From the NCBI RefSeq assembly GCF_019218265.1, contig NZ_JAHUZE010000001.1:496001-560000 (forward strand): a DNA stretch of 64,000 nucleotides, in the 5' to 3' direction. The first letter of the stretch is position 1. Every line of letters starts with the position of its first letter. Position numbers and translations under genes: made by a program. The notes under the pieces are model-generated. The model was not told where the DNA came from. It searched no databases and saw only the letters and a list, made by a program, of their open reading frames with translations. This stretch comes from Maritimibacter dapengensis (lineage in GTDB: Bacteria; Pseudomonadota; Alphaproteobacteria; Rhodobacterales; Rhodobacteraceae). Positions 1 to 64,000 of the stretch are shown here, one piece after another.

Positions 1-1932
1 CTGCGCACGATCGCGCAGGCGATGCGGCACGGGCTGACCAATGACGAGATCATCGGGGCCACGAGCTTCGACCCCTGGTTCCTCGACCGGGTGCGCGAAA
101 TCATCGATGCCGAGGACGACGTCCGCAAAAATGGTCTTCCCGTCACCGAAGAGGGGCTGCGCAAGCTCAAGATGATGGGCTTCACCGACATGCGTCTGGC
201 CGCGTTGACCGGCCGGGACGAGGCCAATGTGCGCCGTGCGCGTCAGAACCTCGGTGTGAACGCGGTGTTCAAGCGGATCGACACCTGCGCGGCCGAGTTC
301 GAGGCGCAGACGCCATACATGTATTCCACCTACGAAGTCCCGATGATGGGCGAGGTGGAATGCGAGGCGCGGCCTTCGGAGCGCAAGAAGGTCGTCATTC
401 TCGGTGGCGGACCGAACCGGATCGGGCAGGGGATCGAATTCGATTATTGCTGCTGTCACGCCTGTTTCAGCCTGACGGATGCGGGCTATGAGACGATCAT
501 GATCAACTGCAACCCCGAGACGGTGTCGACCGATTACGACACCTCGGACCGGCTGTATTTCGAGCCTCTGACCTTCGAACATGTCATGGAAATTCTGCGG
601 GTCGAGCAGGAGAACGGGACGCTGCACGGTGTCATCGTCCAGTTCGGCGGGCAGACGCCCCTGAAGCTGGCCAACGATCTGGAAGCCGCCGGAATTCCGA
701 TACTCGGCACTTCGCCCGACGCGATCGACCTGGCCGAGGACCGCGAGCGGTTCCAGGACCTCGTGAACCGGCTGAACCTCAAGCAGCCGAAGAACGGGAT
801 CGCGCATTCCGATGCCGAGGCGGTCGAGATCGCCATGGGGATCGGGTTCCCGCTGGTGATCCGTCCGTCCTACGTGCTGGGTGGCCGCGCGATGGAGATC
901 GTGCGCGATATGGAAGGGCTGAAACGCTATATCCGCGATGCGGTGGTTGTTTCGGGTGACAGCCCGGTGCTGCTCGACAGCTACCTTTCCGGGGCGGTCG
1001 AGGTCGATGTGGATGCTCTTGCCGACGGTGACGCGGTTCACGTCGCGGGGATCATGGAGCATATCGAAGAGGCGGGGGTCCATTCCGGTGACAGCGCCTG
1101 TTCGCTGCCGCCCTATACGCTGTCCGCCGAGATCATCGACGAGCTGAAGCGGCAGTCGGTCGCGCTGGCGAAAGAGTTGAAGGTCGTCGGGCTGATGAAC
1201 GTGCAGTTCGCGGTGAAGGGCGGCGAGATTTATCTCATCGAGGTGAACCCGCGTGCCTCGCGCACGGTGCCCTTCGTCGCCAAGGCCGTGAACAGCCCGA
1301 TTGCAAGCATCGCGGCGCAGGTCATGGCGGGCGCAAAGCTGTCGGAATTCGATCTGGTGGACCCGCTGGTGGATCGGTTCGCTGTCAAAGAGGCGGTGTT
1401 GCCCTTCGCCCGGTTCCCCGGCGTAGACACGCTGCTCGGGCCAGAAATGCGCTCCACCGGCGAAGTCATGGGATCGGATGCGAGTTTCGCTCGTGCGTTT
1501 CTCAAGGCGCAATTGGGGGCGGGAACGATCCTGCCGACCGAGGGGACCGTGTTCTTCTCGATCAAGGACGACGACAAGACGCCTCAGATGGCGGAAACCG
1601 CGACGATCCTGCGGGATATGGGGTTCCATATCATGGCGACGTCCGGCACGGCTGCGTTCCTGACGGAAAACGGGATCGAGACGGAAGTGGTGCGCAAGGC
1701 CTATGAAGGCGGGCGGACCATCGTGGACGTGATGAAGGACGGGTTGGTCGATCTGGTGATGAACACGACCGAGGGCGCGCAGGCGGTCGAGGACAGCCGC
1801 TCGATGCGGTCGGTCGCGCTTTACGACAAAATACCGTATTTCACCACGGCAGCAGCCAGCCATGCGGCGGCCCGGGCGATGAAGGCGCGAGACGAAGGCG
1901 ACCTGACGGTGAAATCGCTTCAGGAGGCATAG
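1..1932 (+). CDS. carB: carbamoyl-phosphate synthase large subunit, C-terminal part
   Basis: Makes carbamoyl phosphate from bicarbonate, ammonia (supplied by CarA) and two ATP, for arginine and pyrimidine synthesis. The reading frame is open from base 1, so about 643 of roughly 1,100 residues are visible and the first ATP-grasp half lies upstream. Seen: the glycine-rich [15 protein letters not shown] that opens the second synthetase half (about visible residue 135), the second ATP-grasp domain (about 240-450) with [14 protein letters not shown], and a C-terminal MGS-like regulatory domain (about 510-640). It ends with TAG and no clear terminator follows. ArgF at 10.85 kb uses its product. The family assignment is secure; only the start is missing. 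Confidence 0.97.
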
Positions 1933-2037
1933 GGCGCTCAGGCGGCATTGAATGTCGCCATCCTCCACCCGAATGTCGCGCATTTGAACCGACTCGCGGT
2001 TGGCCCGCGTTAGCGTGGGGACAAGCGCGAGGTTTCC

Positions 2038-3435
2038 ATGTTCATATCCGTCTTCGACATTTTCAAACCCGGCATAGGCCCGTCTTCGTCGCACACCATG
2101 GGGCCGATGGTGGCGGCCGAGCGGTTTCTCACGAGCCTGCGCCAAGACGAGAAGATCCCCGGTGCCGGGACGCTCGCGTCGGTCAGTGTCACGCTGCACG
2201 GGTCTCTCGCATGGACCGGCAAGGGGCATCACACGGATCGGGCGGTGATGCTGGGGCTGTTGGGTGAGGCGCCGGATCGGCTCGACCCGGACGCGGCGGA
2301 GGGGTTGCTCGCGGCGCTCGCGAAGCGTCGGAAGATCACGCATGACGGGCTGCCGGACATCGCTTTCAATCCGGAAACGGACCTGACCTTCGATTTCGGG
2401 AAGCCGCTTCCACTGCACGCAAATGCGCTCACGTTTCGGGCGTTCGACGAAGCGGGCAATCCGTTCATGACCGAGACTTATTACTCGGTCGGGGGTGGTT
2501 TCGTGCAAACGGAGGCAGAATTGACTGCACCGCCCATTTCGATCGGGGCCGAGAAGCGGGCCATGGGCTATCCGCATCCCTTCGGGTCGGCGGAAGAAAT
2601 GCTGGCTATGGGGCGCAAGACGGGGCTGAGCATCGCGCAGATGAAACGGGAAAACGAAAACGCGCATGGGGTGGGCGACCTCGATGCGCGGCTCGATGCG
2701 CTGATCGCGGCGATGAACGCCGTCGTCGACCGTGGTTTCGCGCAGGAGGGCGTGTTACCCGGAGGGCTCAAGGTCAAACGCCGTGCCAAGGCGCTGCATG
2801 ACGATTTGCAGGCCACGAAGTATTCCAACCGCAACGCGCCGCATGTGGTGAACGACTGGCTCTCGGCCTATGCCATGGCGGTGAACGAAGAGAACGCCGC
2901 CGGGGGACGGGTCGTGACCGCGCCCACTAACGGGGCGGCGGGCACGGTGCCTGCTGTGCTCAGATACCTGCGCGACCATTTCCCCGAGGCGGATGCGGCA
3001 GCGGCGCGGGATTTCATCCTGACGGCAGCGGCCATTGGAGGGCTGATCAAGGAGAACGCGTCGATTTCGGGTGCCGAGGTGGGGTGTCAGGGTGAGGTCG
3101 GATCGGCCAGCGCCATGGCCGCCGCCGGGCTGTGTGCCGCGCTCGGCGGGACCAACGCGCAGATAGAGAACGCGGCCGAAATCGCGCTGGAGCACCACCT
3201 TGGGATGACCTGCGACCCGGCGGCGGGGCTGGTGCAGGTGCCTTGCATCGAGCGTAACGCAATGGGGGCGATCAAGGCGGTCTCGGCTGCGTCGCTTGCG
3301 CTTCGTTCGGACGGCGAGCATTTCATGCCGCTCGACAATTGCATCAAGGTGATGCTGGAGACCGGGCAGCACATGGACGAGCGCTACAAGGAAACCAGTC
3401 AGGCGGGGATCGCGGTCAACCTGCCGGAGTGCTGA
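2038..3435 (+). CDS. sdaA: L-serine ammonia-lyase, single-chain iron-sulfur type
   Basis: Deaminates L-serine to pyruvate and ammonia using a 4Fe-4S cluster. At 465 residues it has the usual single-chain length, with the beta domain first and the alpha domain second. Seen: the substrate-loop signature [13 protein letters not shown] near residues 12-24, and three cysteines suited to ligate the cluster, in EVGCQGEVG (about 350), MTCDPAAG (about 391) and [10 protein letters not shown] (about 402). This spacing matches known SdaA enzymes. The start ATG at 2038 follows a GAGG-like ribosome site and leads straight into the conserved N-terminus ([14 protein letters not shown]). It appears to be a single-gene unit. 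Confidence 0.96.
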
Positions 3436-3514
3436 CGGGGTTTGCGCGCGTGGTGCTTTGTCGATCTCGGGTGCGGTGTTAACCTGCTACGGATTTCAGA
3501 CAGGAGTTTGCCCA

Positions 3515-3838
3515 ATGATCCCCCGCCTCGCCTTTGCCGTTCTTCTTGCCGCACCCCCCGCGTTTGCCGATGTGAGCGGCAGTTACACCGCCGAAGGGCG
3601 CAATCCCGACGGGTCGGCCTACAGCGGGCGCGCGGATCTCGTCGAGGCGGATGGCGTGGTCTCGGTGCAGTGGCAGGTGGGCAGTCAGAGCTATTCGGGG
3701 CAGGGGCCGATCAACGGAGACATCGTTACTGTCGACTGGGGGCAGAATACGCCTGTGGTCTATGTCGTGATGCCGGACGGCGAATTGCACGGCACGTGGG
3801 CAGACGGACTCGCTTTGGAGAAGCTCACACCGCGCTGA
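3515..3838 (+). CDS. small secreted protein of unknown function
   Basis: Encodes 107 residues starting at ATG 3515, eight bases after a CAGGAG ribosome site; an earlier in-frame ATG at 3458 lacks one and would precede the signal peptide. The first 18 residues are a signal peptide (MIPRLAFAVLLAAPPAFA) cut before DVSG. The mature part looks all-beta, with SGSYTAEGRNPDGS and a W-G-PDG pattern, similar in layout to small periplasmic beta proteins common in Rhodobacteraceae. The product at 4583-4945 has a related pattern. The gene ends 14 bases inside the 3' end of the convergent sulfotransferase-like gene. No function can be assigned. Confidence 0.75.
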   Translation: MIPRLAFAVLLAAPPAFADVSGSYTAEGRNPDGSAYSGRADLVEADGVVSVQWQVGSQSYSGQGPINGDIVTVDWGQNTPVVYVVMPDGELHGTWADGLALEKLTPR

Positions 3839-4487
3839 GGAGCTTTTCGGCGTTCCACGGTGGCCTGAACCACTGCGACATGGCGGCGTAGTCAGCCTCG
3901 GTATGCGACCGAATCGCGGCCTGCGTCGCTGGTGCGAGGTCGCATAGATCGAATGTCGCCTTGGACCGGTTCGGGCGGGTGAATGTCACGCTGCGCCCGG
4001 TCATGGCGGTCAGGTCGTCCCGCAGGAGGCGAAGTTCGCGGGCACGGTAGACACGGTCGTACCGGTCTAGCTGGGTGCCGGTGAACACGACCTGTTTCAT
4101 CGCGTGTTGCTTGATGATCGGAACCGCGCCCATGTAGGCGGTCAGGTTCTGAAAGAAGAAGTCGGGATCGGGGCACATCGGCACGTCGTGCTGGCCACCC
4201 ACGCGCAACGAAAGGGGCAGGTCTTCGCGATCCTGTACGAGCTCCGTATAGACGGACAACAGCCGCTGGATCGGGTCGCGAATGAGCGTGAACCGGAAGA
4301 ATCCCTGGTAAGCGTTGAAACGATCCTCGCGAAACCGTGGCCAGTGTCGGGCGCGGTTGGATGGCCCGTCGTCGTCTGTCGTCGGCTTGGTTCCGGCAAG
4401 CTGCGTGAGCATGGATTGCACAGCGGTGCCCGCCGTATTGGGCACAGCGATGAAAGCGAGTTCGAAATCGTCCACAGCAATAACCAT
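3825..4487 (-). CDS. sulfotransferase-like protein
   Basis: A 220-residue protein resembling small bacterial sulfotransferases of the Sulfotransfer_2 type, which use PAPS. Near the N-terminus, FIAVPNTAGTAVQSM occupies the place of the 5'-phosphosulfate loop (commonly VPKCAGTS), but the usual lysine is an asparagine here. The later LIRDPIQRLLSVYTEL matches the 3'-phosphate motif RxPxxRxxSxY. I chose ATG 4487 because the conserved first strand (MVIAVDDFELAFIAVP) starts there; ATG 4538 would add 17 unlikely residues. It lies between, and opposite to, two small secreted-protein genes. The acceptor is unknown and activity is uncertain because of the altered loop. Confidence 0.65.
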   Translation of the reverse strand: MVIAVDDFELAFIAVPNTAGTAVQSMLTQLAGTKPTTDDDGPSNRARHWPRFREDRFNAYQGFFRFTLIRDPIQRLLSVYTELVQDREDLPLSLRVGGQHDVPMCPDPDFFFQNLTAYMGAVPIIKQHAMKQVVFTGTQLDRYDRVYRARELRLLRDDLTAMTGRSVTFTRPNRSKATFDLCDLAPATQAAIRSHTEADYAAMSQWFRPPWNAEKLLSAV

Positions 4488-4582
4488 GATTGTCGTATAA
4501 CCACTATTTCGGGCGAGAATCTGGCGGTTTGGGGGCAATCACTTGCCTTTTCCGAACCTGCAAGACGTGGCATATTGGGTCT

Positions 4583-4945
4583 ATGTTGTCTCGTTCCGCT
4601 TCGATCTTGCCCCTTGTGGCGCTTCTCGCCTTGCCGGTTTCGGCCTCTGCGGGCGGGTTGGTCTATGTGTATGACGTGGAGGGCGTGGCGGAGGATTGTT
4701 CGCGGTACGGCGGGTCGGTGGATATCTGGATTTCGCCCGACGTGCCGGGCATGCTCGAGGCGCAGTGGTCGCAGGGCGATAGCACCCTGCCGGGTGAGGC
4801 GGTCGAGACCGAGAACGGCTTGGTGATTTATTGGGCTTATGACCGTGATGATCCCATGGAGTACCTAGGCGACCCATACGGCGTGCTATTGCATGACCCT
4901 GAAGGTTGCCGAATGGAGCGGCTCACCTACCGCGAAGACGACTAG
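4583..4945 (+). CDS. small secreted protein of unknown function
   Basis: Encodes 120 residues from ATG 4583. The N-terminus [23 protein letters not shown] is a clear signal peptide, so upstream in-frame ATGs are rejected. The mature part holds two cysteines (EDCSRYG and EGCRMERL) that could form a disulfide. Its second half (AQWSQG, then IYWAY, then [11 protein letters not shown]) parallels the protein at 3515-3838 (VQWQVG, VDWGQ, PDGELHG, LEKLT), suggesting distant relatives. The stop overlaps the rimO stop by four bases in convergent orientation. No known family recognised. Confidence 0.7.
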
Positions 4946-6309
4946 ACCAGCCGGCCCCAGAGGTCGTAATCGCCAGCCTCGTCCACTTCTACGGTGACGA
5001 TCTGGCCCGGTGTGAGCGCCTCGTGCCCCTCGTCGATGAACAGGCAGCCGTCGATCTCGGGCGCGTCGGCCTTGGTGCGGCAGGTCGCGGCGTCGGCGTC
5101 CACCTCGTCCACGATCACGTCGATCCGCTTGCCGACCTTCGCGGCAAGCTTGGCTTCAGAGATCGCTTGGGCCTTTTCCATGAAGCGATGCCAGCGCTCT
5201 TCCTTCACCTCTTCGGCGACGTGGTCGGGCAGCGCGTTTGACCGCGCCCCGTCCACGTTTTCGTATTTGAAGCACCCGACGCGGTCCAATTGCGCCTCGT
5301 CGAGCCAGTCGAGGAGCGTCTGGAATTCCGCTTCGGTCTCGCCGGGATAGCCGACGATGAAGGTGGAGCGCAGGGCGATGTTCGGGCAGGCCGCGCGCCA
5401 GGCGGCGATTTCGTCCAGCGTTTTCGCGCCTGCGGCGGGCCGAGCCATGCGCTTCAGAACGTCGGGGTGGGCGTGCTGGAACGGGATGTCGAGATAGGGC
5501 AGGATCAGCCCGTCTGCCATCAACGGGATAAGTTCGCGCACATGGGGGTAGGGATAGACATAGTGCAGTCGCACCCATGCCCCGAGCGAGCCCAAATCGC
5601 GGGCGAGGTCGGTGATGTGGGCGCGGTGGCCGCGCTCTTCGGCGTAACGGATATCGAGCCCGTAGGCGGAGGTGTCCTGCGAAATGACGAGGAGTTCCTG
5701 AACGCCCGCCTCGACCAGTTTCTCGGCCTCGCGCACGACGGCATGGGCCGGGCGCGATTGCAGCCGGCCGCGCATGTCGGGAATGATGCAGAACTTGCAG
5801 GCGTGATTGCAGCCTTCGGAAATCTTGAGGTAGCTGTAGTGGCGCGGTGTGAGGCTGACCCCGGTCGCGGGCAGGAGGTCCACGAACGGATCCGGGTTGG
5901 GTGGGACAGCACCATGCACGGCGTCGAGCACCTGCTCATATTGATGAGGGCCGGTGACGGCCAGAACGCTCGGATGCGCGCCGGTGATGTAATCGGGTTC
6001 GGCCCCGAGACACCCTGTCACGATCACACGCCCGTTTTCATTGAGCGCCTCACCGATTGCCTCGAGGCTTTCGGCCTTCGCGCTGTCGAGAAATCCGCAG
6101 GTGTTCACGATGACCGCGTCCGCGCCGCCATAGTCGGGGCTGATCGCGTAGCCCTCGGCGCGCAGGCGCGTGAGGATGCGCTCGCTGTCGACCAGCGCCT
6201 TCGGGCAGCCAAGGCTGACCATGCCGATTTTCGGCTGGCCGGGGCGGGCCACTTCGGTGACGCGCGCACGGGCGAGGTCGGGGCGTAGATCTGGCGGGTT
6301 CGTCGACAT
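4942..6309 (-). CDS. rimO: ribosomal protein S12 methylthiotransferase RimO
   Basis: Radical-SAM enzyme that adds a methylthio group to the conserved aspartate of ribosomal protein S12. The 455 residues run in the normal order. The UPF0004 domain carries three cluster cysteines ([30 protein letters not shown]). The radical-SAM core follows with [11 protein letters not shown] (the CxxxCxxC cluster), and a C-terminal TRAM domain includes [22 protein letters not shown]. The short [12 protein letters not shown] signature separates RimO from the tRNA enzyme MiaB. Transcribed alone, convergent with the small secreted-protein gene. Confidence 0.96.
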
Positions 6310-6491
6310 GGAGCGGCCTATACGCTCTTCCGGTCATCCGGGAAAGGGGTCGCGCAGATCCTGTGATGTCACGAAGCTGCCATGTCTTTGCCGCACCGAT
6401 GTCAAAATTGAAGAGCAGGAAATATGTTTCCCCCGCCTATTTTGCGGGATGGGTGCGTGCGGGTCGGATTGGATTTGGCAGGGACCGGACG

Positions 6492-7157
6492 ATGAATGAC
6501 AAAATTGCGGACAGGCCGGATTCGGACGGGATCGACGAGGCGATTCGGAACATGCTTATCGCCGAGGCCGAGGATGCCGACGCGAAGCCGGAGCCGACCC
6601 GGGAGATACCTGCAACGTTGCCGGTCGAGGAGCCGATCGTTGTCTCGCAGCCACCAGTGGCGCGCGTAGGCCGAGCGAAACGCCCGGAATTCGAGGAATT
6701 GGCAGAGCAGGAGCCGCCAAGGCCCGCATTCAGGCAACGGCTTTGGGCGGCTGTGCTGGGGTTCGTCAGACGTCCGGATGCGCCGCGGCTGCTCGCGTTT
6801 ACGCTGCTCGCCGTCTTTCTGATCTACAAACCGTGGCAGGTGCTCATCCTGGCGCTTCTCGCGCTCGTTGCAGGTCTTGTTACCTATTTCTCGCTTGGGC
6901 CGGATCGTTGCGCGGAACTTGTGGTCGGGTGGTTTCAAAGGCTTCAGGCCCGTGATCCCGTGAAAGCAGAGCAGGTGCGCGGACGGGCGATGCGAACCAG
7001 CGAGCGATTGTCGAAGGCGCTTTCTCGTTTACCGGAACGCTGGACCGCAGGCCTCTATCTGCCGGATTTTCAACCCGACGGCGACATGCCGGAGAAGATG
7101 AAAAACGACCCGTTCGACCGCCTCGATGCGGAAGTCCGTGCGGTCGAACCCACCTGA
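6492..7157 (+). CDS. membrane protein of unknown function with two transmembrane segments
   Basis: Encodes 221 residues from ATG 6492 (MNDKIADRPDSDG); a start at 6363 would add a basic stretch of low coding quality. Order: an acidic, proline-rich cytoplasmic-like N-terminus (1-75), a basic patch (RRPDAPR), two adjacent hydrophobic segments (about 90-130, LLAFTLLAVFLIY and VLILALLALVAGLVTYFSLG), then a charged C-terminus (MPEKMKNDPFDRLDAEVRA). No catalytic motif is visible. It converges with the small lipoprotein gene nine bases away. Not a recognised family. Confidence 0.7.
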   Translation: MNDKIADRPDSDGIDEAIRNMLIAEAEDADAKPEPTREIPATLPVEEPIVVSQPPVARVGRAKRPEFEELAEQEPPRPAFRQRLWAAVLGFVRRPDAPRLLAFTLLAVFLIYKPWQVLILALLALVAGLVTYFSLGPDRCAELVVGWFQRLQARDPVKAEQVRGRAMRTSERLSKALSRLPERWTAGLYLPDFQPDGDMPEKMKNDPFDRLDAEVRAVEPT

Positions 7158-7166
7158 CAGCGCCAA

Positions 7167-7415
7167 TCAGGGTCCGAGCAGCGCGTCGAGGCGTGCCTGA
7201 CAGTCGCCGTCGCACCAGATGTAGCGTGTTTCGGTTCCGATCATCCGCCTGGCATAACGATAATCATAACCTTCGCCCCAGGTGCGGATGTTCTCGACAT
7301 AGATGTCGTATGTCTTTTCACCGAAGCTCACCGTTTCGCCGGTGCGGGTGATGGTCGAGGTGGTCTCGCACGCAGCGAGGGTCGCGAGGGCGAGAAGTGC
7401 GGCTGTCCATTTCAT
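7167..7415 (-). CDS. small putative lipoprotein
   Basis: An 82-residue protein with a lipoprotein signal (MKWTAALLALATLAAC, lipobox LAAC with the modified cysteine at residue 16). The start is ATG 7415, since the nine residues before it would spoil the signal. The mature protein has a compact region ending in YIWCDGDCQARLD, two cysteines that may pair. It has its own unit between two convergent/divergent neighbours. Function unknown. Confidence 0.7.
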   Translation of the reverse strand: MKWTAALLALATLAACETTSTITRTGETVSFGEKTYDIYVENIRTWGEGYDYRYARRMIGTETRYIWCDGDCQARLDALLGP

Positions 7416-7487
7416 GGTCTGTTCCCTGTCAGTTACCGACAAGTTAGGACGATTGGCGTGCCGCGTCAGCCCCAGAGTTCGCGGGTC

Positions 7488-7874
7488 TCAGCCATGTTCG
7501 GAAAGCGATTGCCAGAACACGACGCGGTTTCCGAACGGGTCTGTGAGCATGACTTCGCGCGCGCCCCAGGTCTGATCCGCGATGCCGGGGCGCAGACGCG
7601 GGTGGCCGCGTTCGGTGATCTCGGCGTGAAGTGCTTCGATGTCTGAAACTTCGATCCGCACGGCACCGCCGGGTGTGGCGTCGCCGTGGTGCTCGGAGAG
7701 GTGAAGCTCACAAGCGCCGCGTTTCACCGACATGTAAAGGGGCATGTCCGGTCCGAACCGATGTTCGAAAACGACCGTGAAGCCGAGGTAGCGGAGGTAG
7801 AAATCACGTGCTTCGCGTTCATCGAACGAGCGAAGTATGGGGACGGCGGGGCCGGTATCGGTGCCGCCGCCCAT
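7488..7874 (-). CDS. VOC-fold (glyoxalase/bleomycin-resistance type) protein
   Basis: A 128-residue vicinal-oxygen-chelate protein. Seen: an N-terminal half with AVPILRSFDEREARDFYLRYLGF, a middle strand with CELHLSEH, and the typical C-terminal LTDPFGNRVVFWQ. The layout and length resemble the Ble-type bleomycin-binding group, which sequesters rather than hydrolyses its ligand; the actual ligand is unknown. The ATG at 7874 lies four bases after the gcrA stop, so it is probably co-transcribed with and translationally linked to gcrA. Longer in-frame starts overlap gcrA and are unlikely. Confidence 0.85.
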   Translation of the reverse strand: MGGGTDTGPAVPILRSFDEREARDFYLRYLGFTVVFEHRFGPDMPLYMSVKRGACELHLSEHHGDATPGGAVRIEVSDIEALHAEITERGHPRLRPGIADQTWGAREVMLTDPFGNRVVFWQSLSEHG

Positions 7875-7878
7875 GGCC

Positions 7879-8457
7879 TCAGCGCTTGCGGTCGCGGCGC
7901 GAGGACATTGGCTGGAACGCCACGCCCACATGCGCCTCGCAATAGGGTTTGCCAGCCTGCACCGGGAGTCCGCAGAACCAGAAATCCTCGGTCGCCGGGT
8001 CACCGATGGGCCATTTGCAGGTCCGCTCGGTCAATTCGAGGAGGCCAAGCTTCTTGGCCGACTTTTCAATCTCCGACACCTTGGCGAGCGCTTCGGGGCT
8101 GATCTCGTTCGCGCTGGGCTGGGGCGGGAGGGGCTGACCGGCCGGGATGATTGCTTTGCGCGCGGGTGTCGCCGGTTTCACGGCGGGCGCGGCGTCGGGC
8201 TTGTCGTCGGCTTTTTCGGCCTTGGCGGGCGCTTTCTTGGGCGCGGCTTTCTTGGGAGCGGGCTTGGCCTTCTCCTTGGGCGCGGCCTTCGCGGTCGTCG
8301 TGCCGCCTCCGGCGCGGTTGGAAAGACCCAGGCGATGGACCTTGCCGATCACCGCGTTACGGGTGACGCCGCCAAGCTCCTTGGCGATCTGGCTGGCCGA
8401 TTGGCCTTCGCCCCACATCTTTTTCAGGGTTTCGACGCGTTCGTCTGTCCAGGACAT
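7879..8457 (-). CDS. gcrA: cell-cycle regulator GcrA
   Basis: Alphaproteobacterial cell-cycle regulator that binds sigma-70 and acts preferentially at promoters with CcrM-methylated GANTC sites. It has 192 residues. The N-terminal helix-turn-helix region is MSWTDERVETLKKMW, then SQIAKELGGVTRNAVIGKVH, ending near residue 45. A long lysine/alanine/proline linker follows (about 50-105). The C-terminal part has CKWPIGDPATEDFWFCG and a later PYCEAH, the conserved segment linked to sigma-factor contact. The VOC gene follows four bases downstream. Its presence gives weight to the GANTC-rich palindrome at 19.69 kb. Confidence 0.95.
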   Translation of the reverse strand: MSWTDERVETLKKMWGEGQSASQIAKELGGVTRNAVIGKVHRLGLSNRAGGGTTTAKAAPKEKAKPAPKKAAPKKAPAKAEKADDKPDAAPAVKPATPARKAIIPAGQPLPPQPSANEISPEALAKVSEIEKSAKKLGLLELTERTCKWPIGDPATEDFWFCGLPVQAGKPYCEAHVGVAFQPMSSRRDRKR

Positions 8458-8555
8458 ATGTCTTCCTCGTGAGGCCTCGGGTCGGCCTGAGCCTTGGTTT
8501 TCCGGACATTTTAGTCGCCCGGCTCGCGGTTACAAGCGGAAGGCCGGTATATGGC

Positions 8556-9434
8556 CTATTCCGGGCGTGGTTTCAACCGTCCTTCCCGCCACGCAAGTAG
8601 CGCGCCGCCGGCGAGGATGACGCCTGCGCCAAGTGCCGAGGTCGGGCTTGGCCAGGTGCCAAAGACGACGCCGTCGTAGAGCGCCGCAAAGACGAGGGTG
8701 GTGTAGAAAAATGGCGTGGCGAAGCTCGCATCCGCCCGGCGCAACGACTGGATGAAACAACTCTGGGCCAGTGCCATCATACCGCCGAGCGCGGCGAGCA
8801 CGGCCCAGGTGGAAGGGGCGGGCAGTGTCCAGACGCCGGTGGCAAGCACCGCGAGGGTGGCGATTGTCAGGCCCATGGCGTTGTTGACGAAAAGGATTTG
8901 GAGCGGGCGTTCACGGCCCGTGAGAAACTTGATCACCGTGACCTCGATGCCCATCGCGAAGGCGGCGGCGAAGGCGAGCAGCGCGCCCGCCTCGAGCGCG
9001 CCGGAGCCGGGGCGCAACAGGATCATGCCGCCGGTGAGCGCAATGGCGGCAGCGAGCCAGCGCCACGGGCCGACCTTCTCTCCGAGGATCGGGATGGCGA
9101 GGAGCATGGCGAAGACCGGGTTGAGAAACGAGATCGCGGTGGCGTCGGCCAGCGGGATGAACTGGATCGCGGCGAAGGTCAGCGTGATCCCGAGCCAGCC
9201 TGCGAGCGATCGCGCCGCATGGATCGGTAGGTTCGGTTGCGTCAGCCGGTAGCGCAGTATGAATGCGGTTGTAGCGATGCCGATGAAGGCGAAGAGAAAA
9301 CGCCCCTGGCTGATCTGGAGCGGATGCAAGCCAGCTTCGCCCGCGACCTTGGCCAGAAGCGTGGTTCCCGCGACGAGCGCGGCGGCGGTCAGCATGAAGG
9401 CCGCCGAAGCAAGCGGCGCGGGTTCGAGCGTCAT
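8556..9434 (-). CDS. EamA/DMT-family transporter
   Basis: A 292-residue inner-membrane protein with about ten hydrophobic helices in two related halves, as in drug/metabolite exporters of the EamA family. Examples are the N-half stretch ADATAISFLNPVFAMLLAIPILGEK and the matching C-half stretch DASFATPFFYTTLVFAALYDGVVFG; the -P-F-A-L- and GE motifs before each repeat's last helix are typical. The start at ATG 9434 gives the full first helix. Substrate cannot be told from sequence. Single gene, divergent from argD across a 234-bp spacer in which I see no clear signal. Confidence 0.88.
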   Translation of the reverse strand: MTLEPAPLASAAFMLTAAALVAGTTLLAKVAGEAGLHPLQISQGRFLFAFIGIATTAFILRYRLTQPNLPIHAARSLAGWLGITLTFAAIQFIPLADATAISFLNPVFAMLLAIPILGEKVGPWRWLAAAIALTGGMILLRPGSGALEAGALLAFAAAFAMGIEVTVIKFLTGRERPLQILFVNNAMGLTIATLAVLATGVWTLPAPSTWAVLAALGGMMALAQSCFIQSLRRADASFATPFFYTTLVFAALYDGVVFGTWPSPTSALGAGVILAGGALLAWREGRLKPRPE

Positions 9435-9668
9435 GCCGGTTTCATATGTGAAACCCGCGCATTGCGCAGCCCCGATTTAGCAGATGGACAGATCGGTCGT
9501 TTCGCCTTAATGAGCGCGCCATGAGTAAACGGATCGCATATACTTGCCCCCGACGTCGCCGCGCCAGCGCGTGACGCCAGACCCCGTTCGCCCATAAACC
9601 TTTCCAAAATCGTTGACACCGGCCAAGCCTTGCGGCACCCAAAGGCCTCTTTTTCAAGGAATGACGCC

Positions 9669-10853
9669 ATGATCCCGTCCGTTCTGCCGACCTATGCGCG
9701 CGCGAAACTGAACTTCTCCCGGGGAGAGGGCAGTTGGTTGATGACCGAGGATGGGGGCCGATACCTCGACCTGGGCGCGGGGATCGCGGTGAACGCGCTG
9801 GGCCATGCCAACCCGGACCTGATCGGGGCGTTGACGGCGCAGGCGCACAAGCTCTGGCATGTCTCGAACCTCTACGAAATTCCGGGTCAGGAAAAGCTGG
9901 CGGCGAAACTGGTCGATGCGTCTTTCGCGGATACCGTGTTCTTCACCAATTCAGGCACCGAGGCCGCGGAACTCGCGATCAAGATGGCGCGTAAGTACCA
10001 CTATGACAAAGGCGCGCCGGAGCGGGTCGAGATCATCACCTTCGAGGGTTGTTTCCACGGGCGCTCCACAGGGGCAATCGCCGCGTCGGGGGCCGAGAAG
10101 ATGGTCAAGGGCTTCGGTCCCCTGATGCCGGGTTTCGTTCACCTGCCGTTCGGGGATCACGACGCTTTGCGCGCGGCGGTGAACGCGAACACGGCAGCGA
10201 TCATGGTCGAGCCGATTCAGGGCGAGGGCGGTATCCGCCCGCTGCCGGATCAGTGTCTCAAGGGGTTGCGCGATCTGTGCGACGAGCACGGCATCCTGCT
10301 GATCCTCGATGAGGTGCAATGCGGGATCGGGCGGACCGGGAAACTGTTCGCCCATGAATGGGCCGGGATCACGCCGGACATCCTCATGAGCGCCAAGGGT
10401 ATTGGTGGGGGCTTCCCGCTCGGTGCCGTGCTTGCCACCGAAGAGGCGGCCTCCGGCATGACGGTCGGCACGCATGGTTCGACCTATGGCGGCAACCCGC
10501 TTGGCATGGCGGTGGGGTCCAAATTGATCGATATCGTCGGGAGCGACCGTTTCCTCGCCGAGGTGAACCGGAAAGCCGGCGCGCTGCGTCAGAAGCTTGA
10601 AGGTTTGGTCGCGGCGCATCCGGACGTGTTCGAAACGGTGCGGGGCGTCGGGTTGATGATCGGCCTGAAGTGCAGGCCTGAGGTCACGGCGGCAAATTTC
10701 GTGAAGGCGGGATACGAGGCCGGGGTCATCACCGTTCCGGCCGCCGACAACGTGGTGCGCTTGTTGCCCGCGCTGAACATCAGCGACGGGGATATCGACG
10801 AAGGACTTGCCCGGCTCGAAATGGCCGCGACTGCCGTGAAGGAGCCGTCATGA
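9669..10853 (+). CDS. argD: acetylornithine/succinyldiaminopimelate aminotransferase
   Basis: PLP-dependent class-III aminotransferase converting N-acetylglutamate semialdehyde to N-acetylornithine; often also used for lysine synthesis. The 394 residues start at ATG 9669 after an AAGGA ribosome site (the upstream ATG at 9630 has none). Seen: [17 protein letters not shown] for phosphate binding, [15 protein letters not shown] with the PLP aspartate, and [14 protein letters not shown] with the Schiff-base lysine. The stop overlaps the argF start (ATGA), so argD-argF is an operon. Confidence 0.96.
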
Positions 10854-11776
10854 CCCACTTTCTCGACATCAACCAGACAGACCCCGCCGACCTTCGGTCC
10901 ATGCTGGAGGAAGCCAAGCGGATCAAGTCCGCGCGGTCGGGCCAGCCGAAGGGCGTGAAGGATGCCGAGCTTGCGCTCGACGGCCACATGGTCGCGCTGA
11001 TCTTCGAGAAACCGTCGACCCGGACACGGGTGTCGTTCGACGTCGGCGTGCGCCAGATGGGGGGTGAGACGCTCGTCCTCACCGGCAACGAGATGCAGCT
11101 GGGCCATGGCGAGACCATCGCCGACACCGCACAGGTTCTGAGCCGGTTCGTGGACCTCATCATGATCCGGACCTTCGAGGAAGAAAAACTGATCGAACTG
11201 GCCGAGACTGCGAGCGTGCCGGTGATCAACGGGCTGACAGACCGCTCGCACCCCTGTCAGATCATGGCCGACATCATGACCTACGAGGAACATCGCGGGA
11301 CGATCGAGGGGAAGAAGGTTGTCTGGTCGGGCGATGGCAACAACGTCTGCGCGAGCTTCATCCATGCCGCCGGGCAATTGGGCTTCGACCTGACCTACAC
11401 CGGCCCCGAGCGGCTCGACCCCGAGGGGGTTTTCGTCGACGAAGCGCGGGCCAAGGGCGCAAACATCGAGATCGAGCGCGACCCGATGAAAGCGGTCGAG
11501 GGCGCGGACCTCGTGGTGACGGACACCTGGGTGTCGATGCATGACGCGCTGTCGACCCGCGAGCGGCGTCACAACATATTGCGCCCCTACCAGGTGAACG
11601 ACCACCTGATGGCGGCGGCCAACGAGGATGCGCTGTTCATGCATTGTCTGCCGGCGCATCGCGGCGAGGAAGTGACCGACAGCATCATGGACGGCCCGCA
11701 ATCGGTGATCTTCGACGAGGCCGAGAACCGGCTTCACGCGCAGAAAGCCATCATGCGCTGGTGCCTCGGGCGCTGA
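10850..11776 (+). CDS. argF: ornithine carbamoyltransferase
   Basis: Transfers the carbamoyl group (made by CarAB) to ornithine, giving citrulline. It has 308 residues, the normal length. Seen: the carbamoyl-phosphate loop [24 protein letters not shown], and the ornithine-side [13 protein letters not shown] with the catalytic cysteine. The start overlaps the argD stop by four bases, implying translational coupling. A series of hairpins follows at 11790-11883. Confidence 0.97.
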
Positions 11777-11789
11777 GTTACCAAAAGGC

Positions 11790-11883
11790 GCGCGGGCAGG
11801 GCCCGCGCACAGGTTTTGCACGGCCTTTGGGCCGCGCGGCGGGGGCGCTGCCCCCGAACGGTGAAATTGCAGGCAATTTCACC
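11790..11883 (+). repeat. array of four consecutive inverted repeats after argF
   Basis: Four short hairpins lie head to tail. At 11790-11808 GCGCGGGC pairs with GCCCGCGC. At 11821-11834 CGGCC pairs with GGCCG. At 11840-11856 CGGGGGC pairs with GCCCCCG around GCT. At 11860-11883 GGTGAAATTGC pairs perfectly with GCAATTTCACC around AG, and CCCCCGGGATATTT follows at 11885. The first may terminate argDF, though its T-run (TTTT) comes a few bases late. The whole block looks like an intergenic palindromic repeat rather than a single terminator. The pairings are seen directly; the function is inferred. Confidence 0.65.
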
Positions 11884-11976
11884 GACCCCCGGGATATTTC
11901 GCGACCGGAAAGGCGATAACGGTGGTGCGCAGTCGTTGGCTTTGCCAAGCTGGCGGCAGGTAACGCGGGAGAGGCC

Positions 11977-12474
11977 ATGACCACGGCGCTGGTCGTCATA
12001 GATATGCAGGTCAGCCTGATCGAGGATGAAACGCCCGATCCGGACAGGATCATGTCGATCGTGTTCGATCTGGTCGCGCGGGCGCGCGAGGCGGGGGTGC
12101 CGGTCGTCTGGGTGACCGATGAGAACGTGACGCCCGACCCGACGCTGCACCCGGCGTTCCGTATCAAACCCGGCGAGGCGCATGTAATCAAAAGGCAGGG
12201 AAACGCCTTTGCCGACACCGCGCTGGCGGGTGAGTTGGGCGGTCGTGGGGTGGACCGGCTGGTGATCTGCGGAATGCAATCGGATCACTGTATCGCGCAG
12301 ACCGTGCGCGCGGCTCCGGCGTACGGGTTCATGGTGACGCTGGTCGAGGACGCGCACACCACGCATGATTTCGACGGGCGCGGTTTCCGTTCGGTGATCG
12401 AAACGGTCAATCGCGAGTTGGCGGTGCTGGAAGACGTGATCGTCGTCGCGTCGGAGCGGATTGCTTTCGACTAG
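11977..12474 (+). CDS. isochorismatase-family cysteine hydrolase
   Basis: A 165-residue alpha/beta cysteine hydrolase of the isochorismatase/nicotinamidase superfamily. The triad is visible: aspartate in TALVVIDMQVS (near residue 9), lysine in HVIKRQGNAFADT, and the nucleophile cysteine in ICGMQSDHCIAQT. Members hydrolyse amides, N-carbamoyl compounds or enol ethers; nothing here fixes the substrate. The length and DMQ start resemble small stand-alone members rather than nicotinamidase, and the usual metal-site histidines are not evident. It overlaps the convergent GNAT gene by four bases. Confidence 0.87.
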   Translation: MTTALVVIDMQVSLIEDETPDPDRIMSIVFDLVARAREAGVPVVWVTDENVTPDPTLHPAFRIKPGEAHVIKRQGNAFADTALAGELGGRGVDRLVICGMQSDHCIAQTVRAAPAYGFMVTLVEDAHTTHDFDGRGFRSVIETVNRELAVLEDVIVVASERIAFD

Positions 12475-13220
12475 AGCGCGAGGACCTGGGCCAGGTCTTT
12501 CGGCAGTAGGTAATGGTAGGCGACGAGGCGGCCGTCCCGAACGAGTGCGTAGACTCCGTATGGCGATGGCGCACGTGTTCGAATGTCAGCGGCGCTTTCA
12601 AGCCGCACGTCCTTGAAGGGTATGACCTGTGCCGCTGCGAAGGTTTTCACGTGTTCGGCCGCGTCTTCCAGATAGGGGCATTGCGCGGAGCGCAGGACGG
12701 TCAAGCCGGGGCCGCAGGCGGCGGCCTTGGCGGCCCAGCTGCCGCTCAACCGCGGTGCGGGGCCAGGTGCGAAGCGTTTGACCATAAGGGAAAACCCCGG
12801 CGCGGCTTCTTCGACGGTTTCATAGCCGAAATGGGCGAAGACCTCGGGTTTGGCGAGCCAGTTTCCTTTTGATGCGAGCACGGTGACGCCCTTGAAGCCG
12901 CGGACGTGCGCGGTGCGCTCGACCTCTTCCATCAGGGCGCGGGCATGGCCCTTACCTTTGGATTTACCGACCACCCAGAGGCAATGGATCGCCATGAGGT
13001 CGTCTGCATTCTCGATGGCGCGCCAGCACCGCGCGGCAGGCATGAATTCGACGAAGCCACGTTGCTTGCCGCCCAGAAGCCGCAGTTCGAGACCTTCGGA
13101 GAAGCGGGCGAGAAGCCAATCGCGCTTGGCCTGCCAAGCATGGCTTTTGCGGGCGCTCATCTTGCAGAAGAACCCGTGTTCCTCGAGCGTGTCCGGCGTG
13201 ACGGTGATGAGGTTCGACAT
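12471..13220 (-). CDS. GNAT-family N-acetyltransferase, YoaP-like
   Basis: A 249-residue protein. The N-terminal GNAT domain (about 1-145) includes the acetyl-CoA loop VGKSKGKGHARALMEEVE. A C-terminal domain (about 150-249), of the sort seen in YoaP-like proteins, includes VLRSAQCPYLEDAAEHV and the ending YHYLLPKDLAQVLAL. The start ATG 13220 is favoured by AAAGGAG seven bases upstream; the earlier ATG at 13244 overlaps that site. Acceptor unknown. Convergent with the isochorismatase gene and downstream of the sulfotransferase gene on the same strand. Confidence 0.8.
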   Translation of the reverse strand: MSNLITVTPDTLEEHGFFCKMSARKSHAWQAKRDWLLARFSEGLELRLLGGKQRGFVEFMPAARCWRAIENADDLMAIHCLWVVGKSKGKGHARALMEEVERTAHVRGFKGVTVLASKGNWLAKPEVFAHFGYETVEEAAPGFSLMVKRFAPGPAPRLSGSWAAKAAACGPGLTVLRSAQCPYLEDAAEHVKTFAAAQVIPFKDVRLESAADIRTRAPSPYGVYALVRDGRLVAYHYLLPKDLAQVLAL

Positions 13221-13277
13221 GGTGCGGCTCCTTTGCGGAACCATGTCACAGGATGGGGCGCGGGGCCTTGATCCCGC

Positions 13278-14096
13278 TCAACTCCCCAATTTTTTATGCA
13301 CCTCGTCAAGGTCGATGTCGTCGACCGGGAGCTTGTTGCCGGGATTGTCGAAGTCGTATTTGAACAATTCGAAATCCCGCCGGTAGATCTCCCACATCAG
13401 GTGCATGGAGAGGTCGTCGAAATACTCCTCGACCGGGTGCGCGCGTTCGGGGCCATGGCCTGCGGATTCGTTGAAACGCGGGATGGATTTGAGCGACACC
13501 TTCTTCGGCGTTTTCACGTTGTCGAGGACGCGTTTCATCCCGTCGTTGAAGTTCTCGGTCCAGAAGATGTGGTCATATGTCCCGCCGTTCAGAATGAAGG
13601 TCGAGACATGGCCCGACATGGCGGACCAATGGATGTCCGGGTCCATGGGGCGGCGGAAGCGGATGGTGTCGCGCGCGAACAGGAGGAAGCGGCGGAATGA
13701 TTGGATCTGGTCGAATTCGAACCCATCGTCAGGGTTGCCCACCTCGATCCCGTATTTCTGGATCAGAAGGGGGACGAGATTGCCGCGGTAGCGGTTGCCG
13801 TTACGCTGAATCCCGCAGATCTTGTCGAAAAAGGACGACAGGATACGGGTGTAGGGATTGCGCACGCACGTGAAGGCGTAACTCTTGTGCGCCTTCACGT
13901 TGCGTTCGATCTTTTTCTGGTTTTCTTCCTGCGCCCATTTGATGATGCCATCCGTCGCATCGTGGATATCGCCGTCGAAGAATTCGCCATGATCGGAGTA
14001 ATACATGATCTGCCCGATGGTCGAGCAGGCGCATTTCGGAACGACCCGATAGACCATGCTTTCACTCTCGGTCATCCAGGTGCCGGGGAAACCCAT
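13278..14096 (-). CDS. sulfotransferase family 2 protein
   Basis: A 272-residue PAPS-dependent sulfotransferase, probably acting on a carbohydrate. Seen: VPKCACSTIGQIMYY near residues 17-31, the 5'-phosphosulfate loop with the expected lysine, and CVRNPYTRILSSFFDKI (about 76-92), the 3'-phosphate motif. Residues before the loop (MTESESMVYR) allow shorter starts, but ATG 14096 is the first and plausible. It is divergent, 147 bp away, from a GT14-type glycosyltransferase, so both may modify the same surface glycan. Unlike the smaller relative at 3825-4487, its loop is intact. Confidence 0.85.
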   Translation of the reverse strand: MGFPGTWMTESESMVYRVVPKCACSTIGQIMYYSDHGEFFDGDIHDATDGIIKWAQEENQKKIERNVKAHKSYAFTCVRNPYTRILSSFFDKICGIQRNGNRYRGNLVPLLIQKYGIEVGNPDDGFEFDQIQSFRRFLLFARDTIRFRRPMDPDIHWSAMSGHVSTFILNGGTYDHIFWTENFNDGMKRVLDNVKTPKKVSLKSIPRFNESAGHGPERAHPVEEYFDDLSMHLMWEIYRRDFELFKYDFDNPGNKLPVDDIDLDEVHKKLGS

Positions 14097-14243
14097 CGTG
14101 CTGCAATAGCCTCCGTTATGCGGACCCCTCGCAAGCGCCCTTTGATCTTTCGGACGAAAAAAGCAAAGAAACTCTGTAACTTCAATGCTTCGTTACGTTA
14201 GGTATGTCAACAATGCCCGCCGAAGAGGTAAATTGGACCGCGT

Positions 14244-15821
14244 ATGGCAAAAATAGCCTTCATTTTATTGTGTCATAAAGACCCCAAGGCGATCATTGAT
14301 CAGGCGACGCGACTGACGGCGGCGGGCGACTATATCTCGATACATTTTGACGCCCGGTCGTCACGATCGGACTTCGACATGATACAGGCGGCGCTGTCGG
14401 AAAATGCGAGCGTTACCTTCGCCAAGACGCGTGTGAAGGGCGGATGGGGCGAGTGGTCTCTGGTCGAAGGCACATTGCACGCTGTCGAAGCGGCGGTCGA
14501 GGCGTTCCCGCGGGCGACGCATTTCTACATGGTGTCGGGCGATTGCATGGCGATCAAGTCGGCGGAATACGCGCATGAGTTCCTCGATGCGGACGATGTC
14601 GACTACATCGAGAGTTTCGATTTCTTCAAGTCCGACTGGATCAAGACCGGGATCAAGGAAGACCGGCTGATCTGGCGCCACTGGTTCAACGAACGCACCC
14701 AGAAATGGTTGTTCTATACCTCCATGAACCTGCAGAAGCGGCTGGGGCTCAAGCGCCGGATCCCGGCGGACATCCAGGTGCAGATCGGATCGCAATGGTG
14801 GTGCCTGAGGCGGCGCACGGTTGAATGGATACTGGAGTTCACGCGGCAGCGCCGCGACGTCATGCGCTTTTTCGCAACGACCTGGATTCCCGACGAGACG
14901 TTCTTCCAGACCCTCGTTCGCCATCTCGTGCCAGACGAAGAGATCGAAACACGAACCCTCACCTTCCTGATGTTCACCGATTACGGGATGCCGGTGACGT
15001 TCTACAACGACCACTACGACATGCTCCTGTCGCAGGATTACCTGTTCGCCCGCAAGATCAGCCCGGATGCGCATGAGCTCAAGCGGCGACTCGGGGCGCT
15101 CTATGCATCCGATACGGTTGATTTCAAGATTTCCAACGAGGGGCGCAACCTGTTCACCTTCCTGACCGGGAGGGGGCGGATCGGACAGCGGTTCGCGGAA
15201 CGCTTCTGGGAATCGGAAACCACGCTCGGGCGGGACCGCGAATTGCTGATCGTCGTGTCGAAGAAATGGCATGTGGGCAAACGGCTCCTGCAACGCCTGC
15301 GCGAAACGACGAATATCCCGGCCATCGATTATCTTTTTGACGAGGAGAGCACGCCACTCCCTGATCTCGGTGGCATTCAGGGAACGATCGAGAAACGCAC
15401 GCGGCACCGCCGGGCGTTGATGCGGATGTTGTTCGATTATTATCAGACCGACAGGTTGGCCATTGGGATGGACCCGGCGGATATCGACCTGATGAAGGAT
15501 TTTTACGCCGACCGATCCAAGACACGGCTTCTCGAGATCGAGACGAATTTCACCGACGAGTGGATCTTGGGCCATGCGCTGCGGGTGGGGCTTGCCGGCG
15601 AACGCACGCCGGAAGAGGCGATCGAACGGCTGATTCCGACGATCCGGCAGGATTTCTTCTATGAATCCGACCGCATCCGGGACGAAGGGTTCGAAGAAAC
15701 GCACATCATGCGCGAAAGCGGGACTGTCGAGGAAAATACCGAAGCCCTTGCCAAGTTCCTAACGATCCCTGAAGAAAGGGCTTTGGAGATCGCCCGTACC
15801 GAGGGCTTTTTCGGAGATTGA
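14244..15821 (+). CDS. Core-2/I-branching (GT14-type) glycosyltransferase with uncharacterised C-terminal domain
   Basis: 525 residues. The N-terminal half (1 to about 280) matches the beta-1,6-N-acetylglucosaminyltransferase/xylosyltransferase type. It has FILLCHKDPKAIIDQA, IHFDARSS, a GGWGEWSLVEGTLHAVEAA stretch, YMVSGDCMAIKS, and IPDETFFQTLVRH, the region holding the expected catalytic acid. The C-terminal half (about 290-525) includes RELLIVVSKKWHVGKRLLQRL and a long charged helical part; Rhodobacteraceae carry such an extension, probably a DUF of the 59xx series, but I cannot assign it. No signal peptide or membrane segment, so it is likely cytoplasmic. The HIT gene follows ten bases later. 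Confidence 0.82.
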   Translation: MAKIAFILLCHKDPKAIIDQATRLTAAGDYISIHFDARSSRSDFDMIQAALSENASVTFAKTRVKGGWGEWSLVEGTLHAVEAAVEAFPRATHFYMVSGDCMAIKSAEYAHEFLDADDVDYIESFDFFKSDWIKTGIKEDRLIWRHWFNERTQKWLFYTSMNLQKRLGLKRRIPADIQVQIGSQWWCLRRRTVEWILEFTRQRRDVMRFFATTWIPDETFFQTLVRHLVPDEEIETRTLTFLMFTDYGMPVTFYNDHYDMLLSQDYLFARKISPDAHELKRRLGALYASDTVDFKISNEGRNLFTFLTGRGRIGQRFAERFWESETTLGRDRELLIVVSKKWHVGKRLLQRLRETTNIPAIDYLFDEESTPLPDLGGIQGTIEKRTRHRRALMRMLFDYYQTDRLAIGMDPADIDLMKDFYADRSKTRLLEIETNFTDEWILGHALRVGLAGERTPEEAIERLIPTIRQDFFYESDRIRDEGFEETHIMRESGTVEENTEALAKFLTIPEERALEIARTEGFFGD

Positions 15822-15831
15822 GCGAGGACCG

Positions 15832-16209
15832 ATGCCTTATACCTACGACGACCAGAACATCTTCGCGAAGATCCTGCGCGGCGAAATTCCGAACGACACG
15901 GTGATGGAGACCGAGCACAGTCTCGCGTTCAACGACATTCAACCGCAGGCCCCCGTCCACGTTCTGGTCATTCCGAAGGGGGCTTTCGTGAATTACGATC
16001 ATTTCGTCGCGGACGCGAGCGACGCGGAGATCGTCGATTTTTCCCGGACGGTTCAGGCGGTGATCGAACAGCTTGAGATCGCGCCGGGCGCGGATGGGCT
16101 GGGCTACCGGCTGATCGCCAACAGCGGTGAAGCCGGAATACAGGAGGTGCCGCATCTCCATTTCCATATCCTCGGCGGCCGGGTTCTGGGACGGATGTTG
16201 CCGCGCTGA
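15832..16209 (+). CDS. HIT-family (histidine triad) nucleotide-binding protein
   Basis: A 125-residue HINT-like purine-nucleoside phosphoramidase. Seen: NIFAKILRGEIPNDTVMETE at the N-terminus, a central VLVIPKGAF strand, and the triad EVPHLHFHILGGR near the C-terminus, whose middle histidine is the nucleophile. Length and motif order are normal. It lies ten bases downstream of the glycosyltransferase gene with a GAGGA site (GAGCGAGGACCG), so it may be co-transcribed. Confidence 0.95.
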   Translation: MPYTYDDQNIFAKILRGEIPNDTVMETEHSLAFNDIQPQAPVHVLVIPKGAFVNYDHFVADASDAEIVDFSRTVQAVIEQLEIAPGADGLGYRLIANSGEAGIQEVPHLHFHILGGRVLGRMLPR

Positions 16210-16268
16210 GGCTTGTCGCCACGCGTGTGACTGATAGGATGACATGAAGCATTCCAAGAGGCCAAGAG

Positions 16269-16448
16269 ATGACGACCCAGGCACCCGAAACCAAGGTTGT
16301 GGACAAGAGAAAAGTCGCCTGTGACGGCGGCGGACCGGCTGGTGGGCACCCGCGGGTCTGGCTGACGATCCCGGAGGATGTCGGCTATGTGGAATGCGGT
16401 TATTGCGATACGAAATACGTCTATCAGGATTTCGCGAAAGACGCGTGA
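16269..16448 (+). CDS. small zinc-finger protein of the zf-CHCC type
   Basis: A 59-residue gene read directly from the sequence: [20 protein letters not shown] to the TGA at 16446-16448. It carries the C-x(7)-H-x(15)-C-x(2)-C pattern in [13 protein letters not shown] and [12 protein letters not shown], the zf-CHCC fold also found in the NDUFS6 accessory subunit of complex I. In alphaproteobacteria such proteins are short and free-standing; complex I assembly is inferred only from that homology. An AAGAG site precedes the ATG. It lies 59 bp after HIT and 24 bp before polA. Confidence 0.88.
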
Positions 16449-16472
16449 TCCGGTGATGGGTCGGGGGGTGAG

Positions 16473-19271
16473 ATGACATTCGGCAAAGGGTGCCATCTGC
16501 ACCTCATCGACGGTTCGGCCTTCATCTTCCGGGCGTACCACGCGTTGCCGCCATTGACGCGGAAATCCGACGGCTTGCCGATCGGGGCGGTGGCCGGTTT
16601 CTGCAACATGCTGTTCAAAACGGTCGAGGATAATCAGGGCCCCGACGCGCCGACGCATGTCGCGGTGATTTTCGATTATTCGGGCAAGTCGTTCCGAAAC
16701 GACATCTATGATCTGTACAAGGCCAATCGTCCGCCCGCGCCGGAAGACCTCGTGCCGCAGTTTCCCCTGACCCGTGACGCGACCCGCGCGTTCAACATCG
16801 CCTGCATCGAGCAGGAGGGGTTCGAGGCGGACGACATCATCGCCACCTATGCCCGTCAGGCCCGCGAAGCAGGGGGGCGGGTTACGATCATCTCGTCCGA
16901 CAAGGACCTGATGCAGCTTGTGGGTGGCGGCGTCGAGATGCTGGACGCGATGAAGAACAAGCGGATCGGGATCGAGGGTGTCGAAGAAAAATTCGGCGTC
17001 GGCCCGGACCGGGTGGTGGATGTGCAGGCGCTCGCTGGCGACAGCGTGGACAACGTGCCGGGCGCGCCGGGGATCGGGATCAAGACCGCAGCACTTCTGA
17101 TCAACGAGTTTGGCGACCTCGATACGCTCCTTGAACGAGCCGAAGAGATCAAGCAACCGAAGCGCCGCGAGACGCTGATCGAAAAGGCAGACCAGATTCG
17201 CATGAGCCGTGAGCTCGTGACGTTGGACGACCATGTGCCGGTCGAAGAAGGGCTGGACGCCTTCGAGCTGCGCGAACCCGAGGCTGAGACGCTTCTGCCG
17301 TTCCTCGCATCGATGGAGTTCCGTTCGTTGTCGAAGCGGATCGCGGACCGGATGGGCGTGGAGCCTGTGGTGATCCCGGAGCCTGCTGCGGCTGAGGATG
17401 CCGGCGGCGAGGAGCCGGAATGGCCGGAGATCGACCCCGAGAAATATGAGTGGGTCAAGGACGACGCGGCGCTCGGCCGCTGGATCGACCTGATCCGCGA
17501 ACGCGGCTATGTCGCGGTCGATACGGAGACCACCTCGCTCAATGAAATGCAGGCGGAACTCGTGGGCATATCGCTCGCCGTGATACCCGGAGAGGCGTGT
17601 TATATCCCGCTCACGCACAAGACCGGCGAAAGTGGTGACCTGTTTGGATCGGGCGACCGCGCCGAAGGCCAGATGGAGACGGAGGCCGTGCTGGAAGCGT
17701 TGAAGCCGGTGCTCGAAGATCCGTCGATCCTCAAAATTTTCCAGAATGCGAAATACGACTGCAAGCTGTTTCGCCGCTACGGCGTCTGGGTCACACCGAT
17801 CGACGACACGATGCTCATGTCCTATGCGCTTCATTCCGGGCTGCACAACCACGGGATGGACGCGTTGTCGGACCGCTACCTCGGCCATACGCCGATCCCG
17901 ATCAAGGATTTGCTGGGGACCGGGAAAAGCGCGATCACCTTCGATTACGTCAAGATCGAGGATGCGGTGAAATACGCCGCCGAGGATGCCGATATCACGC
18001 TGAGACTCTGGCATACCTTCAAGCCCAGGCTGCACCGCGCAAAGGTGACGACTGTCTACGAGACGCTGGAACGCCCGTTGTCGCCTGTGCTGGCCACGAT
18101 GGAGATGAACGGGGTGCAGGTGGACCGTGACGTGCTGTCGCGCATGTCCAACGCCTTCGCGCAGAAGATGGCTGGTCTGGAAGCAGAGATACACGAATTG
18201 GCTGGTGAAAGCTTCAACGTCGGGAGCCCGGCGCAGCTTGGTGAAATCCTGTTCGAGAAGATGGGTTTCGAAGGGGGGAAGAAAGGCAAGACCGGCAAGT
18301 ATTCGACCCCAGCCGACGTGCTCGAAGACCTCGCCGCCCAGCACGACCTGCCCGCCCGCGTGCTCGACTGGCGGCAGTTGTCGAAGCTGAAGTCGACCTA
18401 TACCGATGCCCTTCAGACGCATATCGACCCGGATACGGGACGGGTTCACACCTCCTATATTCAGACCGGGGCGAATACCGGGCGGCTCGCCTCGACCGAT
18501 CCGAACCTTCAGAACATTCCGGTGCGTAGCGAAGAGGGCCGGCGTATCCGCGAAGCGTTCGTCGCGCCAGAGGGCAAACGGCTCCTGTCGCTCGACTACA
18601 GCCAGATCGAGCTTCGTATCCTTGCCCATGTCGCGGGGATCGAGAGCATGAAGCAGGCGTTCCGCGACGGCGAGGACATCCACGCGGCCACGGCGAGCGA
18701 AATGTTCGACGTGCCTCTGGACGAGATGACGCCCGATGTGAGGCGGCAGGCCAAGGCGATCAATTTCGGCGTGATCTACGGGATTTCAGGCTTCGGTCTC
18801 GCGCGAAACCTCAGGATCGAACGCAAGCAAGCGCAGGGGTTCATCGACCGCTATTTCGAGAAATATCCGGGCATCAAGGAATACATGGACGAGACCGTGG
18901 CCTTTGCAAAGGAACACCAGCGTGTCGAGACGCTGTTCGGGCGCGTGATCCATACGCCGGAAATCAACGCCAAAGGGCCGCACGCCGGTTTCGCGAAGCG
19001 GGCCGCGATCAATGCGCCGATTCAGGGCACGGCGGCGGACATCATTCGGCGGGCCATGATCCGAATGCCTGACGCGATCGAAGCACTCCCCGTCAAGATG
19101 CTGCTCCAGGTCCATGACGAATTGATCTTCGAAGTCGACGAGGCCGCTGTGGACGACGTGATCCCCGTCATCCGTGAGGTCATGGAGGGTGCGTCGAACC
19201 CGGCCGTTAAGCTCGACGTACCGCTCGTCGTCGATGCGGGGCAGGGCGCGAACTGGGCCGAAGCGCACTAG
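16473..19271 (+). CDS. polA: DNA polymerase I
   Basis: Repair and Okazaki-fragment polymerase of 932 residues with all three domains. The 5'-3' exonuclease comes first (LIDGSAFIFRAYHALPPLTR; DNVPGAPGIGIKTA helix-hairpin region). A proofreading 3'-5' exonuclease begins at about residue 347 (VAVDTETTSLNEM, with the metal-binding D-x-E pair kept). The polymerase shows motif A DYSQIELRILAHVAG (about 708), motif B RRQAKAINFGVIYGISGFG, and motif C LLQVHDELIFEV (about 880). The stop overlaps the convergent ArsR gene stop by four bases. No missing residues noticed. Confidence 0.98.
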   Translation: MTFGKGCHLHLIDGSAFIFRAYHALPPLTRKSDGLPIGAVAGFCNMLFKTVEDNQGPDAPTHVAVIFDYSGKSFRNDIYDLYKANRPPAPEDLVPQFPLTRDATRAFNIACIEQEGFEADDIIATYARQAREAGGRVTIISSDKDLMQLVGGGVEMLDAMKNKRIGIEGVEEKFGVGPDRVVDVQALAGDSVDNVPGAPGIGIKTAALLINEFGDLDTLLERAEEIKQPKRRETLIEKADQIRMSRELVTLDDHVPVEEGLDAFELREPEAETLLPFLASMEFRSLSKRIADRMGVEPVVIPEPAAAEDAGGEEPEWPEIDPEKYEWVKDDAALGRWIDLIRERGYVAVDTETTSLNEMQAELVGISLAVIPGEACYIPLTHKTGESGDLFGSGDRAEGQMETEAVLEALKPVLEDPSILKIFQNAKYDCKLFRRYGVWVTPIDDTMLMSYALHSGLHNHGMDALSDRYLGHTPIPIKDLLGTGKSAITFDYVKIEDAVKYAAEDADITLRLWHTFKPRLHRAKVTTVYETLERPLSPVLATMEMNGVQVDRDVLSRMSNAFAQKMAGLEAEIHELAGESFNVGSPAQLGEILFEKMGFEGGKKGKTGKYSTPADVLEDLAAQHDLPARVLDWRQLSKLKSTYTDALQTHIDPDTGRVHTSYIQTGANTGRLASTDPNLQNIPVRSEEGRRIREAFVAPEGKRLLSLDYSQIELRILAHVAGIESMKQAFRDGEDIHAATASEMFDVPLDEMTPDVRRQAKAINFGVIYGISGFGLARNLRIERKQAQGFIDRYFEKYPGIKEYMDETVAFAKEHQRVETLFGRVIHTPEINAKGPHAGFAKRAAINAPIQGTAADIIRRAMIRMPDAIEALPVKMLLQVHDELIFEVDEAAVDDVIPVIREVMEGASNPAVKLDVPLVVDAGQGANWAEAH

Positions 19272-19576
19272 GCGAAGCGCCCTCGCAACCCGGATTCCGT
19301 CGCCATGGCATGGGCGAGCGTGATGGCGCGGCAGAACTCCTTGGTTTCGAGCACGTACGCCACCTCGCTCCCCTTGCGCTTCCGCTTAACGAGGCCGCTC
19401 CGCTCCATGTCCCGGACATGGTGGATCAGTGACGCGTCGCAAAGGCCGGATGCCGTCTGCAGGGTGCGGTAGGTGGCGCCGTTGTCCGGGTCTTCGGCAA
19501 GCAGTCGAAAAATCCGGGACCGACGCGGATGTGACAGGGCTCGGAAATTTGTGGCGAGGCGGTCGTCGATAGACAT
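19268..19576 (-). CDS. ArsR-family helix-turn-helix regulator
   Basis: A 102-residue winged-helix protein. Seen: the ArsR opening NFRALSHPRRSRIFRLLAED, a recognition helix in CDASLIHHVRDMERSGLV, and the wing KRKGSEVAYVLE. The metal-site CVC motif of ArsR/SmtB is absent, so it is probably not a classic metal sensor. It is divergent from deoC, separated by 331 bp containing a 40-bp palindrome, so self-regulation or deoC regulation is possible. It overlaps the polA stop by four bases. Confidence 0.88.
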   Translation of the reverse strand: MSIDDRLATNFRALSHPRRSRIFRLLAEDPDNGATYRTLQTASGLCDASLIHHVRDMERSGLVKRKRKGSEVAYVLETKEFCRAITLAHAMATESGLRGRFA

Positions 19577-19907
19577 GAGTTTCTCCCGTTTTTGGTTTCC
19601 ATTCGTGATGACGGTAACGGCGAAGTCTTATGGTCGGGTTAATGTCTTCGTTAACATGGTTGGGGTTTCTGTATGTGAATCAGGGACCTAAGGATTCCGG
19701 GATTCTAGAATTCTAGAATCCCGGAATCCTCGGATCGAAAGCCAGACGACGCGGTTTGTCGTTCCGGTCAATGCTCTCATCGGATCCAACACACGAAGCC
19801 GGTTCTCCATTTGCCGACGTTCGCGGTTCAAAATTTGACCAAACGGAAAATATTGCCTTGCCTATCGGCTCATGCGAGGGTCGGACAAACCCTTCGCGGA
19901 GTCTTTC
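19577..19907. other. 331-bp intergenic region between arsR-type gene and deoC
   Basis: The only gene-free stretch above 300 bp. It holds the 40-bp perfect palindrome at 19691-19730, a further GANTC site at 19677-19681, a GTTAA...TTAAC inverted repeat at 19638-19655, and an AT-rich TCAAA-A-TTTGA repeat at 19828-19838 followed by an A-rich stretch. No open frame here shows protein-like composition. It probably carries both divergent promoters, but I cannot place -35/-10 boxes reliably. Confidence 0.6.
19691..19730. repeat. perfect 40-bp palindrome with four GANTC sites
   Basis: Each 20-bp half is the exact reverse complement of the other, centred between 19710 and 19711. The same 40 bases also read as five tandem 8-mers of the form RGRATYCY: AGGATTCC, GGGATTCT, AGAATTCT, AGAATCCC, GGAATCCT. 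It contains four GANTC sites (19693, 19701, 19716, 19724), with a fifth outside at 19677. There is no unpaired loop and no T-run, so it does not look like a terminator. A regulator-binding or methylation-controlled site is the likelier reading. Confidence 0.9.
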
Positions 19908-20897
19908 ATGCAACTCGATAAGGCGACAACCACTAGCCATCTCCCAGAGGTGGTCGAGCCGCGCAACCCGGGCCTCGACCTCGATATGAACTGGGTTCGC
20001 AGCGCACAAGCGAACACATCGGCAATCGAGCGTCGTGCTGGCACGATCGGCACGCGGCGGACCGTGAAAAAGGAGTATCAGGCGGCCTGGTTGCTCAAGG
20101 CGATTACGATGATCGACCTGACGACCTTGTCGGGAGACGACACCGAGAACCGTGTGCGGCGGCTGTGCGCCAAGGCCGCGCACCCCGTGCGCCACGACCT
20201 GCTCGAAGCACTGGGGGTTGATGCCATCACGACCGGCGCGGTCTGTGTCTATCACGACATGATCGCCGCCGCTGTCGACGCGCTGGACGGCACCGGCATT
20301 CCGGTGGCCGCTGTTTCGACGGGGTTTCCGGGGGGGCTCTCGCCCTATCACCTTCGCGTGGCGGAGATCGGTGAAAGCGTGAAGGCCGGTGCGCGGGAAG
20401 TCGACATCGTGATCTCACGGCGCCATGTGCTGACAGGAAATTGGCAGGCGCTATACGACGAGATGCGCGAATTTCGCGAGGCCTGCGGCGAGGCGCATGT
20501 GAAGGCGATCCTCGCCACCGGCGAACTCGGCACCCTGCGCAACGTGGCACGGGCGAGCGTCGTCTGCATGATGGCGGGGGCCGATTTCATCAAGACGTCG
20601 ACCGGCAAAGAAAGCGTGAACGCCACGCTTCCCGTCAGCCTTGTGATGATGCGGGCGATCCGGGATTACCACGCGCGCACCGGGTTTCGCGTCGGCTACA
20701 AACCGGCGGGCGGGATTTCCAAAGCGAAGGATGCTTTGACCTATCTCGCCTTGGTGAAAGAGGAGTTGGGCGACGACTGGCTCAGCCCGCATCTGTTCCG
20801 GTTCGGGGCCTCGTCGCTTCTGGGCGATATCGAACGACAGCTCGAACATCACGTCACCGGGCATTATTCGGCGGGCTACCGTCATGGGATGGGGTGA
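19908..20897 (+). CDS. deoC: deoxyribose-phosphate aldolase
   Basis: Cleaves 2-deoxyribose 5-phosphate to acetaldehyde and glyceraldehyde 3-phosphate by a Schiff base. The 329 residues start at ATG 19908 (the upstream ATG 19872 is less likely; GCGGAG lies seven bases before 19908). Seen: MIDLTTLSGDDT, the Schiff-base lysine in ADFIKTSTGK, and the proton-relay lysine in VGYKPAGGISK. It is about 70 residues longer at the N-terminus than E. coli DeoC, nearer to the eukaryotic form. The ALDH16-type gene starts three bases after the stop, so the acetaldehyde made here may be oxidised by its neighbour. Confidence 0.93.
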   Translation: MQLDKATTTSHLPEVVEPRNPGLDLDMNWVRSAQANTSAIERRAGTIGTRRTVKKEYQAAWLLKAITMIDLTTLSGDDTENRVRRLCAKAAHPVRHDLLEALGVDAITTGAVCVYHDMIAAAVDALDGTGIPVAAVSTGFPGGLSPYHLRVAEIGESVKAGAREVDIVISRRHVLTGNWQALYDEMREFREACGEAHVKAILATGELGTLRNVARASVVCMMAGADFIKTSTGKESVNATLPVSLVMMRAIRDYHARTGFRVGYKPAGGISKAKDALTYLALVKEELGDDWLSPHLFRFGASSLLGDIERQLEHHVTGHYSAGYRHGMG

Positions 20898-20900
20898 GGC

Positions 20901-23252
20901 ATGACCATCAAGGAAATCTTCGAGACCATGGATTACGGGACCGCCCCGGAAAGTGCCAAGGAAGCCGAGGCCTGGCTGGATCGCCACGACCGCGCCTTCG
21001 GGCTTTTCATCGGGGGCAGTTGGACCAAGCCCAACGAGACTTTTGCGACGAAGAACCCCGCAACCGGTGAAGAACTGGCGCAGGTCACGCAGGCCGGGGG
21101 CGATGATGTCGACGCGGCCGTGCGCGCAGCCCGCAAGGCGCAGCCCGGGTGGGCGAAACTCTCGGGCCATGCCCGCGCCCGTGTGCTCTATGCCATCGCG
21201 CGGCTCATACAGAAGCATTCCCGCCTGTTCTCGGTTCTCGAGACCATGGACAACGGCAAGCCCATCCGCGAAAGCCGCGATATCGACATACCGTTGGTCG
21301 CGCGGCACTTCTATTATCATGCGGGCATGGCGCAGCTTCAGGATCGCGAACTGGCGGACCGTGAGGCGCTGGGCGTCGCGGGCCAGATCATCCCGTGGAA
21401 TTTTCCGCTTCTGATGCTGGCCTGGAAAGTCGCGCCAGCTATCGCCATGGGCAACACGGTCGTCCTGAAGCCCGCCGAATACACCTCGCTGACCGCGCTT
21501 CTGTTCGCGGAGATCTGCGACGAAGCGGGGGTGCCGCCCGGTGTCGTGAATATCGTGACCGGCGACGGTGAGGTTGGGTCGGCGATCACCGCGCATGAAG
21601 GCATCGACAAGATCGCCTTCACCGGCTCGACAGAGGTGGGCCGGATCATCCGAAAGGCGACGGCGGGAACAGGCAAGAGCCTGACGCTCGAGCTGGGCGG
21701 CAAGTCGCCCTATATCGTTTTCGACGATGCCGATATCGACAGCGCGATCGAAGGTCTTGTGGATGCGATCTGGTTCAACCAGGGGCAGGTCTGTTGTGCC
21801 GGTTCACGGCTTCTGGTGCACGAACCCATCGCCGATGTCTTTTACGACAAACTCAAGGCGCGGATGGACAAGCTCCGGGTGGGCGACCCGCTCGACAAAT
21901 CCATCGACGTGGGCGCGCTGGTCGATCCCGTTCAGCTCGATACCGTGTCGTCCATGGTGGCGAGCGGCGGAGGCGAGGGCGAGGTCTATCAATCCCCTGC
22001 AAAGCTTCCCAACGCAGGCTGTTACTATCCGCCAACACTCATCACCGGCATGCACCCGGCCGCGCGGTTGATGCAGGAAGAGATCTTCGGGCCGGTGCTC
22101 GTCTCCACCACCTTCCGCACGCCGGACGAGGCGGTGGCTTTGGCCAATGATACCCGCTACGGGCTCGCCGCAACGCTTTGGAGCGAGAACCTGAACCTCG
22201 CGCTCGACGTGGCGCCGAAACTCGCGGCGGGCGTGGTCTGGGTGAATGGCACCAATATGTTCGATGCGGCGGCGGGCTTCGGCGGCGTGCGCGAAAGCGG
22301 GTTCGGGCGCGAAGGCGGCTGGGAAGGCCTGCTGGCATACACGAAGCCCAAGGTGAAAGAGACCGCGCTCAAGCCTACCGCGGCTCATCCAACGCCGAAC
22401 AACGCCAAGGTGGATGCGCTCGACCGAACCGCCAAGCTGTATGTCGGCGGGAAGCAAGCGCGGCCCGACGGCGGCTATTCCGCGCCCGTCTGGTCGAAAG
22501 CCGGCAAGCTTCTGGGACATGCAAGCCTCGCCAACCGAAAAGACGTGCGAAACGCGGTCGAGGCGGCGGCGGGGGCAGCGTCATGGTCGAAGACCACCGG
22601 CCATCTGCGCGCGCAGATCCTGTATTACCTCGGAGAAAACCTGTCGGCCCGGTCCGACGAATTCGCAAGCCGGATCAATGACCTGACGGGCGGACGGTCC
22701 GGGGCGAAAGAGGTTGATCTCTCGATCGACCGGCTGTTCACCTACGCGGCCTGGGCTGACAAGTACGACAGCGCGGCGAAGCCCGTGCCGATGCGTGGCG
22801 TGGCTCTTGCCATGAACGAACCCGTGGGCGTGATCGGCGCATTCTGCCCGGACGAGCATCCGCTTCTGGGTTTCATCTCGCTCGTCGCACCGGCAATCGC
22901 GATGGGCAACCGCGTGGTCGCGGTCGCGTCGGAGCCTTACCCATTGGCGGCGACGGATTTCTACCAGGTTCTTGAAACTTCGGACGTGCCCGGTGGGGTC
23001 GTGAACATCCTCACCGGTTCGCACACGGAGCTGGCACCGACGCTGGCGGGACACTTGAACGTGGATGCGGTCTGGGCGCATTCCGGCGCCGACATATCGT
23101 CGCTTGTCGAGTACGAAAGCGCCGGGAACCTGAAGCGCACGTGGGTCAACAATGCCAAAACACTGGACTGGACCGGTCCAGATGGGGAAGGGCGTGAGTT
23201 CCTGGCCCAGTCCACCGAGGTCAAGACCGTATGGGTGCCCTACGGCGAGTGA
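20901..23252 (+). CDS. ALDH16-type aldehyde dehydrogenase (catalytic domain plus truncated second domain)
   Basis: 783 residues in two aldehyde-dehydrogenase units. The N-terminal unit (about 35-490) is complete: IPWNFPLLMLAWK with the oxyanion asparagine, ITGSTEVG-type NAD loop (AFTGSTEVGRII), LELGGKSP with the general-base glutamate, and FNQGQVCCAGSR with the nucleophile cysteine. The C-terminal unit (about 505-783) keeps the Rossmann part (EPVGVIGAFCPDEHPLLGF, AMGNRVVAVAS, GGVVNILTG) but has no catalytic lobe or cysteine. This is the ALDH16 architecture described from Loktanella, a Rhodobacteraceae genus; there the bacterial enzyme is active, unlike the human form. Three bases after deoC, so one operon. 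Substrate inferred to be acetaldehyde or a related aldehyde. Confidence 0.9.
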   Translation: MTIKEIFETMDYGTAPESAKEAEAWLDRHDRAFGLFIGGSWTKPNETFATKNPATGEELAQVTQAGGDDVDAAVRAARKAQPGWAKLSGHARARVLYAIARLIQKHSRLFSVLETMDNGKPIRESRDIDIPLVARHFYYHAGMAQLQDRELADREALGVAGQIIPWNFPLLMLAWKVAPAIAMGNTVVLKPAEYTSLTALLFAEICDEAGVPPGVVNIVTGDGEVGSAITAHEGIDKIAFTGSTEVGRIIRKATAGTGKSLTLELGGKSPYIVFDDADIDSAIEGLVDAIWFNQGQVCCAGSRLLVHEPIADVFYDKLKARMDKLRVGDPLDKSIDVGALVDPVQLDTVSSMVASGGGEGEVYQSPAKLPNAGCYYPPTLITGMHPAARLMQEEIFGPVLVSTTFRTPDEAVALANDTRYGLAATLWSENLNLALDVAPKLAAGVVWVNGTNMFDAAAGFGGVRESGFGREGGWEGLLAYTKPKVKETALKPTAAHPTPNNAKVDALDRTAKLYVGGKQARPDGGYSAPVWSKAGKLLGHASLANRKDVRNAVEAAAGAASWSKTTGHLRAQILYYLGENLSARSDEFASRINDLTGGRSGAKEVDLSIDRLFTYAAWADKYDSAAKPVPMRGVALAMNEPVGVIGAFCPDEHPLLGFISLVAPAIAMGNRVVAVASEPYPLAATDFYQVLETSDVPGGVVNILTGSHTELAPTLAGHLNVDAVWAHSGADISSLVEYESAGNLKRTWVNNAKTLDWTGPDGEGREFLAQSTEVKTVWVPYGE

Positions 23253-23255
23253 CGC

Positions 23256-23693
23256 CTAATCTGAGGCGCGATAATCCGCATGGCACGCACGGCAGGTCTT
23301 TCCGATCCGCCGCATCGCCGGACGCAGGTCGCCGACGCTCTCAATCTCGCCGACGAGACCGGAACTTACGGCTTGCAGCGCACCGGCCTTCTCTTGGAAA
23401 TCCTCGAAATCGGTCCAGATCTCCGGGAGGGCCCCGGATTTCGGGTCGGTGGACTCTGCGCTGAACAAGGTGGGGATGCGCTCGGCTTCCTGCGCGATGG
23501 TTTTCAGGGCCGCGTCGATACGCGACGCTTCGAAGTCAATCTCACCCTTCGCGGTGCCGCCGATCGTTTTCATTTCCTGTGCGATAGCGGACATGCCGTT
23601 CATGCGGGCAAGCACGTCCTCGTCTTCGACGCCGGTATGGGCGATTGCTGCGGTTCCAACCGTCGCGGCAAGCAAGATGATGCCTGTTTTCAT
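23256..23693 (-). CDS. cytochrome c' (class II cytochrome c)
   Basis: 145 residues: signal peptide MKTGIILLAATVGTAAIAHT, then a four-helix-bundle-type sequence and a C-terminal haem site KTCRACHADYR, the CxxCH position diagnostic for cytochrome c'. Such proteins bind nitric oxide and related gases in the periplasm. The start is ATG 23693; the long upstream extension overlaps a hairpin and is not protein-like. It lies 59 bp downstream of the other cytochrome gene on the same strand and converges with the ALDH16 gene (3 bp apart). Confidence 0.93.
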   Translation of the reverse strand: MKTGIILLAATVGTAAIAHTGVEDEDVLARMNGMSAIAQEMKTIGGTAKGEIDFEASRIDAALKTIAQEAERIPTLFSAESTDPKSGALPEIWTDFEDFQEKAGALQAVSSGLVGEIESVGDLRPAMRRIGKTCRACHADYRASD

Positions 23694-23718
23694 TTGATTG
23701 ATCCTTTGCGCCAGCGTG

Positions 23719-23745
23719 CGCCCACGCCCCGCCTTGGGGCGCGGG
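23719..23745 (-). terminator. GC-rich hairpin between the two cytochrome genes
   Basis: An inverted repeat, GCCC-A-CGCCCC against GGGGCG-C-GGGC, with one A/C mismatch and a five-base loop, sits between the cytochrome c stop and the cytochrome c' start. There is no strong T-run on either side, so it may be an mRNA-stability or partial attenuation element rather than a full terminator. Confidence 0.45.
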
Positions 23746-23752
23746 CTTGGTT

Positions 23753-24196
23753 TCAGTCGATGCCGTTGGCCTGTTGCAATTCGCGCACGTAGGTCGTGAT
23801 CGCGCTGACGTCGCCTTGGGTCAGACCCTCCTGCGGAGGCATGTCGCCAAACTTCCAATGATGTGCGGGTACGCCTCGTTGCACGGCGAGTTGAAAGGAC
23901 ATGTCGCCGTGGTGACCCGGCTCGTAGATTTTATGCACGAGCGGTGGGCCGGAGCCGTCGATGCCGGTGGCATTCTCGCCATGGCATGCCGCGCACACCG
24001 CGTCGAACGCCGTTTTCCCGATCTTTGCTTCCTGTGACAAACTGTCTGGCAAGGAGATCGAGACGAGTGCCGCGCCCTCGGCGGGGTCGGTTGAAGGGGC
24101 CACGGCAGTCTCGTCAGGGGTGCTGCCCCCGATGAAGAGATACGCCCCGCCGGCAAGGATGGCGGCGACAATGGCCAATAGAATTGTCTTGTTCAT
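23753..24196 (-). CDS. membrane-anchored or secreted class I cytochrome c
   Basis: 147 residues from ATG 24196. The N-terminus MNKTILLAIVAAILAGGAYLFIGG is a signal anchor or signal peptide, followed by a linker rich in acidic residues and alanine. A class I cytochrome domain follows with the haem site DAVCAACHGENATGIDG and a distal methionine likely in FGDMPPQEGLTQGDV. The DMPP and final helix (ISAITTYVREL-like) are typical of small electron-transfer cytochromes. Its neighbours are cytochrome c' downstream and a Cys/His-rich secreted protein upstream. Confidence 0.92.
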   Translation of the reverse strand: MNKTILLAIVAAILAGGAYLFIGGSTPDETAVAPSTDPAEGAALVSISLPDSLSQEAKIGKTAFDAVCAACHGENATGIDGSGPPLVHKIYEPGHHGDMSFQLAVQRGVPAHHWKFGDMPPQEGLTQGDVSAITTYVRELQQANGID

Positions 24197-24252
24197 GTGT
24201 TCCTCGATGTCGTGTTCATCCTGACCGCGCCGGGCGCGGCCGCGAAGTGACA

Positions 24253-24570
24253 TCAGGATCGGGGCGGGGGTGGTGTCACCGACAGCCTGCGCGAGGCATG
24301 GTGTTCTATGCTCGTCGTTTGCGGCGCGCGCACCGCGTCGTCGGGTGGTGGGAGCGGGGCGCGTGCATCGGGCAAGGTCACGATCAGGCATCCGGGCATC
24401 AGGTCACAACCCGCGCCGGTATCGGTGACGCCGTGACCAAGGACATCTGGGCACCCGTCGCAAAGGTGATGCATGTCAGGGCCATGGTCCGTCACACCGG
24501 GCAGCGCTGCGGCACCGGAGACGGCGAACAGGCTCAGGACGAGCGACAGGCAAAGGGCGACGAGACGCAT
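24253..24570 (-). CDS. small secreted Cys/His-rich protein of unknown function
   Basis: 105 residues with a signal peptide (MRLVALCLSLVLSLFAVSGAAA). The mature part has a compact HHLCDGCPDVLGH segment followed by CDLMPGC, so two CxxC-like pairs with histidines near them; the tail is proline-rich. This could bind a metal or haem, but I recognise no family. It is the first gene of a three-gene strand with cytochrome c and cytochrome c', 56 bp upstream of the former, so a shared role is plausible. Confidence 0.65.
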   Translation of the reverse strand: MRLVALCLSLVLSLFAVSGAAALPGVTDHGPDMHHLCDGCPDVLGHGVTDTGAGCDLMPGCLIVTLPDARAPLPPPDDAVRAPQTTSIEHHASRRLSVTPPPPRS

Positions 24571-24681
24571 CGAGTCGGATCCAATTGGTGGTCGGTTTTC
24601 GATCGACGGGTACCCTATAGGACTGCGCGGGAGGTATCAATCGGCCTGACTTGCACATGGCGTCGCAGCCCCTCGGGACCG

Positions 24682-25671
24682 TCAGAGCGCGATGCCGTTG
24701 TCGCGGAACAGTACCTTGAGGTCGGCTTCGGGGCGGGGCCCAAGGTGCGTGATGACCTCACCAGCCGCAAGGGTTCCCATGCGACCGCAGGTTTCGAGGT
24801 CGCGGCCGGTGGCGTAGCCGTAGAGGAAGCCAGCCGCGAACTGGTCGCCCGCGCCGGTGGTGTCGACCGGGTCGATGCGCTTGACCGGCACCGTCGCCTC
24901 TTCGTCGCCGCGCACGAGCACGACGTCGGAGCCGGAACGGGTGCAGACGACCATGCCGCATTCTTGCGACGCCTGTTCCAGTGCCGCCGAGAGGTCGGTC
25001 TGGTAGAGGCTTTCCCATTCATGTTCGTTGCCAATCACGAAATCCATCTCGCGCACGAAGCGGCGAAAATCGTCGCGATGCCGTTCAACGCAGAACGGGT
25101 CGGAGAGCGACAGGCCGACCTTGCCGCCGGCCTCGTGGGTCAGTTTCGCCGCGCGGTCGAAGGCTGCCTTGCCCTTGTCCTTGTCATACAGGTAACCCTC
25201 TAGAAACATGACTTCGGTGTCGCGGGCGGTTTCTTCGTGCACGTCGTCGCCCGACAATTCCGCGCCTTCCCCGAGATAGGTGTTCATCGACCGCTCGCCG
25301 TCCGGCGTCACGAAGATCATCGAGCGCGAGGTTGGCGTCTTGGCACCCTTCACGGGCTCGTTAGTGAACACCGTCCCGTCTTCGGTCATTTCATGGGCAT
25401 AGAACCGCCCCAGCGCATCGTCTGCCACGCGGCCGATGAACCCGGTGGATAGGCCGAGATTGCCGAGGCCTGCCAGCGTATTGGCGACCGAGCCGCCCGG
25501 CGCCTGCCACCGATTGTCCATCGCGCCATAGAGGAGCTCACCCCGGTCTTTTTCGACAAGCTGCATGATGCCCTTCTCGATCCCCATGTTGGCGATGAAA
25601 TTGTCGTCGCACTGGGTGATGACATCGACGATGGCGTTGCCGATGCCGACGACTTGGAAGCGTTTGGTCAA
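24682..25671 (-). CDS. PfkB-family nucleoside/sugar kinase, probably adenosine kinase
   Basis: 329 residues. Seen: VVGIGNAIVDVITQCDD at the N-terminus, the PfkB loop QAPGGSVANTLAGLGNLG, and the C-terminal catalytic DPVDTTGAGDQFAAGFLYG with the base aspartate. The IDPVDTTGAGD form and length fit the group usually named adenosine kinase in alphaproteobacteria; ribokinase-like substrates are possible. It starts with TTG at 25671, preceded by GAGGAG, and this TTG overlaps the nth stop as TTGA. No ATG start would keep the N-terminal strand. Confidence 0.87.
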   Translation of the reverse strand: MTKRFQVVGIGNAIVDVITQCDDNFIANMGIEKGIMQLVEKDRGELLYGAMDNRWQAPGGSVANTLAGLGNLGLSTGFIGRVADDALGRFYAHEMTEDGTVFTNEPVKGAKTPTSRSMIFVTPDGERSMNTYLGEGAELSGDDVHEETARDTEVMFLEGYLYDKDKGKAAFDRAAKLTHEAGGKVGLSLSDPFCVERHRDDFRRFVREMDFVIGNEHEWESLYQTDLSAALEQASQECGMVVCTRSGSDVVLVRGDEEATVPVKRIDPVDTTGAGDQFAAGFLYGYATGRDLETCGRMGTLAAGEVITHLGPRPEADLKVLFRDNGIAL

Positions 25672-26312
25672 AGGTTCTTCTCCTCGAATTGGCAGAGGTC
25701 TCGGATGAGGCAGGCGGCGCATTGCGGTTTGCGCGCCTTGCAGGTGTAGCGGCCATGCAGGATGAGCCAGTGATGGGCGTGAAGCTGGTAATCGGCGGGG
25801 ACGTTGTCCTCGATCGCGCGCTCGACGGCGACCACGTCCTTGCCCGGACATATGCCTGTGCGATTGCCGACGCGGAAGATATGCGTGTCCACGGCCTGTG
25901 CGGGGTAGCGCCACCACATGTTGAGGACCACGTTCGCGGTCTTGCGCCCCACACCGGGTAGCGATTGGAGCGCGGCGCGACTGTTGGGCACCTCGCCGCC
26001 ATAGGTATCGACGAGGATGCGTGACAGCTTGATGACGTTCTTGGCCTTCTGGCGGAAAAGCCCGATGGTCTTGATGTATTCCGTCAGGCCCTCTTCCCCG
26101 AGGGCGAGCATCTTGTCCGGCGTGTCTGCGACGCGAAACAGCTCTTTCGTCGCTTTGTTTACGCCCGCATCCGTGGCCTGCGCCGACAACGCGACCGCCA
26201 CGACCAGCGTGTATGCATTCACGTGATCGAGTTCGCCTTTCGGTTCGGCTTCGGCCTCGTGGAACCGCCGGAACACCTCGCGGATCGTGTTGTAATCCAT
26301 CTGCTTCGCCAT
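25668..26312 (-). CDS. nth: endonuclease III
   Basis: DNA glycosylase/AP lyase for oxidised pyrimidines. 214 residues from ATG 26312 (MAKQMDYNTI). Seen: LSAQATDAGVNKATKELF, the helix-hairpin-helix LPGVGRKTANVVLN with the catalytic lysine, the aspartate in AVDTHIFRVGNRTG, and the C-terminal 4Fe-4S site CKARKPQCAACLIRDLC (C-x6-C-x2-C-x5-C). Its TGA overlaps the kinase TTG start. It is divergent, 134 bp away, from an Ada-like repair gene. Confidence 0.96.
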   Translation of the reverse strand: MAKQMDYNTIREVFRRFHEAEAEPKGELDHVNAYTLVVAVALSAQATDAGVNKATKELFRVADTPDKMLALGEEGLTEYIKTIGLFRQKAKNVIKLSRILVDTYGGEVPNSRAALQSLPGVGRKTANVVLNMWWRYPAQAVDTHIFRVGNRTGICPGKDVVAVERAIEDNVPADYQLHAHHWLILHGRYTCKARKPQCAACLIRDLCQFEEKNL

Positions 26313-26446
26313 GGACGTCGGTATCGGCGGTTTCGCGGGGCAGGGCAAGGGTGGGGACGCATGTTCTGCGACAGGCGCGATTTGCGCAGGAAACGGGTCG
26401 CGTGTGGACGGGCTTGGGCCTATCTTCGGATCAAAGGAGTGACGCC

Positions 26447-27307
26447 ATGAACGTGCCGAGCATCGACCGCATAGACAGCCCCGAGGGGCATTACCATTAC
26501 CAGGTGATCCGCCGTGCGATCGACGCAATCGACGCGGCCGGGGGCGAGACGTTGCCGCTCGACCGATTGGCCGAGGAAGTCGGTTTGAGTCCCGCGCATC
26601 TGCAACGGCTGTTCTCGAAATGGGCCGGGGTGAGCCCGAAACGCTACCAGCAATTCCTGACACTGGATCACGCGCGTGCCTTGCTCAGGGATCGGTTCAC
26701 GACGCTCGAAACGGCGAACACGCTGGGGCTGTCTGGCACCGGGCGTCTGCATGATCTTTTTCTGACATGGGAAGCGATGAGCCCTGGCGAGTACGCCAGG
26801 GGTGGTGAGGGGCTTACGATCCGCTGGGGGTGGTTCGACAGCCCATTCGACCTTGCCCTCGTCATGGCCACCGACAGGGGCATCTGCGGGCTGGCCTTCG
26901 CGGCGGAAACAGGCGCACAAGCCGCGATGACGGATATGATCGCGCGTTGGCCGGATGCGACATTCGTGGAAGATCCGATGAGCCTCTCGCAGGATGCGCT
27001 TGCCGTTTTCGAACAATCGGGTGAGGCGCGGCTTCACATGATCGGTGCTCCGTTTCAGATCAAGGTCTGGGAGGCGCTGATGGCTATTCCAACCGGTCAC
27101 GTGACGACCTACTCCGAGATCGCGGGCGCGGTGGGCAAGCCGCGTGCCGTGCGGGCTGTCGGCACGGCGGTGGGCAGAAACCCCGTCAGCTGGCTCATCC
27201 CCTGCCATCGCGCTATGCGCAAGTCGGGCGGGCTTGGCGGCTACCATTGGGGTCTGCCGGTCAAGCGCGCGATGCTGGCGTATGAGGCCGCGACAACTGA
27301 GGGCTGA
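26447..27307 (+). CDS. AraC-type HTH plus methylated-DNA-protein cysteine methyltransferase (Ada-like, without N-Ada domain)
   Basis: 286 residues. An AraC-type helix-turn-helix comes first (about 20-105; DRLAEEVGLSPAHLQRLFSKWAGVSPKRY). A methyltransferase unit follows, with an RNase-H-like segment and the C-terminal active domain holding NPVSWLIPCHRAMRKSGG, where the cysteine takes the methyl group. The N-terminal zinc domain of E. coli Ada, which repairs phosphotriesters and triggers the response, is absent. ATG 26447 follows AAAGGAGTGAC, which fixes the start. Divergent from nth. Confidence 0.92.
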   Translation: MNVPSIDRIDSPEGHYHYQVIRRAIDAIDAAGGETLPLDRLAEEVGLSPAHLQRLFSKWAGVSPKRYQQFLTLDHARALLRDRFTTLETANTLGLSGTGRLHDLFLTWEAMSPGEYARGGEGLTIRWGWFDSPFDLALVMATDRGICGLAFAAETGAQAAMTDMIARWPDATFVEDPMSLSQDALAVFEQSGEARLHMIGAPFQIKVWEALMAIPTGHVTTYSEIAGAVGKPRAVRAVGTAVGRNPVSWLIPCHRAMRKSGGLGGYHWGLPVKRAMLAYEAATTEG

Positions 27308-27420
27308 GGTCCCGCCTCACGGCTGATTGCCGCCGACCTGCGCGGTCCACACCTTTCAGTCGCCGCCAAACTCCGTATGTTGGCGGGCGAAAGCTGGACC
27401 ATCTCTTCAAGGTAAATACC

Positions 27421-28056
27421 ATGACCCTCATGAAACCTATTCTCATTCTGCCGCTCGTCGGTGCTCTCACGTTGTCGGCCTGCGACACGATGGGGTCACG
27501 CGAACGCGCAGGCGTGGCGACCGGCGCGGTTGCCGGTGGCTTGCTGGGGGCCGCGATTCCCGGAAACCGTGGCGCGACCGCTGCCATCGGCGCGGCCGGC
27601 GGCGCTGTCGTCGGCGGGATCGTCGGCAGCCAACTCGACCGCCAGGCGGGCGAATTGCGCCAGAACTTCGGAAACGACCGTATTCAGGTCATCAACACCG
27701 GGACCGCGCTCAAGGTCGTGATGCCACAGGATATCCTATTCGCCACCGACAGCGCTACGGTCTCGCCGGGTCTGACGGGCGATCTGCGCGTGCTCGCTGC
27801 GCATCTTCGCAAATACCCCGGCAGCCGCGTGCGCGTGATCGGCCACACCGACAACACCGGTGATGCCGGCTACAACCTGCAACTCTCGGAACGGCGGGCG
27901 CAGGCCGTGACGGCCGCGCTCGTGTCGAACGGTGTGGGCGGGACGCGTGTCGTCTCGGTCGGTCGGGGCGATAGCCAGCCGGTCGCGACCAATCTCACGC
28001 CTGAGGGTCGGGCGCAGAACCGGCGTGTCGAGATCATCATCGACCCGAACAATTGA
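27421..28056 (+). CDS. OmpA-family lipoprotein with glycine-zipper segment
   Basis: 211 residues. A lipoprotein signal ends at LTLSAC (cysteine near residue 21). A glycine-rich helix pair follows (about 32-78; GAVAGGLLGAAIPGNRGATA, GGAVVGGIVGS), then a C-terminal OmpA-like peptidoglycan-binding domain (about 100-211) with DILFATDSATVSPGL and VIGHTDNTGDAGYNLQLSERR. A typical envelope-stabilising protein like YiaD. Followed by a strong hairpin at 28064-28095. Confidence 0.93.
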   Translation: MTLMKPILILPLVGALTLSACDTMGSRERAGVATGAVAGGLLGAAIPGNRGATAAIGAAGGAVVGGIVGSQLDRQAGELRQNFGNDRIQVINTGTALKVVMPQDILFATDSATVSPGLTGDLRVLAAHLRKYPGSRVRVIGHTDNTGDAGYNLQLSERRAQAVTAALVSNGVGGTRVVSVGRGDSQPVATNLTPEGRAQNRRVEIIIDPNN

Positions 28057-28063
28057 TCCCCTG

Positions 28064-28095
28064 ACCCGGCGCGGGCCAAGCAACGCGCGCCGGGT
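28064..28095 (+). terminator. hairpin terminator after the OmpA lipoprotein gene
   Basis: ACCCGGCGCG pairs perfectly with CGCGCCGGGT across a 12-base loop, with a short T-run (TTT) overlapping the end. It begins eight bases after the stop codon. Confidence 0.7.
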
Positions 28096-28170
28096 TTACA
28101 CTCTCGGCGCGAGCAGCTCATATCCGTGGAGCAACCCGGTGCGCATTGCGCCGCTTTGCAGGGGAAAGAC

Positions 28171-28935
28171 ATGCCGCGATTTGCCGCCAACATCACATTC
28201 CTGTTCCGTGAACTGCCCTTCCTGGACCGGATCGAGGCCGCGGCTGATTTCGGGTTCTCGGGGGTCGAGGCGCTGTTTCCCTACGACGACGCGGCGAGCC
28301 AGATCAATCGGCGGCTCACACGCGCGGCGATCCCCATGGTGCTCATCAACTGCCCGCCACCGAACTGGGCTGGTGGCGAGCGTGGCTTCGCCGCAGTGCC
28401 TGGGCTGAGCGAGCGGTTCCGGCACGATTTCAAACGCTCGGTGCGGTTCGCGGAGGCGCTTGGCGTGGCCCGGCTCCATGTCATGGCGGGCAATGTGAAC
28501 GGGTTGGTTGCGCGCCAGACGTTCATGGAAAACCTGCGGTGGGCGGCCGACGAGGCCCCCGACATGCAGCTTACGATCGAGCCAATCAACGGTCACGACA
28601 TGCCTGGGTACTACCTGAATGATTTCGATCAGGCGGCTGAAATTCTGGACGAGGTGAACGCCAAGAACCTCGGCCTTCAATTCGACATGTATCACGCGCA
28701 GATGATCACCGGCGACGGCATGTCGGTGTGGGAGACGCATGGCAACCGCGCCGTGCATGTCCAGATCGGGGGCGTTCCCGGTCGGCACGAACCGATGGGT
28801 GGCGACATCGACTACCCGGCCTTTTTCGCTGCTCTGGACAGTGGCGCTTACAAGGGCTGGGTGTCTGCCGAGTACAACCCTGAAGGTGACACCCGCAAGG
28901 GGCTGGGCTGGATGGACATGGTGAAAGGCTCCTGA
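28171..28935 (+). CDS. hyi: hydroxypyruvate isomerase family protein
   Basis: 254-residue TIM-barrel of the xylose-isomerase-like family, interconverting hydroxypyruvate and tartronate semialdehyde. Seen: MPRFAANITFLFRELPFLDR at the start, GFSGVEALFPYDD, the metal-binding glutamate in LTIEPINGHDMPGYYL, and the C-terminal second glutamate in WVSAEYNPEGDT. ATG 28171 follows AGGGGAAAG. Family is secure, exact substrate less so. Its stop lies in a small palindrome before the next VOC gene. Confidence 0.88.
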   Translation: MPRFAANITFLFRELPFLDRIEAAADFGFSGVEALFPYDDAASQINRRLTRAAIPMVLINCPPPNWAGGERGFAAVPGLSERFRHDFKRSVRFAEALGVARLHVMAGNVNGLVARQTFMENLRWAADEAPDMQLTIEPINGHDMPGYYLNDFDQAAEILDEVNAKNLGLQFDMYHAQMITGDGMSVWETHGNRAVHVQIGGVPGRHEPMGGDIDYPAFFAALDSGAYKGWVSAEYNPEGDTRKGLGWMDMVKGS

Positions 28936-28949
28936 CAGAATGCTGTCAG
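28932..28949. promoter_or_regulatory. palindrome overlapping the hyi stop, upstream of the VOC/WYL operon
   Basis: CTGACAG-AATG-CTGTCAG: seven-base perfect arms, four-base centre. It lies about 48 bp before the VOC start (28997) and includes the hyi stop TGA. It could be the operator of the downstream VOC-WYL pair, bound by the WYL regulator itself; a weak hairpin is the alternative. Confidence 0.45.
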
Positions 28950-28996
28950 TTGGGGGGTGCTAGACAGGTCTCATCAACCAACCAAGGAGATGAGAC

Positions 28997-29362
28997 ATGA
29001 ACACCCAACCTATTGTCGTTTGGGGGGAAATTCCGGTGAAAGACCTCGAAGCCGGCGCGAAATTCTATGACGCCGTGTTCGGCTATACCAGCCAGGTTGA
29101 CAGGAGCGGCCCTGCACCCATGGTGCTTCTGAACGGCGCCGCCGACACGGTCGGGGCGAACCTTTGCGAAGGACAGACAGCCACAGGGAGTATCATCCAT
29201 TTTGCCGTGCCAGACACCTGCGAAGATGCCGCGAGCCGCGTCGCTGCGGCGGGGGGCAAGGTGCTAGGCGACCCGATCACCATTCCGCCGGGGCGTTTCG
29301 TCATGGCGCTCGACCCCGACGGCAATCAGATCGGGCTGTTCCAACCGCACGGCACCGCATGA
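28997..29362 (+). CDS. VOC-family protein
   Basis: 121-residue glyoxalase-fold protein: VVWGEIPVKDLEAGAKFYDAVFGY at the N-terminus, HFAVPDTCEDAASRVAAAGG in the middle, and the typical MALDPDGNQIGLFQP C-terminus. Such proteins bind metals or small electrophiles; ligand unknown. A GGAGATGAG ribosome site precedes the ATG. It overlaps the WYL regulator start by four bases (ATGA), so the two form an operon. Confidence 0.9.
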   Translation: MNTQPIVVWGEIPVKDLEAGAKFYDAVFGYTSQVDRSGPAPMVLLNGAADTVGANLCEGQTATGSIIHFAVPDTCEDAASRVAAAGGKVLGDPITIPPGRFVMALDPDGNQIGLFQPHGTA

Positions 29363-30048
29363 GACGGGCCGACCGCCTGTTCCAGATCGTGCAGTATCTG
29401 CGAGGCGGTCGGCTGACCCGCGCCCGCGACCTTGCCGAGAAACTCGAGGTCAGCGAGCGCACCATTTACCGTGACGTCGCGGACCTGATCGGCTCCGGCG
29501 TGCCCATCGAGGGTGAGGCCGGCGTCGGTTACGTCATGCGGGCGGGGTATGACCTGCCGCCGCTCATGTTCAACCGAGAAGAGATCGTGGCGCTTGTCGC
29601 GGGCGCGCGCATGGCGCGGACATGGGGCGGGCTCGAGATGGCGCGCGCCGCAGAAGAAGCTCTGGTGAAGATCGAGGCGGTGCTGCCAGACAGCCTGCGC
29701 GCGCGTGCCGAGAGCGTGGCGATCCATTCTGTCGATTTCCTGGGGCAAGACCCGGTGGAGCGCGCCAAGCTCGACCTGCTCGAAGGCGCGGCGGACCGGC
29801 GGGAGCGTATCCATTTCGACTACGAAGACCGGGAAGGGCAGGCCAGTTCGCGGGTCGTCCGCCCACTTGGCCTGTTCTTCTGGGGCAGGACCTGGACGCT
29901 CGCAAGTTGGGACGAAGGGCGCGATGATTTCCGCACCTTCCGCGTCGATCGGATGGAGAACCTGACCAAAGGCGCGTCGTTTCGTGAGGAACGCGACAAG
30001 ACGCTCCATGCCTACTATATTCAACAGGGGCGCAGGCCGCCGACCTGA
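29359..30048 (+). CDS. YafY-type transcriptional regulator (HTH plus WYL domain)
   Basis: 229 residues. An N-terminal winged helix (LTRARDLAEKLEVSERTIYR, then DVADLIGSGVPIEGEAGVGY) is followed by a C-terminal WYL-type sensor (about 135-225; RIHFDYEDREGQASSRVVRP, then LGLFFWGRTWTLASW), in which the WYL tripeptide reads WTL. The ATG 29359 overlaps the VOC stop; extensions upstream would read through the VOC gene in another frame. It may sense nucleic acid or a small ligand of the VOC protein. Converges with the CDF gene, stop to stop. Confidence 0.92.
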   Translation: MRRADRLFQIVQYLRGGRLTRARDLAEKLEVSERTIYRDVADLIGSGVPIEGEAGVGYVMRAGYDLPPLMFNREEIVALVAGARMARTWGGLEMARAAEEALVKIEAVLPDSLRARAESVAIHSVDFLGQDPVERAKLDLLEGAADRRERIHFDYEDREGQASSRVVRPLGLFFWGRTWTLASWDEGRDDFRTFRVDRMENLTKGASFREERDKTLHAYYIQQGRRPPT

Positions 30049-30972
30049 TCAGCCTCCGATGCGGGCTGGCTCTTCACAGGCGGCCTGCGAGGTTTCGGCG
30101 TCGAGCGTCACGTGGCCTATGCCGAACCGATCTGCGAGCATGTCGCGCAGCGCGGCCTTGGTTCTCGCGAGGGCGGCGAGGTCCTCGCCCTCCGCCACCA
30201 CATGCGCTTCGAGGGAGGTGACGCTTTCCGTGATCTGCCAGATATGCAGGTGGTGGACAGACGCCACGCCCGGTGTTGCCTCCATCGCGTCGATTACCGC
30301 GTCCGGCGCGATCCCCGGTGGGGTGCCGAGCATCAGCATACGGATCACGCCCCTGATTTCGGATACGGACATCCACAGGATGTAGCCTGCGATCAGGAGT
30401 GTCGCGACGGGGTCGGCCCAGGTCCAGCCGAAGGCGATGATGAGTAGCCCGGTCACGATCACCGCCACCGAGCCGAGCGCGTCTGCGAGATTGTGCAGGA
30501 ACGCGGCCCGAATGTTTACACTGTCCTTCGACAGACGGTAGGTCAGAAGCGCGGTGGCGAGATCGACGACGAGCGCGAAACCGGACACGATGATCATGAG
30601 CCAGCCCGCGACGTCCGTCGGGGTAATGAGCCGCTCGACCGCCTCGTAGACAAGATAGAGACCGATCACGATCAGCGTCGTCAGGTTGATAAGGGCGGCC
30701 ACCAATTCGGCGCGCTTGTAGCCGAATGTCATGGTCTCGTCAGTGGGCCTGCGCCCGATCTTGCGCGCGAACCACGCGATGGCGAGGCTGGCCGCGTCCG
30801 ACAGGTTGTGCACCGCATCGGCGATCAGGGCGACGGAGCCGGACAGGATGCCGCCGACGATTTCGGCCAGGGTGAGAAGCACATTGATCCCGACCGCCGA
30901 AGCGACCGCTCGGTCGCCTGCGTCGGGGTCCACATGATGATGGTGGCCGTGATGAGCGTAGTCGTGGGGCAT
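30049..30972 (-). CDS. cation diffusion facilitator, zinc-type exporter
   Basis: 307-residue inner-membrane metal/proton antiporter with about six helices and a cytoplasmic C-terminal domain. A His-rich N-terminus (HHGHHHH) precedes helix 1. The metal-site pairs are ADAVHNLSDAASLA (HxxxD, helix 2) and FLHNLADALGSVAV (HxxxD, helix 5), the zinc/cadmium pattern. It is transcribed from a MerR-type promoter at 30995-31025, divergent from the MerR gene, so it is the probable target of that regulator. Confidence 0.94.
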   Translation of the reverse strand: MPHDYAHHGHHHHVDPDAGDRAVASAVGINVLLTLAEIVGGILSGSVALIADAVHNLSDAASLAIAWFARKIGRRPTDETMTFGYKRAELVAALINLTTLIVIGLYLVYEAVERLITPTDVAGWLMIIVSGFALVVDLATALLTYRLSKDSVNIRAAFLHNLADALGSVAVIVTGLLIIAFGWTWADPVATLLIAGYILWMSVSEIRGVIRMLMLGTPPGIAPDAVIDAMEATPGVASVHHLHIWQITESVTSLEAHVVAEGEDLAALARTKAALRDMLADRFGIGHVTLDAETSQAACEEPARIGG

Positions 30973-30994
30973 GGTAATCTCCGTCTGCCCCCCC

Positions 30995-31025
30995 TATGTA
31001 ATTCCTCTAGCGACTAGAGGTTCAA
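30995..31025 (-). promoter_or_regulatory. MerR-type promoter of the cation exporter
   Basis: Read on the minus strand: -35 TTGAAC (31025-31020), a 19-bp spacer, and -10 TACATA (31000-30995). The spacer contains a perfect dyad CCTCTAG-N3-CTAGAGG (31004-31020 on the plus strand), beginning inside the -35 box. A 19-bp rather than 17-bp spacer with a dyad is the hallmark of promoters activated by MerR-type metal sensors, which untwist the DNA. Confidence 0.85.
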
Positions 31026-31039
31026 GGGGAAATTTCATA

Positions 31040-31444
31040 ATGTTCTCAATCGGTGATCTGTCCCGGCACACCGGGGTCAAGGTGCCCACCATCCGCTATT
31101 ACGAGCAGGTCGGGCTGATCGAGGCCGATGAGCGGACCGAGGGCAACCAGCGGCGCTATTCGCGCGCGGGGCTCGAGCGGCTCGGCTTCATTCGCCATGC
31201 CCGCGACCTTGGCCTGTCGCTCGATGCGATCCGGGCGCTCGTGGCACTGGACCCGGCGGATCATGCCACGACACATGCGATTGCGCGGGAGCACCTGGCG
31301 GATATACGTGACCGTATGGGTCGGCTCGCGCGGCTGGAGGCCGAGCTTAAACGTATCATGGCCGCCTGTGACGGCAGCCATGACCATGAGTGCAACATTC
31401 TCGAGGCGTTTGCGGATCATGGGCAATGCGCCCATGAGCATTAG
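31040..31444 (+). CDS. MerR-family metal-responsive regulator
   Basis: 134 residues from ATG 31040 (MFSIGDLSRHTGVKVPTIRY). The winged helix is followed by a long dimerisation helix and a C-terminal Cys/His-rich tail (CDGSHDHECN, then HGQCAHEH) suited to bind zinc or cadmium. The 30971 frame extension crosses the promoter and is rejected. Adjacent to and divergent from the zinc-type CDF exporter, whose promoter carries the MerR dyad, so it likely senses zinc or cadmium and controls that exporter. Confidence 0.93.
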   Translation: MFSIGDLSRHTGVKVPTIRYYEQVGLIEADERTEGNQRRYSRAGLERLGFIRHARDLGLSLDAIRALVALDPADHATTHAIAREHLADIRDRMGRLARLEAELKRIMAACDGSHDHECNILEAFADHGQCAHEH

Positions 31445-32214
31445 CTTTCCTCGATCGACCACCCGCCATCGACGATGAGCGTCTGCCCGGTCGTCCAGGC
31501 CCCGGCGCGCGACCCGAAATACAAAGCCGCCCCCGCGATATCGTCGGGTTCGCCCAGCCGTTTGAGCGAATAGGATTTGGCGATGGCTTTTTCGCGTTCC
31601 GGGTCCTCGTAGAGCGCCGAGGCGAACTTGGTCTTCACCACCGCCGGGGCGATGCCGTTAACACGGATGTTGTCACGCCCATAGGCCGTCGCGAGGTTTC
31701 GAACGATCTGCGTGTCCGCGGCTTTCGTCACGGCATAGATGCCGAGGTTTTTCGATCCCTTGAACGCCGCGATGGACGAGATGATGACAATCGCACCGCC
31801 GCCTTTTTCCTGCATGCCCGGCACCACGGCCTTGCAGAGCTTCATGTTTGACCGGATGTTGACCGCGATGGTCTTGTCGAACGCATCGTCCGGAGTGTCG
31901 AGGAAAGGGCCCATGTAGGGGTTCACAGCGGCGTTGCAGACCAGCACGTCCACTTTGCCCAACGCCTCTTCGGTCTTGGCCACAAGCGCGTCAATATCCG
32001 CGTCGTCCGAGATATTGGCCGGGATTGCCACAGCCTTGCCGCCGCCCTTGGCGTTGATTTCTTCCGCCACCGCGTCGCAGGCGTCTGCCTTGCGCGACGA
32101 GATGACGACATTGGCGCCGGCTTCGGCCATCGCTTCGGCGATTGCCTTGCCGATCCCTCGGGTCGAGCCGGTGACAAGCGCGGTCTGGCCGCTCAGGTCG
32201 AAGAGGCTGTGCAT
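31441..32214 (-). CDS. short-chain dehydrogenase/reductase
   Basis: 257-residue classical SDR: cofactor loop TGSTRGIGKAIAEAM, NAAVNPYMG, catalytic serine in IIISSIAAF, and YAVTKAA with the catalytic tyrosine and lysine. C-terminal VDGGW fits the usual end. It shares one base with the upstream oxidoreductase stop (TGATG), forming an operon, so both may act on the same aliphatic intermediate. Converges with merR, overlapping four bases. Confidence 0.92.
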   Translation of the reverse strand: MHSLFDLSGQTALVTGSTRGIGKAIAEAMAEAGANVVISSRKADACDAVAEEINAKGGGKAVAIPANISDDADIDALVAKTEEALGKVDVLVCNAAVNPYMGPFLDTPDDAFDKTIAVNIRSNMKLCKAVVPGMQEKGGGAIVIISSIAAFKGSKNLGIYAVTKAADTQIVRNLATAYGRDNIRVNGIAPAVVKTKFASALYEDPEREKAIAKSYSLKRLGEPDDIAGAALYFGSRAGAWTTGQTLIVDGGWSIEES

Positions 32215-33236
32215 CAGGAAATCCTCACGATCTGCTTGCCGAAATTGCCACCCTTCAGCATCGACATGAAAGCGTCGGGGGCGTTCTCCAGCCCCTCGGC
32301 CACGTCCTCGGTGAACTTGATTGTGCCGTTCGCGACAAGCGGCGCGACGTCCTTGAGAAAGGCCGGGAACCGATCGAAGTGATCCGAGATGATGAAACCC
32401 TGCGCGCGCATCCGGTTGACCAGCATGGAACGCCAGAACTTCGGGAGGTCATAGCTCTCGGCGGTGCCGCCTGTGTCGTAGAAGGCAATCATGCCGCAGA
32501 TCGGGATACGCCCAAAGGTGTTCATGTTGGGCAGCACACCCTCGAGCACCTTGCCCGCCACGTTCTCGAAATAAATGTCGATCCCGTCCGGGCAGGCCGC
32601 TCCGATCTGGGCGCGGGCATCCTTGGCGTCCGAGAATCCACGGTGGTCGAGGCAGGCGTCGAATCCGAATTTCTCGACCGCATGGGCGCATTTTTCTTCG
32701 CCCCCCGCGATGCCGATGACCTTGAGCCCCTTGTGCTTGGCGTATTGTCCGACCATCGAGCCCACAGGCCCGGTGGCCGCCGCGACGACAAGCGTTTCAC
32801 CCTCTTTCGGTTCGCCGATTTCGGTCAGCCCGTACCAGCCGGTGAAGCCCGGCATCCCGAGAACGCCAAGCGCCGTGGTCTCCGGCACGCCATCGGGCAG
32901 TTTTCGAAGGTCTTTCGCGCGCATGATCGCGTGGTCGCACCAACCGGTCATGCCAAACACCTTGTCGCCGGGCGCTATGCCATCGGCATTCGATTCGAGC
33001 ACCTCTCCGACGGTGCCACCCTCCATCACCCCGTCCACCTCGACGGGCTTTGCGTATGACTTTGCGTCATCCATCCGGCCCCGCATGTAGGGGTCGAGTG
33101 ACATTGCGGTGACCTTGATCAGAACCTCGCCTACGTCGGGGGCGCCAAGCTCCTTGGTTTCAAGGCGAAAATTCTCACGCCCAACGGGCCCGTTCGGGCG
33201 GCTGGCCAATACGATCTGCTTTGCGGTGACGGACAT
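32214..33236 (-). CDS. NADP-dependent oxidoreductase of the medium-chain (CurA/PTGR-like) type
   Basis: 340-residue zinc-free MDR: KELGAPDVGEVLIKVTAMSL, MRGRMDD, the NADP loop VAAATGPVGSMVGQYAKHKG and the family's conserved C-terminal FITDHFDRF-like segment (FIISDHFDRFPAFL). Reduces 2-alkenals or enones in known members. ATG 33236; a longer start passes into the shared promoter region. It is first of a two-gene operon, divergent across a 129-bp spacer (with operator at 33278-33302) from the CoA ligase gene. Confidence 0.9.
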   Translation of the reverse strand: MSVTAKQIVLASRPNGPVGRENFRLETKELGAPDVGEVLIKVTAMSLDPYMRGRMDDAKSYAKPVEVDGVMEGGTVGEVLESNADGIAPGDKVFGMTGWCDHAIMRAKDLRKLPDGVPETTALGVLGMPGFTGWYGLTEIGEPKEGETLVVAAATGPVGSMVGQYAKHKGLKVIGIAGGEEKCAHAVEKFGFDACLDHRGFSDAKDARAQIGAACPDGIDIYFENVAGKVLEGVLPNMNTFGRIPICGMIAFYDTGGTAESYDLPKFWRSMLVNRMRAQGFIISDHFDRFPAFLKDVAPLVANGTIKFTEDVAEGLENAPDAFMSMLKGGNFGKQIVRIS

Positions 33237-33277
33237 TTCTGCTTTCCTTCTCCCTGAGTCTTGCTGATACTCAAGCT

Positions 33278-33302
33278 TGAAATTCAGTTTCGCAAGGCAA
33301 AA
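33278..33302. promoter_or_regulatory. conserved operator-like site, copy 1
   Basis: TGAAA-N5-TTTCGC-AAG-GCAAAA, matching copies 2 (43117-43141) and 3 (59959-59983). The core is an inverted repeat with one mismatch. It lies in the 129-bp divergent spacer, so it could control both the oxidoreductase/SDR operon and the CoA ligase gene. Confidence 0.7.
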
Positions 33303-33365
33303 CACCCGAAGGTGACGTGGCGGAGGAGGCCCGTCGCGTCCGAACGGGAAAAGGGAGGAGACACC

Positions 33366-35009
33366 ATGCAGGGCATGATGATGCATCGGCCTTTGTCGAT
33401 CATTTCCATTCTGGAATACGCGGCCGAGGCCCATGCGGGGTCGGGGATCGTGACACTCGAAACCCACGGCGAAGTGACGCGTCAGAGCTATGGCGAGACC
33501 TATCAACGGGTCGGACAACTGGCCCATGCGCTCAAGGCTATGGGCATCGACCCGGGGGACCGCGTCGCCACGCTGGCCTGGAATAACCGGCGGCATTTCG
33601 AGCTTTATTATGCGATTTCCGGGATCGGCGGCATCTGCCACACGATCAACCCGCGCCTGTCCGCCGAGCAAATGATCTATATCGTCAATCACGCCGAAGA
33701 TCGTGTGATTTTCGTCGATGCGACCTTCCTGCCGATCCTCGCCGCGCTACGCGAACATCTGCCGAAAGAACTGCGCATCGTGGTCATGGCGGATCACGAT
33801 CACATGCCCGACACCGAGTTGGAGGTGTTCTGCTACGAAGGGCTGATCGACGGGCAGAAGACGACCTACGACTGGCCCGAGCTGGACGAGAATACGGCCG
33901 CGAGCCTGTGCTATACGTCGGGCACGACCGGCAATCCCAAGGGCGCGCTTTATAGCCATCGTTCGACGGTGCTCCACGCGCTCATGGTCGGCACGATCCT
34001 CGGCCCGGCGCTTCCAAGCGGTGATAACGGCGAGACCAACATTCTGCCCGTGGTGCCGCTGTTCCACGTCAACGCCTGGGGTCTGCCCTATGCCGCGCCG
34101 ATCATCGGCGCGAACCTCGTTATGCCGGGGCCGGGTCTTGATGGCGAGAACCTGTGGAAGCTCATGGAGGCCGAGAATGTCGGGTCCGCTTGGGGCGTGC
34201 CGACGGTCTGGATGGGTCTTCTGGGCGAGATCGAGAAACAGGGCCGCAAGCCCGCCGCGCTCGAAGACGTCGTGGTGGGCGGATCCGCCGCGCCGCGCTC
34301 GATGATCGAGACGTTCGAGAAGATGGGTGTCAACGTGAACCACGCCTGGGGCATGACCGAGATGTCGCCCATCGGGACGCACGGCGTCATGCCGCCATGG
34401 GTCAACGATCTGCCGTTCGATGAGAAGATGAACTACAAGCAGCTTCAGGGCCGCAGGTGCTTCGGTGTCGATCTCAAGATTGTCGACGAGGAAGGAAACC
34501 GGCAACCGCATGACGGCGAGGCTATCGGCGAGCTGTTCGTGCGCGGCAACGCAGTTGTGTCGGGTTATTTCAAGAACGAAGAGGCGACCGCCGCCGCGCT
34601 GGATGCCGAAGGATGGTTCGGCACGGGCGACGTGGCCTCGATCGGCAAGGACGGGTTTCTGACGATCCAGGACCGGGCCAAGGACCTCATCAAATCGGGG
34701 GGCGAATGGATCTCGTCCATCGACCTCGAGAACGCCGCCATGAGCCATCCGGGGATCGCCAATTGCGCGGCCATCGGCGTGGCGCACCCGAAATGGGACG
34801 AACGCCCCGTGCTCGTCGCGGTCGCCGCGAAGGACACGAAGCCCTCGCTCGACGAATTGCGCGAGCATATGTCGGTCCATTTCGCGAAGTGGCAATTGCC
34901 CGACGACGTGGTGTGGGTGGATGAGCTGCCGCTGACCGCGACCGGCAAGGTGTCGAAACTGAACCTTCGCAAGCAACTCGCCGATTACAAACACCCCGAG
35001 GTGGCGTGA
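33366..35009 (+). CDS. AMP-forming fatty acid--CoA ligase
   Basis: 547 residues. Activates a carboxylic acid to its acyl-CoA via an acyl-adenylate. Seen: AMP loop CYTSGTTGNPKGALYSHRST, WGMTEMSP, the hinge region GWFGTGDVASI, then DRAKDLIKSGGEWIS, and C-terminal catalytic lysine in LTATGKVSKLNLR. ATG 33366 follows GGGAGGAG. The type resembles medium-chain or AlkK-like ligases. Divergent from the oxidoreductase/SDR operon with the shared operator-like site. Confidence 0.92.
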   Translation: MQGMMMHRPLSIISILEYAAEAHAGSGIVTLETHGEVTRQSYGETYQRVGQLAHALKAMGIDPGDRVATLAWNNRRHFELYYAISGIGGICHTINPRLSAEQMIYIVNHAEDRVIFVDATFLPILAALREHLPKELRIVVMADHDHMPDTELEVFCYEGLIDGQKTTYDWPELDENTAASLCYTSGTTGNPKGALYSHRSTVLHALMVGTILGPALPSGDNGETNILPVVPLFHVNAWGLPYAAPIIGANLVMPGPGLDGENLWKLMEAENVGSAWGVPTVWMGLLGEIEKQGRKPAALEDVVVGGSAAPRSMIETFEKMGVNVNHAWGMTEMSPIGTHGVMPPWVNDLPFDEKMNYKQLQGRRCFGVDLKIVDEEGNRQPHDGEAIGELFVRGNAVVSGYFKNEEATAAALDAEGWFGTGDVASIGKDGFLTIQDRAKDLIKSGGEWISSIDLENAAMSHPGIANCAAIGVAHPKWDERPVLVAVAAKDTKPSLDELREHMSVHFAKWQLPDDVVWVDELPLTATGKVSKLNLRKQLADYKHPEVA

Positions 35010-35012
35010 CCC

Positions 35013-35046
35013 GTCGGCGAGGCGAGCGTAGCGCCGCCTCGCCGAC
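35013..35046. terminator. bidirectional hairpin between convergent genes
   Basis: GTCGGCGAGGCG pairs perfectly (12 bp) with CGCCTCGCCGAC over a 10-base loop. It lies between the CoA ligase stop and the SDR stop and serves both strands. Confidence 0.78.
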
Positions 35047-35052
35047 TGCATT

Positions 35053-35802
35053 TCATCGCGCGGTGTATCCTCCGTCGACTGGATAGACTCCGCCGGTCGC
35101 GAAACCGGCGGCATCCGAGAGCAGGAACGCGACGAGGTCCGCGACCTCCTGCCGTCGCGCCATGCGGCCCATCGGGTGAAGGGCGGCAATGGAGTCGCGA
35201 ACGTCGTCGGGCATATCCTGCATGGCGGGGGTGTCGACGAATCCCGGTGCGACTGCGTTCACGCGGATGCCTTTGTCGGCATAGTCCAGCGCCGCCTCGC
35301 GCGTCAGGCCGATCACGCCGTGCTTGGCCGCGGTGTAATCCGACAGGCCGCCGATCCCAACGAATCCGTTGGCAGAGGCCAGGTTGACGATTGCGCCGCC
35401 GCCCGCATCCAACATCGCGGTGATTTCGTGCTTCAGGCAAATGAAGCACCCGGTCAGGTTTGTCGCCAACACGTCCTGCCAAGTAGAAAGCGATTTCGAC
35501 GCGAGCGGCGTGGGGGCCTCGACCGGCCCGCCAGCATTGTTCACGGCAAGGTGCAACTCCCCGAACCGTTGCGCGATCCGGGACATCATCTCCTCGACCG
35601 AAGGTTCGTGGCTCACGTCGCAGGTGACGCCCATCGCTCTCTTGCCGGTCGGATCGAGCTCTTGCGCGTATCTGTCCGCATCGCCCTTGGTTCGGCTGCA
35701 CAGGGCGACATTCGCGCCGCGATCGAACAATGTCCTGACGATGGTCTCGCCGTTGCCGCGCGTGCCACCGGTCACGAGGGCGGTCTTGCCTGACAGGTCC
35801 AT
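35053..35802 (-). CDS. short-chain dehydrogenase/reductase
   Basis: 249-residue SDR: TGGTRGNGETIV cofactor loop, VNNAGGPVEAP, NLASANG with the catalytic serine, and YTAAKHG with tyrosine and lysine. C-terminal GGVYPVDGGYT. Substrate unknown; within the CoA catabolic block a 3-hydroxyacyl-CoA or alcohol role is inferred. Single gene. A palindrome lies 17 bp upstream of its start. Confidence 0.92.
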   Translation of the reverse strand: MDLSGKTALVTGGTRGNGETIVRTLFDRGANVALCSRTKGDADRYAQELDPTGKRAMGVTCDVSHEPSVEEMMSRIAQRFGELHLAVNNAGGPVEAPTPLASKSLSTWQDVLATNLTGCFICLKHEITAMLDAGGGAIVNLASANGFVGIGGLSDYTAAKHGVIGLTREAALDYADKGIRVNAVAPGFVDTPAMQDMPDDVRDSIAALHPMGRMARRQEVADLVAFLLSDAAGFATGGVYPVDGGYTAR

Positions 35803-35818
35803 GTGTCATCCTCCCTGA

Positions 35819-35835
35819 GTTCACACGGGGTGAAC
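35819..35835. promoter_or_regulatory. palindrome upstream of the SDR gene at 35053-35802
   Basis: GTTCAC-ACGGG-GTGAAC, six-base perfect arms. GTGTCA (35803-35808) and TGACAC (35843-35848) flank it as an outer pair, nested around the same centre. It lies directly before the start of the minus-strand SDR gene. An operator is likely; the regulator is not evident here. Confidence 0.5.
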
Positions 35836-36061
35836 ATCAGTGTGACACGAGAAGTTCGTGCTGGTCAGCCACATCGAGTGAGGCAGGTGACAGCGTGTTG
35901 TCAGGAGTGTGAGGCAGGCTTGGACGTATCACGGCGTGGATATGCAGTGATGCTCGCGCTTATCGGCAACGGCGTTTTATCGGGCCTGTTGCGCGACCTC
36001 ACGCGTGCAAACTGGTTGGTGGGCTTCGATTTGGCGCAGTCTTGAAGGCAGTGCTCGATGG

Positions 36062-36532
36062 TCACGTCCTGTCATAGGTGGCAAGGCCGTTCAGCGATGT
36101 CATGAGCGCCGCGAGATTTCCGCCCTCTGCCTGTTCAGCTTCGACCTCGCGTTGTGCTTCGGCCCAGGCTTCTGCCCCTTGCGCGAGCGCAGCCTCGCCG
36201 CTTTCGGTCAGAGCAAGAACACGGCGTCGCTTGTCTTCTGGGTGCGGGGCGCCCATGACGTAGCCAGACCGTTCCAGAGGCACGAGGCCGCGCGACATGG
36301 CGGATTGGTCCATCTCCATGTAATCCGCGATCTTCTGCACCGTCGGCACGCGCAAAGCCTTGATCCAGGCGAGGGTGCCGAGTTGCGAGATCGACAGACC
36401 AAGCTCACCAAGCGCCGCGTCGTAAAGCCGGATCATACGCCGGGACGCACGGCGCACAGCGAGGCAGTAGCAGCTTCCCGACAGCAGTTCGGCGAGGGCA
36501 GGGGAAAGATCTTCGCGGGCGTCATCGCTCAT
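36062..36532 (-). CDS. MarR-family regulator
   Basis: 156-residue winged-helix regulator. Seen: LSISQLGTLAWIKALRVPTV, recognition helix QKIADYMEMDQSAMSRGLVPLE, wing HPEDKRRRVLALTESGEAA. A cysteine pair (SCYC, residues 20-23) might sense oxidation. It is divergent from the thioesterase gene; two identical 12-bp palindromes 21 bp apart lie between them, so it likely represses both genes and releases them on binding a phenolic or CoA ligand. Substrate class is inferred only from context. Confidence 0.92.
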   Translation of the reverse strand: MSDDAREDLSPALAELLSGSCYCLAVRRASRRMIRLYDAALGELGLSISQLGTLAWIKALRVPTVQKIADYMEMDQSAMSRGLVPLERSGYVMGAPHPEDKRRRVLALTESGEAALAQGAEAWAEAQREVEAEQAEGGNLAALMTSLNGLATYDRT

Positions 36533-36556
36533 GTTACGTCACGTTTCCTTTGACTC

Positions 36557-36592
36557 AATGCATATGCATATGTTTTGAATGCATATGCATGT
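36557..36592. promoter_or_regulatory. tandem palindromic operators between marR and the thioesterase gene
   Basis: Two identical perfect palindromes ATGCATATGCAT at 36558-36569 and 36579-36590, centre to centre 21 bp, two helical turns. The longer repeat unit is AATGCATATGCATRT. They lie 26 bp before marR and 17 bp before the thioesterase gene. Two MarR dimers could bind on the same face of the DNA. Confidence 0.85.
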
Positions 36593-36607
36593 AATGGAGA
36601 TTAGGCA

Positions 36608-37102
36608 ATGTTCGACACGGTGCCAAGACCCGAATTCTTCGTCGGTCCCGCCGATTTCGCGATACTCTCCGGCAGGACCGGCCGCGAAGCGATGCAAGGC
36701 ATACTGGACGGCGAGATACCGGCCCCAAGTATGGCCAGAACCATGAATGCGTGGCTGCACGAAGTGGGCGATGGTCAAGTCGAGTTCCGTGGCGAACCGG
36801 GCGAAGAACACATGAACCCGCTCGGCACGGTCCACGGCGGCTGGGCCATGTCGCTGTTGGACAGCGTTCTCGGTTGCGCCGTGCATACGACATGCGCTGC
36901 CGGTGAGGGCTTCGTTTCGATGGATACCTCCGTCAAGTTCGTGCGGCCCATCCTTCCCTCGATGGGCCAGGTCCGGGCCATTGCGACCGTTCAGACCCGT
37001 GGCCGGCGCATCGCCAATGCCGAGGGTCGTATTGAAAGCCGGGATGGAAAGGTCGTCGCGCTCGGAACCTCCACCTGTTTCATTCAGCCGATCCCCGGTT
37101 GA
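36608..37102 (+). CDS. PaaI-family hotdog thioesterase
   Basis: 164 residues with the hotdog core NPLGTVHGGWAMSLLDSVLG, then MDTSVKFVRPI, RIANAEGRIE and a final strand VALGTSTCFI. The family hydrolyses acyl- or aryl-CoA thioesters, often to free trapped CoA. ATG 36608 follows GGAGATTAGG. Divergent from marR across tandem operators, so its expression is likely tied to the MarR ligand. A terminator follows at 37143. Confidence 0.92.
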   Translation: MFDTVPRPEFFVGPADFAILSGRTGREAMQGILDGEIPAPSMARTMNAWLHEVGDGQVEFRGEPGEEHMNPLGTVHGGWAMSLLDSVLGCAVHTTCAAGEGFVSMDTSVKFVRPILPSMGQVRAIATVQTRGRRIANAEGRIESRDGKVVALGTSTCFIQPIPG

Positions 37103-37142
37103 CCCGCCTGCGTCTTGCCTTCCCTTTGACGCAGATGGGTTC

Positions 37143-37171
37143 GGGCGGTGCCGACGGGCGCCGCCCTTTTT
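37143..37171 (+). terminator. rho-independent terminator after the thioesterase gene
   Basis: GGGCGGTGCC pairs with GGCGCCGCCC (one G-T pair) over the loop GACG, directly followed by TTTTT. It lies about 40 bp after the thioesterase stop. Confidence 0.85.
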
Positions 37172-37233
37172 CTTGGCCTTTGCAGCAAATGCTGTAGTGT
37201 CCCGGCAAAGACAGAAAAAACGAGGGGTCGGGC

Positions 37234-37974
37234 ATGTTTTTCTGGAAACCCTATTTGGCGTGGAGCGCCATCGGTCTGGTCGGCGTGCTGTTTTTGTCGC
37301 TCGCGACGGACACCGGGATGATCTCGCAAACACCGGGTATGGGCGACATGTCACCGCTCGCCCTGCGGCTCATGGCAGCCATTCAGCCGGCGGCACTCGT
37401 GCTGATCGGCACGGCGTTGGGTGTCCATGTCGCGCATCAGATCGGGTTCAGGTCGTGGCTGACGGAAAAGCTGCGAGGCGAAGACATGCGGTTTCCGTCG
37501 CCTGTCCTGCCCCTCATCGTGGGGCTTCTGCTCGGATTTGTCGTCGCGATTGTGGATATCGCCTTCTTCCGCCTGGTCGAGGGTGCCTGGCCGGAACAGG
37601 CCTCGCAAGGGGTCGTCGACCGGCTCATGGCCGTGACCTATGGCGGGATCAGCGAAGAGCTGATGATGCGATATGGCTTGCTGTCGTTCCTGATCTGGAT
37701 TGCAGCGAAGGTTGCCGGCGTCGCTCGTCCGGGCAACGGCCTCGTCTGGACGATGATCGTTGTCGTCGCGCTTCTTTTCGGGGCAGGGCACTTGCCTGTC
37801 ATGGCGCAATTCGCGGAGCTGACGGGGCCGATCATTCTGCGCACGATCGGGTTGAACGCGGCGCTCGCGCTCTTCCTCGGCTGGCTCTACTGGAAACGGG
37901 GGCTGGAAGCGGCGATGATGGCGCATATCGCGTTTCACCCCGGATTATGGATTGGCCTCCTATTGGTTGCCTGA
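37234..37974 (+). CDS. CPBP-family intramembrane metalloprotease
   Basis: 246 residues with about seven or eight hydrophobic helices. The CPBP (Abi/CAAX protease-like) motifs are visible: GISEELMMRYGLLSFLIW (motif EExxxR), FGAGHLPVM (FxxxH) and a last HIAFHPG. Members cleave within the membrane; target unknown. ATG 37234 is preceded by GAGGGGTCGGGC. Single gene, converging with livF over a strong hairpin. Confidence 0.9.
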   Translation: MFFWKPYLAWSAIGLVGVLFLSLATDTGMISQTPGMGDMSPLALRLMAAIQPAALVLIGTALGVHVAHQIGFRSWLTEKLRGEDMRFPSPVLPLIVGLLLGFVVAIVDIAFFRLVEGAWPEQASQGVVDRLMAVTYGGISEELMMRYGLLSFLIWIAAKVAGVARPGNGLVWTMIVVVALLFGAGHLPVMAQFAELTGPIILRTIGLNAALALFLGWLYWKRGLEAAMMAHIAFHPGLWIGLLLVA

Positions 37975-37990
37975 CCGTGCCTTGAACGCA

Positions 37991-38018
37991 GACACCCGGC
38001 GGGAGGTCGCCGGGTGTC
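37991..38018. terminator. bidirectional hairpin between the CPBP gene and livF
   Basis: GACACCCGGCG pairs perfectly (11 bp) with CGCCGGGTGTC across a six-base loop GGAGGT. Located between two convergent genes. Confidence 0.82.
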
Positions 38019-38041
38019 GCTTCGGTCACGCAGGGAGCGGC

Positions 38042-38755
38042 TCAGACTTCGAGCCACTCCGCCCGTACGTCGTCGCGCTTGGCGAACTCCGCAGGGGTTC
38101 CGGAATAGACGATCTCGCCATGCCCCATCACGTAGACGCGGTGAGCGATCCGGAGCGCGATCGAAAGTTTCTGTTCGACAAGCAGAATCGCCACCCCGGT
38201 CTTCGCGATCTCGGCGATCATGTCGCCGATCTGCTGCACGATCTTGGGCGCGAGCCCCTCTGTCGGCTCGTCGATGATGATCAGTTCCGGGTCGCCCATC
38301 AGCGTCCGGCACATGGTCAGCATCTGCTTCTCGCCGCCTGAGAGCACGCCCGCCTGATTGTCGGCCCGCGCGCGCAGGTTCGGGAACATGTCGAGCATCT
38401 CGTCGATGGTGTGACGCCCCGGATTGCGGGTGTCTTTTATGCCCATCAGAAGGTTCTGGCGCACCGTCATCGTCGGAAAGATGTCGCGTTCTTCCGGGAC
38501 GTATCCCAAACCCATCCGGGCGATCTTGTGGCTTTCCAGTCCCGAGATCGGTTTCCCTTTGAACAGGATTTCGCCCTTCGGCGCGACTTCTCCCATGATC
38601 GCCTTGGCGGTGGTCGATCGTCCCACGCCATTACGCCCAAGAAGCGCAATGACCTCGCCGGGCATGATCTCCATGTTCACGCCGCGCAGAACGTGGGATT
38701 TGCCGTAGAAGGCATGAAGGTCCTTCACGGACAGCATCGGTTCGGCGGTCATCAC
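38042..38755 (-). CDS. livF: branched-chain-type ABC transporter ATPase LivF
   Basis: 237-residue ATPase of the Liv-type importer. Seen: Walker A GRNGVGRSTTAKAI, signature LSGGEKQML, Walker B ELIIIDEPTEGLAP and the switch LLVEQKLSIAL. The Walker A lysine (GxxGxGK[ST]) is replaced by arginine: the codon reads CGA in the sequence. In most ABC proteins this change weakens ATP hydrolysis, but some LivF copies in other genomes carry it too. Its start overlaps the livG stop by four bases. Last gene of livKHMGF. Confidence 0.92.
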   Translation of the reverse strand: MMTAEPMLSVKDLHAFYGKSHVLRGVNMEIMPGEVIALLGRNGVGRSTTAKAIMGEVAPKGEILFKGKPISGLESHKIARMGLGYVPEERDIFPTMTVRQNLLMGIKDTRNPGRHTIDEMLDMFPNLRARADNQAGVLSGGEKQMLTMCRTLMGDPELIIIDEPTEGLAPKIVQQIGDMIAEIAKTGVAILLVEQKLSIALRIAHRVYVMGHGEIVYSGTPAEFAKRDDVRAEWLEV

Positions 38756-39525
38756 ACCATCTCCTTCACGTCGGGTTCTTCTTCGTCGCCGAGATAGGCT
38801 TCGCGCACCTTGGCATCGCCCCGGATGTTTTCGGGCGTGTCGCAGGCGATGATCTCGCCATAGACCAGCACCGAGATCCGGTCGGCGAGGTCGAAGATCA
38901 CGCCCATGTCGTGTTCGACGATGATGAGCGTCTTGCCTTCGGTCGCCGTGCGGATCAGCTGCACCGCGCGGTCGGTTTCGGAATGGGACATGCCCGCCGT
39001 CGGTTCATCGAGCAGGATCACGTCCGCCCCGCCCGCGATGGTGATCGCGATCTCCAGAGCGCGCTGGTCGGCATAGGGCAGGAGCGAGGCGGGCAGGGCG
39101 GCCTTGTCCACCAAACCGCAGCGTTCGAGGATCTCGTATGTGCGGCTCTGCACCTCCTTGTTCGACCCGATGTTACGCCACCACGAATACCCCTGACCCA
39201 TCGCGTTCAGCACACCGCAGCGCACGTTTTCGCGCACCGTCATGTTGATGAAGATGTTGGACACCTGGAATGAACGTGACAGGCCGCGATGGTTGATGAG
39301 ATGCGGGGCCATACCCGCAATCTCTTCACCATGCAGTTTCACGCTCCCCGAGGTCGGCGTGTAGAGACCGGAGATCAGGTTGAACAACGTGGACTTCCCC
39401 GCGCCGTTTGGCCCGATGATCGCATGACGCTCGCCTTTCTCGATGTCGAGGTTCACGTCGGTGATGATCTTGGCCGGACCGAAGCTCTTGTTCAGGTCTT
39501 TGAGAGACAATGCATAGGTGCTCAT
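38752..39525 (-). CDS. livG: branched-chain-type ABC transporter ATPase LivG
   Basis: 257-residue ATPase. Walker A GPNGAGKSTLFNLIS is intact, Walker B VILLDEPTAGM and switch IIVEHDMGVI are present. The signature position reads LLPYADQRALEIAI instead of the LSYGQQR-like form common in LivG, so the first residues of the signature are atypical. Overlaps livM and livF starts/stops by four bases each. Confidence 0.93.
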   Translation of the reverse strand: MSTYALSLKDLNKSFGPAKIITDVNLDIEKGERHAIIGPNGAGKSTLFNLISGLYTPTSGSVKLHGEEIAGMAPHLINHRGLSRSFQVSNIFINMTVRENVRCGVLNAMGQGYSWWRNIGSNKEVQSRTYEILERCGLVDKAALPASLLPYADQRALEIAITIAGGADVILLDEPTAGMSHSETDRAVQLIRTATEGKTLIIVEHDMGVIFDLADRISVLVYGEIIACDTPENIRGDAKVREAYLGDEEEPDVKEMV

Positions 39526-40781
39526 GCCGCGCCCTCCTTGTCACGATTGGCGAAGTAGGTCAGCGCGATCCCAGCCACGGTCGCCACGAGGAACAGGATC
39601 CAGGTCAGCGGGTTCGTATGGCTCAGGTGCATCCCGAAGGGTTCATAGACCTCACCATAGCCGTTCGACCAGCGGACCGAGACTTCGACGAGGATGATGA
39701 GCCCGATGAGCATCAGGAACCCACCGGCCAAAGTCGTGAACCACGATTTGAGGAAAGCGCCGCGATCGTCGCTCCGGAAACCGTCAAGGAACCCGAAGAC
39801 GATGCCCGCCAGCCCACGGGGGGCGAACATCACGATCACGATGAACAGCATCCCGAGATAAAGCAGCCAGGCCTCGGTGAAGTCCGACAGCATCGACTGC
39901 ATGTAGGTGAGCAGGATCGCCCCCATGATCGGCCCGACGAAATAGGCGATACCGCCGACGTAGGCCATGATGAGCACGAAGCCGGACGGCACGAGGCTCA
40001 GCGCATCGGGGGTGAAGATTTCATAATTCACCGCCGCCATGCCGCCTGCGAGACCGGCAAAGCCGCCCGCGAAGATGAACACGAGATAGCGCACCTTCTG
40101 TGGGTTGTAGCCGATGAACTGGACGCGTTGGGCATTGTCGCGGGTCGCTTCGGACAGCCGGCCCAGCGGCGTGCGGGTGAAGGCCCACATGCCGAGGATA
40201 CCGACGAACATCCAGAACGCTATGAACCAGTAGACATCGTCGATCGGACCCAACGACAGGCCGAACATCTGAGTCCCGTTCATGCGGTCGCCCGAGATGC
40301 CTTGTTCGCCGCCGAAGAAGCTGTCGAACATGAACGCGGCCGCGAAGATCAATTCCGCCACGCCGAGCGAGATCATGGCGAAGGTCGTGCCTGCCTTCCG
40401 AGTCGAGGGCCAACCGATGATCGCACCGGCGAGCGCGCCGCCCGCAAAGCCGACGATGGGCAGGAAGAAGACCGGGAAAGCACCCCATAGGCCCGCTTCC
40501 TCTTCGATCCAGCCCATTGCGTGAACGGCGAGATACCCACCGAGTCCGAAATAGACCGCATGGCCGAAGGACAGCAGCCCGCCCTTGCCGAGGATCATGT
40601 TGTAGGACAGCGCGAACACCACGTTGATGCCCATCTGGTGCGCAATGGTGTAGAAGGTCCGCGACGGGCCGGTCATCGGGATCGCGACAAGGATGGCCGC
40701 GAGGATCAGGAAGGGGAGCGTCCGCTGCCTGAATTTCTGCGCCGATGAGGGTGCGAGGTCTTGAACGGTGGTATCGGTCAC
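39522..40781 (-). CDS. livM: branched-chain-type ABC transporter permease LivM
   Basis: 419-residue permease with about ten hydrophobic segments. The hallmark LivM regions are AHQMGINVVFALSYNMILGKGGLLSFGHAVYFGLGGYL near the N-terminus (seen in pieces), GLAGGMAAVNYEIFTPD and YVGGIAYFVGPIMGAILLTY. A long cytoplasmic-looking segment with DRMNGTQMFGLSL follows the middle helices. Overlaps livH by four bases. Confidence 0.93.
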   Translation of the reverse strand: MTDTTVQDLAPSSAQKFRQRTLPFLILAAILVAIPMTGPSRTFYTIAHQMGINVVFALSYNMILGKGGLLSFGHAVYFGLGGYLAVHAMGWIEEEAGLWGAFPVFFLPIVGFAGGALAGAIIGWPSTRKAGTTFAMISLGVAELIFAAAFMFDSFFGGEQGISGDRMNGTQMFGLSLGPIDDVYWFIAFWMFVGILGMWAFTRTPLGRLSEATRDNAQRVQFIGYNPQKVRYLVFIFAGGFAGLAGGMAAVNYEIFTPDALSLVPSGFVLIMAYVGGIAYFVGPIMGAILLTYMQSMLSDFTEAWLLYLGMLFIVIVMFAPRGLAGIVFGFLDGFRSDDRGAFLKSWFTTLAGGFLMLIGLIILVEVSVRWSNGYGEVYEPFGMHLSHTNPLTWILFLVATVAGIALTYFANRDKEGAA

Positions 40782-41710
40782 AGCTCTTTCTCCCCCATGA
40801 GGCCCTGCGGGCGGAAGATCAGGATCAGAACGAGAAGCAGGAACGGTAGAACCGGTGCCAGCGACGAGATGCTGATCCGTCCGACTTCGCTAAGCTCGGA
40901 CAACCCGATGAAGCCGAAGATATCCGCGAACGAGGCGTTGATGCCGACGGCGAGGTTTTGCAAAAGGCCGATGACGAGAGACGCGACGAAGGCGCCTTCG
41001 AGCGACCCGATGCCCCCCACGACGACGACCACGAAGACGATCGGTCCCATCTGGACCGCCATTGCCGGGTCGGTGACGAAGATATTGCCCGCCATGACAC
41101 CGGCCAGACCGGCCAGCGCACAACCGATGCCGAACACCATCATGAAGATGAGCGGCACGTTATGGCCGAGATGCCCGACCATGTGCGGATGGGTCAGCGC
41201 GGCCTGGATGATGAGGCCGGCGCGGGTACGTTTGAGCAGATACCACAGGCCGATCAGCATACCGACGGCGATCACGATGATGAACAGGCGATAGGCCGGG
41301 AAGGAGGCGCCGTAGACCTGGAAGGCGGCGAAGTTCAGAAGATCGGGGATTTTGTAATCCACGGCGGTCTTGCCGTAGACGATCTTGACGACTTCCTCGA
41401 TCAGGTAGGCAAGCCCGAAGGTGAAAAGAAGCTCTGCGACATGGCCATTGGCATGGACCTTGCGCAGACCGTAACGCTCGACCACGGCCCCGACGAGACC
41501 GACAAGGACCGGCGCGATAAACAGCGCGATCCAGAAGCTCGAGATGCCCGAAAGCGTGAAAGCGAAATACGCGCCCAGCATGTAAAAGCTGGCGTGCGCG
41601 AAGTTCAGAACGCCCATCATCGAGAAGATGAGCGTAAGACCGGAGGACAGCATGAACAGGAGCAACCCGTAGCTCACACCGTTCAGAAGCCCGAAGACTA
41701 GCGTTTCCAT
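40778..41710 (-). CDS. livH: branched-chain-type ABC transporter permease LivH
   Basis: 310-residue permease with about eight helices. LivH marks are LNGVSYGLLLFMLSSGLTLIF, then GVLNFAHASFYMLGAYFA, the EAA-like loop GIGSLEGAFVASLVIGLLQN and the C-terminal LIFRPQGLMGEKEL. The ATG at 41710 starts the first helix (METLVFGLLNG). Separated from livK by a hairpin with a T-run, so it is probably less expressed than livK. Confidence 0.93.
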   Translation of the reverse strand: METLVFGLLNGVSYGLLLFMLSSGLTLIFSMMGVLNFAHASFYMLGAYFAFTLSGISSFWIALFIAPVLVGLVGAVVERYGLRKVHANGHVAELLFTFGLAYLIEEVVKIVYGKTAVDYKIPDLLNFAAFQVYGASFPAYRLFIIVIAVGMLIGLWYLLKRTRAGLIIQAALTHPHMVGHLGHNVPLIFMMVFGIGCALAGLAGVMAGNIFVTDPAMAVQMGPIVFVVVVVGGIGSLEGAFVASLVIGLLQNLAVGINASFADIFGFIGLSELSEVGRISISSLAPVLPFLLLVLILIFRPQGLMGEKEL

Positions 41711-41733
41711 TGAGACCTCGCCTGGGTGTAAAA

Positions 41734-41763
41734 AGGGCGCCGCGCGCTTCCGCACGGCGCCCT
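41734..41763 (-). terminator. attenuator-type terminator between livK and livH
   Basis: On the minus strand AGGGCGCCG pairs with CGGCGCCCT, and TTTTT follows. Placed right after livK, it would stop a share of transcripts before livHMGF, giving more binding protein than permease, a common arrangement in binding-protein-dependent importers. Confidence 0.72.
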
Positions 41764-41789
41764 ATCGTTCACAGCTACTTGGGGCCGGA

Positions 41790-43025
41790 TTACTCCGGGC
41801 GCTCCATTTCGCAGGTGGTCGGCTGTTCGGCGGACGCCATGTCGATGGTGCCACCTTCGACGAGTGCCCAGCCGAGCTCGATGTTGTCGACGCCGTATTT
41901 CACGTCGTCGGACACGGTCGAGATGAACAGCGGCTGCTGCATCTGGTGGTCCTCGGCGCGCATCGTTGCCTGGCCGTAGGCGTGGTCGATGGTCAAACCT
42001 TCCATGGCCTTTGCGACCGGGATCGGATCGACGGACCCGGCTTCTTCCGCAGCCTTGACGAACATTTCCATCGCGTTGAACGCGCGGTGGTAGTAGTAGT
42101 CGTAGTCCGGGAAGCGCTCCTTGTATTCCTCGATCAGGGCGTATTGTTCGTCGTCCGCGTCGAGGTTGGTGATGCCTTCGGTCACCTGGTAGAGGAGGCC
42201 GACGCCACCTTCACCCAGCGACGAAACCGCACCCTTGGACCCGCCGTAGAAGGTCAGGTAAGGCACGTCGGAGCCGTTTTCCGCAGCGGCCTTCATCAGA
42301 AGCTGCATGTCCGCGCCCCAGTTGCCGGTAATGACGGCATCCGCGCCCGAGGAAATGATCTTCTGAATGTAGGGCGTGAAGTCCTTCACCTTGGCGAGCG
42401 GGTGAAGCTCGTTGCCCACGATCTCGATGTCCGGGCGCTTCTCCTTGAGTTGCTCTTCCGCAGCCGAAGCCACGGCCTGCCCGAAGACGTAGTCCTGACC
42501 GATCAGGTAGACCGACTTGATGTCGTCGCGCTTGGCGATCCAGTCGGTGATGGCGGCCATTTTCATGTCGGCATGTGCGTCGAAACGGAAATGCCAGAAG
42601 CTGCAAAGCTCATTGGTGAAGGCCGGCGTGACGGCGGCGTAGTTGAAGAAGATGACCTCTTCGCCGGGGTTGCGGGCGTTGTGCTTGTTCACGGCTTCGA
42701 TCAGCGCGGCGGCCACGGACGAGCCGTTGCCCTGGAAGATGTAGCGCGCCCCATCGTCGATGGCCTTCTGAAGCTGAACCAGCGATTCCTTGGGGTTGAT
42801 CTTGTTGTCGTAGCCGGTGACTTCGATTTCGTTGCCGTTCACGCCACCATTGGCATTGATGTGTTCGGCAGCGAGGATGAAGCTCGTGTAGGCGGCTTCA
42901 CCCGACGGGCCCATGGGGCCGGAAAGCGGGTCGATGAATGCCATTTTGACAGTGTCGGCATAGGCGGCCGACATGGCCATGACGGACGTAGCGGCCGCCA
43001 GAATGGCGGTTTTTCTGAAAGTCAT
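41790..43025 (-). CDS. livK: branched-chain-type ABC transporter substrate-binding protein LivK
   Basis: 411-residue periplasmic binding protein with signal peptide MTFRKTAILAAATSVMAMSAAYA and mature start DTVKMAFIDPLSGPMGPSGEA. The family's Leu/Ile/Val-binding fold is evident (YIFQGNGSSVAAALIEAVNK; VYLIGQDYVFGQAVASAAEE; VITGNWGADMQLLMKAA). Liv-type proteins also bind aromatic and aliphatic acids or amides; in this CoA-catabolic setting the ligand is probably the substrate or its precursor. Start at ATG 43025; divergent from the acyl-CoA dehydrogenase operon over operator copy 2. Confidence 0.92.
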   Translation of the reverse strand: MTFRKTAILAAATSVMAMSAAYADTVKMAFIDPLSGPMGPSGEAAYTSFILAAEHINANGGVNGNEIEVTGYDNKINPKESLVQLQKAIDDGARYIFQGNGSSVAAALIEAVNKHNARNPGEEVIFFNYAAVTPAFTNELCSFWHFRFDAHADMKMAAITDWIAKRDDIKSVYLIGQDYVFGQAVASAAEEQLKEKRPDIEIVGNELHPLAKVKDFTPYIQKIISSGADAVITGNWGADMQLLMKAAAENGSDVPYLTFYGGSKGAVSSLGEGGVGLLYQVTEGITNLDADDEQYALIEEYKERFPDYDYYYHRAFNAMEMFVKAAEEAGSVDPIPVAKAMEGLTIDHAYGQATMRAEDHQMQQPLFISTVSDDVKYGVDNIELGWALVEGGTIDMASAEQPTTCEMERPE

Positions 43026-43116
43026 AAGGTCCTCCCTTTTTCGAAATACCGGGATTCTGTCCCGGGCATTCCCGGCAACAGTCAACGAGACAGGTCTCGT
43101 GCTGTCAAGGAATTTG

Positions 43117-43141
43117 TGAAACTGAATTTTGCATTGCAAAA
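43117..43141. promoter_or_regulatory. conserved operator-like site, copy 2
   Basis: TGAAA-N5-TTTTGC-ATT-GCAAAA, the perfect form of the palindrome shared with 33278-33302 and 59959-59983. It sits 47 bp before the acyl-CoA dehydrogenase start and 91 bp from livK, in the divergent spacer, so it may control both the liv operon and the 12-gene catabolic operon. The TTGC-N3-GCAA core resembles sites reported for PhaR/PhbF-type regulators of polyhydroxybutyrate metabolism; the IclR product at 52735 is another candidate. Confidence 0.78.
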
Positions 43142-43188
43142 CTGTCATGCTTTATGTCGATATGTGGAAAACGGGAGGAGAATCGCCC

Positions 43189-44376
43189 ATGGCAGATGGG
43201 GACAAGCAGGCTTTGGCCGAATTTCGCGCCGAAATCGCGGATTGGATCGACCGCACCGCGCCGCCCGAAATCCGCGACCGGGACTTCAGTGAAGACGATA
43301 TCTGTTGGGGCGGCAAACGGTTCGTATTTGCCTCCGATGGTCAGAAGGCCTGGATGGAAGCCTGCGCGGAGCGCGGGTTGACCGCGCCGATGTGGCCTAC
43401 CGAATATGGTGGAGCAGGGCTGACCCGCGCGCAGGACAAGATCTTCAAGGAAGAGCTCGACCGTTTGCGGGTCAAAAAACCGCTGGACAGTTTCGGCCTC
43501 TGGATGCTCGGCCCCGCGCTTCTCGCGTTCGGGACGGAAGATCAGAAAAAGCATTTCCTCCCGCAGATCACGCGGGGCGAGATCCGCTGGTGCCAGGGAT
43601 ACTCCGAACCCGGTGCAGGATCCGACCTTGCGAGCGTGCAGACATGGGCCGAGGACAAGGGCGATCATTGGGTCGTCAATGGATCGAAGATCTGGACCTC
43701 GTATGCGGACAAGGCCGACTGGATATTCGCCCTCATCCGCACAGACCGCGACGCGCCCAAGCACAAGGGCATCAGCTTCATGCTGATCGACATGGAGAGC
43801 GAGGGCGTCTCCACCAAGCCCATCAAGCTGATCTCCGGCAAGTCGCCGTTCTGCGAGACCTTTTTCACCAACGTGAAGGTGCCGAAAGACTATGACGGCC
43901 TGTCCTCGATCGTGGGGGAAGAGAACCGGGGCTGGGATGTCGCAAAGCACCTGCTCACCCATGAGCGCGAGATGATCGGAGGTGGCGGATCGGGGCTGAC
44001 CGGCGGGCGCAGCGTCGGAACGGTACTCGCCGACGAGGGCCAGAGCGACCCGGTCATCCTGAGCCGCGCGATGAAGCTTGAGGTGGATTCGATTGCGATG
44101 GCGCTGACGCTCGACCGCTACAAGGATCTGGCCAAACAGGGCGGGGTCGGCAACGCCTCGGCGATGCTGAAGTATTACGGCACCGAGCTGAACAAAGACC
44201 GGTTCGAACTGCTCATGTCGGCGGGTGGTTCCGAAGCCCTGAAATGGGAGAGCGATGCGCATGGCACGCTCGCCCCCGAATGGCTCCGCACCAAGGCAAA
44301 CTCGATCGAGGGCGGCACCAGCGAGGTGATGCTCGAAATTCTGTCCAAGCGCGTGCTTGAACTACCGGCACGGTGA
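43189..44376 (+). CDS. acyl-CoA dehydrogenase, large-subunit type
   Basis: 395 residues. First gene of a 12-gene run. It has the FAD/substrate region WCQGYSEPGAGSDLASVQT and WVVNGSKIWTSY, and the C-terminal flavin-contact motif SIEGGTSEVMLEILSKRVLEL. The next gene is a shorter acyl-CoA dehydrogenase, and the pair resembles the heteromeric enzymes (alpha2-beta2) known from steroid side-chain breakdown. ATG 43189 follows GGGAGGAG. The close relative is 55063-56250. Substrate inferred as a bulky or branched acyl-CoA. Confidence 0.93.
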   Translation: MADGDKQALAEFRAEIADWIDRTAPPEIRDRDFSEDDICWGGKRFVFASDGQKAWMEACAERGLTAPMWPTEYGGAGLTRAQDKIFKEELDRLRVKKPLDSFGLWMLGPALLAFGTEDQKKHFLPQITRGEIRWCQGYSEPGAGSDLASVQTWAEDKGDHWVVNGSKIWTSYADKADWIFALIRTDRDAPKHKGISFMLIDMESEGVSTKPIKLISGKSPFCETFFTNVKVPKDYDGLSSIVGEENRGWDVAKHLLTHEREMIGGGGSGLTGGRSVGTVLADEGQSDPVILSRAMKLEVDSIAMALTLDRYKDLAKQGGVGNASAMLKYYGTELNKDRFELLMSAGGSEALKWESDAHGTLAPEWLRTKANSIEGGTSEVMLEILSKRVLELPAR

Positions 44377-44386
44377 GGAAGACGAC

Positions 44387-45493
44387 ATGACGACACTTGT
44401 TGCAACCGAAGACGAAGTGATGCTGCGCGATGCGGCGCACGGGTATCTCGACGGGGCCGCGCCGGTCCGAAACCTGCGCGAAAACCGCGAAGCGGGCCGG
44501 GGGTTCGACCCGAAGGTCTGGGCCGAGATGGTCGAGATGGGCTGGGCCGGCGTGCTCGTGCCCGAGGATCAGGGCGGCTCGGACATGGGCTTTGCCGCCG
44601 CCAACATCCTCGCCGAAGAAATGGGACGCACGCTCGTGTCCTCTCCTTTTTTGTCGACCGCCGTAATCGCCGCGACCGCACTCCGCAAAGCGGGACGCGA
44701 TGCTTCGCGGATCGCGTCGGGCGAGGCGATTTATGCGCTCGCGGTGGACGAGGGGCCGAAATTCGACCCGGACGGATGCGCGCTGCGCGCCGAGGCTGCG
44801 GGCAACGGGTTCAAACTGTCTGGCGCGAAGACTTTCGTCGCCGAGGGGATGAGCGCCGACCGGGTGCTTGTGCTGGCCCGTGCCCATGCCGGGCTGACGC
44901 TGTTCGATCTCGACGCACGCGCCGCCGGCCTGTCCCGCGAGAAAATGGACCTTGTGGATAGCCGCGACCACGCCGACCTGACCTTCGACGATGTCGAAGC
45001 CACCGGCGAGGATGTGGTGGGCGAGGTGGGAGACGGCATGGGCGCGCTTGCGCCGGCGCTTCGCGCTGGGCAGGCAGCCGTCTCCGCCGAGCTTCTCGGG
45101 CTGTCTGCCGGAGCGTTCGGGATGACGACCGACTATCTCAAGGAGCGAAAGCAATTCGGCGTGGTGATCGGGACGTTCCAGGCGCTCCAGCACCGGGCCG
45201 CGCACCTGTTCTCCGAAATCGAGGTGACCACCTCTGCCGTGATGAATGCAGGCCGGATGCTGGACGAAGCGCCGGACGAGGCCGAGCTTGCGGTGTCGCT
45301 GGCCAAAGCGCGGGCGTCCGAGACCGCCGGGCTCGCGGTGCGCGAAGGCGTGCAGATGCATGGCGGGATTGGGATGACCGACGAATACGATATGGGGTTC
45401 TACATGAAACGTGCCCGCGTCGCCGCCGAATGGCTGGGTGATTATGGTTATCACGCCGCGCGTGTGGCCCGGGCTCGGGGGATGGTCGCATGA
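44387..45493 (+). CDS. acyl-CoA dehydrogenase, small-subunit type
   Basis: 368 residues, starting ten bases after the first dehydrogenase gene. It keeps the acyl-CoA dehydrogenase fold but lacks the usual FAD-contact YSEPGAGSD region. It ends with the RxGVQMHGGIGMTDEYDMGF-type segment (VREGVQMHGGIGMTDEYD) as in the beta partners of heteromeric enzymes. It probably completes the flavin site of the 395-residue subunit. The gene at 54003-55061 is the same kind of partner for 55063-56250. Overlaps the next SDR by four bases. Confidence 0.88.
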   Translation: MTTLVATEDEVMLRDAAHGYLDGAAPVRNLRENREAGRGFDPKVWAEMVEMGWAGVLVPEDQGGSDMGFAAANILAEEMGRTLVSSPFLSTAVIAATALRKAGRDASRIASGEAIYALAVDEGPKFDPDGCALRAEAAGNGFKLSGAKTFVAEGMSADRVLVLARAHAGLTLFDLDARAAGLSREKMDLVDSRDHADLTFDDVEATGEDVVGEVGDGMGALAPALRAGQAAVSAELLGLSAGAFGMTTDYLKERKQFGVVIGTFQALQHRAAHLFSEIEVTTSAVMNAGRMLDEAPDEAELAVSLAKARASETAGLAVREGVQMHGGIGMTDEYDMGFYMKRARVAAEWLGDYGYHAARVARARGMVA

Positions 45494-46308
45494 GCCTGAC
45501 GCCCCCCGACCTGTTCGATTTGACCGGCAAGGTCGCGCTCGTCACTGGCGGTGCGACCGGGATCGGTCGCATGGCGACCGAAGGGCTCGCCGCGGCTGGG
45601 GCGCGCGTGCTGATTGCCAGCCGCAAGGCCGATGCCTGCGAAGCGGTTGCGACGGAGATCAATGCACTGGGCTATCCCGGCAGCGTCGAAGGCTTCGGCG
45701 GTGACGTGGCCTCGCAGGCGGGCGTGGATGCGCTCGCTACCGAGGTCGGCGGACGCACCGACAAGCTGCACATTCTGATGAACAATGCAGGCCGGACCTG
45801 GGGCGCACCACTGGGTGAATTTCCGTTCGAAGCCTGGACCAAGGTCATGGATTTGAACAATGCGGGCATGTTCCAACTGACGCAGGCGCTTCTGCCGATG
45901 CTCGAGGCATCGACGAGTTTCGACGATCCCGCCCGCGTGGTGAATGTCGGCTCGGTCATGGGCGATGTGCCCAAGGGGGCCGGAGCCTATAGCTATTCGG
46001 TGTCCAAGGCGGGTGTGCACCACATGACGCGCATCCTCGGGAACGAACTGGCCGAACACCACATCACCGTGAACGCGCTCGCGCCCGGACCTTTCGAGTC
46101 GAAAATGACCGCCTTCGCGTTGGCCGACGAGAAACGTGCCGAGAAGACCGCCGAGGGCGTTCCGCTCCGGCGGCTGGGTGCCGCGTCCGACGTCGCCGCC
46201 ACGATGCAGTTCCTGTGCGGAAAAGGCGGCTCCTATGTCACGGGTGCGATCATCCCGATCTCCGGCGGCATCAATTGCCACGCCGGTGGCAGCCTGTTTG
46301 CGGAGTAG
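45490..46308 (+). CDS. short-chain dehydrogenase/reductase
   Basis: 272-residue SDR. TGGATGIGRMATEGLAAAGA cofactor loop, ILMNNAGRTWG, VNVGSVMG with the catalytic serine, and YSYSVSKAG with tyrosine and lysine, then the usual C-terminus IIPISGG. It probably oxidises a hydroxyacyl-CoA made by the MaoC hydratase next door. Overlaps the upstream dehydrogenase by four bases. Confidence 0.92.
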   Translation: MSLTPPDLFDLTGKVALVTGGATGIGRMATEGLAAAGARVLIASRKADACEAVATEINALGYPGSVEGFGGDVASQAGVDALATEVGGRTDKLHILMNNAGRTWGAPLGEFPFEAWTKVMDLNNAGMFQLTQALLPMLEASTSFDDPARVVNVGSVMGDVPKGAGAYSYSVSKAGVHHMTRILGNELAEHHITVNALAPGPFESKMTAFALADEKRAEKTAEGVPLRRLGAASDVAATMQFLCGKGGSYVTGAIIPISGGINCHAGGSLFAE

Positions 46309-46312
46309 GAAA

Positions 46313-46768
46313 ATGAAACTCGAAGAATTCAAGGCGTTGGAAGGTCAGGAGGTCGGTGTCTCCAAGTGGTTCGAGATCACGCAAGCGCGGATCGACCAAT
46401 TCGCCGACGCGACCGAGGATTGGCAATACATCCATACGGACCCGGAATCTGCCGCCAAGACGCCGTTCGGGGGCACCATCGCGCACGGTTTTCTCACCCT
46501 CAGCCTGTTGTCGGCCATGGTCTATGACGCGCTGCCGAATGTTGACGGGGTGACGATGGGCGTGAACTACGGAATGAACAAGTTGCGCTTCATCTCGCCG
46601 GTTCCGGTCGGTTGCAGGGTTCGCGCGCGCTTCGTTCTCGCCTCTTGCGACACGTCGAAGCCGGGAGAGTTCACGACGATCACGAATGTAACGGTCGAGA
46701 TCGAGGGCGCGGAAAAACCGGCGCTGATCGCGGAATGGATCGGCCGCAGATACATGGAGACGACATGA
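46313..46768 (+). CDS. MaoC-family enoyl-CoA hydratase
   Basis: 151-residue hotdog protein with the R-hydratase-type motif: residues around ATEDWQYIHTDPESAAKTPFGGTIAHGFLTLSL (here in pieces), giving the catalytic aspartate and histidine in D-x(4)-H and HG. It hydrates an enoyl-CoA to a 3-hydroxyacyl-CoA. ATG 46313 is four bases after the SDR stop. It overlaps the next SDR (ATGA). Confidence 0.92.
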   Translation: MKLEEFKALEGQEVGVSKWFEITQARIDQFADATEDWQYIHTDPESAAKTPFGGTIAHGFLTLSLLSAMVYDALPNVDGVTMGVNYGMNKLRFISPVPVGCRVRARFVLASCDTSKPGEFTTITNVTVEIEGAEKPALIAEWIGRRYMETT

Positions 46769-47688
46769 GCAACGAATTTCAGGGCCGCGTGGCCATCGTG
46801 ACCGGCGCGGGCGTCGGGTTGGGCCGCAGTCATGCGCTGGGCCTTGCCGAACGCGGTGCGAAGGTTGTGGTGAACGACCTCGGAGTTTCGACGGATGGGA
46901 GCGGCTCGGGGTCCGATGCCGCCCGCGCAGTGGTCGCGGAAATCCGCGAAAAGGGCGGTCATGCCATCGCCAACGGCGCCGATGTGACCTCGCGCGAGGA
47001 CACGCAGGCGATGGTCGAAGAGGCCATCGCGGAATTCGGTCATATCGACATCCTCGTGAACAACGCCGGTATCCTTCGCGACAAGACCTTCACCAAGATG
47101 GACCTCGATGATTTCTGGAAAGTCGTGGATGTGCACCTGATGGGGTCGGTGAATTGCACGAAAGCCGTCTGGTCCCACATGAACGCGCGCGAGTACGGGC
47201 GGATCGTGATGACGACGTCGGCGTCGGGCCTTTATGGCAACTTCGGCCAATCGAACTATGGCGCGGCCAAGGCCGGTGTCGTTGGGCTGATGAACGTGCT
47301 GGCGCAGGAGGGCGCGAAAAAGAATATCCGCGTGAACACGCTCGCCCCCACGGCGGCGACCCGGATGACCGAAGACCTGCTACCCGAACAGGTGCTCGCG
47401 CTTCTGAAACCCGAAACGATCACGCCCGGCCTTCTCGCCCTCGTGACAGAAGACGCGCCGACCAAGATGATCCTTGGTGCAGGCGGCGGTTGTTTCGCCG
47501 AAACCCGGATCACCGAAACGCGCGGCGTTGCGCTCGCAGATGACGAGATCAATCTCGAAGGTGTGCTGGCCGCGATGGACCGCATTCGCGACCCCGAAGG
47601 CGCGACCGAGATGGCCAATGCCTTTACCCAGACACAGAAATACGTCGGCCTTGCTGCCGAACTCCGCGGCATCGTCCTGCCCGGCTGA
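46765..47688 (+). CDS. SDR-family dehydrogenase of the multifunctional-enzyme type
   Basis: 307-residue SDR resembling the dehydrogenase unit of peroxisomal multifunctional enzyme 2. It has [20 protein letters not shown], a [20 protein letters not shown] insertion typical of that group, [26 protein letters not shown], and [11 protein letters not shown] with the catalytic tyrosine and lysine. It likely oxidises 3R-hydroxyacyl-CoA produced by the MaoC hydratase. Overlaps that gene by four bases; the thiolase follows. Confidence 0.92.
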
Positions 47689-47714
47689 CCGAACAAACAA
47701 GAGGAACCGAACCT

Positions 47715-48917
47715 ATGCGTGACGCCGTCATCGTCTCAACCGCCCGCACCCCGATTGGCAAAGCCTATCGCGGCGCGTTCAACAACACACATGCGCAGGA
47801 ATTGATCGGCCACGCCGTGAAACATGCCGTCGACCGCGCCGGGCTCGACGGCTCTGAGGTGCAGGATTGCGTCATCGGAACGGCGATCCAGCAGGGCTCG
47901 ACGGGTGGCAACATCGGGCGTCAAGCGGTGATCCGCGCGGGGCTTCCGGTGTCGGTCGCGGGCATGTCCATGGACCGCCAGTGCGCGAGCGGCATGATGG
48001 CCATCGCGACGGCGGCGAAACAGGTCGTGCACGACGGAATGCAGGTCGCCATCGGCGGCGGGGTGGAATCGATCAGCCTCGTGCAGAACCAGAACATGCG
48101 CACCGATCACATGGCCGACCCCTGGACCAAAGAACACAAGCCCGAGCTCTACATGACCATGCTCGAAACCGCCGAGATCGTCGCCGAGCGTTACGGCGTG
48201 AGCCGTGAGGATCAGGACGCCTATGCGCTCCAGTCCCAACAGCGCACGGCAGCGGCGCAGGAGGCGGGGCGCTTCGATGATGAGATCGTGCCGCTCACCT
48301 CGACGCAGGCGATTATCGACCGTGAAACCAAAGAGGTTTCCTATGCCGAGGTGACGCTGGAAAAAGACGAGGGCAACCGCCCCTCGACCACGCTTGAGAA
48401 CCTCGAAGGTCTGTCGCCCGTCTTCAAGGACGGCCAGCAGGTCAAGGACGGCAAATACATCACCGCGGGGAATGCGAGCCAACTGTCCGATGGCGCCTCG
48501 GCGGCGGTCATCATGGAGGCCAAGGAAGCCGAGCGGCGCGGGCTTCAGCCGCTGGGCCGCTACGTCGGCGTCATGGCGGCGGGCTGTGAGCCGGACGAGA
48601 TGGGCATCGGCCCGATCTATGCGGTGCCCAAGCTGCTCGAAGCGCATGGGTTGAAGATGGACGACATCGGGCTGTGGGAGTTGAACGAGGCTTTCGCTTC
48701 CCAGGTGCTGCAATCTCAACGGGTGCTGGGCATCCCGAACGAGATCATGAACGTGGACGGCGGTGCGATTTCCATCGGCCACCCCTATGGCATGTCCGGT
48801 GCCCGGATGGTCGGCCACGCGCTGATCGAGGGCAAGCGCCGGGGCGCGAAATACGTGGTCTGCACCATGTGCGTGGGCGGCGGCATGGGGGCCGCGGGCC
48901 TGTTCGAAGTTCTGTGA
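47715..48917 (+). CDS. thiolase (acetyl-CoA C-acyltransferase)
   Basis: 400-residue degradative-type thiolase. Nucleophile cysteine in [12 protein letters not shown] (about residue 91), NEAFASQV, histidine in [11 protein letters not shown], and second cysteine in [15 protein letters not shown]. It cleaves a 3-ketoacyl-CoA with CoA. The NEAFA-GHP-CVGGG order is normal. Start ATG 47715 follows AGAGGA. Closes the first half of the operon; the ACAD10/11-like module begins after a 94-bp spacer with a palindrome. Confidence 0.94.
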
Positions 48918-48952
48918 GAATAACGCGCGAGACGTAAACATCATTGCGCATC

Positions 48953-48972
48953 TTTGAACATCTGTGTTCAAA
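48953..48972. promoter_or_regulatory. palindrome upstream of the ACAD10/11-like module
   Basis: TTTGAACA-TCTG-TGTTCAAA, eight-base perfect arms. It sits 40 bp before the start of the acyl-CoA dehydrogenase gene at 49012, in the only sizeable spacer of the 12-gene run, so an internal, separately regulated promoter is likely. The IclR regulator encoded four genes later is a candidate to bind it. Confidence 0.6.
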
Positions 48973-49011
48973 TGGCGCGACCCGGACGATCCGGGATAGG
49001 AGGAGAAAGAC

Positions 49012-50253
49012 ATGTCCATGGACCTGGGCGTCACCAAGAAGGTGCAACCGCTGATCGACGCCGTGCGCAAGATGATCGACGAAGACATCGTGCCGGCGAA
49101 CGAGGAATACCATGCCGAGATCGGCAACAACCCGGAGCACGACCGCTTCAAGCTCAACGACCGGCAACTCGAGATTCTCGACGGCCTGAAAGCCGAGGCG
49201 AAAAAGCGTGGGCTCTGGAACTTCTGGCTGACCGACAGTGACCGGGGCTATGGGCTGACCACGGTGGAATACGCCTATCTTGCCGAAGAGATGGGAAAAT
49301 GCCCGCTCGCCGCCGAGGTGTTCAACTGCTCGGCGCCCGATACCGGCAACATGGAGGTGCTGGAGCGCTACGGAACGGATGAACACAAGGAAAAGTGGCT
49401 CACCCGTCTCCTCGATGGCGAGATTCGCTCAGCCTATGTGATGACCGAACCGAACGTGTCGTCTTCGGACCCGACGCAGCTTTCCTTCGAGGCGAAGAAG
49501 GACGGCGACGAATGGGTGCTGAACGGCGAGAAATGGTGGATCTCGGGCGCGGGCGATCCGCGTTGCGCGGTCTACATCGTCATGGCTTGCACCGACCCCG
49601 AAGCGCATCGCCATTCGCGCCACTCGATGTTCGTGATGGATGCCGACACGCCGGGTGTTGAAATCATTCGCCCGATGCAGGTCTTCGGAAACGACGACGC
49701 GCCGCACGGCCACATGCACATGCGGTTCAAGGATGTGCGCATCCCGGCGGACGCGCTGATCCTGGGCGAAGGGCGCGGCTTCGAGGTCGCGCAGGGCCGG
49801 CTTGGACCGGGCCGCATCCACCATTGCATGCGCGCCATCGGTCAGGCTGAACGCGCGCTCGAGATGATGTGCAAGCGCGGGCTGACCCGCGAAGCCTTCG
49901 GCAAGAAAATCGCGACCCTCGGCGCGAACTACGACATCATCGCCAACTGCCGCATGGAAATCGAAATGGCCCGGCTCCTGTGCCTCAAGGCCGCGCATAT
50001 GATGGACACGGTCGGTGTGCGCGAAGCGCAGCCCTGGATCAGCCAGATCAAGGTCGTTGCCCCGCTGATGTCGACCAAGGTCGTGGACGAGGCGATGCAG
50101 ATGCACGGCGGCGAAGGGATCAGCCAGGATCAGCCGCTCGCAGGCATGTATACCTCGCTGCGCACCCTGCGCTTCGCGGACGGCCCTGACGCGGTTCATC
50201 GTCGTCAGGTGGCGCGCGCCGAATTGCGCAAATACACGAACGAGAAGATCTGA
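49012..50253 (+). CDS. acyl-CoA dehydrogenase of the ACAD10/ACAD11 type
   Basis: 413 residues. It resembles the dehydrogenase half of eukaryotic ACAD11 over long stretches. Typical are MTEPNVSSSDPTQLSF, EKWWISGAGDPRCAVYIVM, the signature LILGEGRGFEVAQGRLGPG followed by RIHHCMR, and the C-terminal MHGGEGISQDQPLAGMYTSLR. In ACAD10/11 the partner domain is a kinase; here that kinase is a separate gene at 50926. Known members act on 4-hydroxyacyl-CoA after phosphorylation. GGAGGAGAAAG precedes ATG 49012. The histidine-phosphatase gene starts immediately after the stop. Confidence 0.92.
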   Translation: MSMDLGVTKKVQPLIDAVRKMIDEDIVPANEEYHAEIGNNPEHDRFKLNDRQLEILDGLKAEAKKRGLWNFWLTDSDRGYGLTTVEYAYLAEEMGKCPLAAEVFNCSAPDTGNMEVLERYGTDEHKEKWLTRLLDGEIRSAYVMTEPNVSSSDPTQLSFEAKKDGDEWVLNGEKWWISGAGDPRCAVYIVMACTDPEAHRHSRHSMFVMDADTPGVEIIRPMQVFGNDDAPHGHMHMRFKDVRIPADALILGEGRGFEVAQGRLGPGRIHHCMRAIGQAERALEMMCKRGLTREAFGKKIATLGANYDIIANCRMEIEMARLLCLKAAHMMDTVGVREAQPWISQIKVVAPLMSTKVVDEAMQMHGGEGISQDQPLAGMYTSLRTLRFADGPDAVHRRQVARAELRKYTNEKI

Positions 50254-50916
50254 GTGGGACTGCTCACCGTCATCCGTCACGCCCAAGCCTCGTTCGGGGC
50301 GGCGAATTATGACCAGCTTTCCCCGCTGGGTCATCGCCAATCCGAGGCTCTGGGCGCGGCGATGAAGGCCCAGGGAGTGGCGTGGCCGGACCGCGTCTTC
50401 GTAGGTGAACAGGTGCGCCACCGGGAAACCTTCGACGGCGTCGCGCGTGCCTACGGCGCGGATGTGGAGCCCGAGGTGCATCCCGGTCTCAACGAGTTCG
50501 ACTTCGGCGGGTTGCTCGAGGCGCACGAGAAATCCGAGTCGCTTCCAGAGCGCACCACCGGCGACCGCGCGGCGCATTTCCGGCAACTCAAAGCCACCGT
50601 GCTCGCCTGGCAGCGTGACGAGATTTCATCGCCCCCTGAAACCTTCGCGGCCTTCGTCGGTCGGGTGCAGGACGCGCTCGAAGCGGCACGGGGCGCGGAT
50701 AGCGTGATGATGTTCTCCTCCGGCGGCGCGATCAGCCAGATGATCCGGCTGGTCCTGAACGCGCCGGCAGATCAGCAGATCCTGCTTCAGCTTCAGATGA
50801 AGAACTGCGCCGTGAACCGTTTCGTGCAGGGACGAAACGCGACCTATCTGCACGGCTTCAACGAAACACCGCATATCGACGCCCTCAACGCGTCCGAGAT
50901 GCTGACCTATAGCTGA
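50254..50916 (+). CDS. histidine phosphatase family protein
   Basis: 220 residues starting with GTG 50254, directly after the TGA of the dehydrogenase. N-terminal TVIRHAQASFG has the phosphorylated histidine (RHG appears as RHA). Further marks are FVGEQVRHRETF with the second arginine, NEFDFGGLLEAHE, and the C-terminal catalytic histidine-like SSGGAISQMIRL region, where the usual histidine of the family is not obvious. It lies between the ACAD10/11-type dehydrogenase and kinase genes and may dephosphorylate a dead-end or the phosphorylated intermediate. Confidence 0.87.
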   Translation: MGLLTVIRHAQASFGAANYDQLSPLGHRQSEALGAAMKAQGVAWPDRVFVGEQVRHRETFDGVARAYGADVEPEVHPGLNEFDFGGLLEAHEKSESLPERTTGDRAAHFRQLKATVLAWQRDEISSPPETFAAFVGRVQDALEAARGADSVMMFSSGGAISQMIRLVLNAPADQQILLQLQMKNCAVNRFVQGRNATYLHGFNETPHIDALNASEMLTYS

Positions 50917-50925
50917 GGGGCCGCG

Positions 50926-51948
50926 ATGACCGACACCCAGACCCTCGATACCGCCGCCGTCGCAAAATGGGCCGAGGCCAATATCGATGGCTTCAAGGGC
51001 CCGATCGAGGCCGAGAAATTCAACGTCGGTCAGTCAAACCCGACCTTCCGCCTCGTTACCCCTACGGGTCCGTATGTCCTGCGCCGAAAGCCGCCGGGGC
51101 AGCTTCTGAAATCCGCACATGCAGTGGATCGGGAGTTTCGCGTTCAATCCGCCCTCGCGGACACGGATGTGCCGGTGGCCCGCATGTACGCGCTCTGCGA
51201 GGACCCTGAGGTAATCGGGTCGGATTTCTACATCATGGAAGCAGTGGACGGGCGCAACATCGACGACCCGCGCATCCCCGATGTGTCGAACGAGGAACGG
51301 GCCGCGATCTATGCCGAGATGTGCCGGGTTCTCGCCGCAATCCATTCGGTCGACATCGAAGCGGTCGGGCTTTCCGATTACGGACCGCCAGGAAATTACT
51401 TCGAGCGGCAAGTGGGACGCTGGACCAAGCAATACCGCGCCTCCGAGACCGAGGACATTCCGGCGATGAACGCACTCATTGACTGGCTCGGTGCGAATAT
51501 CCCCGAGGAAAACCAACGCCGCCTCGTTCATGGCGACTACCGCATCGACAACATGCTGTTCGAGAAGACCGGGTCGCGCTGCGCCGCCGTGCTCGATTGG
51601 GAGCTGTCAACCATCGGCCACCCCTATGCCGACCTCGCTTCCCTGCTCATGCAATGGCAGATGCCGCCGGGCGCCGAGGGCAGGGGGCTGGAGGGTGTCG
51701 ACCGCGCGAGCCTTGGTATTCCGAGCGACGAAGCTTTCGTCGAGATGTATTGCAAGGCCCGCGACCTTCCGGGGATCGACAACCTCAATTTCTACGTCGC
51801 CTTTGCCTTCTTCCGCATGGCCGGGATCATTCAGGGTGTCTACAAACGCGCGCTGGACGGGAATGCCTCGAATCCCGAACGTGCCATACGTTTGGGCAAG
51901 GCGGTGCCGAGCTTCGCTCAAAAGGGAATGGAGGCCGCGAATGGCTGA
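50926..51948 (+). CDS. APH-type phosphotransferase, kinase part of an ACAD10/ACAD11-like system
   Basis: 340-residue aminoglycoside-phosphotransferase-fold kinase. It closely resembles the N-terminal kinase domain of ACAD11: VGQSNPTFRLVTPTGPYVLR, RKPPGQLLKSAHAVDREFRV, TDVPVARMYALCEDPEVIG. Catalytic loop HGDYRIDNMLF and the metal aspartate in LDWELSTIGHPYADLA are present. It is inferred to phosphorylate the hydroxyl of a hydroxyacyl-CoA, enabling phosphate elimination by the dehydrogenase. Overlaps the next SDR by eight bases. Confidence 0.9.
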   Translation: MTDTQTLDTAAVAKWAEANIDGFKGPIEAEKFNVGQSNPTFRLVTPTGPYVLRRKPPGQLLKSAHAVDREFRVQSALADTDVPVARMYALCEDPEVIGSDFYIMEAVDGRNIDDPRIPDVSNEERAAIYAEMCRVLAAIHSVDIEAVGLSDYGPPGNYFERQVGRWTKQYRASETEDIPAMNALIDWLGANIPEENQRRLVHGDYRIDNMLFEKTGSRCAAVLDWELSTIGHPYADLASLLMQWQMPPGAEGRGLEGVDRASLGIPSDEAFVEMYCKARDLPGIDNLNFYVAFAFFRMAGIIQGVYKRALDGNASNPERAIRLGKAVPSFAQKGMEAANG

Positions 51949-52723
51949 TTTCGAAGGCAAGGTCGTTCAGATCACGGGTGCCGCGTCCGGTTTCGGCGCG
52001 CTGGCGGCTGCGGATTTCGCGGCAAAAGGCGCACGGCTCTTGCTGTCCGACGTAAACGAGGTGGGTTTGAACGAAGTCGCGGATGCGCTCCGGTCCGACG
52101 GGGCCGATGTGATTTCGGAGGTTTTTTCTGTCACCGATGACACGGCCATGGCGCAGCACATCGCAAGCGCCCTCGACCGTTGGGGCACGCTCGACATTGC
52201 GCTCAACAACGCAGGGATCGGCAACGGCGTGGTGAAGTTGCAGGACATCCCGCTCGAAGATTACGACCGGGTGATGGACATCAACGCCAAGGGCGTGTTC
52301 ATCGGCATGCGTCACCAGATCCCGGTCATGATGAAAGCCAACACAGGCGCGATCCTCAACACCGCGTCCGCCGCCGGGCTGGTTGGATCAGGACATCTGT
52401 CGGCCTATGCCGCCTCGAAACACGCGGTGATCGGCATGACGAAAGCCGCCGCCGACGAGGTCGCGCGCTACAACATCCGCGTGAACGCCATCTGCCCGTC
52501 CTTCGCTTCGACCCCGATGGTCGAAAGCATGGGCGACATGGTCGGTGCCGCCCACGGCATCAGCCGCGAAGACGCCTACAAACGCATCGCCGCCCGCGTG
52601 CCGATGCGCCGGGTCGCCGAGCCCGCCGAGGTCGTGCAGGCCATGCTTTTCATCGTATCCGACGCGAACAGTTTCATGACCGGACAGGCCATTTCCGTTG
52701 ATGGAGGTCTGACTGCTGTATAA
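51941..52723 (+). CDS. short-chain dehydrogenase/reductase
   Basis: 260-residue SDR. ITGAASGFGALAAADFAAKG cofactor loop, NNAGIGNGV, NTASAAGL, YAASKHAVIGM with tyrosine and lysine, and a C-terminal TGQAISVDGG. ATG 51941 lies eight bases inside the 3' end of the kinase gene. In the levulinate (Lva) and ACAD10/11-type pathways an SDR acts next to the kinase, so a hydroxyacyl-CoA oxidoreductase role is plausible. Confidence 0.92.
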   Translation: MADFEGKVVQITGAASGFGALAAADFAAKGARLLLSDVNEVGLNEVADALRSDGADVISEVFSVTDDTAMAQHIASALDRWGTLDIALNNAGIGNGVVKLQDIPLEDYDRVMDINAKGVFIGMRHQIPVMMKANTGAILNTASAAGLVGSGHLSAYAASKHAVIGMTKAAADEVARYNIRVNAICPSFASTPMVESMGDMVGAAHGISREDAYKRIAARVPMRRVAEPAEVVQAMLFIVSDANSFMTGQAISVDGGLTAV

Positions 52724-52734
52724 GAGGAAACGCC

Positions 52735-53547
52735 ATGAGCAAAGATGACTTCATAGATGACATCGAAGCGGACGGTGACCGCAAGTTCGTGACCGCGTTG
52801 GCGCGGGGTCTCGATGTGCTCAGATGTTTCCGACCCTATGAAACGAACCTCACCAATCAGGAGATCGCGCAGCGCACCGGTCTGCCTAAACCCACCATCT
52901 CGCGCCTGACCCATACGCTGCGCAAGCTCGACTACCTCGTCTATTCCGAACGCACCGGCACCTACCGTCTGGGCGCGGGCGTGCTGTCGCTGGGCTTTGG
53001 GGTGCTGTCAGGGATGGAGATCGCGGACCGTGCTCAGGAAGAGCTGAAGACGCTCTGCGATGGACCCAACCCGAATATCACCGCGGCGCTGGCCGAACAG
53101 CATCGGCTGTCGGCGGTCTATACGGCCGTGCATCGCTCGAAGCAGGCCGTGGCGCTGACGATCAACGTGGGCGCGCGGCTACCGATCATGCATTCTGCCA
53201 TCGGGCGCGCCATTCTCGTCGGGATGAATGAGGCCGAGCGGTCCCACATCCTTCAATTGGCAAAAGAGGGCCGCCCCGAAGACAGCGACCGGATCGACCG
53301 GAGCATCGAGCAGGCCTTGGAAGATTATGCCAAATATGGGCTTTGCACCGGGTTCGGTGGCTGGCGGAAAGAGGTCCACGGTATCGCCGTGCCGGTGGTT
53401 TCGCTCAACGGCGACCGGATTTACGGGCTGAACGTCGGCGGCCCATCGTTCCTCGTTTCGCCCGAAGAACTGATGGAGGCCTACGCCGAACCGATCAAAC
53501 GGGCCGCCAGAAATCTTTCCTCCGGAGCACCATCGGGGGCCTCATGA
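52735..53547 (+). CDS. IclR-family transcriptional regulator
   Basis: 270 residues. An N-terminal winged helix (FVTALARGLDVLRCFRPYET, LTNQEIAQRTGLPKPTISRL) is followed by the IclR effector domain with GARLPIMHSAIGRAIL and FGGWRKEVHGIAVPVVSLNG. It lies inside the catabolic operon, 11 bases after the SDR stop, and overlaps the thioesterase (ATGA). Likely controls part or all of the region; the palindromes at 48953 and/or the three copies near 33.3, 43.1 and 60.0 kb are candidate sites. Effector unknown. Confidence 0.93.
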   Translation: MSKDDFIDDIEADGDRKFVTALARGLDVLRCFRPYETNLTNQEIAQRTGLPKPTISRLTHTLRKLDYLVYSERTGTYRLGAGVLSLGFGVLSGMEIADRAQEELKTLCDGPNPNITAALAEQHRLSAVYTAVHRSKQAVALTINVGARLPIMHSAIGRAILVGMNEAERSHILQLAKEGRPEDSDRIDRSIEQALEDYAKYGLCTGFGGWRKEVHGIAVPVVSLNGDRIYGLNVGGPSFLVSPEELMEAYAEPIKRAARNLSSGAPSGAS

Positions 53548-53948
53548 GCGTTGATCCCGCGCTCATCGAAGACCCGTACGAGTTGCAGAAACTCATGGGC
53601 TTTCGGATCACTGACTGGTCCGAAGGCTATGCCCGATGGGAATTGCCGATGAGTGCCAAGCTCGGCAATCGCTATGGCATTCCGCATGGTGGTGTCTATG
53701 CCACGTTGCTCGACACCGCGATGGGGTTCGCGGGCTGTTACACCGGAACAAGCGACGAGCGGCGGCTCGCCATGACGCTGTCGCTCAACGTGAACTACCT
53801 GTCGCAGCCCAAGGGAGACCTACTGGTCGCCGAAGCTCACAAGGTGGGCGGCGGGCGCAAGACGTTCTTTGCCGAGGCCAGCGTGATGGACGAAAACGGC
53901 ACAACGCTCGCGACCGGGACCGGTGTGTTTCGCTACCGTTCCACCTGA
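53544..53948 (+). CDS. PaaI-family hotdog thioesterase
   Basis: 134 residues. The hotdog core is NRYGIPHGGVYATLLDTAMGF, followed by TLSLNVNYLSQPKGDLL and the final strand GTTLATGTGVFRYR. ATG 53544 overlaps the IclR stop. It may clear stalled CoA thioesters of the pathway. The second PaaI-type gene is at 36608, under MarR control. Last gene of the run, followed by a hairpin. Confidence 0.9.
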   Translation: MSVDPALIEDPYELQKLMGFRITDWSEGYARWELPMSAKLGNRYGIPHGGVYATLLDTAMGFAGCYTGTSDERRLAMTLSLNVNYLSQPKGDLLVAEAHKVGGGRKTFFAEASVMDENGTTLATGTGVFRYRST

Positions 53949-53957
53949 ACGAAAAAC

Positions 53958-53978
53958 GGCGGGAGCCATGCCCCCGCC
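53958..53978. terminator. hairpin between convergent operons
   Basis: GGCGGG pairs with CCCGCC over nine bases, between the thioesterase stop and the convergent acyl-CoA dehydrogenase stop. The T-run is weak (ATTCTCTT), so confidence is moderate. Confidence 0.55.
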
Positions 53979-54002
53979 ATTCTCTTGATCCTGTCGCTCG
54001 AG

Positions 54003-55061
54003 TCAGGCGGCGTAGCCAGCCATCACTTTCTCGAGCTGGTAATCCTCGTCACCCAGTTGCGCGTCGATCATGACGAGCCGCTTGGCGTAATGGCTGACCG
54101 ACGCTTCCCAGGTCATCGCGATCCCGCCATGCATCTGGATCGCCTCTTCCGAGACCAACCGTGCCGCGCGACCGATCAGGTTCTTGGCCATGGCGACGAT
54201 GCGCGCCTGATCGTCCTCGCCAATCCGGCTGGCGGCAAGGATCGTGATCGAGCGGGCCTGCTCGATCTCGGTCACCAGGTCCACGGCACGGTGTTGCAGC
54301 GCCTGAAACTTGCCGATCGGCACGCCGAATTGCTTTCGGGTGCGCAGGTAGTCGAGCAGGATCTCGTTGGTCGCATCCATCAGCCCGACCGCCTCGGCAC
54401 AAAGCGCCAGCCGCCCAAGGTCGAGCGCGTGCTCCAGAGCGTCCCGCGCATCCGCGATAAGCTCCGTGCCCGGCGCGCCGTCGAGGAACAATTCGGCTGC
54501 GCCACCACCGTCGATCAACCCGTAGCCCGTCACCTGCGCGTCCGAGGCTTTGACCTCGTAGACACCGAGCGTATCACCGGACTTCGCCGCAACGAGGAAT
54601 ACCTCGGCGTCGTTTCCGCCGTAGACCACCGACTTGCGGCCCGACAGCTTACCGCCGTCAAACGTGGTTTCGAGGTCGTCCAACCCATAGGGCGCGTCGA
54701 GCTCACCGATTGCCACCGCGTAGCGCACCGAACCGTCGAGCAGGCTCGACTGATCCGCACCAGCCGACGTCATCAACGAAGAGGCGAGCAGCGATCCCAG
54801 CACCGGGGCAGGGCAGAGGCCTTTGCCCAAGGCCTCGAACACGGTGGTGATGTCGAAGCCCGCGCCACCGAACCCGCCCGCATCTTCGGGCGCGAGCGCA
54901 TAGAGCACACCCAGTTCGCACATCTCGGACCAGAGCGCAGTGTCGTGGAACGGCGCGTCATAGGCCACGTTCTTGCGGTGATCGAACCCGTATTTGTCGG
55001 CGAGAAAGCGGTTCAGGCTGTCTGACAACATACGGCGGTCTTCAGTCAGGGAAAAATCCAT
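54003..55061 (-). CDS. acyl-CoA dehydrogenase, small-subunit type
   Basis: 352 residues, one base after the larger dehydrogenase stop. Lacks the YSEPGAGSD-type region, and ends with VSEEAIQMHGGIAMTWEASVS, like the beta partner at 44387-45493. With 55063-56250 it forms the second heteromeric pair of the window, probably an alpha2-beta2 enzyme. It is the last gene of a four-gene minus-strand operon (CoA ligase, FadJ-type, large, small). Confidence 0.88.
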   Translation of the reverse strand: MDFSLTEDRRMLSDSLNRFLADKYGFDHRKNVAYDAPFHDTALWSEMCELGVLYALAPEDAGGFGGAGFDITTVFEALGKGLCPAPVLGSLLASSLMTSAGADQSSLLDGSVRYAVAIGELDAPYGLDDLETTFDGGKLSGRKSVVYGGNDAEVFLVAAKSGDTLGVYEVKASDAQVTGYGLIDGGGAAELFLDGAPGTELIADARDALEHALDLGRLALCAEAVGLMDATNEILLDYLRTRKQFGVPIGKFQALQHRAVDLVTEIEQARSITILAASRIGEDDQARIVAMAKNLIGRAARLVSEEAIQMHGGIAMTWEASVSHYAKRLVMIDAQLGDEDYQLEKVMAGYAA

Positions 55062-55062
55062 C

Positions 55063-56250
55063 TCACAGCTCCAGCATGGCTTTGCTCAGGATATTGCGCT
55101 GGATCTCGTTGGACCCACCGAAGATCGAAAGCTTGCGATTGTTGAAATAGGTGGCGGCGTTGTGAACGTCCTCCGGCTCCACCAGCGCGGCGTTGCCGAA
55201 CATGTCCTCCGACGGGAACGGCGCGGCAGCCGGGCCGAGCGCGCGACGCGCGAGCTCGTTCTGGGTCTGGCGAATGACCGTGCCCTTGATCTTGAGGATC
55301 GAGGTCTCAGGCCCCGGCGCACCCTGTGTCTGCGCGGTGTAGAGCATCCGCAGATTGGTGATCTTCATCGCTTCGAGGTCGATCTCCATCTGTGCGATCC
55401 GCGCCGCGAACAGCGGGTTTTCGATCAAAGGCTTGCCGTTCCGTTTCACCCGCCGCGCCAGCGCCTTCAATTCGGTCAGACCCTGCATCGAGAACCCGAC
55501 GCCCGCGATATTCGTGCGCTCATGGGTGAGAAGGAACTTGGCGATGGTCCAGCCCTGGTTTTCCTCTCCGACGAGGTTTTCCGCCGGGACGCGCACATCG
55601 GTGAAGAACACCTCGTTCACCTCATGCCCGCCTTCGATCAGCTTGATCGGGCGCATCTCGATCCCCGGCGTGTCGAGGTCGACGAGGATGAAGCTGATGC
55701 CTTCCTGCGGCTTGCCGTCGGTCTTGGTGCGCACGAGGCAGAAGATCTTGTTGGCGTGTTGCCCCAGCGTGGTCCAGGTCTTCTGCCCGTTGATGACATA
55801 GTCGTCACCATCGCGCACCGCGCGCGTCTTGAGTGACGCGAGGTCCGAACCCGCTCCGGGTTCCGAATAGCCCTGACACCACCAATCCGACCCGTCGAGG
55901 ATGCGCGGCAGGATCTCGTCCTGCTGTTCCTTGGAGCCGAATTTCTGAAGCACCGGACCGAGCATGGCGAGACCGAAGGGCACGATCCGCGGCGCATGTG
56001 CCTTGGCCGCCTCTTCGTCGAAAATGTGTTTCTCGACCGGGGACCAGCCGGGGCCGCCGAACTCGGTCGGCCAGCCGGTCGCGAGCCAGCCCTGTTCGTT
56101 CAGGATCGCATGCCAGCGGTCCATATCCTCTTTTTCAAGCTCCCCGCCGATGCGGACCTTCTCGGAAAGCTCCTCGGGCAGTTTCTCGTCAAGAAAGGCG
56201 CGAACCTCGTCGCGGAATTCCAGCTCTTCCTTTGTGAAGCTCAGATCCAT
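55063..56250 (-). CDS. acyl-CoA dehydrogenase, large-subunit type
   Basis: 395 residues, same length as 43189-44376 and with the same WCQGYSEPGAGSDLASLKT and WTTLGQHANKIFCLV regions, and FGGSNEIQRNILSKAMLEL at the end. It lies one base from the FadJ-type gene and one base from the small partner. Together they could dehydrogenate a branched or cyclic acyl-CoA; the FadJ-type enzyme then hydrates and oxidises the product. Confidence 0.93.
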   Translation of the reverse strand: MDLSFTKEELEFRDEVRAFLDEKLPEELSEKVRIGGELEKEDMDRWHAILNEQGWLATGWPTEFGGPGWSPVEKHIFDEEAAKAHAPRIVPFGLAMLGPVLQKFGSKEQQDEILPRILDGSDWWCQGYSEPGAGSDLASLKTRAVRDGDDYVINGQKTWTTLGQHANKIFCLVRTKTDGKPQEGISFILVDLDTPGIEMRPIKLIEGGHEVNEVFFTDVRVPAENLVGEENQGWTIAKFLLTHERTNIAGVGFSMQGLTELKALARRVKRNGKPLIENPLFAARIAQMEIDLEAMKITNLRMLYTAQTQGAPGPETSILKIKGTVIRQTQNELARRALGPAAAPFPSEDMFGNAALVEPEDVHNAATYFNNRKLSIFGGSNEIQRNILSKAMLEL

Positions 56251-56251
56251 C

Positions 56252-58351
56252 TCAGCCCTCCTTGTTCAAGTCTTCGAAGGTTTCACCCTTGCCGGCCATA
56301 CGGCGCAGTATGTCGGGCACCTTCCAGTAGTAGCTGTCGTCCTTTGCGTATTCCTCGATCCGACGGACGACCTCCTTCGCGCCGACCTCGTCGGCGTATT
56401 TGAGCGGCCCGCCACGGAAACGCGGGAAGCCGTAGCCGAAGAGGAACACCGCATCCACGTCGATCGGGCGCAGAGCTATCCCTTCTTCTACGACCCGTGC
56501 GGCCTCCGAGATCATCGCGGTCATGTAACGGTCGACGATTTCCTGATCCGTAAAGTCGCGCGGCGTGATGCCCTTGGCGGCGCGTTCCTTGTCGATGATC
56601 TCGAGGGCCTCGGGGTTCGGACGGATGCCTTCATCGTCGTAGATGTAGAACCCTTTGCCGGTCTTGCGACCGTACCAGCCCTCTTCGCAAATCTTGTCGT
56701 GGATCCGCACGTAGCGTTCCTCGTTCGGGCGCGTTGCGTTCATGCGTTTGCGGTTCGCCCAGCCGATATCGAGCCCCGCAAGGTCTCCGACCTTGAAAGG
56801 CCCCATCGCGAAGCCGAAGTTTTCAAGCGCCGTGTCGATCTGTTCGGGGCTTGCACCGTCTTCCATCAGGTATCCGGCAGTCTTGCCGTAATAGGCGAGG
56901 ATGCGGTTTCCGATGAACCCGTCGCACACGCCCGCCCGCACCGCGATCTTCTTCATCTTCTTGGCGAGGTTGAAGCCGGTCGCGACGACCTCCGGTGCGG
57001 TCTTGTCGGCTACCACGACCTCCAAGAGCTTCATGATATGTGCGGGGCTGAAGAAGTGCAGACCGATCACATCCTCGCGGCGGCTCGTCACCGATGCGAT
57101 TTCGTCGATGTCGAGATAGGAGGTGTTCGACGCGAGGATAGCGCCTTTCTTGCAGATGCGGTCGAGGTTGGTGAAGATGTCCTTCTTCACGCTCATGTCC
57201 TCGAACACCGCCTCGATCACGAGGTCCACGTCCGACAGGCTGTCCATGTCGGTCGAGGGCGAAAGACGGTCAAGCGCGTCCTTCATCTTGGCCTCGGTGG
57301 ATTTGCCGCGTTTCACCGCACCTTCAAGGTTCTTGGTGATCGTGCCGGTGCCGCGCTCGAGCGCCTCGTCGGCGACTTCGATCAGCCGCACCTCGAAGCC
57401 CGCGTTGAGCGCCGAGGTCGCGATACCGGACCCCATCGTGCCGCCGCCGATCACGCCGATCTTCTTGATCTCGCGCGGGGTCGCCTTGGCCTCGGGGATC
57501 TTCGACACCGCCCGTTCCGCGAAAAACGCGTGGATCATGCCGCGCGTAGAAGGCGCGTTCTTGAGCAGGTCCATGAAACATTCGCGTTCGAATTTCATAC
57601 CCTCTTTGACGTCGCCCGTTGAGCGTTCGACGGCGTCGATCACCATCGGAGCGCTGGCGAGGTTCGACATCTTTTTCGCGACCATGGCGCGGGCGTCTTC
57701 GAGCGCGGCCTTGTCCACCTCGACGGGCAATTCGCTGGTGCGACGGGTCTCGAGCGTTCCGTCGAGCACGTCCTGAGCGGCCTTGAGCGCGACATCGCGC
57801 GGCTCGCCATCCTCGATCTTGTCGATCAGGCCCCACTCCGCCGCGGTCTCGCCCGGCACCATCGTGCCGCCGAGGGACATGTCGAGCGTGTGCTTCATTC
57901 CCATGAGCCGGGGGCCGCGTTGCGTGCCGCCCGCGCCGGGAAGAAGCCCGAGATTGATCTCAGGCAGGCCGACGCGGAGTCCTTTGACGCCCACACGCGC
58001 ATGTGTGCCCATGCAGATTTCCAGACCGCCTCCAAGTGCCGTGCCGTGCGGGGCCGAGATCACCGGCTTCTCGCTCGCTTCGATCGTGTTGATCGTGTCC
58101 GGCAGGCTGGGCTCCAGCGGGGTTTTTCCGAATTCGCGGATGTCCGCACCTGCGACAAAGGTGCGGCCCGCCGCGTAGATCGCGATGACCTTGACCGCGT
58201 CGTCCGCGTTGGCCGCCGTGACAGCGTCGATCAGACCTTGGCGAACGGGCTGGGCGCTTGCGTTGACCGGGGGGTTGTCGATGCGCACGAGTGCGATCTC
58301 GCCCACGCGTTCGAGGGAAATGACATCATTGATGGATGTGGCGTCACTCAT
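56252..58351 (-). CDS. bifunctional enoyl-CoA hydratase / 3-hydroxyacyl-CoA dehydrogenase (FadJ-type)
   Basis: 699 residues. The N-terminal crotonase unit (about 10-190) has GTALGGGLEICMGTHARVG and LPEINLGLLPGAGGTQRG, with both catalytic glutamates. The dehydrogenase part has KIGVIGGGTMGSGIATSAL (about 300), HFFSPAHIMKLLEVV with the catalytic histidine, and a C-terminal domain to 699. It runs two beta-oxidation steps. It is downstream of the CoA ligase gene by 22 bases and upstream of the heteromeric dehydrogenases by one. Confidence 0.95.
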   Translation of the reverse strand: MSDATSINDVISLERVGEIALVRIDNPPVNASAQPVRQGLIDAVTAANADDAVKVIAIYAAGRTFVAGADIREFGKTPLEPSLPDTINTIEASEKPVISAPHGTALGGGLEICMGTHARVGVKGLRVGLPEINLGLLPGAGGTQRGPRLMGMKHTLDMSLGGTMVPGETAAEWGLIDKIEDGEPRDVALKAAQDVLDGTLETRRTSELPVEVDKAALEDARAMVAKKMSNLASAPMVIDAVERSTGDVKEGMKFERECFMDLLKNAPSTRGMIHAFFAERAVSKIPEAKATPREIKKIGVIGGGTMGSGIATSALNAGFEVRLIEVADEALERGTGTITKNLEGAVKRGKSTEAKMKDALDRLSPSTDMDSLSDVDLVIEAVFEDMSVKKDIFTNLDRICKKGAILASNTSYLDIDEIASVTSRREDVIGLHFFSPAHIMKLLEVVVADKTAPEVVATGFNLAKKMKKIAVRAGVCDGFIGNRILAYYGKTAGYLMEDGASPEQIDTALENFGFAMGPFKVGDLAGLDIGWANRKRMNATRPNEERYVRIHDKICEEGWYGRKTGKGFYIYDDEGIRPNPEALEIIDKERAAKGITPRDFTDQEIVDRYMTAMISEAARVVEEGIALRPIDVDAVFLFGYGFPRFRGGPLKYADEVGAKEVVRRIEEYAKDDSYYWKVPDILRRMAGKGETFEDLNKEG

Positions 58352-58373
58352 GGGTGTCGGGGTCCTTTCGGGG

Positions 58374-59885
58374 TCAGATGGCTACGGCATCGCGCCGGGC
58401 GAGCTCGTCGGAATACAGATCGACGAGCTTGTGTTTCAGGATCTTGCCGGTTGCGGCACGTGGAAAATCGTCGATCAGGACGATATGCTGAGGTACTTTG
58501 TAGGCCACAAGGTTCTCATGAAGAAACCCCTTGAGTTCCTCTTCGCCGATGCCGGGCGTGGCGGTGACGAAGGCGATGATTTCCTCGTTGCCCGGCACGT
58601 TGCGACCAACCACGGCGGTCTGGTGGACGCCGGGGTGTCGGGTCAGCATCGCCTCCACTTCGGGCGGATAGACGTTGAACCCAGACCGGATGATGAGTTC
58701 CTTCTTCCGGCCCATGAGCCAGACCGCGCCGTCCGGGTCGATCCGGGCGAAATCGCCGGAGCGGAAAAACCCGTCGTCGCGGATTGCCGCGCGCGTGGCG
58801 TCGGGGTTGCGGAAATAGCCCAGCATGATGTTCGGCCCGCGGATCAATAGCTCGCCCACGCCCTCGGCGTCGGGCTCGTCCACGATGCACTCGACGTCCG
58901 GGAGGATTTCGCCCAGCGCAAGGTCCTTGCGCGGTCGGGCGTTCGATCCGCCGCAGACGCCTGGAGACGTTTCGGTCAGGCCGTATCCATTGTGCAGCGG
59001 CAGGCCGAACGCGGCCTCGACCCGTTCCTTCCAGGCTGGGTCGAGCGGGGCGCCGCCCGACGAGATGTAGTGAAGTTTCGGGGCGACAACGGGTCCGCCG
59101 CGGCGCTGGATCTCGGTGAGCATCGCCTGATACATCTGCGGGACAGCGGGCAGAACAGCGCCGCCCTCGGCAATCGCGTCCAGCACGGCGCCCGCATCGA
59201 AGCGGGTCATGAAGCGAATCGATCCACCGGCATGCATGGCCGCGAGGAATGCCGATGAGAACCCGAAAATATGGGTGCCCGGCAATACGCCGATCACTTC
59301 GTCGTCTGGTACGATCTCGCGCAATCGGGCCGAACTCATCGCATTCCAGGTGAGGTTGCGATGGGTGAGCATCACGCCCTTCGGGGCAGAGGTGGTTCCC
59401 GTCGTGTACATAAGCGCGGCGACACGGGTCTCCGGCGTTTCACCGGTCGGCTGGGGGGCGGTTTCCGGCGTTTCGAATGGACCGGCCAGCAAGATCTCGC
59501 CGCAGGACAGTGCACCCGCATGTGATGCACCGAAGCGCGCCGCGTGGTCCTGGGACGCGGTCGAAGCTTCTGGCGTGAACAGGATCAGGCGCGGACCTGC
59601 ATGTGCCCTCAGCGCCGCAAGTTCTTCGGCCGTCTGGCGGGCGTTGACCGGCATGATCCAAGCGCCGACGCGGCTCGCAGCCATGATCGCAACAGCGTAG
59701 GTCGCGCAGTTTTCGGAAACCAGCATGAGCCTGTCGCCGGGGCGCAATCCGGCATCCACAAGCCGCTCGGTGAGCGTTTCGACCATGTCGCGGAAGGTGC
59801 CGTAATCGAAACGGGTTCCGTCATGGTCGACGAGCGCAACATGATGCGCCGGCTGTGCACCGATAAGGTCGTGAAGCCAGGTCAT
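58374..59885 (-). CDS. AMP-forming acyl-CoA ligase
   Basis: 503 residues. AMP-binding loop MYTTGTTSAPKGVMLTHRNL, GYGLTETSPGV, hinge DDGFFRSGDFARIDPDG and the C-terminal lysine in RAATGKILKHKL. The acid it activates is unknown; the operon suggests a bulky aliphatic or cyclic acid. ATG 59885 (MTWLHDL). First gene of the four-gene operon; operator copy 3 lies 74 bp upstream of its start. Confidence 0.92.
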   Translation of the reverse strand: MTWLHDLIGAQPAHHVALVDHDGTRFDYGTFRDMVETLTERLVDAGLRPGDRLMLVSENCATYAVAIMAASRVGAWIMPVNARQTAEELAALRAHAGPRLILFTPEASTASQDHAARFGASHAGALSCGEILLAGPFETPETAPQPTGETPETRVAALMYTTGTTSAPKGVMLTHRNLTWNAMSSARLREIVPDDEVIGVLPGTHIFGFSSAFLAAMHAGGSIRFMTRFDAGAVLDAIAEGGAVLPAVPQMYQAMLTEIQRRGGPVVAPKLHYISSGGAPLDPAWKERVEAAFGLPLHNGYGLTETSPGVCGGSNARPRKDLALGEILPDVECIVDEPDAEGVGELLIRGPNIMLGYFRNPDATRAAIRDDGFFRSGDFARIDPDGAVWLMGRKKELIIRSGFNVYPPEVEAMLTRHPGVHQTAVVGRNVPGNEEIIAFVTATPGIGEEELKGFLHENLVAYKVPQHIVLIDDFPRAATGKILKHKLVDLYSDELARRDAVAI

Positions 59886-59958
59886 TGATCCTCCCAGACG
59901 GGGCCGAGAGGCCCACATCTTCGGATCGTATCCGCTCCTGTCGTCGGGGTCAATTCGG

Positions 59959-59983
59959 TGAAATGAAGTTTTGCAATGCGAAA
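59959..59983. promoter_or_regulatory. conserved operator-like site, copy 3
   Basis: TGAAA-N5-TTTTGC-AAT-GCGAAA, third copy of the palindrome also at 33278-33302 and 43117-43141. It lies upstream of the minus-strand CoA ligase operon, where it would control the four genes from 59885 down to 54003. Confidence 0.7.
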
Positions 59984-60071
59984 TTGCCGCATCGTGTCGA
60001 TCGTGGTCGCCGGGTCAAACGCCTCACCGGACGGGTATCGGCCGAAACCGCAAGGAAGCGTGACACCCTCG

Positions 60072-61181
60072 CTACGGCAACGTTTTGCGGATGGGTGCCG
60101 ATGTCTCGAGCGACAGGTCGCACTCCGAGAACCGCCAGGGGCCGCGCACGCCCGGAACCCCTTCGGGCGATATCTTCATTTCCCGGGCGACCACTTGGGG
60201 GTCTGCGAACGTCTCGGCGACAGTGTTGATCGGTCCCGCCGGAACCATTGCGCTTCCGAGCGCGGCCAACAGGTCGTCACGTGTCCAGCGTGCCGTGCAG
60301 TCGGAAAGCGCGTCCTTCAACGCATCGCGGTTGGCGATCCGAACACCATTCGTCGCGAAACGCGGGTCTTCCGCCAAGGTGCTGCAACCCAAGACATCGC
60401 ACGCCGCGCGAAACTGTCGGTCGTTTCCGACCGCGACGATCACATGGCCATCAGCGACCGGGAGCACGTCATACGGCGTGAGGTTGGGATGAGCATTGCC
60501 CATGCGCTGTGGCGTTTCACCGCTCACCAGATAATTCATTGCCTGGTTCGCAAGCAGTGCCGTGGCGCAGTCCAGCAGCGAAATGTCGACCATTTGCCCG
60601 CAACCAGTGCGGTGCCGCGCTTCCACCGCTGCGAGAATCCCGATCGTTGCATAAAGCCCGGCGACGATATCCGTGACCGCGACGCCGACCTTCATCGGCG
60701 CGCCGTCCGGCTCGCCCGTGATCGACATCAGGCCGGACAGGCCCTGTATCATGAAGTCGTATCCCGGCACATTGGCTTTCGGCCCTGTCTGGCCGAAGCC
60801 GGTGATCGAGCAGTAAATCAGCCGCGGGTTGACGTCGCGAAGACTTTCGTAGTCCAGGCCATATTTCGCGAGTCCACCGACCTTGAAATTTTCGATGACG
60901 ATATCTGCATCGGCGACCAGCGCGCGGACGCGGTCCTGGCCTTCGCGGCTTCGAAAATCCGCGACTTCGGACGACTTGCCCCGGTTCGCAGCGTAGAAAT
61001 AGGCGGCGGTCCTGTCGCCCTCCCGTTCGATCCAGGGCGGCCCCCAATTGCGGGTGTCGTCGCCGTCCGGGCTTTCGATCTTGATGACGTCCGCACCCAG
61101 ATCGGCCAGGGCCTGTCCGGCCCAGGGGCCCGCGAGAATCCGGGCGAGTTCCACGACTTTCAGACCTTCGAGCGGCGCCAT
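60072..61181 (-). CDS. CaiB/BaiF family CoA-transferase, probably glutarate-linked
   Basis: 369 residues of class III CoA-transferase. Seen: LKVVELARILAGPWAGQALADLG, VIKIESPDGDDTRNWGPPW and the catalytic aspartate likely in VGVAVTDIVAGLYATIGI. It is divergent from glutaryl-CoA dehydrogenase, the usual arrangement with a succinyl-CoA:glutarate CoA-transferase; so it likely activates glutarate for GcdH. Substrate is inferred from that pairing. Confidence 0.9.
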   Translation of the reverse strand: MAPLEGLKVVELARILAGPWAGQALADLGADVIKIESPDGDDTRNWGPPWIEREGDRTAAYFYAANRGKSSEVADFRSREGQDRVRALVADADIVIENFKVGGLAKYGLDYESLRDVNPRLIYCSITGFGQTGPKANVPGYDFMIQGLSGLMSITGEPDGAPMKVGVAVTDIVAGLYATIGILAAVEARHRTGCGQMVDISLLDCATALLANQAMNYLVSGETPQRMGNAHPNLTPYDVLPVADGHVIVAVGNDRQFRAACDVLGCSTLAEDPRFATNGVRIANRDALKDALSDCTARWTRDDLLAALGSAMVPAGPINTVAETFADPQVVAREMKISPEGVPGVRGPWRFSECDLSLETSAPIRKTLP

Positions 61182-61227
61182 ATGCTGTCTCCTCCATCGA
61201 CCCTAACCGCCTAGCACCCGGCCCGCT

Positions 61228-61248
61228 TTCGCGCAATTACGCGACGAA
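61228..61248. promoter_or_regulatory. imperfect inverted repeat between the CoA-transferase gene and gcdH
   Basis: TTC-GCG-C-AATT-A-CGC-GAC-GAA around an AATT centre in the 136-bp divergent spacer. One mismatched pair in the inner arms. A regulator site (LysR-like is common at this locus in other genomes) is possible but weak; no regulator gene is adjacent here. Confidence 0.35.
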
Positions 61249-61317
61249 ACGGGGGGCGGGGCTTGCCCGCGGCCCGGATGACGCGCATCAATCACCGACG
61301 ATCAGGAGGAGAGAGAC

Positions 61318-62532
61318 ATGGCCCACGACCTGCCCGCGAAAAGCCGCCCCGACCTTGGCCCGTTCGATTGGGAGGATGCGTTCCGACTCGACGAGCAACT
61401 CGAGGAAGACGAGCGGATGATCCGCGACAGCGCGCGGGCCTATGCGTCGGAAAAGCTGGCGCCGCGCGTGGTGTCGGCGTTCGAGAACGAAGAAACCGAC
61501 CCCGCGATCTTCCGCGAGATGGGCGAGATGGGGCTTCTGGGCGTGACGGTGCCGGAGGAATACGGTGGGCTTGGCGGTTCCTACGTGTCCTACGGGCTGG
61601 TGGCGCGGGAAGTGGAGCGGATCGACAGCGGCTATCGCTCGATGATGTCCGTGCAGAGCTCGCTCGTCATGTACCCGATATATGCCTACGGCTCCGAGGA
61701 GCAACGCAAGAAATATCTGCCCGGTCTCGCATCTGGAGAGCTGATCGGGTGTTTCGGACTGACCGAACCCGATGCGGGCTCCGATCCGGGCAGCATGAAA
61801 ACGCGGGCCGTGAAGAAGGATGCGGGCTACACGCTTACGGGATCGAAGATGTGGATTTCGAACGCGCCGATCGCAGATGTGTTCGTGGTCTGGGCCAAGT
61901 CCGATGCGCATGACGGCAAGATCCGGGGCTTCGTGCTTGAAAAGGGCATGACCGGGCTGTCCGCGCCGAAGATCGAGAACAAGCTCAGCCTGCGTGCCTC
62001 GATCACCGGCGAGATCGTGATGGACGGGGTCGAGGTCGGCGAGGACGCGCTGCTGCCGAATGTCGAGGGGCTGAAGGGTCCGTTCGGCTGCCTCAATCGG
62101 GCGCGCTACGGGATCAGTTGGGGCGCGATGGGGGCGGCAGAGTTCTGTTGGCATGCCGCGCGGCAATACGGGCTCGACCGGGTCCAGTTCGGTCGACCGC
62201 TCGCCAACACTCAGCTGTTTCAGAAAAAGCTCGCGGATATGCAGACCGAAATCACGCTGGGGCTTCAGGGCGCGCTGCGGGTCGGGCGGTTGATGGACGA
62301 AGGCAAGGCCGCGCCGGAGATGATCTCGCTCATGAAACGCAACAATTGCGGCAAGGCGCTCGACATCGCGCGGATGTCGCGCGACATGCATGGCGGCAAC
62401 GGGATTTCAGGCGAGTTTCAGGTGATCCGCCACATGGTCAACCTCGAAACGGTGAACACATACGAGGGCACGCATGACGTCCACGCGCTGATTCTCGGGC
62501 GGGCGCAGACCGGGTTGCAGGCGTTCTTCTGA
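61318..62532 (+). CDS. gcdH: glutaryl-CoA dehydrogenase
   Basis: 404 residues. Oxidises and decarboxylates glutaryl-CoA to crotonyl-CoA in lysine, tryptophan and glutarate breakdown. Signatures: [57 protein letters not shown], and the catalytic glutamate in [24 protein letters not shown] 61318 follows GGAGGAGAGAG. Divergent from the CoA-transferase gene, consistent with a glutarate module at the edge of the acyl-CoA block. Confidence 0.95.
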
Positions 62533-62535
62533 CCC

Positions 62536-63447
62536 TTAATCCGGCGTGCAGGCCGCAAGGTCCAGCGACGACGTGACCGCCGCGACCGGGCCGACCGGCG
62601 CCGGGCCCCAGAAGGCCGCGATCCGGTACATCGCACCTTCCAGACCGGGAGCATGCCAATCCGTGCCGTTGCCCTCGACGTAATCCACGATGCGCATTTG
62701 CTCACCGCGGATCGCCTTCGCGGCGACGTCGTCTGGCAGCAACACCTGATAGCCCTGCATTGTGCGGATGGGGAAGTCGAGTGTCGGGAAAGCACGCGCG
62801 AGCACTTCGGTGCACGCGAACGCGTCGCAGGTGTTCAGGTCGAAGAAATAATCGAATGGGTAGTTCAGAAGGCTGAGCGCACGAGAGGCCGCCCGGCCTT
62901 TGTCGCGGGTCGAAAGATTGGTCCTGATCAGTGCCGCGGCATCGCGTTGGCTCAGGATTTCGTCGAGGGTGGCAAGGCGGACATGGGTTGCGACGCCTTC
63001 GATCACGATCTTGCCGCTTCGGATTTCCGCGTGGTGCGGAACGATGGATGGGTGTGTCCAGAGGCCCGCCTCGCGCAATTGTGCCTCGGTGCCAAGATAG
63101 AGCGCGGTATGCGTGAACCAGCCGGAGAAGAACCGGGAGCCCAAATGGCTTTTCGCGGCGAGCGTCAGCATGTCGAGCGGCTGAGCCTGTGCCGCGATCC
63201 GCGCCATCGCTCTTGGGTCGTGCGAAAGGTATCCGCTGTTCGGCCCCGGGTCGAACAGGGGCTCCAATGGCTCCGACATGGTCATCGCGACTTCGGTGAA
63301 CCATGCCGGGTGCCGGTCGGGATCGGCGCAGCAGTGGAAATCTTTTGCCTGCAAGGTCGGTGGCAGGCCGGTGAAGTCCGGATGTTCGATCGGCAAACCA
63401 CAGCTTGCCAGTAAGAATGCGCCCAGCAGCGCGTGAAATCTCGACAT
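62536..63447 (-). CDS. YiiX-like permuted papain-fold lipoprotein
   Basis: 303 residues with a lipoprotein-type signal (MSRFHALLGAFLLASCG, cysteine at residue 16). The middle region has WFTHTALYLGTEAQLREAG (histidine) and later DAFACTEVLARAFPTL (cysteine), the reversed His-then-Cys order of the YiiX/permuted NlpC-P60 group, which may act on lipid or peptidoglycan amides. N-terminal and C-terminal parts are not assigned. Converges with gcdH (three bases apart). Confidence 0.75.
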   Translation of the reverse strand: MSRFHALLGAFLLASCGLPIEHPDFTGLPPTLQAKDFHCCADPDRHPAWFTEVAMTMSEPLEPLFDPGPNSGYLSHDPRAMARIAAQAQPLDMLTLAAKSHLGSRFFSGWFTHTALYLGTEAQLREAGLWTHPSIVPHHAEIRSGKIVIEGVATHVRLATLDEILSQRDAAALIRTNLSTRDKGRAASRALSLLNYPFDYFFDLNTCDAFACTEVLARAFPTLDFPIRTMQGYQVLLPDDVAAKAIRGEQMRIVDYVEGNGTDWHAPGLEGAMYRIAAFWGPAPVGPVAAVTSSLDLAACTPD

Positions 63448-63567
63448 CCGGCTGTCCCCCTGATGAGCAGATTACCGCCTAAATTTTGGCTGCGCTACGT
63501 CTACCATCAGCCAAGGACAGACTTTTCGCCCGCAGGGGCGATTTCGGCCCGCACGCCAAGCCGCATA

Positions 63568-64000
63568 TTACGCGCGCTGTCTTTCGGCAGGGGCAATCGT
63601 CTGCTTGGGGGTCGGGTCCGGTGCGTTGAAGGTAAACGCGCGTGTCGAAGCGGACAATTGTTCGGTCACGGACTTGAGCGATTGTGTGGCGGCGGTGGTC
63701 TCCTCGAACATCGCGACATTCTGCTGGGTGGTCTGGTCCAGTTGGTTGGCGGCGGCGTTGATTTCCTTCAACCCCTGTGACTGCTCCTTCGCGGACTGGG
63801 CAAGGCCCTGCACCTGCATGCGGATGTGCGCGACCGAGTCCGCGATCTGGACCAGCGCTTCCCGCGAATCCTCGACCAGCGTCACGCCGCCCTGCACCTG
63901 CGTGGATGTCGCGTTGATCAGATCCGCGATTTCGCGGGACGAATCCGACGACCGTTGCGCCAATTGCCGCACTTCGGCAGCGACGACAGCGAAACCGCGT
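63568..64000 (-). CDS. methyl-accepting chemotaxis protein, C-terminal fragment
   Basis: The frame runs off the right edge. 143 C-terminal residues remain. The first visible stretch RGFAVVAAEVRQLAQRS is the conserved end of the MCP signalling hairpin. A coiled-coil methylation helix follows (AKEQSQGLKEINAAANQLDQ), then a short proline tail (APDPTPKQTIAPAERQ). It would relay signals to CheA/CheW at the membrane. The sensor domain lies beyond the window. Confidence 0.93.
   Translation of the reverse strand, partial: RGFAVVAAEVRQLAQRSSDSSREIADLINATSTQVQGGVTLVEDSREALVQIADSVAHIRMQVQGLAQSAKEQSQGLKEINAAANQLDQTTQQNVAMFEETTAATQSLKSVTEQLSASTRAFTFNAPDPTPKQTIAPAERQRA

Follow-up and report, generated by a model that had tools for sequence, protein, structure and literature searches.

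A 25-bp element with three copies in a cluster of acyl-CoA genes is, in our assessment, highly likely to be the operator of an IclR-family protein encoded at 52735-53547 of the window (the whole 64,000-nucleotide stretch of Maritimibacter dapengensis DNA that was analyzed). We infer binding by this protein, its ligand and the sign of its control from the arrangement of sites and genes. A preliminary description of the same DNA had proposed that one operator joins three transcription units into one regulon. Conservation within the genus and in other genera, together with co-occurrence with the iclR gene, strongly supports this reading, which is very probably real. That description also named two candidate regulators, and these fared differently: synteny, co-occurrence and a published three-box motif point to the IclR protein, whereas the distribution of PhaR and the boxes at the phasin promoter argue against PhaR.

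A pattern scan located exact matches to TGAAA-N5-TTTYGC-N3-GCRAAA on the plus strand at 33278..33302 (operator A), 43117..43141 (operator B) and 59959..59983 (operator C), with five bases between TGAAA and TTT in every copy. All three lie outside genes; the flanking gene starts or ends are at 33236 and 33366 for A, 43025 and 43189 for B, and 59885 and 60072 for C. Operator B consists of box 1 (TGAAA, 43117-43121), box 2 (TTTTGC, 43127-43132) and box 3 (GCAAAA, 43136-43141), and its core, TTTTGCATTGCAAAA, reads directly as a perfect, odd-length palindrome. The original observation of positions, spacing, intergenic placement and palindromic middle copy was confirmed in each of these respects. 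At up to three mismatches, the window contains five matches against 0.34 expected from shuffles. The two non-exact matches are the operator B palindrome read in reverse and a 3-mismatch match at 58907 within a CoA ligase gene. The whole-genome scan that had been suggested earlier returned only the same three exact copies in the 3.96-Mb genome (20 contigs), all inside the window and confined to one 27-kb stretch. Near matches comprised one with one mismatch (contig C2, 256035) and four with two mismatches; at up to three mismatches, the genome-wide count was at noise level (38 versus 28 in a reversed control).

Operator A lies between a leftward pair of genes for an SDR and an NADPH-dependent oxidoreductase (31441..33236, minus strand; Pfam and NCBIfam) and a rightward acyl-CoA ligase gene (33366..35009, plus strand; AMP-binding, 5.7e-72). 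The oxidoreductase scored 441.9 bits against NF058644 (cut-off 440), and the top NCBIfam model for the ligase was 3-(methylthio)propionyl-CoA ligase, at a score under the cut-off. Operator B separates the leftward livF-livG-livM-livH-livK transport operon (38042..43025, minus strand; by Pfam two ABC_tran, two BPD_transp_2, and Peripla_BP_6 for livK) from a large rightward operon. Twelve genes had been counted there, and we find 11 from 43189 to 53547 plus a 4HBT thioesterase frame behind iclR. The ten genes ahead of iclR (43189..52723, plus strand; Pfam, with the first dehydrogenase assigned by reading and its hits) encode, in order, two acyl-CoA dehydrogenases, an SDR, a MaoC hydratase, an SDR, a thiolase, an ACAD11-like dehydrogenase (49012-50253), a histidine phosphatase (50254-50916; Pfam), an ACAD11-like kinase (50926-51948) and an SDR; the two ACAD11-like proteins were recognized by PDB matches to ACAD11. 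The gene for the IclR-family regulator, the proposed binder, is the eleventh (52735..53547, plus strand). The twelfth (53550..53948, plus strand) has an uncertain start codon and lies in a frame at 53343-53948 with a 4HBT match of 2.6e-10. Operator C is ahead of a leftward four-gene operon (54003..59885, minus strand; NCBIfam and Pfam) encoding an acyl-CoA ligase, a FadB-like hydratase/dehydrogenase and two acyl-CoA dehydrogenases.

We compared homologous promoters in eight Maritimibacter genomes, the window's genome included. Operators A, B and C were each present at the orthologous promoter in all eight, as the preliminary description would predict. Some orthologous sites carry one to three mismatches; a single mismatch to the relaxed pattern YGAAANNNNNTTYYGCNNNGCRRAA was seen in one A site and in four C sites. 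Conservation reached 0.94-0.99 in the 17 specified columns versus 0.61-0.74 in the flanks. The aligned site lists were drawn with patterns that contain box 1, but A, B and C were still recovered in 8/8 genus genomes, so no orthologue was lost to the motif filter there. With up to one mismatch, the relaxed pattern gave 38 matches in the eight genomes versus 4 in the control. Thirty of the 38 are the A-D sites used for alignment; the other eight, of which four come from G149, three from the window's genome and one from G155, were not counted. The G149 site at 3187991 represents an additional copy close to operator B. When up to two mismatches were allowed, the strict pattern gave 43 matches in the genus versus 11 in the control.

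The single one-mismatch site of the window's genome, site D (C2:256035), lies 71 bp ahead of a MerR-MerR-acyl-CoA dehydrogenase group. It is an exact relaxed-pattern match in 6/8 genus genomes, and a degenerate version with three mismatches occupies the same place in G155. The MerR orthologue of site D was looked for in G151 and none was found. Two divergent thioesterase genes adjoin the site in four of the six genomes that have it. A separate exact match to the relaxed pattern in the window's genome (C4:337371, locus L008) lies between a DUF3089 gene and a HxlR-like gene, the latter named by eye. We did not keep it as a regulon member because no counterpart appears among the matches in the other seven genus genomes.

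An orthologue of the IclR protein was detected in all eight genus genomes and, at E<=1e-60, in 16 of 149 family genomes. Outside the genus, 15 of the 148 other genera searched had a match at this threshold, with 51-59% identity. Six of seven named matches to the protein were from Maritimibacter, including M. alkaliphilus HTCC2654 and M. harenae, and one was from an 'uncultured Defluviimonas'. The strict pattern occurred in 1/149 family genomes, the window's own, and gave the first impression of a lineage-specific motif. We rejected this impression, as the IclR neighborhoods of other genera contain the operator in reworded form. The form CGAAATGCAATTCTGCACAGCGGAA, or one close to it, precedes the genes leading to iclR in 14 of the 15 other genera, and in the fifteenth (G109) a 2-mismatch candidate lies 39 bp ahead of the first dehydrogenase gene.

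The operator also tends to accompany livK. Among the 15 loci from other genera, livK is behind iclR in ten, divergent as in the window in one (G063) and absent from the stretch in four. Adding G005 and G137 gave 13 loci with livK, ten of which have an operator with up to two mismatches within 550 bp upstream of this gene, one of them being the shared site of G063. The relocated liv operons, those behind iclR, have an operator of their own before livK in 9/12 cases (up to two mismatches); the relocated livK genes of loci L051, L052 and L058 have no site at this stringency in the 550 bp upstream. When the same 260 kb were subjected to one mononucleotide shuffle, no such match appeared, versus 27 in the actual sequence, the 27 counting some palindromes on both strands.

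Co-occurrence across the family links the site to the regulator gene. The relaxed pattern gave 28 exact matches in 20 of the 149 family genomes versus one for the reversed control. It was present in 14/16 IclR-positive versus 6/133 IclR-negative genomes (Fisher 2.6e-13), a test that is partly circular, since the loci used to derive the relaxed pattern are themselves IclR-positive. A less biased comparison starts from the first dehydrogenase gene of the operon, which is found in 24/149 genomes. Where the operon occurs with IclR, 13 of 14 genomes have a site with up to one mismatch within 500 bp, versus 3/10 where it occurs without IclR (Fisher 0.0023). The remaining seven of these ten have no site within 500 bp even at three mismatches. 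Six of those seven, read over 12-20 kb, have no site at two mismatches, and G041, read likewise, has one. One of these six, G134 (contig C8, L238), has the operon and liv genes arranged as usual but lacks both this iclR and the operator.

An IclR-family gene is found in or beside the regulon and co-occurs with the sites, with three exceptions. G005 keeps the operator and has a decayed local iclR (L144, 14677-15436), while operator and operon look intact; G137 keeps the operator and is missing iclR at the locus; and in G041, where no IclR reached E<=1e-60, the site has one mismatch. The IclR paralogues of G005 and G137 are distant (26-40% identity) and might bind the operator there. Four further genomes (G017, G020, G064 and G072) have a relaxed-pattern match without an IclR at E<=1e-20, and we take these matches as chance. 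In G154 (contig C26, L166), a second IclR, 49% identical to the window protein, has as its neighbor a CoA ligase with 47% identity to the one at 58374; the 19 kb read there contain no operator at two mismatches.

The protein at 52735..53547 has the expected domains (Pfam HTH_IclR, 3.3e-16; IclR_C, 3.9e-13), and its recognition-helix region is largely conserved in the 18 readable sequences of 23 orthologues. Its best NCBIfam model is TIGR02431 (PcaR/PcaU/PobR), at 109.1 bits against a cut-off of 284.75, which places it by score as a relative, not a member, of that family. A survey of 181 orthologous groups (Suvorova and Gelfand 2021, PMC8222616) describes group 1 IclR sites that include the palindrome WTTYCRYW3RYGRAAW (WTT-11-AAW), group 2 sites of the form TGRAACA-N1-2-TGTTYCA, and three-box sites in which groups 1 and 2 overlap, the last in 32 orthologous groups.

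We aligned 30 sites from the genus with 26 from other genera, the latter chosen by synteny. Positions 10-26 of the alignment follow the group 1 form, with TT at 11-12, AA at 24-25 and 11 bases between them; G15, C16, G20, C21 and R22 occur in nearly all 30 + 26 sites. Position 14 is C or T, making the group 1 fit looser. Positions 1-15 follow group 2 if a spacer of one base is taken, which places the first box on positions 1-7. In the genus (n=30), this box is T1 in 28, G2 in 30, A3 in 29, A4 in 30, A5 in 30 and C6 in 20 sites. A7 and the TG that opens box 2 are not conserved, so the group 2 fit is partial. The group 2 spacing explains why five bases always separate TGAAA from TTT, and the TGAAA box most likely serves the operator as its third half-site. 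Judged by its form, the site belongs to the known three-box IclR class, to which it adds a new member. A literature search that covered few subscription journals found no published description of this regulon; a prediction may be present in the supplements of PMC8222616.

The position of the operators relative to promoter elements is also conserved. The edge of operator B is 8 bp away from a leftward -35 hexamer, TTGACA, at 43103..43108 (minus strand), and TTGAC[ACT] is found at this offset in 23 of 24 aligned B promoters. In the 24th, from G150 (L085), an operator-like copy with two mismatches is located between operator B and TTGACA, likewise 8 bp from the hexamer. A consensus promoter scan returned nothing at A and B, including no -10 for the leftward hexamer of B. 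At C it returned a leftward promoter, TTGACC-N17-TACGAT (59925..59953, minus strand), whose -35 is 5 bp from the operator edge, an offset seen in 8/8 genus genomes. In five loci examined from other genera, the leftward gene at B is an oxidoreductase-like frame, not livK (Pfam ADH_zinc_N in L054, the one tested), indicating that the geometry of operator and -35 outlasted a change of gene. On the rightward side of B, the operator is 47 bp before the start codon in the window, and the first aligned dehydrogenase codon is 26-67 bp past the operator in IclR-positive genomes.

These features suggest how the operator may work. The group 1 palindrome (WTT-11-AAW) would be made up of boxes 2 and 3 (TTYYGC-N3-GCRRAA), and box 1 (YGAAAC) would pair with box 2 in group 2 style. 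The result would be three half-sites in alternating direction, probably covered in full by one or two IclR dimers. Placement directly upstream of a leftward TTGAC(A/C) -35 (8 bp at B, 5 bp at C) would suit activation of the leftward genes, and protein bound at B could repress or autoregulate the rightward operon. As iclR is the eleventh gene of the operon behind operator B, it is probably autoregulated. Some acid or acyl-CoA of the pathway served is the probable ligand and would alter the effect of IclR. The predicted regulon, in which acid-degradation and uptake genes of this marine bacterium would be switched jointly, comprises two CoA ligases, the oxidoreductase-SDR pair, the liv transporter, the 12-gene operon and the four-gene operon, and in Maritimibacter would also take in the MerR/acyl-CoA dehydrogenase group at C2:256 kb.

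The likeness of the operator core to PhaR sites, pointed out in the preliminary description, is genuine. The middle site contains TTGCATTGCAA, which fits NYGCRNYGCRN, a consensus given in PMC12542648. The core YGC-N3-GCR is compatible with this Sinorhizobium PhaR consensus, which has AT-rich arms, and with the loose Bradyrhizobium consensus in PMC10888616. The window's genome contains a PhaR gene, and the sites could be read as PhaR boxes and the regulon as answering to polyhydroxybutyrate granules. However, PhaR is encoded in 144/149 genomes and the operator is found in 20/149 (relaxed) or 1/149 (strict); a near-universal PhaR is unlikely to be the reader of so rare a site. The phasin promoter of this genome (C1, L143 732-769; phasin identified as Pfam Phasin_2) carries two CTGC-N3-GCAG boxes 27 bp apart, CTGCGGTGCAG and CTGCACCGCAG, without a TGAAA box, and none of the five relaxed-pattern sites of the genome is at this promoter. 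PhaR would also leave the third box and the link to iclR unexplained. We rejected it as the binder on its distribution and on the box form at the phasin promoter, and regard the polyhydroxybutyrate reading as very unlikely, although PhaR may make a weak contact with the operator core.

Other regulators adjoin the sites. A MarR gene (36062-36532) is close to them in the window and has homologues near sites in G151, G152 and G155, but no MarR homologue (E<=1e-10) was found when loci of 18-20 kb from the 15 other genera were searched, and we rejected it on synteny. The MerR gene beside site D starts 71 bp from it; its orthologues occur in 37 of 40 genomes tried, and of 30 loci examined, a site lies upstream in 6/7 genus members but 0/23 members of other genera. 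We rejected this MerR because its gene is common in genomes that have no site there, and binding by either neighbor is hardly probable. A further MerR gene at 30971 appears by eye to encode a metal regulator beside a cation transporter. A reading compatible with our preferred one is that several IclR paralogues recognize the operator, the 52735 protein among them, and that a paralogue took over where the local gene decayed. The operators kept by G005 and G137 after loss of the local iclR would fit this, as would the second IclR copy of G154 (49%) and a 36% paralogue in G005 that shares a contig, other than that of the decayed iclR, with further operator-like sites. Yet the only other IclR at E<=1e-20 in the window's genome is 31% identical, and the local iclR is kept in 8/8 genus genomes; we consider this reading unlikely. 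Chance repetition in promoter DNA with no common regulator would agree with the genome-wide count near control (38 versus 28 at up to three mismatches). It is practically irreconcilable with five matches in the window against 0.34 expected, with sites kept at three promoters in 8/8 genomes while their flanks diverge, and with recurrence of the signal in 14 other genera.

The genes under the proposed IclR operator give some indication of its purpose. In PDB searches, the kinase (50926-51948) matched the kinase domain of ACAD11 at 1.9e-80 and the dehydrogenase (49012-50253) matched its ACAD domain at 9.5e-124; each search also gave a higher-scoring bacterial protein whose function is not stated. 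The operon encodes both an ACAD11-like kinase and an ACAD11-like dehydrogenase, their genes separated by a single other gene. ACAD10 and ACAD11 are reported to channel 4-hydroxy acids into beta-oxidation, as LvaA and LvaC do in bacteria (PMC11342911). Our guess is that the regulon serves a 4-hydroxy acid or a lactone-derived substrate. We tentatively extend this to a fuller scenario, which is possible but on balance doubtful. IclR would be specialized in sensing a 4-hydroxy acid, or one with a similar substitution, or the corresponding CoA ester. Acting at the three-box operator, it would activate uptake through liv as well as the four-gene operon while restraining or autoregulating the split-ACAD11 operon opposite, a single element working in both directions. 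The operator would accompany liv across lineages, and in Maritimibacter it would be a new acquisition of the promoter of the MerR/acyl-CoA dehydrogenase group.

A motif noticed by eye is in this way turned into a testable regulon with a named candidate regulator. The bacterial operon with split ACAD11-type enzymes gains a candidate regulator and, through it, a possible inducer. The sites also offer a natural experiment for the idea of two dimerization modes on three-box sites, raised as an untested idea in PMC8222616, with copies before relocated operons, duplicates and apparently new gains across genera as material.

The regulon resembles several known systems in part. As in the lva operon (PMC11342911), kinase and dehydrogenase are on separate genes; in contrast to what is described there, a histidine phosphatase gene lies between the two, and the operon is larger. 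PhaR boxes, with which the preliminary description groups PhbF sites, share the YGC-N3-GCR core but differ in having no third box, in their distribution and in the CTGC-N3-GCAG form at the phasin promoter here. Our literature search found no details of the PcaU operator. The PcaU and PobR operators of Acinetobacter, according to PMC8222616, are likewise read by IclR-family proteins and combine a palindrome with an extra external half-site, a third box that PcaU is cited as requiring for binding. They differ in that the regulon here concerns acyl-CoA, not protocatechuate, in the sequence of the half-sites, and in that our protein scores under the family cut-off. Closest are the three-box IclR operators as presented in PMC8222616. 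These share the TT-11-AA palindrome with a TGRAAC box at group 2 spacing, giving three alternating boxes, as well as sites within tens of bases of gene starts and a regulator gene inside the regulon. Compared with the consensus given there, position 14 can here also be T, and the core is fixed as GC-N3-GC.
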